Virus record (IMG/VR): IMGVR_UViG_3300035199_000626
Location: 1-23,964 of that record
DNA: 23,964 nt
Source of the DNA: a virus
Direction: 5' to 3' (one strand)
How positions within the stretch are numbered: the first letter of the stretch is position 1; every line of letters begins with the position of its first letter. Made by a program: the position numbers and the translations under genes. The notes under the pieces were generated by a model. That model was not told the DNA's origin. It ran no database searches and saw only the letters and a list, made by a program, of their open reading frames with translations. Positions 1-23,964 of this stretch are shown here, piece after piece.

Positions 1-1
1 T

Positions 2-2719
2 AGTTCGACTGACGGCTTTAGGAATGCTGTTGGTGGTTATTTTACTGGCGAAGGTTTAGAATTTAAAAATTTTAAGGAAGACAACAATGAGAATAAATGG
101 ATTTATTCGGTGATTTCGTTTTCTGATCCGGCGGCAATAGATATTCCCAACTATAAAGAAGATACTATTATACCTTATTTTAAATTTGTTTGTGCTGTTG
201 ATGGAGATCCTAGAACTGTTGAGGGCGACAAATATTGGCGCGCCCTATGGCTGGGCCAAGCGATAGACGGTGTAGCCACGATGCCACTGTATACTGCTGG
301 CATTTATGGAGATCACTATACTCAAATCACGCTGCCATACCCGGGCAAAGAAAAACAATTTTTAGTAAACCCAGCCGTAGTTGAAAATTATATTCATATT
401 ACATGCAGCTATAATGATTATTTGAGCAGATATCAAGCATATGCCGGCGGATCAGAAAGCGAAAGACTTCTACCAAATATTTATCTAATCAATTTTGCAA
501 AAAACCTAGGCACGACGGATCCCCTGAGTGCGGCCGATAGTTTACTAACACGCGTTTACAACTATTTGAGTATCGACGGAGTAGTCCCCGAGCCATGGCT
601 AAGCTTTGACGATAAAGAGAATCTAGATCTTTATTTGGACTACACTCTCCCGATAAGTCCTCTGCAAGATTCTACAAAACAATTTATGACCGAGAGGCTT
701 GAAAATGTATTTTTTAATCAAAGAGCTGCCACTCAAGGTTATTTTGATGAAACTGCTGAAAGCGGAAGCCTTTTTCCCTTTGGGTGTAGTATAGAATTTA
801 AGACACCTGCCACCGGCAGGAAAAATATGTGGGGTAACATAATTAAAGATGCGGAATATAGTTCTAGACTCTTAAGAACACTAAAAGAAATATTTTTGAT
901 ACAAACACCAACAGAAATTTCTCCAACCGGACACTCATTTAGAAAACATATATCTTATTTGTCTGCATCGGTAGATAGCCTGAGCGATACCACCATAGAA
1001 GAATCTGAAACAGTCACTTATAATAGTATTGATTTTTTTGATATGCTTTTATATTCTTATGGGTCAATAAAAAATAAATACGAAGACTTTATAATCATTG
1101 ACGACAAAGATCCCCACACCATGGCCACTTACGACACTAAAGGTGTTTATAGGCACATTAACACAGCTGCCACGATGGAGGTTGTGGATCGTACTTTAGA
1201 TTATCTAAATAATCATAAAGGGTTCAGCCCGCCAAATATAAATCAGTTATTAAATCTTGCACCAGCCTACCCTATCGTTGAGGGCCATCCAGATGTCGTA
1301 GCTGAAATAATAGCAGCAAGCAAGACAACCCTTGATGCCGCGGCCCCAGACGCAAAGTACAGTGAGGCAATTGCCTATAGAATAGAAAAAAGGATGGTCG
1401 AAGGCGTCCCGGGACAATTCATTGAAACGCCACTACAAAATTTTTGGTTTTTCAGCAACGATTTAGAAGAGGTTAATTTTTTTGACACGCAAGTCAAATA
1501 TGATAAAAATTATACATACAACGTTTATGCATATGTTTTGGTAGAAGGAATCAAATATAAGTTTTCCGACTTACAGCTTTCAAGGATTATCGGCGAACCT
1601 GCCGATCCTTGGACCATGGTACCTGGAACCACCATCAAGCCTATAAGCACCTCCCTCACGCCCATCTCACCGGTCGTAGCCTTGACTGCCCAGAAAAAAT
1701 ATTGCATCGAGTATTACGATCCAGCAAGCGATGAAACTGTCCATGATTTGTTGGAAGGCACAGCATACAATTCAGGCTCTCTATTAATAGCCAGCACTGC
1801 AACAGAAGCTCAAAGAATAGCGGGAACTCGAATTGCGGCTTTGGCCGGCGAGGCGGATATGCCTCCTTATTTTGCAAATTTTGCAATAACAGTGGAGCCT
1901 TCTCTTAAGATCATAGAGTGTCCGATATTTTCAAAAACCATTAAAGTGTTGGATAATCCACCGAATAGGCTAAATTTGCTGCCAAGCTATACTCTTGATA
2001 ATTCTAATCGGTTATCATTTGAGGCTCACTATGAGGCCTTCTTTCCCATGCGATACCCCAACCCAATAAGCGCGCAAGATAAATTAGTAAAACAAGATTA
2101 TCTACACGCACACGATCTTATAGAAGATTCTGAAATTGTGTTTGAAACCATATCAGAGCAGAACACAATAGAGATATACCGTAGTGACAAAAAACCAACG
2201 TCTTTTGAAGATTTTGATGGCTCCTTTATCAAATCCGTCAGTTTAGATATTCCTGATCAAAATTTAGAGGGAGCCTATACAAGTAAACAATTTTATGATA
2301 AAGTAAAGTCCAATAAGAAGTATTATTATTTATTCAGGGTAGTAAATGAAGTCGGGATGCCTGGTTATGTTGATGAGATTTTAGAAGCGGAGCTAGTTAA
2401 TGACGGGGGCTATAAATATGCTCTCTTTAATACGCTTTTTAAAGAAGACATAAAGGTAAAACAGTATTCCACTACTACCAAACAAGTAAAAAAGATTCTT
2501 CAGCTTAAGCCAACGTTTCAGCAGACTGTTTTGGATACCACTAATGTTGATTTTTCTCAAACAGCACTCAGTCAAATTGATAATATTGTGATTGGAAATG
2601 CGGCAAAACTTCTTTGGGGAAAAACATTCAAGCTTCGATTGACATCCAAAAAAACCGGTAGAAAAATCGATTTAAATGTTACTTATAATAAAAATTCAAG
2701 TACTTTGAGTAGCGAATAA
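2..2719 (+). CDS. Large virion structural protein, 5' end cut off by the window edge
   Basis: The reading frame is open from base 2, so the true start lies upstream. The GTG at 110 is internal and has no ribosome binding site. At least 906 residues are visible. I recognise no enzymatic motif and cannot assign a specific virion part. The region around 2155-2400 reads like a fibronectin-III-type beta domain: it has an IEIYRSDK strand, then a YYYLFRVVNEVG strand followed by a hydrophobic strand. The C-terminus is short, basic and beta-rich. The gene heads a block of four co-directional genes whose products also look like beta-rich virion proteins, so a tail, baseplate or neck component is the best guess. 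The gene is certain; its role is an inference from size and context. Confidence 0.75.
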   Translation, partial: SSTDGFRNAVGGYFTGEGLEFKNFKEDNNENKWIYSVISFSDPAAIDIPNYKEDTIIPYFKFVCAVDGDPRTVEGDKYWRALWLGQAIDGVATMPLYTAGIYGDHYTQITLPYPGKEKQFLVNPAVVENYIHITCSYNDYLSRYQAYAGGSESERLLPNIYLINFAKNLGTTDPLSAADSLLTRVYNYLSIDGVVPEPWLSFDDKENLDLYLDYTLPISPLQDSTKQFMTERLENVFFNQRAATQGYFDETAESGSLFPFGCSIEFKTPATGRKNMWGNIIKDAEYSSRLLRTLKEIFLIQTPTEISPTGHSFRKHISYLSASVDSLSDTTIEESETVTYNSIDFFDMLLYSYGSIKNKYEDFIIIDDKDPHTMATYDTKGVYRHINTAATMEVVDRTLDYLNNHKGFSPPNINQLLNLAPAYPIVEGHPDVVAEIIAASKTTLDAAAPDAKYSEAIAYRIEKRMVEGVPGQFIETPLQNFWFFSNDLEEVNFFDTQVKYDKNYTYNVYAYVLVEGIKYKFSDLQLSRIIGEPADPWTMVPGTTIKPISTSLTPISPVVALTAQKKYCIEYYDPASDETVHDLLEGTAYNSGSLLIASTATEAQRIAGTRIAALAGEADMPPYFANFAITVEPSLKIIECPIFSKTIKVLDNPPNRLNLLPSYTLDNSNRLSFEAHYEAFFPMRYPNPISAQDKLVKQDYLHAHDLIEDSEIVFETISEQNTIEIYRSDKKPTSFEDFDGSFIKSVSLDIPDQNLEGAYTSKQFYDKVKSNKKYYYLFRVVNEVGMPGYVDEILEAELVNDGGYKYALFNTLFKEDIKVKQYSTTTKQVKKILQLKPTFQQTVLDTTNVDFSQTALSQIDNIVIGNAAKLLWGKTFKLRLTSKKTGRKIDLNVTYNKNSSTLSSE

Positions 2720-2756
2720 AAAAAACATACACTATTTACGAAAGAGAGGAAATTAA

Positions 2757-3773
2757 ATGGCTTTTTTAGATAACTCTGGCGATATTATTTTAGACGCCGT
2801 TCTAACTGAGACCGGTCGCAAGAGAATGGCAGCCGGCAATTTTAAGATAAGCAAATTTGCTTTGGGCGACGATGAGATTGATTACGGCCTTTACAACAAA
2901 AACCACCCGTCAGGCTCCGCATACTACGATTTAGAGATATTACAGACACCAATATTGGAGGCGTTCACCCAAATGAACGCGAACATTAATTATGGCCTTG
3001 TGACATATGGCAGAACTGATTTGCTATATCTCCCGGATATCGTGCTTAACCAATTGCAACCAAACAAAGCGGCCGTATTGCCGAATGCCAACGGCACCAT
3101 ATTTTTGGCTGATCAAAACGCAGCAGTCGGCGGCACGGCCACCGCGGCCGCCTTGGACTCAGAAGCCTCCATCGCCACGGCAAATGTTATGCCTAGTGGG
3201 GATTCTTTGGGAGGGTTTCTATTGGTCGAGACAGGCATTAAGAGCACCCTTCTTCAAGGAAGTATGGCAAACACTTCAGCCTACCTTACTTCTGTTGGTT
3301 TGATGGATGGAATGTTTACCGTCTCGTTTGATAATCGACTTATAGCGGCCATCATCCCCGGAGAGGGATCCTCTTTCGCGAACCTGCCCGGCTCAACGAC
3401 CGGCGAAGTGGTCATGGACTACCGCCCTGCTGGCGGCGCGCCGATCATCACATCAAGGGAGCTGGCCAATTTTGCTATAGCAACTGTCAGAGGAATCCCC
3501 ACAAGAGTGTACACGGACGGCTTAGCTGCGTCTGCTATGACTTCGCTTACGAATTATACCGCAATTTCGGGCCCCCGAGGAGCGTTTTGCGCGTTTGCTC
3601 CAGTTATAAAAGATAGAATCCCGGATGCAACTTATAGCAGATTGGGGAAAGTTAACACAGTGATCGACGGTTCCAAACTATACAACTGGGTGGATACCGT
3701 CATTTATGTGCAGGGGCAGTCAACAAATGTGACGCTTCAAATCCCAATAAGAGTAATCAAATACGTCAGCTAA
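2757..3773 (+). CDS. Putative phage virion structural protein (tail or baseplate associated)
   Basis: This gene encodes 338 residues. It starts at the ATG at 2757, seven bases after GAGAGG (2744-2749), which fixes the start. The N-terminus contains the segments DIILDAVLTETGRKRMAAG and FKISKFALGDDEIDYGLY. From memory, this type of N-terminus occurs in unassigned structural proteins of marine T4-like phages. The middle is rich in Ala, Gly and Thr and looks like a beta or linker region. No signal peptide, membrane segment or catalytic motif is visible. It sits 37 bases after the preceding large structural gene and 23 bases before the next, so all four are probably co-transcribed. The specific virion location is not known. 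Confidence 0.7.
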   Translation: MAFLDNSGDIILDAVLTETGRKRMAAGNFKISKFALGDDEIDYGLYNKNHPSGSAYYDLEILQTPILEAFTQMNANINYGLVTYGRTDLLYLPDIVLNQLQPNKAAVLPNANGTIFLADQNAAVGGTATAAALDSEASIATANVMPSGDSLGGFLLVETGIKSTLLQGSMANTSAYLTSVGLMDGMFTVSFDNRLIAAIIPGEGSSFANLPGSTTGEVVMDYRPAGGAPIITSRELANFAIATVRGIPTRVYTDGLAASAMTSLTNYTAISGPRGAFCAFAPVIKDRIPDATYSRLGKVNTVIDGSKLYNWVDTVIYVQGQSTNVTLQIPIRVIKYVS

Positions 3774-3796
3774 TGAACAAATAGTGGAGAATACTA

Positions 3797-4951
3797 ATGG
3801 CTAAATCTTACCAACCTTTAAATGTTAACACCGATGTAACAACAACCAGAACTTTGTTGCATGAAGTCATCCCTCTGACGGGTAGCATTGTTAAGGGTAC
3901 ATATGGAACATATCCAAACGAAGAAAATATCAAAAATTATACACACGGCATGTTCCAGTCCGTATATGATTATCCATATCTGAGTTCTTCAGCTAATCAC
4001 ATTTTTGATATTGCCGTTGGATATCAAAGTGCCTCCTTTCTTTCGGCTTCTGTTAACACCCAGAACTCGAAAAAAATTAATATGTATAACGAACTTGCGC
4101 AGGTATCTTTAGGATATAACTTAGACAACGTAATCGAGACATTTGAGAGCGATTTGGATATTAGTAACGATAGCGATTTTATGAAGGAGTGTTTCTTTAT
4201 ATCCTTTGCTCGACTGTTAACGAAAGATCAAATTAAGAAAGGGACGTTTAACATAAAGCTTGGCCTAGGCCCGTACGACAGCCCCATGAGCGCCTCGGTA
4301 ATTTTGGGCGATGTTGGTGCAACAGTCGATGGAGCTAATGTTAAATCCGGATTACCCGGAGGCGAGTATGCAGTCCTTTATAACACAACCGCCAGTCTTA
4401 CGACTGAAACTCCTTCTGCTAGCTTCGGTGTCATCTTCTATCAGGCTGGAATCGTAGCCATTAGCGGAAATGTATTCACCACTGGTTCCGGGTTAGCCGG
4501 TAGGCCTACCATTGGGGTTTTCGGACCAGGCCCAGACCCACTTGGCGCCGGCGAAATCAGGGATTTTAATAGTGGATCTACTTCTGGTGGAACCGGCAGC
4601 GCCAATCAAACATGGTTTGCGTCACTGGCCACGTCTTCAATCTCAGGCAACTGCTCAGCATTAAGAAATCGAATCAACAATATCTCATATAACAATTCAA
4701 CAGAAATTAATTCTACAATTTACTTCTGTCGAATGCCCGTTAATCAGTTTAATTATAGTTCTAATCCGACATATACTTCGGACAGTCAGATTGTAGTTAA
4801 GAATGTTGCATCGGATATGCCTGTATCATACGTAACAACTATCGGTCTTTATAACGCAGCTAATGAACTATTGGCCACCGCGAAACTATCAGAGCCTCTG
4901 CGCAAGGACCCGACGAACGAGCTTACATTGAGAGTTAGACTGGATTATTAG
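3797..4951 (+). CDS. Virion structural protein, C-terminal paralogue of the next gene
   Basis: This gene encodes 384 residues. The ATG at 3797 follows GGAGA (3786-3790) by six bases. The protein is rich in Ser, Thr, Asn and Gly with no enzymatic motif. Its last roughly 80 residues resemble the end of the following gene. Both contain Y-S-[SN]-N-P-T-Y, then a valine-rich strand, then a block of the form I-x-x-[IV]-[AG]-L-Y-[ND] followed by A-x-L-x-x-P, and both end in a charged strand (TLRVRLDY here, TFKIKLDI there). I infer two structural proteins that share an assembly or attachment domain after an old duplication. Position in the block suggests tail, neck or baseplate, but I cannot name the T4 equivalent. 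Confidence 0.7.
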   Translation: MAKSYQPLNVNTDVTTTRTLLHEVIPLTGSIVKGTYGTYPNEENIKNYTHGMFQSVYDYPYLSSSANHIFDIAVGYQSASFLSASVNTQNSKKINMYNELAQVSLGYNLDNVIETFESDLDISNDSDFMKECFFISFARLLTKDQIKKGTFNIKLGLGPYDSPMSASVILGDVGATVDGANVKSGLPGGEYAVLYNTTASLTTETPSASFGVIFYQAGIVAISGNVFTTGSGLAGRPTIGVFGPGPDPLGAGEIRDFNSGSTSGGTGSANQTWFASLATSSISGNCSALRNRINNISYNNSTEINSTIYFCRMPVNQFNYSSNPTYTSDSQIVVKNVASDMPVSYVTTIGLYNAANELLATAKLSEPLRKDPTNELTLRVRLDY

Positions 4952-4953
4952 TC

Positions 4954-6186
4954 ATGTCCCTGCGTAAATTTGGGCCAAATGATATTATTTTAAACACGCT
5001 GCGCACATATCCGGCAGTTGAATATCTCATTTATGATGGGAATGTGTATTATAACAATTCCCCCTATCATTCTGGCGCCTTTTCTACCGATATTCTCTCT
5101 GTTACGGGAGGCGCTGTCAGTCTTTATGAATACAACATTGATCGTGAAACAACTTATAATCCTTACATCTATCCCTATATCACCAAAGACTCTGCTAGAA
5201 GCTCTTTTCGGACCGCTGGTCGCACCACTTATTATAATGAGTTTGCCTACGGAGACACAATAACTGGCTCTTATCCTCTCGGCGGCCGCATCTCCCGAGA
5301 ATATATGGCCCATCCCGGCGCACGCCTGACAGGATCCGATATTTATAATGGTACTACATTTGAAGACGCCCCGGTTAATCGTCACTTTTACGCGTTAAAA
5401 AATCGGCTAAACCATTATGGCTATTTAAGCGAACATTATAAAGTATCCTCCAGTTATGGAGACAAGAACGTTCAAGCAATTAGTCTTATTTCTCTTCCGG
5501 CTATCATGTATGGTTCTAAAATCCGACCAGGCACTGTTTCTCTTAAGTGGTATGTCAGCGGCTCCCTCAAAGGAGAGCTTCGCGACTCAAGAGAAAATGG
5601 AGAGCTAATAGAAACTTACCGTACGGGAAGCGTGGTGAACGAAGGGGAAGTGGCTGGTGTGGTTTTATACAGCGAAGGATTCATGGTGTTAACTGGCTCA
5701 TGGGCAATCTGCGGCTCACCAATGCAGCTAGAAGCCGGCGCAGCCATGGATGACCCAAGATGGATTCATTTCGGCGCCGGCGCATATGATGGGGTGACCA
5801 CCTCCACTGCTGGTATATCATTTGCCTCTGCGGCTTTTGGAATAAACTTTCAAGGCCAAACAGAAACACAAACCTATACAATGTTTGCAAAAGCCCCCCG
5901 CGGCAAAGCAAATTATTCTAACAATCCGACATATTTGCAATTTGGACAAACTAAAGTAAATTTCACTTCTTCGATGGTTTATGAAGAAAACCCATCCTTA
6001 AAGATAAAAAACTTTGTCAGTTCGAGCAATTTAAGTTATAATGCACCTTTTAAGAGGCAGACTGTTATTTCTCGGGTTGCCTTATATGATGACAATAAAA
6101 ACCTCATTGGAGTTGCAACGTTGGCTAATCCGGTATTAAAAGATCAAGATCAAGATTATACTTTTAAAATCAAGTTAGATATATAG
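4954..6186 (+). CDS. Virion structural protein, C-terminal paralogue of the preceding gene
   Basis: This gene encodes 410 residues. The ATG at 4954 lies two bases after the previous stop, and no strong Shine-Dalgarno sequence is visible, so translation may be coupled to the upstream gene. The N-terminus (MSLRKFGPNDIILNTLRTYP) is followed by a Tyr/Asn/Ser-rich region typical of beta-structured virion proteins. The C-terminal block (YSNNPTY, then ISRVALYDDNKNLIGVATL, then the terminal strand) matches the end of the preceding protein, while the N-terminal two thirds do not align by eye. No membrane segment or active site is visible. This gene closes the structural block; the next gene is a nuclease. 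The exact virion function is unknown. Confidence 0.7.
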   Translation: MSLRKFGPNDIILNTLRTYPAVEYLIYDGNVYYNNSPYHSGAFSTDILSVTGGAVSLYEYNIDRETTYNPYIYPYITKDSARSSFRTAGRTTYYNEFAYGDTITGSYPLGGRISREYMAHPGARLTGSDIYNGTTFEDAPVNRHFYALKNRLNHYGYLSEHYKVSSSYGDKNVQAISLISLPAIMYGSKIRPGTVSLKWYVSGSLKGELRDSRENGELIETYRTGSVVNEGEVAGVVLYSEGFMVLTGSWAICGSPMQLEAGAAMDDPRWIHFGAGAYDGVTTSTAGISFASAAFGINFQGQTETQTYTMFAKAPRGKANYSNNPTYLQFGQTKVNFTSSMVYEENPSLKIKNFVSSSNLSYNAPFKRQTVISRVALYDDNKNLIGVATLANPVLKDQDQDYTFKIKLDI

Positions 6187-6198
6187 TAGAATAGAACC

Positions 6199-6765
6199 AT
6201 GATTCTTGGAATAGACATCTCAACCAGCATAACTGGCTTTGCCATCGTGGGCGATGAGCAACTTCTTCACTATAGCTATGTGGACTTGCGCAAGCATAAA
6301 GGACAATTTGCCAAGGCAGAAGCCTTTCGTGAATATATAACTGATTTATTTGAAAATTATCAACTTAACAACGAAAGCTTTCTGGGCGCCTCAAAGTTCC
6401 CCATCGAACACATCTATATTGAACAACCGCTTCACATGTTTATGAAAGGAAAATCATCAGCCCAAACTCTTTCAACCTTGATGACCTTCAATGGCATCGC
6501 ATCGTGGCTTATTTATGAACTTTTTGAAATTGAGCCAGAATATATTTCTGCATCCTCCGCGCGCAAAAAAGCTGGCATTCGGGTGCCCCGGGGAGAAAAA
6601 GCAAAAGAGGTGGTCTTAAAACATCTTCTTAAGAACGAAGCTGCTTTCAACATAGAACAAACTCGCTATGGCAATCCATCACCAGGCTCTTATGACATGG
6701 CAGATGCAATTGTGATTGCAAAGGCTGGATATACACTTGAGCGTACAAAAGAGAGTCTTCAATGA
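6199..6765 (+). CDS. RuvC-like RNase H-fold Holliday junction resolvase
   Basis: This 188-residue protein has the acidic pattern of RuvC-type nucleases. Strand 1 is MILGIDISTSITGFAIV with the first catalytic Asp at residue 6. A second strand, HIYIEQP, carries Glu75. A C-terminal helix, SYDMADAIVIAKAGY, carries Asp166 and Asp169. RuvC proteins are usually about 170 residues, so the length fits. By family knowledge it would cut four-way or branched DNA with bound metal, helping recombination and trimming branches before packaging. T4 uses the unrelated endonuclease VII (gp49) for this job, so this may be a functional replacement. It lies 12 bases after the structural block, and the region before its ATG has only a weak ribosome binding site. 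Confidence 0.85.
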   Translation: MILGIDISTSITGFAIVGDEQLLHYSYVDLRKHKGQFAKAEAFREYITDLFENYQLNNESFLGASKFPIEHIYIEQPLHMFMKGKSSAQTLSTLMTFNGIASWLIYELFEIEPEYISASSARKKAGIRVPRGEKAKEVVLKHLLKNEAAFNIEQTRYGNPSPGSYDMADAIVIAKAGYTLERTKESLQ

Positions 6766-6777
6766 TCTATATACATC

Positions 6778-7035
6778 ATGAGCGACGAGATCCTCGATGT
6801 CGAGCACAACATCGACGTCGGCGATATCGTCACAGAAATAGACTATATAATACCGCCAGATCGAAAACCATGGATCGGCATTGTAATGTATATCGAGAAG
6901 GAACACTACGAGCTTCATTCACATTTAGGAAAATTTGAGGATCTTATTGGAGTATATTGGTTTCAAGATGATTGTATCGAAACACTACCAGCATCAGTTT
7001 TAGAATTAATACAAAAGGCCGAAAAAAAAGGTTGA
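6778..7035 (+). CDS. Small conserved-looking phage protein, possibly SH3-like
   Basis: This 85-residue protein starts at the ATG at 6778; an in-frame stop at 6763-6765 rules out an upstream start. No clear ribosome binding site precedes it, and it follows the resolvase gene by 12 bases. The pattern is VGDIVTEIDY, then WIGIVMYIEKEHYEL, then GVYWFQDDCIETLP, ending in a charged helix. Short strands with a tryptophan in mid-protein and an acidic loop suggest a small SH3-like barrel, but this is a weak structural guess. The stop codon overlaps the -35 box of the next promoter (7032-7037). Function unknown. Confidence 0.55.
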   Translation: MSDEILDVEHNIDVGDIVTEIDYIIPPDRKPWIGIVMYIEKEHYELHSHLGKFEDLIGVYWFQDDCIETLPASVLELIQKAEKKG

Positions 7036-7060
7036 CACGATAGAATAAGCGTGTTAGAAT
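7032..7060 (+). promoter_or_regulatory. Sigma-70-type promoter for the FKBP gene
   Basis: The -35 is TTGACA (7032-7037), identical to consensus. A 17-base spacer leads to TAGAAT (7055-7060), and TGT just upstream makes an extended -10. A strong ribosome binding site, AAAGGAG, and the ATG of the FKBP gene follow about 30 bases later. The -35 overlaps the stop codon of the preceding gene. Confidence 0.85.
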
Positions 7061-7096
7061 ATTTAAGCATTTTCATTGCAATGAAAGGAGAAAAAA

Positions 7097-7651
7097 ATGC
7101 AAGTAAAGAACGGAAGCACAGTTAATGTGCACTATAAAGGTACCCTTCATGATGGTACCGAATTTGATAACTCTCATGTCCGCGGAGAGACACTAAGCTT
7201 TCAGGTTGGCTCCGGCCAGATGATTCGCGGATTTAACGATGCCGTTGTCGGCATGTCGGTTGGGGAGACAAAGACTGTAAAGCTTACACCTGATCAGGCT
7301 TATGGTCCTCGCAACCCAGAAGCAACCCAAGTTGTTCCAAAGGCTGCCTTTGGCGCCAATTTTGAGTTCGAGATTGGTGGCGTGATCCAAGGTAATGGCC
7401 CGTCGGGGCCCTTCCTGGCGAAGATTCAAGAGGTTGCCGATTCAGAGGTCACGCTTGATCTAAACCACCCTCTCGCTGGTGAGGCTTTGAACTTTGAAAT
7501 CGAGGTGGTTTCTGTTGATGGTCTTAAGTCTTATAACGATTGGAGTCCCTCCATGAAGAAGGCCGAGTTATATCAGATCGCCAAGTCTCGTGGATTAAAT
7601 GTTACCACCAAATTTACTAAAACAAAGTTGGTTGAAGCATTGAGAGCGTAA
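7097..7651 (+). CDS. SlyD-type FKBP peptidyl-prolyl isomerase with C-terminal SAP/HeH-like module
   Basis: This 184-residue protein would accelerate cis-trans isomerisation at proline and may chaperone phage or host proteins. Residues 1-75 hold the FKBP signature: VNVHYKGTLHDGTEFDNS, then VGSGQMIRGFNDAVVGM, then AYGPR. Residues 75-140 look like the inserted flap and returning strands of SlyD, including the family hallmark DLNHPLAGEALNFEIEV. The His/Cys-rich metal-binding tail of E. coli SlyD is absent. Instead, residues 150-184 (MKKAELYQIAKSRGLNV, then TKTKLVEAL) resemble a helix-extension-helix or SAP module, a small fold that often binds nucleic acid. The ATG follows AAAGGAG. The gene has its own promoter and terminator, so it is probably expressed independently. 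The FKBP assignment is firm; the tail assignment is tentative. Confidence 0.92.
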   Translation: MQVKNGSTVNVHYKGTLHDGTEFDNSHVRGETLSFQVGSGQMIRGFNDAVVGMSVGETKTVKLTPDQAYGPRNPEATQVVPKAAFGANFEFEIGGVIQGNGPSGPFLAKIQEVADSEVTLDLNHPLAGEALNFEIEVVSVDGLKSYNDWSPSMKKAELYQIAKSRGLNVTTKFTKTKLVEALRA

Positions 7652-7653
7652 TG

Positions 7654-7679
7654 AAAGCCCCGCTTAGGCGGGGTTTTTT
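7654..7679 (+). terminator. Rho-independent terminator after the FKBP gene
   Basis: A GC-rich stem, CCCCGC (7658-7663) with GCGGGG (7668-7673), closes a TTAG loop and can extend through AAAG/TTTT pairing. Six T residues follow (7674-7679). It starts two bases after the FKBP stop codon. Confidence 0.9.
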
Positions 7680-7680
7680 C

Positions 7681-7709
7681 TTGACTTTGTGACGGTTATG
7701 TGTTAGATT
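7681..7709 (+). promoter_or_regulatory. Sigma-70-type promoter for the primase gene cluster
   Basis: TTGACT (7681-7686), a 17-base spacer and TAGATT (7704-7709) with an upstream TGT extended -10. The layout is the same as the promoter at 7032-7060. It begins two bases after the terminator T-tract, so it restarts transcription for the primase and downstream genes. Confidence 0.8.
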
Positions 7710-7723
7710 GTAACTGAGGGTTT

Positions 7724-8665
7724 GTGAACAAAAAAGAAGCACTGAAGATCTTAAATGAAACTCTTGGAGACTACCGACAAACCAGCAGGGACGAACATTA
7801 TTTCAAATGTCCTGCGTGTGATCACCACAAGTATAAGCTCGCTGTTAATCTGGATAAAGATGCTTTTCATTGTTGGATTTGTGATTATCGCGGTCGCAAC
7901 ATTAGGCGTCTTATTAGACGTTTTGGTTCGTTTGTCCAACTACAGAAATGGGACGGAATTACGGACCGGACGGATCTTGAAAGATTTGCTGACCTCTTTA
8001 TGGAGAGGAGCGATAAACAAGACAAAGCAAAAGTGGAACTCCCAGAGGAATTCGTAAGCCTCTGCTCAAAAAACATTCCAGCAACAGGAATCTATGCTCT
8101 TCGTTATTTGGAGAAAAGAGGAGTAACGAAGTTTGATATTCTCAAATGGAAAATTGGCTATTGCTTTAGCGGAGAGTATCGTAATAGAATTATTGTGCCA
8201 TCATTCGACGAGGATGGCGATTGTAGCTACTTTATCGCGCGCTCCTATACAGGAGACTCATACAAGTATAAAAATCCAAGAGCGTCCAAGGATATAGTCT
8301 TTAATGAGCTATTTATTAATTGGAACGATGACTTGGTTCTGGTAGAAGGGGTATTTGATGCATTGGTCGCAGGAAATTCTGTTCCCATTTTGGGCTCAAC
8401 ACTTAGTACGCGTTCCGATCTCGTCAGAAACATCGTCCTCAATGATACCCCAGTCTACGTCGCTCTCGACCCCGACGCAAGAAAAAAAGAAAATAAAATT
8501 ATTCAAACGCTTCTTCGATATGATATCGAGTTATATAAAATAGATGTGTCTGGTTACGAAGACATTGGCTCGATGCCGAAAGAAGTATTCCAGGAAAGAA
8601 AGAATAACGCATCCTTTATCGATAGAGACAACTATTTATTGTTGAATTTGCTATCAGCAGTATAA
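7724..8665 (+). CDS. DnaG-like DNA primase (zinc finger plus TOPRIM)
   Basis: This 313-residue protein would make RNA primers for phage DNA replication. It starts at GTG 7724, just after a GAGGG ribosome binding site and close behind its promoter. The N-terminal zinc finger uses Cys29 and Cys32 (CPAC) and Cys50 and Cys53 (CWIC), the CHC2-type arrangement. The TOPRIM domain has LVLVEGVFDALVAG with Glu208 and Asp212, then VYVALDPDA with Asp249 and Asp251. It is shorter than bacterial DnaG (about 580 residues) and has no helicase domain, so it is a stand-alone phage primase that would need a separate helicase (gp41 type), which is not in this window. Confidence 0.9.
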   Translation: MNKKEALKILNETLGDYRQTSRDEHYFKCPACDHHKYKLAVNLDKDAFHCWICDYRGRNIRRLIRRFGSFVQLQKWDGITDRTDLERFADLFMERSDKQDKAKVELPEEFVSLCSKNIPATGIYALRYLEKRGVTKFDILKWKIGYCFSGEYRNRIIVPSFDEDGDCSYFIARSYTGDSYKYKNPRASKDIVFNELFINWNDDLVLVEGVFDALVAGNSVPILGSTLSTRSDLVRNIVLNDTPVYVALDPDARKKENKIIQTLLRYDIELYKIDVSGYEDIGSMPKEVFQERKNNASFIDRDNYLLLNLLSAV

Positions 8666-8675
8666 GGAGTTTGAT

Positions 8676-9206
8676 ATGGCTATAAGAAAAAACAAGAAGA
8701 GAATTGATCCTCGGTATTTTTTAAACGAGACGACGTATAGGGATTTGGAAGAACAAGAGGGCCAGGACGCGGTTAAGGCGTTGCTGGAGAAGATATGGAC
8801 CAGTATAGATGGTGGTATCCCACAGATCAGCGCTGAGCTTGGTACTTATGGTGGAGAAGGATGCAAAGATATCAGGGTACAGGGGGTTATTGATAAATAT
8901 GAGAAGATCATGGGAGAGGTTAATACTGCCGCGGCGTCAATCAAAGCTGCCCAGACAATGGTACATCAGCTTCAGGCAGCCGTAAAAGCTGGACGTTCAG
9001 ACATTGAATTAGTTTCAAGACATTATTCGCAACTTATTAACGTCGCTACGGAAGCATATGAAGCAGCTAAAGCGATGAACCCGGAAGATCAACGTAGCAT
9101 TAAAATGGGGATCTTCAAAACATGCGGATATGGGACCGCTCTATCGTTCCACCGGCGAAACGCGAAAGGAATCAAGGGCATGATTGAACGTGCGCTTGGC
9201 GTCTAA
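8676..9206 (+). CDS. Unknown helical phage protein
   Basis: This gene encodes 176 residues. The ATG at 8676 follows AAGGAG (8664-8669) by six bases, ten bases after the primase stop. The N-terminus is basic (MAIRKNKKRIDPRYFLNE) and the middle is alanine-rich and probably long helices or coiled coil (roughly residues 65-135). There is no membrane segment or enzymatic motif. The N-terminal FLNE contains an L-x-E tripeptide at residues 16-18, the same kind of site seen in the module proteins downstream, but the surrounding sequence is different. It is probably co-transcribed with the primase and the next two genes. Function unknown; a structural or internal head protein is one possibility. Confidence 0.6.
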   Translation: MAIRKNKKRIDPRYFLNETTYRDLEEQEGQDAVKALLEKIWTSIDGGIPQISAELGTYGGEGCKDIRVQGVIDKYEKIMGEVNTAAASIKAAQTMVHQLQAAVKAGRSDIELVSRHYSQLINVATEAYEAAKAMNPEDQRSIKMGIFKTCGYGTALSFHRRNAKGIKGMIERALGV

Positions 9207-9225
9207 ATAAAAAGGCCCTTCGATA

Positions 9226-9477
9226 ATGAAAATCACTCAGGCACGACTTAAAGAGATCATCAACGAAGAGATTGAGGCCTGGTTATCTGAGGATGATGAG
9301 ATCGAAGAAGATAAAGATTGGATCCAAAAGGCAGTCGATCCCGAACACGAAGGCTATTGCACGCCGATGACCAAAAAGACCTGTACTCCTGCGCGCAAGG
9401 CACTCGCCAAGCGCTTTAAGAAAGCGGCGAAGAAGAAAGAAAAGAAAGGCGGTACGGGCTGGCAAGGGAAAGTCTAA
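9226..9477 (+). CDS. Small basic protein with the N-terminal MKIT module
   Basis: This 83-residue protein starts MKITQARLKEIINEE, a variant of the N-terminal module shared with at least seven other proteins in this window. A very acidic stretch follows (residues 17-33). The C-terminal half (roughly residues 43-83) has Cys-Thr-Pro repeats (YCTPMTKKTCTPARKALAKR) and is strongly basic. The acidic-then-basic layout would suit a DNA-contacting protein whose N-terminus is removed, but that is inference. The possible (I/L)-x-E site is I12-N13-E14. AAAGG lies ten bases before the ATG, a weak signal, and the stop overlaps the next start by one base, which suggests coupling. Confidence 0.7.
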   Translation: MKITQARLKEIINEEIEAWLSEDDEIEEDKDWIQKAVDPEHEGYCTPMTKKTCTPARKALAKRFKKAAKKKEKKGGTGWQGKV

Positions 9478-10415
9478 TGAAGATCTCCGAAGTCAAACTC
9501 CGACAGATTATTTTACAAGAGGTTCATGGCCGGCTTGTAAAAGAGTTGATTGATGAAGAACTTTTTAGGATTCTTTTAGAACAAGATGATGATATATCGG
9601 ACGAAGAATACCTTGAATTATGGAAAAAGAAACCCAGCTTTCGTCAACGAGTAAGAGACACATTTGATAATTTCGATGCCCTGTCGTCGCTTAAGAAAAA
9701 AGCTGCAATCGTAGTGATGGGAATGATGGCGGCCGGCCTTACCGACTTTGCTGGCAAGACCGCTGCGCAAGCTCAAGCAGATCAACTTGCAGCAGAATTT
9801 AGAGCCGACCAAGAGGAAGCAAAAGCAAAAAGCTTTGGCACTCTTGAAGATGTGCGTAATTTTAGAGATGCGGCCCAGTCCGAAATCCCAGTGCTCAGCG
9901 ACACCGACGCAGAGGGTATTCAGCAAGCAAGAGATAAATTCATGGCCATGGGTGTTCAAGAAGCCCCTATCATTAGTGATTTAGCGGTGGGAACAGGAGA
10001 GCAAAGGTTTGCATACACCCCAGCAGACAACATACCAGACGATACTGTTCTTCCGTTTGTGGGTATGACCAAGGCTGATTGGGAAGTATTAGTGCGTAGA
10101 TGGCTCACCTCTCCAGGCGGGGTCAAGAAGATTGAGAGATATATTGGCACCAGAGGAAAAAGCCAAGCGCTTTTTTGGGCGTACGGACCCAGAGAACAAC
10201 TATTTTCATATGCAGTCGATGATGCGGATCCGGGCAACCGAGGAATGTGGCTTCCTCCGGAATGGTCCGTCGCATATGATGTGGTGCAGAAAAACAAAGC
10301 ACGATCCGGCCAACCATCGCCAGAGGATGATCTTGGTATCCCTACGGCCGGCGGCCCCGACGTCTGGAAAGAATCTTTAAGAAAATACTTGCATCATATT
10401 CTGAATGTGTTATAA
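9477..10415 (+). CDS. Module-tagged protein with one hydrophobic segment, function unknown
   Basis: This 312-residue protein starts at the ATG at 9477, overlapping the previous stop and following an AGGGAAAG ribosome binding site. The N-terminus MKISEVKLRQIILQE is a divergent copy of the shared module, with L13-Q14-E15 as the possible cleavage tripeptide, one residue later than in its relatives. Residues 73-92 (KKAAIVVMGMMAAGLTDFAG) could be a membrane-crossing or membrane-inserting helix, followed by an Ala/Gln/Glu-rich helix. The C-terminal half is unlike anything I recognise and shows no lysozyme or protease motif. Its last codons overlap the next promoter. It may be an internal virion protein, by analogy with the other tagged proteins. 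Confidence 0.65.
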   Translation: MKISEVKLRQIILQEVHGRLVKELIDEELFRILLEQDDDISDEEYLELWKKKPSFRQRVRDTFDNFDALSSLKKKAAIVVMGMMAAGLTDFAGKTAAQAQADQLAAEFRADQEEAKAKSFGTLEDVRNFRDAAQSEIPVLSDTDAEGIQQARDKFMAMGVQEAPIISDLAVGTGEQRFAYTPADNIPDDTVLPFVGMTKADWEVLVRRWLTSPGGVKKIERYIGTRGKSQALFWAYGPREQLFSYAVDDADPGNRGMWLPPEWSVAYDVVQKNKARSGQPSPEDDLGIPTAGGPDVWKESLRKYLHHILNVL

Positions 10416-10416
10416 T
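10389..10416 (+). promoter_or_regulatory. Sigma-70-type promoter for the 27-residue peptide gene
   Basis: TTGCAT (10389-10394), a 16-base spacer and a perfect TATAAT (10411-10416) with an upstream TGT extended -10. It overlaps the end of the preceding gene and lies about 30 bases before the small membrane peptide start. Confidence 0.75.
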
Positions 10417-10443
10417 ATAAGCATGAACACAAGGAGGGTTTGT

Positions 10444-10527
10444 ATGTTCGTTCTTAATCTAATCGTTGATTCTATGTTGCTGGTTGCTTCTTTTTATGGG
10501 ACTTTGTTTCTGCTGCAATCGATTTAA
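10444..10527 (+). CDS. 27-residue hydrophobic peptide, putative single-pass membrane protein
   Basis: ATG 10444 follows a strong AAGGAGG ribosome binding site with a six-base gap, and the frame runs to TAA at 10525-10527. The peptide has one acidic residue, no basic residue and is otherwise almost all hydrophobic (MFVLNLIVDSMLLVASFYGT, then LFLLQSI), long enough for one membrane helix. It has its own promoter with a perfect -10 (10389-10416) and sits in a 180-base gap between two large genes. Promoter plus ribosome binding site plus frame make chance unlikely. Small phage membrane peptides can act in lysis timing, superinfection exclusion or host membrane change; no specific role can be read here. 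Confidence 0.65.
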   Translation: MFVLNLIVDSMLLVASFYGTLFLLQSI

Positions 10528-10535
10528 TTTTATAG

Positions 10536-10564
10536 TTGACAGCCTCTATTGACAGTGCTATACT
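10536..10564 (+). promoter_or_regulatory. Strong sigma-70-type promoter for the SbcD-SbcC fusion gene
   Basis: TTGACA (10536-10541), a 17-base spacer and TATACT (10559-10564), with a TGC extended -10. It is overlapped by the inverted repeat at 10542-10576. The ribosome binding site AAGGAGG at 10585-10591 follows. Confidence 0.88.
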
Positions 10565-10576
10565 GTCAATAGAGGC
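10542..10576. repeat. Perfect 14-bp inverted repeat over the promoter (candidate operator)
   Basis: The left arm GCCTCTATTGACAG (10542-10555) and the right arm CTGTCAATAGAGGC (10563-10576) are exact reverse complements around a 7-base centre, TGCTATA. The arms cover the promoter spacer and the start-site region, and the centre holds most of the -10 box. Because a start site would fall near 10571, transcripts from this promoter lack the left arm, so the repeat more likely acts as DNA (repressor or activator site, or cruciform). In read-through RNA from the upstream promoter it could form a hairpin. Confidence 0.85.
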
Positions 10577-10595
10577 ATTTGTCTAAGGAGGATAT

Positions 10596-13500
10596 GTGAA
10601 GTTTGCTCATATTAGCGATACTCACATTAAAAATTTAAAATATCATTTCGAATATCGAGTAATCTTTGAACAGCTATACGAAAAGCTGCGTGAAGAAAAA
10701 GTCGATTATATCGTTCACTGTGGAGACGTTGCGCATACTAAGACGCAAATCTCCCCAGAATATGTGGATATGTGTTCGCAGTTCTTTGAGAGCTTGGCGG
10801 CCATCGCACCCACTTATGTAATTTTAGGCAATCATGACGGTAACCTAAAGAACAGCAGTCGTCAAGATGCTTTGACACCAATTTTTAATGCACTTAATCA
10901 TTCGAACCTTCATCTATTAAAGGAATCGGGAGAAACAAACGTCAACGACAAGGTGTGTCTAAACGTTCTTTCAGTATTTGATCGCGAAAATTGGATCCAA
11001 CCGACTAATTCAGATAAGATTAACATCGCTCTTTATCATGGATCAATCAGTAACTGTAAAACAGATATTGGCTGGGTCATGCTGAACGGCGAAGATACAA
11101 TGGGGATTTTTGATGGATTTGATTTCGCTATGCTTGGTGACATTCATCGTCGTCAAATTCTTGACGATGCTGGGCGCATTTGGTATGCAGGCAGTACCGT
11201 CCAGCAGAATCACGGAGAGACAAACGATAAGGGTATTCTTATTTGGGATATTCAATCAAAGGACGATTGGGACGTCGAGCCGGTTGTGTTCACGAACCCG
11301 AAGCCGTTCATTACACTGGAACTCACGCCGAAAGGCCGCATGCCCAAGGGAACGAATGTCCCGAAGGGCGCGAGACTTCGGCTCGTAAGTCATAATAATC
11401 TGCCGCTTAATATCATGAAGCGCGCCATAGATATCGCAAAGCACCGCTTTAAGCCGGAAGTTGTGACGTTTTTAAACCGTGCTGCAGGCGACCGCGGCGA
11501 CGTATCAGAAATCACCGATACACTAAAGACCGAGAACCTTCGCGATATTAATATTCAAGAAGAGTTGATAGACGAATATCTAAAAGATTATCAGGTCGAT
11601 GACTCCACGATGGAAAAGGTTTATGAACTTAACCGCAAATATAAGAAAGTGGTGGAAGACGACGATGATATTTCCCGGAATGTTAATTGGAAGCTCGCAA
11701 GCTTTGAATTCGACAATTTATTTAATTATGGAGAAAACAACAGTGTATGCTTTGAGGAGCTTAACGGGATCACAGGAATCTTTGGTAAAAACTTTTCTGG
11801 TAAAAGTAGCATTATTGATGCTGCACTTTGGACCCTTTTTAATACAACTTCAAAAAACGAACGCAAGAATCTCAACGTCATTAATCAAAACAAAGAGTCT
11901 TGTCGAGGAAAATTGAGGATTGATGTTGGCCATTATAGTTATACAATTGAGAGAACCGCTGAAAAGTACACTAAGCGATTAAAGGGCGAAGAGACCCTTG
12001 AAGCAAAGACTGATTTAAATTTTGAAGTTTATGATAATATTGCGGACGAGACCATATCTTTAAACGGCCTCAGTCGCCCCCTGACCGACGCAAATATTCG
12101 TAAACACTTCGGCACGTGTGAAGACTTTCTAATCTCTTCAATGGCCTCCCAGCACGGCGCATTGGCGTTTATTGACGAAGGCTCCACCCGTCGGAAGGAG
12201 ATCATTGCCAAATTCCTTGATTTGGAAATTTTTGAAAAGAAATTCAAATTATCCAAAGAAGATAGTACCGATCTCAAGGGCGCCCTAAAACGCCTCGAAT
12301 CGCGCAATTATGATGAGGAGATCGCCGATGCTTCCGGAGAACTGAAAACTAAAAAGACAGAACTAGAAGGTCACAAGCGCCAATGTGAAAAATTAAAGAC
12401 AGAAATTGACAATATAACGCAGACCTGTGCGAAGTTGCGAAATAGCATTGACGCAATTCCCGAAGAGGTCATCAACGTGATTGACACAAAGAGGGAGATT
12501 CGAAAGAAACAAATTCAGATTGCGTCCTTGGAAAGTGAAAACAAACAACATAGCGTAGACCTGAGCGTAAAGAGGGGTATTTCTGAGAAGATAGAGCATT
12601 ATCTTAAAAAGATAAACATAGCTGTTCTTTCAAGACAACAAGGTGTTATCGAAAACCTTCAGCACGAAAAGGAAGAAAACGCCCAAACTCTCGCAACCCT
12701 CCTACAACAGATAGGGGATATCGAACGCAAGGCACAATTATTGGAGGGGATCCCGTGTGGTACTGAATATCCGCAATGCAAATTTATTCGTGATGCTAAT
12801 GTAGCTGTGGCTAATCTTCCCCATGTGGAAGAAGAACAACAGAACACACAACTCGTATCCAACACCATAGATAAAAAGATTCAGAGTTTGCGACCAGATT
12901 TTGTAGCAGATCAAATCGAGAAGCACACAACTATATCCAGCAAGAGACTTCTTACAACAAATGCAATTGCAGATCTTAATTTATCCATAGAAAAGAATCA
13001 CGCTTCGGCGGAGCGACTGGGATATGAATTGAAAGATCTGGAAGAAAAGAAAAAGAAATATGAAGAGAACAAAGAAGCCATTGAAAATTTTGAAGAGTTT
13101 ACGGCAGAACTGGATGCTTGCAACGCTACACTAGAAAAGGCCGAAGCTAAATATGGAGTGCGCCAAGAGCAGACTTTAGAACTTTACAAGGATGTTGGTT
13201 CTCTCGAACAAAAAGTAGAAAGCGTTCGAGAACAAAAACAAGAATACCTAAACCTACAGGAGGAATACTCAGCTTATGATCTTTACATGCATTGCATGCA
13301 TTCATCTGGTATTGCTTACGATATTATTAAACGGAAACTCCCCGTCATCAATCAAGAGATCGCGAAGGTCTTGGCCAATATAGTTGATTTCGAAATCTTC
13401 TTCGAAGATAGTGGAAAGAAATTTGATATTTTTATTAAGCACCCCAGACACGAACCTAGACCTATTGAAATGGCATCCGGTGCCGAAAAAACTATGGGTG

Positions 13501-13745
13501 CCATGGCCATTCGTTTGGCTCTTTTGAGCGTTTCGTCGTTACCAAAAAGTGATTTGTTCATTCTTGATGAACCGGGCACCGCACTAGACGAAGAAAATAT
13601 GGAAGGTTTTATTAGGATATTGGAACTAATTAAAGTGTATTTTAAGAACGTTTTGTTGATCTCGCACCTTGATTCGCTCAAAGACTGTGTTGACATGCAA
13701 ATTGTAATTGAGAAAAAATCAGGATACGCGAGAGTTAATCAATAG
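10596..13745 (+). CDS. SbcD-SbcC (gp47-gp46) single-chain fusion, recombination nuclease-ATPase
   Basis: This 1049-residue protein joins two subunits that are separate in T4 and bacteria. Residues 1 to about 350 are an Mre11/SbcD phosphoesterase: Asp8 and His10 (ISDTHIKN), Asp44 (HCGD), GNHDG at 78-82, His148 (YHGS) and LGDIHRRQ at 180-187. Residues from about 360 are a Rad50/SbcC ATPase: Walker A GKNFSGKS at 397-404, long coiled coils, a cysteine pair at 721 and 728, an ABC signature (ASGAEKT) near 957, and Walker B with D-loop (LFILDEPGTALDEEN) near 988. It would resect DNA ends for recombination-dependent replication. It starts at GTG 10596, four bases after AAGGAGG (10585-10591), under its own promoter. 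Confidence 0.95.
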   Translation: MKFAHISDTHIKNLKYHFEYRVIFEQLYEKLREEKVDYIVHCGDVAHTKTQISPEYVDMCSQFFESLAAIAPTYVILGNHDGNLKNSSRQDALTPIFNALNHSNLHLLKESGETNVNDKVCLNVLSVFDRENWIQPTNSDKINIALYHGSISNCKTDIGWVMLNGEDTMGIFDGFDFAMLGDIHRRQILDDAGRIWYAGSTVQQNHGETNDKGILIWDIQSKDDWDVEPVVFTNPKPFITLELTPKGRMPKGTNVPKGARLRLVSHNNLPLNIMKRAIDIAKHRFKPEVVTFLNRAAGDRGDVSEITDTLKTENLRDINIQEELIDEYLKDYQVDDSTMEKVYELNRKYKKVVEDDDDISRNVNWKLASFEFDNLFNYGENNSVCFEELNGITGIFGKNFSGKSSIIDAALWTLFNTTSKNERKNLNVINQNKESCRGKLRIDVGHYSYTIERTAEKYTKRLKGEETLEAKTDLNFEVYDNIADETISLNGLSRPLTDANIRKHFGTCEDFLISSMASQHGALAFIDEGSTRRKEIIAKFLDLEIFEKKFKLSKEDSTDLKGALKRLESRNYDEEIADASGELKTKKTELEGHKRQCEKLKTEIDNITQTCAKLRNSIDAIPEEVINVIDTKREIRKKQIQIASLESENKQHSVDLSVKRGISEKIEHYLKKINIAVLSRQQGVIENLQHEKEENAQTLATLLQQIGDIERKAQLLEGIPCGTEYPQCKFIRDANVAVANLPHVEEEQQNTQLVSNTIDKKIQSLRPDFVADQIEKHTTISSKRLLTTNAIADLNLSIEKNHASAERLGYELKDLEEKKKKYEENKEAIENFEEFTAELDACNATLEKAEAKYGVRQEQTLELYKDVGSLEQKVESVREQKQEYLNLQEEYSAYDLYMHCMHSSGIAYDIIKRKLPVINQEIAKVLANIVDFEIFFEDSGKKFDIFIKHPRHEPRPIEMASGAEKTMGAMAIRLALLSVSSLPKSDLFILDEPGTALDEENMEGFIRILELIKVYFKNVLLISHLDSLKDCVDMQIVIEKKSGYARVNQ

Positions 13746-13751
13746 GAGATT
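13722..13751 (+). repeat. Direct repeat copy 1: SbcC 3' end plus ribosome binding site
   Basis: This 30-base stretch encodes the last residues of the SbcD-SbcC fusion (GYARVNQ and stop) and the following AGGAG. It matches 14213-14242 at 26 of 30 positions. The second copy, in the same relative frame, would read GLARVNQ and stop. Confidence 0.85.
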
Positions 13752-13756
13752 TTAAA

Positions 13757-14194
13757 ATGAAAGTAACCAAGAGACAACTTAAGAAGATTATTAAGGAAGA
13801 GATAGAGGCAACGATGCAGGAACAAGGTGGGGATAAGATGGCAAAAGCACAAGAACTTGCCCAAGTCCTCGCCCAAAGTCCGGCCATCATGGATTTTGTG
13901 AGAGAAGCAGCCCAAAATCCAGAAGTTCAAGCTGTCGCAGAAGAGGGTGAAAGCAAACTCTCTGAGCGCCACGACCCGGATGTGAGCCAAGCCAGCGCGC
14001 TTGGTGCTGCTGGAATGGGCCTCGGCGCGGCCGCACTGCACGTTAACCTTATGAGCCAAATAGGCATGGTATCGGCCGCCACCGCCGGCGGACTCTTCGG
14101 CGCACTTGGGCTCCCGGCCGCGGGTCTGATTGCCGTCGCGGTTGGTATATTAGTCCATAGAACGATCAAGGGCCCCCCGGTCTCCGAGCGATGA
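13757..14194 (+). CDS. Module-tagged protein with Gly/Ala-rich membrane segments
   Basis: This 145-residue protein starts at the ATG at 13757, eight bases after AGGAG, with MKVTKRQLKKIIKEE, a close copy of the shared N-terminal module (possible cleavage tripeptide I12-K13-E14). Residues 21-75 are helical and mixed in charge. Residues 79-133 are Gly/Ala-rich and hydrophobic, enough for two membrane passes (roughly 79-96 and 103-133), ending in a short basic tail. It could be a membrane-active protein delivered from the virion, or a holin-like protein made late; sequence alone does not decide. It lies between the SbcD-SbcC fusion and the tubulin-like gene and is bracketed by 30-base direct repeats, so it looks inserted. 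Confidence 0.7.
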   Translation: MKVTKRQLKKIIKEEIEATMQEQGGDKMAKAQELAQVLAQSPAIMDFVREAAQNPEVQAVAEEGESKLSERHDPDVSQASALGAAGMGLGAAALHVNLMSQIGMVSAATAGGLFGALGLPAAGLIAVAVGILVHRTIKGPPVSER

Positions 14195-14244
14195 AAATCA
14201 CCAAGTATGAATGGATTAGCAAGAGTAAATCAATAGGAGATTAA
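14191..14244 (+). pseudogene. Recombination scar: start of a module joined to a remnant SbcC 3' end
   Basis: The ATG at 14191 overlaps the previous stop (ATGA). Its first 16 bases, ATGAAAATCACCAAGT, equal the start of the module gene at 16556, then homology stops. In this frame a 17-residue peptide (MKITKYEWISKSKSIGD) would be made. In another frame, 14195-14236 reads KSPSMNGLARVNQ and stop, matching the end of the SbcD-SbcC fusion (KSGYARVNQ). The stretch therefore looks like a fusion of a lost module gene with the tail of a related sbcC allele. It also carries the ribosome binding site AGGAG (14235-14239) of the tubulin-like gene. It might still be translated, but I consider it a remnant. 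Confidence 0.7.
14213..14242 (+). repeat. Direct repeat copy 2: remnant SbcC 3' end plus ribosome binding site
   Basis: Second copy of the repeat at 13722-13751, with 26 of 30 identical bases. Two of the changed codons are synonymous in the SbcC frame (GCG to GCA, GTT to GTA), which suggests a copy that once coded. It supplies the AGGAG for the tubulin-like gene. Confidence 0.85.
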
Positions 14245-14245
14245 A

Positions 14246-15388
14246 ATGTCTGAAGAAAACGACGACAAAAACGAATTTGATTTTCTGCCTCCCGCAGAAC
14301 CACCTCCTGCATTTGTACAGGAGAAAGACAGTTACCACGAACAGGTAGATGCCGAAGACTTTGGCATGGTGGAGGACTTTGGACTCCAGATGGAGTATTC
14401 CGATGAAGACCTTCTTCCCGAGAACACAGCTGCTTCTTCGCTGAACATTGGCTTTGTCGGCGTTGGTGGTGGTGGCAACAAAATGGCCAACGCCTTTCTA
14501 GAGCTTGGTTTCAACAAGACGTTGATGGTTAACACCACAGGAAAGGACATTCCAAAGAACGTCGAAGAAGATCATGTCGTCCTCATCCCCGATAGCGACG
14601 GCATCGGCAAGAACGTAGACTATGGCAAAGAAGTTCTATCACAGAATGGTGCCATCATTGAAGACGCTCTTCGCATTAAGCTTGGCAAAGTCGACTGGCT
14701 CATTGTGATGGCCGGCGGCGGCGGTGGAACCGGAAGTTCCGTGACCGCACTGCACCCAGTTTTTGAAAGATATATGAAGTCTGTGCAGGCAGGTGGCAAA
14801 GTTGTATACATTGTTTCATGGCCCACAGCACAAGAAAACCTTAACCCCACAATCGCTCGTAATGCTTTAACGCTGCTGAATGATGTTGCGAAACACCCTC
14901 ACATTGTTCTGGACAACGAGCGTTCTACACGTTTACTGCGTGGCCGGATCGGCATGCTCGGCATGTATCCGGTCGCCAACACACAATTTGCTAAGTCACT
15001 TGCTCAAGTTTTAAAACTCTCCACCGAGGATTCACCGATCCAATCTTTCGACTCAAAGGATTTGGAAACTTGCTTGGGCGAAGATGGCAGGGCCTTCTTG
15101 GGCTCGACAATGATAAAAGATCCAAATACTGGAAAGCTTGGATCGGTGATCCTTCACAACTGCATGAACCGCTCCGCATGCCCTCCCCCCAAAGGGAAGG
15201 CTGGAGCAGGCTCATTAATTCTGGTTGTGTCAGAAGAGATGGTGGCTGATCCAAAAGTCAGCAAGAATATTGAGTCGGCAATCGCTTATGTCGGCGGCCG
15301 ATGCGAGACATTGTTCTCTGGCGTTTATGTTAGAAAGAATGTGCCCGGATTGATTGCGATACTAAGTATGAATGGTTTAACCACGTAA
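14246..15388 (+). CDS. FtsZ/tubulin-like GTPase
   Basis: This 380-residue protein has the tubulin/FtsZ GTPase plan. The first nucleotide loop is IGFVGVGGGGNKMANAFL (68-85), the tubulin signature loop is GGGGGTGSS (157-165), and SFDSKDLETCL (267-277) lines up with the FtsZ T7 loop, keeping both acidic positions (Asp269, Asp272) while the usual Asn is Ser. By family knowledge it would form GTP-dependent filaments. Known phage relatives such as PhuZ centre the replicating phage DNA; whether this one does so is inference. The GTPase core (about 66-380) is of normal size, preceded by an unusual acidic extension of about 65 residues with prolines. There is no acidic C-terminal tail like that of PhuZ. 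ATG 14246 follows AGGAG by six bases. Confidence 0.88.
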   Translation: MSEENDDKNEFDFLPPAEPPPAFVQEKDSYHEQVDAEDFGMVEDFGLQMEYSDEDLLPENTAASSLNIGFVGVGGGGNKMANAFLELGFNKTLMVNTTGKDIPKNVEEDHVVLIPDSDGIGKNVDYGKEVLSQNGAIIEDALRIKLGKVDWLIVMAGGGGGTGSSVTALHPVFERYMKSVQAGGKVVYIVSWPTAQENLNPTIARNALTLLNDVAKHPHIVLDNERSTRLLRGRIGMLGMYPVANTQFAKSLAQVLKLSTEDSPIQSFDSKDLETCLGEDGRAFLGSTMIKDPNTGKLGSVILHNCMNRSACPPPKGKAGAGSLILVVSEEMVADPKVSKNIESAIAYVGGRCETLFSGVYVRKNVPGLIAILSMNGLTT

Positions 15389-15399
15389 GGAACAACAAA

Positions 15400-15678
15400 A
15401 TGAAAATCACCAAATCACAACTCAAACAGATCATTAAAGAAGAGTTTGAAAAAACCACCTCAGCAACAATGCGCTCAGGCGCCATGCAGGGTGTTAAAGA
15501 TGTCACCGCCGGCGGAATTTCAGATCAAGAGCGCGGTGTCATACAGAAGCTGCAGGCCCAATTAGCCCGCGCAGCAAAGATCGGTAACATTACCTCTGGA
15601 AGAGTCTTCCAGTTAGCCCAGCGCCTTTCAGCAGAATTAGAGAAGGTAAGCCCGGCCGAAACCCCCGAAGAAGGATAA
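15400..15678 (+). CDS. Small helical protein with the N-terminal MKIT module
   Basis: This 92-residue protein starts exactly with MKITKSQLKQIIKEE, the consensus form of the shared module (tripeptide I12-K13-E14). After a linker of about 25 residues, residues 45-83 look like two helices (ERGVIQKLQAQLARAAKIG, then RVFQLAQRLSAELEK), rich in Ala, Leu and Gln, followed by an acidic proline-containing tail. There is no enzymatic motif. AAGGAA precedes the ATG by about six bases. It is the first of four consecutive module genes downstream of the tubulin-like gene, all apparently in one operon. A small internal head protein is my working guess. Confidence 0.7.
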   Translation: MKITKSQLKQIIKEEFEKTTSATMRSGAMQGVKDVTAGGISDQERGVIQKLQAQLARAAKIGNITSGRVFQLAQRLSAELEKVSPAETPEEG

Positions 15679-15689
15679 GGAGCTATCCC

Positions 15690-16553
15690 ATGAAAATCGC
15701 CAAGTCCCAACTTAAACAGATTATCAACGAAGAAATCCGGATTGTGATGGAAGAGGTCGAACTCCCGGATTTTATAAATAAGTTGGGATATCGTTCGCCA
15801 AAAGAAGACGTACAGGCTGCGTATGACACTTTGACCGACGAGGAGAAAGCTCAGGTTGATAGCCCCGACGCCATGTATGATAAAATTGCAATGATTCGCC
15901 GCATGTATCATAAACGTGCCACGGACCCTATGCACAGCAAAGGCCCCGATCAAAAAGCCGAGTGGATGAAAATCCTTAAAGATAAGTATATTGATGTACC
16001 AACTATGGGAAAGGGTGAACACGCCGAGTATGCCGGTAAACAACTTCCCGGCGGCCAACTAGCGGTTAGAATGGATCACGAAGTTGCGAAAGAATTAGCA
16101 GATGCCGGCACTCCTGTTCCAGAAGAGTTCATTAAGCAGATTCGACAAAAATTGGTGCCTCAAGATCTGACCACCCATCAAGGCCCAGAACCCGGCTCAG
16201 ACGAGTGGTTTCGGACTCGCAAAGGCAGCGGCCCCAGCCACAAATATGACGATTCCCACCGTGCTAACCCTGGAGTCGCCGGGACTGCCCACATGGGCTA
16301 TGGAGAATCAATGAAAATCGACAGAGGATACCTTAAAAAGGTCATCAAAGAAGAGCTTGAAGAAATTCTCGGATCTCACCAGCCGGGATATGGTGAAGGC
16401 AATCTTACCATGGACGATGTGCATGCGGTCTTGAATAAACTTGAGATGCATGATAAAGACCCGAAAGCTATTTGGGATGAGTTTAAGGATTTGAACAATG
16501 CCGATGATTTAGAAGACAAGCTGTGGCAAGCGCAGGCATTCTTTGGAAAATAG
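15690..16553 (+). CDS. Module-tagged protein with a second, internal module
   Basis: This 287-residue protein starts MKIAKSQLKQIINEE at the ATG at 15690, eight bases after AAGGAG. Residues 16-205 are mostly charged and helical then loop-rich, with no motif I know. At residue 208 a second module begins (MKIDRGYLKKVIKEE), followed by about 65 residues ending in an acidic helix. The internal Met (16311) has GGAG five bases upstream, so a separate product of about 80 residues may also be made from it. The simplest reading is two adjacent module genes fused by loss of the stop between them. The function of either part is unknown. Confidence 0.7.
   Translation: MKIAKSQLKQIINEEIRIVMEEVELPDFINKLGYRSPKEDVQAAYDTLTDEEKAQVDSPDAMYDKIAMIRRMYHKRATDPMHSKGPDQKAEWMKILKDKYIDVPTMGKGEHAEYAGKQLPGGQLAVRMDHEVAKELADAGTPVPEEFIKQIRQKLVPQDLTTHQGPEPGSDEWFRTRKGSGPSHKYDDSHRANPGVAGTAHMGYGESMKIDRGYLKKVIKEELEEILGSHQPGYGEGNLTMDDVHAVLNKLEMHDKDPKAIWDEFKDLNNADDLEDKLWQAQAFFGK
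16311..16358 (+). repeat. Internal copy of the MKIT module inside the 15690-16553 gene
   Basis: The 16 codons read MKIDRGYLKKVIKEEL, in frame with the long gene. GGAG at 16302-16305 lies five bases before the ATG, a good distance for an internal start. The possible cleavage tripeptide is V-I-K-E, that is I-K-E, at the same module position as in the N-terminal copies. Confidence 0.8.
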
Positions 16554-16555
16554 AC

Positions 16556-17287
16556 ATGAAAATCACCAAGTCCCAACTTAAACAGATTATTAAGGAAGAG
16601 CTTGGCACAGCGATGGCTTGGGAAGATAAGCCAGAAATAGACATTGACGCGGAGAGCTATGGTCTAAGTCCACAATGGCAGGTGGCTAAATATCTGTCCG
16701 ATCCAAAAACATGGGCTGCCTACCAAGGTGGTGTGATGGCAGATAGTCCGTATCTTTCTCCTATGTGGCAGCGATCTGATTGGGAAGAGGTTTTGGATGA
16801 ATGGGCTGACGAAATTAAATTAGATGGAAGATCAGTCTTTGGGGGCTACCCCTCTCCAACGAAGCCGCCACCTGACGCCCTAAAATCATTCGTTGATTTT
16901 GCGAGGGTACTCATTCTGGGAGCCCGCAAGAAAGGTATGTTTGAGAAGCACGACAAATTTAAAGATACCATTAGGTGGATTTTGGCCGTCATTGATGAGA
17001 AAACAGCCGGATACGGCAATCAAGCCGATGAAGGATGGAGAGAGATGTATCAAGGATTACACGAACTTTATTATAACCAGACGGATCAGATTGGCAAGAT
17101 TGACAAAACGCATTTTGATGAGAAGCGCTCCCAATATTTAAGCGAATCACGATTCGCCAAATCACAACTTAGGCAGATTATCAAAGAAGAACTTAGTGAT
17201 TATGTGTCTAACATCTATAAGTGGTGTCCTTCGGGAAGTAAATGCTCCCCAGAGAGAAAGAAAACAAAGTGGTGGAAAGGAAGATGA
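16556..17287 (+). CDS. Module-tagged protein with a decayed second module near its C-terminus
   Basis: I place the start at the ATG at 16556, which gives MKITKSQLKQIIKEE. An upstream in-frame ATG at 16523 overlaps the previous gene and would bury the module. The product has 243 residues. The middle has many Trp and Pro residues and a region of charged helices (roughly residues 100-190), with no known motif. Residues 198-213 repeat the module as SRFAKSQLRQIIKEEL, lacking the initiator Met, then a short tail with two Cys and a basic end (WCPSGSKCSPERKKTKWW). The stop overlaps the next start (ATGA at 17284). It may be a fusion of two former module genes. Function unknown. Confidence 0.7.
   Translation: MKITKSQLKQIIKEELGTAMAWEDKPEIDIDAESYGLSPQWQVAKYLSDPKTWAAYQGGVMADSPYLSPMWQRSDWEEVLDEWADEIKLDGRSVFGGYPSPTKPPPDALKSFVDFARVLILGARKKGMFEKHDKFKDTIRWILAVIDEKTAGYGNQADEGWREMYQGLHELYYNQTDQIGKIDKTHFDEKRSQYLSESRFAKSQLRQIIKEELSDYVSNIYKWCPSGSKCSPERKKTKWWKGR
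17147..17194 (+). repeat. Internal, Met-less copy of the MKIT module
   Basis: The codons read SRFAKSQLRQIIKEEL in the frame of the 16556-17287 gene. The DNA (GCCAAATCACAACTTAGGCA and onward) still matches the module genes closely, but the ATG has become TCA, so it cannot start a protein here. Confidence 0.8.
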
Positions 17288-17664
17288 AGATCACCAAGTC
17301 CCAACTTAAGCAGATTATCAAGGAAGAGCTTGGAGAGGCGATTGAGATCGGGGGAGAGACGCTCTCATTCTCTCGCCCCCCCGAACCAGCAAAAGAAACC
17401 CTCAAGCAAGTAGCGCAGAGATTATCAGAGATACAAGATATCGATGCCATTACCGAAGATCAAGCTATGGACGTCCTCGATGTCTTGATTGATGGAATGC
17501 AAGAAATGCTTCATCTTGGTAGCTTTGGCACCGAAAGCCCGGTTGAGGAAGCGCAAGAAAATAACCCATGGGCAATATGCACAGCGCAGGTTGGGCGAGA
17601 AGATAAAGAGAAATATGAGAAATGCGTCAAGAGCGTAAAGAAACAAAACAGGAGGAAAAAATGA
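17284..17664 (+). CDS. Module-tagged small protein with a Cys-containing basic tail
   Basis: I choose the ATG at 17284, which gives MKITKSQLKQIIKEE. The in-frame ATG at 17242 would add 14 residues inside the previous gene. The product has 126 residues. Residues 17-33 are a linker, residues 34-80 are acidic helices, and the C-terminal part contains NPWAICTAQVGREDKEKYEK followed by a second Cys and a basic tail (KKQNRRKK). From memory, NPWAIC-type tails occur in other unassigned phage proteins, so this may be a reusable C-terminal domain. The first 48 bases differ from those of the 16556 gene at only three sites, all synonymous. Function unknown. Confidence 0.72.
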   Translation: MKITKSQLKQIIKEELGEAIEIGGETLSFSRPPEPAKETLKQVAQRLSEIQDIDAITEDQAMDVLDVLIDGMQEMLHLGSFGTESPVEEAQENNPWAICTAQVGREDKEKYEKCVKSVKKQNRRKK

Positions 17665-17861
17665 TGGCAACAACGAAAGCATTTATTGATACATGGTTAT
17701 CAAAACTCACATCACGTAAGCTTATGGTGTGGGCCACGGCAACGGGCCTTACGTTTACAGGGCACGTCACCAGCGAAGACTGGGTGATTATTTCTGCAAT
17801 CTATATCGGTGGCCAAACAATCATTGATGGTATCGCTAGATTGCGAGGGCATAATGATTAA
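17661..17861 (+). CDS. Putative holin (small protein with two membrane segments)
   Basis: This 66-residue protein starts at the ATG at 17661, five bases after GGAGG (17651-17655); the second ATG (17664) is also well placed, a dual-start layout seen in some holins. Two hydrophobic segments (about 20-35, KLMVWATATGLTFTG, and 41-57, WVIISAIYIGGQTIIDG) are followed by a short charged tail. From memory, the YIGGQ-x-x-x-D pattern occurs in small phage holin-like proteins. By family knowledge it would open the inner membrane to trigger lysis. The next two genes look like spanin components, which supports the call. I see no endolysin in the window. Confidence 0.65.
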   Translation: MMATTKAFIDTWLSKLTSRKLMVWATATGLTFTGHVTSEDWVIISAIYIGGQTIIDGIARLRGHND

Positions 17862-18240
17862 GAAGCGGATTCTAGAATTTGCCTTAAAGAACTGGAAAGC
17901 AATACTAATCGTATTACTTCTTCTCGCTGTGGTATTAAAGACGCGCTACGATTATCATTTGATGGAAGACGCATATCAGACACGTATAGATTCTACTGAG
18001 GCCCAAATCGAAGGATTAAAAGATATCCACGAACAGGAGATGCACGAAAAGCAATTGCTTATGGAAAGTTATCTTGAAGAGCTAGCGTCGTTAGAAAGAG
18101 AATATGAAACCACTCTTCAAGAATTGGACGAAGAACAAGAAAGAAAGACGCGAGAATACGGCAGAAAGTTCAGCGAAGACAAGGAAGGACTAATTAGTGA
18201 TATAGAGACCACGCTTGGATTGAAATATGTTTCTCCTTAA
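17854..18240 (+). CDS. Inner-membrane spanin-like (Rz-type) protein
   Basis: This 128-residue protein starts at the ATG at 17854, five bases after GAGGG; earlier in-frame ATGs lie inside the holin-like gene. After a short basic N-terminus, residues 15-28 (KAILIVLLLLAVVL) form a single membrane segment. From about 32 to 115 the sequence is highly charged and rich in Glu, Gln and Leu, typical of a periplasmic coiled coil. This N-in, coiled-coil-out layout is that of i-spanins, which join the inner and outer membranes in the last step of lysis of Gram-negative hosts. It overlaps the holin-like gene by eight bases and the next gene by 14. Confidence 0.65.
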   Translation: MIKKRILEFALKNWKAILIVLLLLAVVLKTRYDYHLMEDAYQTRIDSTEAQIEGLKDIHEQEMHEKQLLMESYLEELASLEREYETTLQELDEEQERKTREYGRKFSEDKEGLISDIETTLGLKYVSP

Positions 18241-18649
18241 TTTGTTATTTGCGCTCACCCTAACGGCAAACGCCGATTCCGCCCAGTTCACCATTTTAGG
18301 ATACAAGCAGTGCGCACCATTCGAAGGAGTACTGCTTAACAAACAAGCTACAGCCAGGGTGCTAGCTGGTTATGATCGTTTTATTCCGGCATGCGACAGT
18401 CGAGTTAACTATGAACTAAACAAGCAAGAAGAACAACATCGATTAGAATTAGAAACTCTGAAAATAGAGCACAAGGCACACACAGAAGAATATGATTTGT
18501 TCATCAAACATAAAGATAAAGAGATTCAAGCACTTGTTAAATCTTTAAAAAAGACATCTCCCCGCAATAAGACGTGGTGGCTTATCGGCGGCGTAGTGAT
18601 CGGCTCGGCGGCCACGTATGGAGCGTATAGCTTGTTTGATGAAAGATAA
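18227..18649 (+). CDS. Secreted coiled-coil protein with C-terminal membrane anchor, possible spanin partner
   Basis: This 140-residue protein starts at the ATG at 18227 inside the end of the i-spanin-like gene. Residues 1-16 (MFLLNLLFALTLTANA) look like a signal peptide cleaved before DSAQF; there is no lipobox cysteine, so it is not a classical outer-membrane lipoprotein spanin. Cys29 and Cys56 could form a disulfide in the periplasm. Residues 60-110 are a charged coiled coil, and residues 115-136 (TWWLIGGVVIGSAATYGAYS) form a C-terminal membrane segment. The order signal peptide, coiled coil, membrane anchor recalls unimolecular spanins but lacks the lipid anchor. A lysis role is inferred from position. 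Confidence 0.6.
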   Translation: MFLLNLLFALTLTANADSAQFTILGYKQCAPFEGVLLNKQATARVLAGYDRFIPACDSRVNYELNKQEEQHRLELETLKIEHKAHTEEYDLFIKHKDKEIQALVKSLKKTSPRNKTWWLIGGVVIGSAATYGAYSLFDER

Positions 18650-19022
18650 AGACTTAAATCACGTTGCTGCAATCGAAAAAGCAATTGCCGAAAAGTATGG
18701 TGCCGAGACTGTAGTCAACCCTAGGGCTAATTGGGACGAGAACAAAGAAAAAGAGTACCTCTCACAGATGAGAGAGCTTTATCAGAAAATAAAGAAAAAC
18801 GAAGAGTATGAAGAGAAAATTGATATTAATGTTATAAAGGTATCAAAAAAACTACTTAATAGAGAATCTTTAGCATGTTGTTCGGTCTGCGGATCTTTTC
18901 CAAAGAAATCACTGGATGATGTTTGCTTCATCAAATTTGATTGCTGCTATAAATGCTATATCAAATATGTCGAGGATAGAGAGGAAAGATGGTTAAAAGG
19001 ATGGAGACCCGATAATGGCTAA
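18639..19022 (+). CDS. Zinc-ribbon-like phage protein of unknown function
   Basis: I use the ATG at 18639 (product of 127 residues). Another in-frame ATG at 18618 would add seven residues and overlap the previous gene more deeply. The N-terminal half is helical and charged (AAIEKAIAEKYGAE, then KEYLSQMRELYQKIK). The C-terminal half has two cysteine pairs, Cys81-x2-Cys84 (CSVC) and Cys103-x2-Cys106 (CYKC), about 20 residues apart, which is a likely zinc ribbon. The tail is rich in Trp, Arg and Glu (YVEDREERWLKGWRPD). Nucleic-acid or RNA polymerase contact is possible, but nothing in the sequence identifies a partner. Confidence 0.6.
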   Translation: MKDKDLNHVAAIEKAIAEKYGAETVVNPRANWDENKEKEYLSQMRELYQKIKKNEEYEEKIDINVIKVSKKLLNRESLACCSVCGSFPKKSLDDVCFIKFDCCYKCYIKYVEDREERWLKGWRPDNG

Positions 19023-19578
19023 GAAAAAAGAAACATCGTCAGTGTACGAAATTATTCAAGGACTTTCGCAGGCTGCAGCCAACGCCTATGATGGCGCATT
19101 AACAGAAGATGGAGAGCCGATCAAGGCCGGCCTTCAGAGAGAAGAAGGAGACCCGATTCTAGATAAGCGCGTTTTAGATGGGTTTGGTGTTGTGTTCTAT
19201 GGCAACATGATGTGCATTAAGTATCACTCCGAAACCCAACTTAAGGAAGTATATGCTAACGGCTTCGAAAGTGGAATCGAACAAAGAGTGGCAGATATTG
19301 CCGGCTGGCTAAAGAAAGAATATCGCAAGATTACAGGCAAGTCTGTAACCCTCACAAAAGAGGGAGAGATTGATGTCCGCGTTGAAAGCACTTCTCGTGT
19401 TCGTTCGTGGGTAACCGCGAAGATGCACTATAAGGTCGGCGGCCTCAGTGACGAGATGCAGCTTGAGGCAGATTCCAAGAGCACGTTAGATAAAAGCTGG
19501 AAAACGTTCCTCGATCAAGGAGGCTGGAAAGGCAAGCGCCCCAAGAATGACACACGTCCGAAGAATGGCGGAGACTAA
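19015..19578 (+). CDS. Unknown phage protein, upstream of the packaging genes
   Basis: This gene encodes 187 residues. The ATG at 19015 follows GGAG (19003-19006) by eight bases and overlaps the end of the zinc-ribbon gene. The N-terminus begins with basic residues, followed by a helix (VYEIIQGLSQAAANAYDGA). The middle has alternating strands and helices, and the tail is rich in Lys, Gly and Arg (GGWKGKRPKNDTRPKNGGD), likely flexible. No catalytic motif or membrane segment is visible. Its position just upstream of the terminase region allows a packaging or virion role, but it does not look like a typical helix-turn-helix small terminase. Confidence 0.6.
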   Translation: MAKKKETSSVYEIIQGLSQAAANAYDGALTEDGEPIKAGLQREEGDPILDKRVLDGFGVVFYGNMMCIKYHSETQLKEVYANGFESGIEQRVADIAGWLKKEYRKITGKSVTLTKEGEIDVRVESTSRVRSWVTAKMHYKVGGLSDEMQLEADSKSTLDKSWKTFLDQGGWKGKRPKNDTRPKNGGD

Positions 19579-19584
19579 AATCAA

Positions 19585-20253
19585 ATGGATATTTCTCGCA
19601 ACGATCTTTATCGTATTATTTTAGAAGAGTATCTTAAAGAAGAAGGTCTCACAGAGGCCAAGGGAGCCTTGGATCTATTGCGGAAGATGAAAGGTGATCC
19701 AGACTATGATCCTCGCCGAGATCCGGGCGCACACAGCTATGATCCCGCCTTTAAAGGGGGCGATGATGAAACTGTTGCTGATGCGCCTCCGCCGGCTGAC
19801 GAAACCTATCCTATGGAAAAGCCCCTGCGCGCCGAAATGAGTCAAGATGAACTTGTTTCCACAATTGGGGAATTGATTCAGGGGAAGGGCCCAGAAGAAG
19901 TATCAGAGATATTTGAACTGGTTTTTGAAAAGCTTCCCGGTGTTGAGATAGGCGAGCCAGAAGAGGAAGAGCCTGAAGGACTTTACACTCCCGGCGCCGA
20001 AGGGCGCCCAGTTGCCGGTTTCCAGTTAGAAGAACTAGTGTCTCTAATTAAAGAAGCTTTGGATGACTATTCTTTTGGGTTCGAACCAGAGGAGAGATAT
20101 GACGTGCTTGACCCTGAAGGTCTTGAGCAAAAGTCAGACTATGAATTGATTCAGATGATGCGCACCGATGGCATGGAAGATATGATCGTTTTAGATGGAG
20201 AAGGCAATCTCGCCAACAAGGATGAAGTTATTGCTGCGCTGAAAGATGTATGA
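19585..20253 (+). CDS. Acidic protein with a diverged N-terminal module, before the terminase
   Basis: This 222-residue protein begins MDISRNDLYRIILEEYLKEE, which follows the hydrophobic spacing of the shared module (residues 3, 8, 11, 12) and keeps an (I/L)-x-E tripeptide (I12-L13-E14), although few residues are identical. The rest is strongly acidic, with proline-rich linkers (around 60-80 and 115-140) and three likely helical patches (SQDELVSTIGELIQG, FQLEELVSLIKEALDDY, SDYELIQMMRTDGM). Acidic, helical, module-bearing proteins recall scaffold or internal head proteins, but this is inference. Its stop overlaps the terminase start (ATGA), so translation is probably coupled. A small terminase subunit cannot be excluded. 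Confidence 0.65.
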   Translation: MDISRNDLYRIILEEYLKEEGLTEAKGALDLLRKMKGDPDYDPRRDPGAHSYDPAFKGGDDETVADAPPPADETYPMEKPLRAEMSQDELVSTIGELIQGKGPEEVSEIFELVFEKLPGVEIGEPEEEEPEGLYTPGAEGRPVAGFQLEELVSLIKEALDDYSFGFEPEERYDVLDPEGLEQKSDYELIQMMRTDGMEDMIVLDGEGNLANKDEVIAALKDV

Positions 20254-21833
20254 GTTTTCAATTAGGCAAAAACCAGAGAGTCAAAGAGATATTAAAGTGC
20301 GGTAAAGATCCGTCTTATTTTCTTAACACGTATGCCCGTATATCCCACCCGATGCACGGGCTGATTCTTTTTGATACTTATGACTTTCAAGATGAGCTTC
20401 TCAAAGAGTTTAACGACTATCGCTTTAATGTAATTCTTAAAGCGCGCCAACTCGGGATATCAACAATTACAGCCGGCTACATCGTATGGATGATGTTGTT
20501 CCATCGTGATAAGGCGATTCTTGTCATGGCGACAAAGTTCGCGACAGCAGGAAACTTGGTAAAGAAAGTCAAAAACATCATGCGTAATCTTCCCGATTGG
20601 TTGAAGATCGCAACCATCAGCGTTGACAACCGTACTTCATTTGAGCTTTCTAATGGTTCTTCCATTAAGGCTGCTTCCACGTCAGGGGACGCAGGACGTT
20701 CCGAAGCTCTGTCTCTTTTGGTTCTTGATGAGGCCGCCCACATTGAGGGCCTTGAAGAGTTGTGGACAGGTTTGTACCCCACCTTGTCAACTGGTGGACG
20801 TTGTATTGCATTATCTACCCCCAACGGCGTCGGTAACTGGTTTCACAAAGTTTGTGCAGATTCTGAAGCTGGAGCCAACAACTTTCATTTAACCACTCTC
20901 TCGTGGGAGGTACATCCAGATCGCGATGAACAATGGTACACCAAAGAAACAAGGAATATGTCCAAGCGGCAAATCGCTCAGGAATTGCAATGCAATTTCA
21001 ATACTTCCGGAGAAACGGTTATCGACCCAGAGTGCATGGAGTGGCTTTTATCTATAGCAAGAGAGCCAAAATATCGCACTGGCTTTGATCGTAATTTTTG
21101 GATTTGGGAAGAATTTGATCCTACATGCAATTATTTAATGGTAGCAGATGTTGCTCGGGGAGACGGCGCTGACTATTCTACATTTCACGTTATAAAGCTA
21201 GAAACTTTAGAAGTAGTTGGGGAATATCAAGGAAAACCTGCGTTAGATATGTACGCAGCAATGCTGAATCAGATAGGCCGCGAATTTGGAAATGCGATGT
21301 TAGTTGTTGAAAACAACAATATTGGATACTCAGTGCTAGACAAACTAATTGAATATGCATATCCCAATTTATATTATTCGATAAAGTCCACACATGAATA
21401 TATCGAACAGCACCAAGCCGAATATAAAAACAACGCGATTCCCGGATTTACAACATCGATGAAGACCCGACCTCTAATCATAGCGAAATTCGAAGAGTTT
21501 ATCAGAAATAAACTAATTAAGATATATTCATCGCGCACAACAAACGAGATGAAAACCTTTATTTGGAGGAATGGAAAACCACAAGCAATGAAAGGTTACC
21601 ATGATGATTTAATTATGGCTCTTGCCATCGGCTGCTGGGTAAGAGACACGGCAATTCAAAGTAGCGCAAGGGATTTAAATTATCAAAAAGCTTTTGCTGA
21701 TGCAATTTATACATCTAAAACTACCATGAATACTCAAATAAAAGGCCAAAATGGATATAAAAAGGATAATATTTTTGATAAGATGAATGAAGCAAAAAAT
21801 ACATATGATGAATTTAGCTGGATCATAAAGTGA
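20250..21833 (+). CDS. Terminase large subunit (gp17-like)
   Basis: This 527-residue protein would pump DNA into the prohead and cut it. The ATPase half has an adenine-contact Gln (FQDEL at 46-50), a terminase-type Walker A, KARQLGIST (64-72), Walker B LLVLDEAAHIEG with Asp160 and Glu161, and a coupling-like motif, LSTPNG (189-194). The C-terminal nuclease half has the three acidic sites of the RNase H-like fold: Asp300 (YLMVADVARGDGADYS), Glu354 (LVVENNNIGY) and Asp452/Asp453 (GYHDDLIMALAI). T4 gp17 has 610 residues, so this is a compact relative. It starts at the ATG at 20250 overlapping the previous stop and is followed ten bases later by the portal gene, the standard order. Confidence 0.96.
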   Translation: MSFQLGKNQRVKEILKCGKDPSYFLNTYARISHPMHGLILFDTYDFQDELLKEFNDYRFNVILKARQLGISTITAGYIVWMMLFHRDKAILVMATKFATAGNLVKKVKNIMRNLPDWLKIATISVDNRTSFELSNGSSIKAASTSGDAGRSEALSLLVLDEAAHIEGLEELWTGLYPTLSTGGRCIALSTPNGVGNWFHKVCADSEAGANNFHLTTLSWEVHPDRDEQWYTKETRNMSKRQIAQELQCNFNTSGETVIDPECMEWLLSIAREPKYRTGFDRNFWIWEEFDPTCNYLMVADVARGDGADYSTFHVIKLETLEVVGEYQGKPALDMYAAMLNQIGREFGNAMLVVENNNIGYSVLDKLIEYAYPNLYYSIKSTHEYIEQHQAEYKNNAIPGFTTSMKTRPLIIAKFEEFIRNKLIKIYSSRTTNEMKTFIWRNGKPQAMKGYHDDLIMALAIGCWVRDTAIQSSARDLNYQKAFADAIYTSKTTMNTQIKGQNGYKKDNIFDKMNEAKNTYDEFSWIIK

Positions 21834-21842
21834 GAATAACAA

Positions 21843-23828
21843 ATGCCAACAGATAAAAACCCAAAAAACAGAGACACAGGCTTATTTAAAGCGCTGACGC
21901 GACTTTTCTCCGGCCCCATTATTAATTATCGATCACAGTCGGGGCGCCGGATCCGCCGACAACACTTGGACAAGTTCTCGTCTCGATTTAAAAGCGCATC
22001 GGGCCAGCAATTTAAGAAGGCGCTTTATAATCCATTAGACGAACTTACTGCCAATGCTATCTCAAATCAGAAAAGAGGAGAGCGCTATGTAGATTTTGAT
22101 CAGATGGAGTATACCCCAGAGATTGCTAGCACTATGGATATTTATGCCGATGAGATGACAACGTATTCTGACTTGCGTCCCATGCTAAATATCAATTGTC
22201 CAAATGAGGAAATAAAAGCGGTCCTTGCGGTACTTTATCAAAACATCCTTAACGCAAACTACAATATGTTTGGCTGGGCCCGCACCATGGCCAAGTATGG
22301 CGACTTTTTCTTATACCTCGACATTGATGAGAAGTACGGTGTTCAGTCTGTAATTGCACTACCGTCCAATGAAATTGAGCGTCTAGAGGGCCAAGACTCT
22401 ACCAATCCTAATTATGTTCAGTTCCAATGGAACTCTGCTGGTATGACATTTGAGAACTGGCAAATTGCGCATTTCCGTATCCTTGGCAATGATAAATATG
22501 CGCCTTATGGAACATCCATTCTTGAGCCCGCGCGCCGTATCTGGCGCCAGCTTACCCTCATGGAAGATGCCATGATGGCCTATCGTATTGTGCGTTCCTC
22601 CGAAAGAAGGGTTTTTAAGATCGACGTCGGCTCAATACCACCGCAGGATGTTGAGCAATATATGCAAAAGATTGTGACTCAGCTTAAGCGGAACTCGGTT
22701 GTTGACTCAGATACGGGAAGAGTAGATTTGCGTTACAACCCGATGAGTATCGAAGAGGACTACTTCATTCCCGTGCGCGCCGGCTCTGTAACCGATATTC
22801 AAAATTTAGCTGGTGGACAAAACACCACGGCCATCGACGACGTTAAGTATTTACGCGACAAGTTGTTCTCCGCGCTTAAGATCCCCCAGTCATACTTAAC
22901 AATGGGTGAAGGCGCTGAAGAAGACAAGACGACACTAGCACAAAAAGACATTCGATTTGCAAGAACAATCCAGAGATTGCAGAGAGTAATTGTATCAGAG
23001 CTTGAAAAGATTGGAATTATCCACCTCTATACGCTAGGCTTCCGGGGTGACGATCTGATTAACTTTACCCTTTCTCTAAACAACCCTTCAAAGATTGCAG
23101 AACTTCAAGAACTTGAACATTGGAAGCAAAAGTTTGACATTGCCGCTTCCGCCACTGAAGGCTACTTTTCTCGTGGGTGGGTGGCGGATCATATCTTTGG
23201 AATGTCACATGAAGAATTTATTCGCAATCAGCGAGAGATGTATTATGATCGCAAGCACGATGCGGCCCTTCAGCAAGTGGCTGAAGCCGCGGCAGCCGGC
23301 GAAACAGCAGGTGCCCTAGGCGGCGCGCCTCCTGTTGGTGGTGACCTGGGCGGCGATCTGGGCGGCGATCTGGGCGGTGACCTTGGAGGCGGCCCCGAAG
23401 AAATGCCAGCCGCGGAAGCGGGCCCACCAGAGGGGGGCGGCGGAGAAGAGTCGGCGCTCCTGGCCGTCCCGCCGGGATCGCGTGACGCACCTCGTCTTAC
23501 GCCGGGAGCAAAAGGCAAAGTTTATCACCCGGTGAAGAGCGATAAGCGCCAGCAGGGCGCACGCACTCGCTCATATGCATCCAAATATTCCAAAGAAAAA
23601 AGCAGCTCAACGACTCGAAACGCGCTGCCGGGCTATGCAGATCTGGGTTCTCTGGTAAAGATGGATGGTGTCACCGCAGGTATTTATGAGAATGATCAAT
23701 CTACTTATACTTTGAGAGAGGACGACGAAGAAGAGAGATTGTTTCAAGTAAACACATCTCTTCGTAATCTTGTCAAAGAATTGAAAAATCATGAAAAGGA
23801 ATCGAGGGAGCAAAAAGATGAAGCTTAG
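21843..23828 (+). CDS. Portal protein (gp20-like)
   Basis: This 661-residue protein would form the ring at the head vertex through which DNA is packaged and released. The core shows T4 gp20-type segments: YTPEIASTMDIYADEMTTYS near residue 90, RIWRQLTLMEDAMMAYRIVR near 230, RRVFKIDVGSIPP near 260, and KIPQSYLTMGEGAEEDKTTL near 345. Residues from about 480 to 560 are low-complexity (Gly, Ala, Pro, Glu) and contain four GGDL units, then a basic patch and a charged C-terminal helix. T4 gp20 has 524 residues, so the extra length is mostly this C-terminal extension. The ATG at 21843 has only a weak ribosome binding site and lies ten bases after the terminase stop. Confidence 0.93.
   Translation: MPTDKNPKNRDTGLFKALTRLFSGPIINYRSQSGRRIRRQHLDKFSSRFKSASGQQFKKALYNPLDELTANAISNQKRGERYVDFDQMEYTPEIASTMDIYADEMTTYSDLRPMLNINCPNEEIKAVLAVLYQNILNANYNMFGWARTMAKYGDFFLYLDIDEKYGVQSVIALPSNEIERLEGQDSTNPNYVQFQWNSAGMTFENWQIAHFRILGNDKYAPYGTSILEPARRIWRQLTLMEDAMMAYRIVRSSERRVFKIDVGSIPPQDVEQYMQKIVTQLKRNSVVDSDTGRVDLRYNPMSIEEDYFIPVRAGSVTDIQNLAGGQNTTAIDDVKYLRDKLFSALKIPQSYLTMGEGAEEDKTTLAQKDIRFARTIQRLQRVIVSELEKIGIIHLYTLGFRGDDLINFTLSLNNPSKIAELQELEHWKQKFDIAASATEGYFSRGWVADHIFGMSHEEFIRNQREMYYDRKHDAALQQVAEAAAAGETAGALGGAPPVGGDLGGDLGGDLGGDLGGGPEEMPAAEAGPPEGGGGEESALLAVPPGSRDAPRLTPGAKGKVYHPVKSDKRQQGARTRSYASKYSKEKSSSTTRNALPGYADLGSLVKMDGVTAGIYENDQSTYTLREDDEEERLFQVNTSLRNLVKELKNHEKESREQKDEA
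23337..23384 (+). repeat. Four tandem 12-base units coding GGDL in the portal gene
   Basis: The units follow GGTGGTGACCTG with small changes, and each encodes Gly-Gly-Asp-Leu. They lie in a flexible linker of the portal extension. Differences are confined to third codon positions, so the peptide pattern is kept. Confidence 0.9.
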
Positions 23829-23964
23829 GCATAACAACAAACGCAACACGGCATTTGTTTATGAGGCGCTGGTTAAAGAAGCCACGCTAGCCGTGTTAAA
23901 GAAAGATAAAGCCCAAAGAGACAGGATCGTTAAAATTATTAAAAAACATTTTTCTCCATCAACA
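23818..23964 (+). CDS. Start of the next head-assembly gene, cut off by the window edge
   Basis: The ATG at 23818 lies inside the end of the portal gene (11-base overlap) and the frame stays open to the last base, giving 49 residues. The sequence is very basic and helical: MKLRHNNKRNTAFVYEALVK, then a second Lys-rich helix. In T4-like phages the gene after the portal encodes a small prohead core protein (gp67/gp68 region), followed by the prohead protease gp21. From memory, similar basic N-termini follow portal genes in marine phages. I infer a prohead core or head structural protein. Confidence 0.65.
   Translation, partial: MKLRHNNKRNTAFVYEALVKEATLAVLKKDKAQRDRIVKIIKKHFSPST

Follow-up and report, generated by a model that had tools for sequence, protein, structure and literature searches.

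A copied and exchangeable N-terminal leader on unrelated proteins of marine T4-like phages, a probable capsid-targeting sequence

The window analyzed here, the entire 23,964-nucleotide stretch of IMG/VR record IMGVR_UViG_3300035199_000626, comes from a marine, T4-like virus that infects bacteria, and includes gp17-like and gp20-like genes. Its features, with the basis of assignment in brackets, are:

8676..8729, + strand: leader 3 MAIRKNKKRIDPRYFLNE of a 176-aa protein, 8676-9206
9226..9270, + strand: KITK tag MKITQARLKEIINEE of a basic 83-aa protein, 9226-9477 (ORF start and motif match)
9477..9521, + strand: diverged tag MKISEVKLRQIILQE of a 312-aa protein, 9477-10415 (ORF start; family alignment)
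13757..13801, + strand: KITK tag MKVTKRQLKKIIKEE of a 145-aa protein, 13757-14194 (ORF start)
14246..15388, + strand: untagged Tubulin/FtsZ-family GTPase amid the tagged gene cluster (Pfam PF00091, E 4.5e-10)
15400..15444, + strand: KITK tag MKITKSQLKQIIKEE of a 92-aa protein, 15400-15678 (ORF start; DNA pattern)
15690..15734, + strand: KITK tag MKIAKSQLKQIINEE of a 287-aa protein, 15690-16553 (ORF start; DNA pattern)
16311..16355, + strand: internal second tag copy MKIDRGYLKKVIKEE within the 15690 protein (motif match)
16556..16600, + strand: KITK tag MKITKSQLKQIIKEE of a 243-aa protein, 16556-17287 (ORF start; DNA pattern)
about 17147..17191, + strand: internal tag copy SRFAKSQLRQIIKEE within the 16556 protein
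17284..17328, + strand: KITK tag MKITKSQLKQIIKEE of a 126-aa protein, 17284-17664 (ORF start; DNA pattern)
19585..19629, + strand: diverged tag MDISRNDLYRIILEE of an acidic 222-aa protein, 19585-20253 (ORF start)
20250..21833, + strand: terminase large subunit (gp17-like), anchor of the T4-type head gene order
21843..23828, + strand: portal protein (gp20-like), followed in relatives by genes for a gp21-type protease, a gp22-type scaffold and a gp23-type capsid protein

The open reading frames confirm that eight proteins start with the tag, as the preliminary description had proposed, seven of them with MKITKSQLKQIIKEE or a variant and the one at 19585 with a diverged form. Their bodies are indeed unrelated, in that no pair in the window is similar at E < 0.02 when compared from residue 21 onward. 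Glu at positions 14-15 was said to be kept; this fails for E14 in the 9477 protein, where Q14 replaces it, and holds there for [LI]xE via L13-x-E15, the predicted site having moved by one to L13-Q-E15. The 13757 protein has a hydrophobic stretch at its C-terminus, as judged by hydropathy. In the 16556 protein a C-terminal module, LSDYVSNIYKWCP...WWKGR, follows the internal tag, and other contigs have this module as a tagged gene of its own. A degenerate DNA pattern detects five tags on the + strand of the window and none on the - strand, and a reversed control pattern has no matches there. Pfam and PHROGs searches of the window's tagged proteins returned nothing convincing, and an AlphaFold2 model of the 9477 family (4 sequences) reached a pLDDT of 43 and was set aside. 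The 9477 and 13757 proteins, used as queries for related loci, recovered one relative apiece, consistent with fast-changing bodies.

The recurrence of the tag is far above chance. Related IMG/VR contigs yielded 363 distinct tagged proteins from the first 195 loci and 456 in the larger set, on about 289 unrelated body clusters and with as many as a dozen or so copies in a genome. In 98.7% of the 456 the leader sits no more than 60 residues from the start of the frame, so that matches are not at random positions, and the description as an N-terminal module stands for about 99% of tags; among the exceptions are copies internal to fused genes, such as those in the 15690 and 16556 proteins. Proteins with several tag copies exist. 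The DNA pattern matched at least 118 viral stretches and had no match across 84,980 genomes of bacteria and archaea (257 Gb), on which basis a host housekeeping origin was rejected. Short-peptide tblastn of a collection of named phages gave almost no matches, because no close isolate of the group is present there; the closest by terminase, Flavobacterium phage immuto, is 47% identical. Among 94 tag bodies, Pfam gave a single strong match (YkuD). That the function of this sequence is not established agrees with the open-access papers searched, none of which has the string MKITKSQLK.

Copies of the tag share synonymous codons: across them Gln is encoded by CAA in 91% at Q7 but by CAG in 67% at Q10 (p = 1.8e-49), and L8 is CTT in 63% of tags versus 24% of the background. 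Therefore, the tag copies descend from each other, and the tag has spread over unrelated bodies through the copying of DNA. The same shared codons would suit a module that is merely copied DNA, namely a start codon with a leader recombining between genes and encoding a peptide without a common job. We regard this as very improbable: the key residues are constant while their codons vary (L8, about 99% Leu in one tag set, is spread over six codons, and I12 is ATT in 51% and ATC in 43%), and after a leader swap, as described below, a body still has a like-designed leader. We rejected the idea that the tag is copied along with a conserved promoter or 5' element: the upstream stretch that many loci have in common corresponds to the tubulin gene's 3' end. 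This stretch, of which short remnants precede tags elsewhere, looks like a mark of duplication rather than a required element.

In tags fetched regardless of the tag itself, L8 (95%, with I in 4%), I11 (89%), I12 (98%) and E14 (98%) are near-invariant, and Q7, Q10 and K13 are less fixed (56-62%). E15 is conserved as strongly as E14; to our knowledge, a T4-type cleavage site has no need for a residue matching it. The spacing of L8, I11, I12 and E14 equals that of residues 4, 7, 8 and 10 of the capsid-targeting sequence (CTS) of T4 IPIII, MKTYQEFIAE/A (a slash marks the cut), of which 4 and 7 serve targeting and 8 and 10 processing (PMC9026906). We confirmed this sequence against the T4 record; T4 gp24 (MAKINELLRE/S) and gp23 (FGSFLTE/A) match the same register. 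As the T4 sequences come from the record, this comparison lies outside the tag's own definition, whereas the finding of hydrophobic residues at -6, -3 and -2 with Glu at the predicted cut in 98% of tags is circular for the tag-defining residues. The KITK tag and MKTYQEFIAE share this register with no clear sequence similarity.

The pattern PhixxPhiPhixE is also one that an amphipathic helix would give. The case against a mere helix is made by second sites, like-designed leaders, leader exchange and weak data on compensation for E14. A second PhixxPhi[ILV]xE ending at residue 22 occurs in 15.7% of tags against 0.2% of the background, and several sites are likewise found within T4 and phiKZ propeptides. 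E14 is lost in six tags; [LIM]xE is present at 18-19 in five of these, compared with 20% of the other tags (p = 0.002, windows picked post hoc), which is suggestive of compensation.

The same phages have two other leaders which, judged from their sequences, are unrelated to the tag and of the same design. The W leader, MKLLFENWRKFLNE, has the pattern MKLLFENWRKFLxE and is fixed at positions 8, 11, 12 and 14, as in the KITK tag (W8, [FY]11, [LIV]12 and E14), with no fixed residue past E14; in the form ENWRK[FY]LxE it is closer than the tag to the T4 CTS. The string ENWRKF was not found in the open-access papers searched. Leader 3, MAIRKNKKRIDPRYFLHE, has the form ...IDPRYF[LM]xE, is carried in the window by the protein at 8676, and is followed by an additional [ILVM]xE at +5 to +14 in 30 of 32 cases (shuffled mean 10.6, maximum 19). 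By sequence comparison, leaders are exchanged on homologous bodies: 17 clusters have mixed leaders, with eight clean swaps (E 6e-71 to 3e-6), and the window's 13757 protein belongs to one of the families involved, its homologs having either the KITK tag or leader 3. Untagged homologs of tag bodies have one or other of the two further leaders in 15 of 64 cases, compared with 32 of 1114 genes generally (p = 4e-9). Such swapping of bodies between three like-designed leaders is as a sorting signal predicts. Together with the T4 register, it supports the earlier suggestion of a common sorting or docking signal. T-even internal proteins have diverse bodies conserved only in one CTS (PMC3012670), and signals of this type thus have a precedent.

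Relatives supply the T4-type head genes that follow the portal, as the window ends before them. The gp21 gene is present in eight of ten long tagged contigs; two of the contigs, G003 and G005, stop less than 3 kb past the terminase. The relatives' gp23 has AKELLRE/SSS where the T4 processing site sits, the same or alike in six genomes, and LLTE or LLSE occurs near the start of their gp21 and gp22. None of 108 identified core genes has the KITK tag, and of 62 tags, 42 fall in a span running from 16 kb upstream to 8 kb downstream of the terminase. Tagged genes also adjoin genes for tail, lysis and tubulin proteins, and general docking is a role that an amphipathic helix could fill, so the leader might instead dock uncut to another late structure, such as the tail, the baseplate or phage tubulin filaments from the same cluster. 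This is decidedly improbable in view of the recurrence of [ILV]xE in three unrelated leaders, its match to sites in these phages' own gp23 and gp21, and the end of W-leader conservation at E14.

Small acidic bodies are common among the tagged proteins, and further [ILV]xE sites follow their leaders. The 19585 gene, directly upstream of the terminase, encodes an acidic product (pI 4.1) with homologs widespread in relatives, whose ORFs gave 78 profile matches. These features, along with the multi-tag proteins, would fit prohead core parts like T4 gp67 and gp68, docked on the scaffold and destroyed by the protease with no delivery of cargo. We consider it unlikely that the tagged proteins are of this kind, since about 289 unrelated, fast-changing bodies are unlike an essential core and enzymes are found under the exchangeable W leader. 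W-leader bodies include a SAM-lyase-family protein, a protein kinase, a NUDIX protein and one similar to the T4 ADP-ribosyltransferase ModB (E 0.0013), as would be expected, by analogy, for injected cargo like T4 Alt and IPI.

We therefore think it likely, by analogy with T4, that the 15-residue module is a T4-type CTS, cut by a gp21-type protease to free the body inside the head. During head building the leader would dock its protein onto the prohead scaffolding core through the hydrophobic L8 and I11; I12-x-E14 would be the site of cleavage, after E14, by the gp21-type prohead protease of the phage. Released bodies that serve as cargo would then be packed together with the DNA for injection into the next host. 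That tagged proteins dock, are cleaved, occur in virions and are injected is in each case inferred here from sequence. Fused proteins would be cut at their internal copies as well, and we propose that such genes thus act as small polyproteins.

So read, the system is a greatly expanded variant of the known T4 CTS system (IPI, IPII, IPIII and Alt, cut by gp21). Both have a short N-terminal leader on diverse bodies, head genes of the T4 type and a gp21-type protease, and Y4, F7, I8 and E10 of IPIII correspond to L8, I11, I12 and E14. However, the tag has 14-15 residues against 10, lacks clear sequence similarity to it, reaches about a dozen copies per genome against few in T4, and, unlike the T4 CTS, comes with internal copies, a fixed E15 and two further exchangeable leaders. 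The phiKZ-like giant phages (phiKZ, 201phi2-1, SPN3US) parallel the proposal in having many inner head proteins with N-terminal propeptides, redundant sites and a gp21-related protease cutting after Glu; several of their propeptides exceed 100 residues, whereas here one short leader is copied onto unrelated genes. In Flavobacterium phage immuto, leaders known from sequence (MKKSELVKLIKEEL, MKKSQLRQIIKEAL and MENFDLKKFLVEN) front several hypothetical proteins near the terminase and share PhixxPhiPhixE with the tag, but have few copies and different first residues.

More tentatively, and with somewhat less than even confidence, we posit a general cargo code, in which three exchangeable leader cassettes, each combining a docking face with protease sites, front several hundred proteins, some being polyproteins cut at internal copies, such that one head delivers at least a dozen changing effectors with the DNA. 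If the tag is a CTS, the leader profiles would provide a sequence-search route to proteins packed, and probably injected, by marine T4-like phages, covering several hundred families, few of them of known function, and exact mature N-termini would be predicted. The T4 proteins IPI and Alt respectively block a restriction enzyme and modify RNA polymerase, and injected proteins are the first to encounter host defences; such a list would thus be a direct source of candidates for counter-defence and host takeover.

The window, 23,964 bases long, is an IMG/VR fragment of a T4-like phage. In it, the KITK tag, a leader of about 15 residues, begins the proteins at 9226, 9477, 13757, 15400, 15690, 16556, 17284 and 19585, all starts named in the preliminary description, and the bodies behind it are, as claimed there, without mutual similarity (all E > 0.02). 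Its split into seven variants and one diverged form holds for 19585, the most diverged of all; 9477, counted among the variants, is the most diverged of those seven, and the supposedly kept Ile and Glu become L13-x-E15 there instead of I12-x-E14. Two internal copies had been overlooked, at 16311 (in the 15690 protein) and at about 17147 (in the 16556 protein). Tail genes occupy the left end of the window, and terminase (20250) followed by portal (21843) the right; window gene names without a stated score were read from the sequence. Between these ends lie, from left to right:

6199: RuvC-like protein (sequence reading)
7097-7651: FKBP-type protein, its C-terminal stretch resembling a small nucleic-acid-binding domain (SAP or HeH type; by eye)
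7724: primase-like protein (sequence reading)
10596-13745: gp47/gp46 (SbcD/SbcC)-type nuclease and ATPase subunits, seemingly one fused 1049-aa frame
14246-15388: GTPase of the tubulin/FtsZ family by Pfam (E 4.5e-10), with a weak likeness to PhuZ as well
17622-18649: small membrane, holin-like and spanin-like genes, among tagged genes (by eye)

The GTPase gene sits within a T4-like late gene cluster and keeps this place in relatives (e.g. G009_095). The acidic tagged gene at 19585-20253 overlaps the terminase start; its many homologs in relatives are conserved over the last 50 residues and differ in the middle.

Eighty loci of related phages were retrieved via the portal protein, blind to the tag, and further ones via a DNA pattern for it; the gene caller was simple, and the contigs are often fragments and not independent. 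An iterated profile picks out over 400 tagged open frames, and in nearly all of them the leader opens with Met or Val (GTG) close to the frame start. Deduplication leaves 363 tagged proteins (median 114 aa); an enlarged set holds 456, whose bodies fall into 289 clusters (247 singletons), with the leader at most 60 residues from the frame start in 98.7%, bearing out the proposed N-terminal position. The DNA pattern matches at least 118 viral stretches and gave zero matches across bacterial and archaeal genomes totalling 257 Gb, host housekeeping genes having been named beforehand as a place where a spurious motif would surface. Each of eighteen long contigs (71-146 kb) has between 3 and 11 copies. 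The occurrence of the tag is not due to chance.

Synonymous codon choice is common to the copies (CAA encodes Q7 in 91% and CAG Q10 in 67%, p = 1.8e-49; L8 is CTT in 63% vs 24% in the background), so the tags arose by copying from one another. Among portal-fetched loci, L8 (95%), I11 (89%), I12 (98%), E14 (98%) and E15 (97%) are conserved, and Q7, Q10 and K13 only to 56-62%; since the key residues are fixed though codons vary, the peptide is under selection.

Two further leaders, with a design like that of the tag, occur in these phages. The W leader, starting MKLLFENWRKFLNE, heads 368 proteins in 159 body clusters from the same contig group; W8, [FY]11, [LIV]12 and E14 are fixed, with none fixed past E14, and L4-x-E6 supplies an additional [LI]xE. 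Leader 3, MAIRKNKKRIDPRYF[LM]xE, heads 114 proteins in 69 clusters, including window protein 8676, and another [ILVM]xE follows 5-14 residues later in 30/32 of an early set (shuffles: mean 10.6, maximum 19/32). Bodies are common to different leaders in 17 mixed clusters, and there are eight clean swaps in which the body aligns from its start. Among the clear examples, one body bears leader 3 or KITK (loci L163 and L145), another W or KITK (L035 and L134), and in the 13757 family the window protein, L267, L041 and L017:372 have KITK, and L106 and L017:3953 have leader 3. Of the tagless homologs of tag bodies whose N-terminus is visible, 15/64 begin with one or the other of the two further leaders, against 32/1114 genes generally (p = 4e-9). 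Flavobacterium phage immuto has a fourth leader, MENFDLKKFLVENKLTxNSxLLKE, on several proteins, of the same PhixxPhiPhixE design. Separately, two proteins of about 1170 aa (G001_129, G007_070) start with the W-leader-like MDISTGNWFEYLREE on a very large body.

T4 internal proteins are packed by means of a 10-residue capsid-targeting sequence (CTS). For that of IPIII, PMC9026906, citing Mullaney and Black 1996, assigns residues 4 and 7 to targeting and 8 and 10 to processing by gp21, the prohead protease. These residues (Y4, F7, I8, E10) align with L8, I11, I12 and E14 of the tag. T4 records read MKTYQEFIAE|A for IPII and IPIII, MAKINELLRE|S for gp24 and FGSFLTE|A for gp23, bars marking the established cuts. 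In 15.7% of tags (70x background) the motif recurs, with residue 22 as its last position. Downstream of the tag, Ile/Leu with Glu two residues on is commoner (19% vs 10%, p = 1.7e-15), with no enrichment of Glu at +1, +3, +4 or +5 and a weaker one at -2 and -3. E14 has been lost from six tags, of which five have [LIM]xE ending at 18 or 19, against 20% of the rest (p = 0.002, for residue windows picked after inspection).

After the portal gene, relatives carry genes for a protease, a scaffold and a capsid protein of the gp21, gp22 and gp23 types, respectively. The gp23 of six genomes has AKELLRE|SSS or AKQLLKE|ASS at the site of T4 SFLTE|A, gp21 has an LLTE, LLNE or LLSE segment close to its start, and MSNLLSEA or a similar sequence opens gp22. 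None of 108 core genes identified in ten long contigs is tagged; there, 42/62 tags lie within 16 kb upstream to 8 kb downstream of terminase, certain tags in G006, G003 and G005 being far more distant along the contig. A small basic protein adjoining the gp21-type protease gene (L046:13070-13327, with equivalents in L035, L062 and G002_051) resembles ribosomal protein bS21 by eye.

Anatomy, spread and exchange of the leaders are observed, and the best reading of the tag is a capsid-targeting leader of the T4 type that includes a prohead-protease site, has expanded hugely and can be exchanged with two sister leaders; judging from sequence, tagged proteins would dock on the core, be cleaved and packaged, and be injected. 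T4 is known to package and inject Alt, and its IPI acts against a restriction enzyme. W-leader bodies resemble such cargo, including NUDIX, SAM-lyase family, protein kinase, 5' nucleotidase, exonuclease, amidase and zeta-toxin-like kinase domains and a T4 ModB match (L372, E 0.0013). Only one of 94 tag-body representatives has a strong Pfam match (YkuD). Distinct from L372, the W-leader protein MKLLFENWREFLKEETYYHGGGKDF... (L254:870-1208, minus strand) resembles an ADP-ribosyltransferase, the class of Alt.

Finally, six loci (L169, L024, L069, L127, L106, L092) have the module SNIYKWCP...WWKGR, which is C-terminal in the 16556 protein, as a stand-alone short tagged gene; in the window, L046 and L123 it is fused, and in every case it has its own tag. 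At least the internal copies before this module are fused genes retaining their leaders, and these fusions would be split apart should the leader be a site of cleavage.
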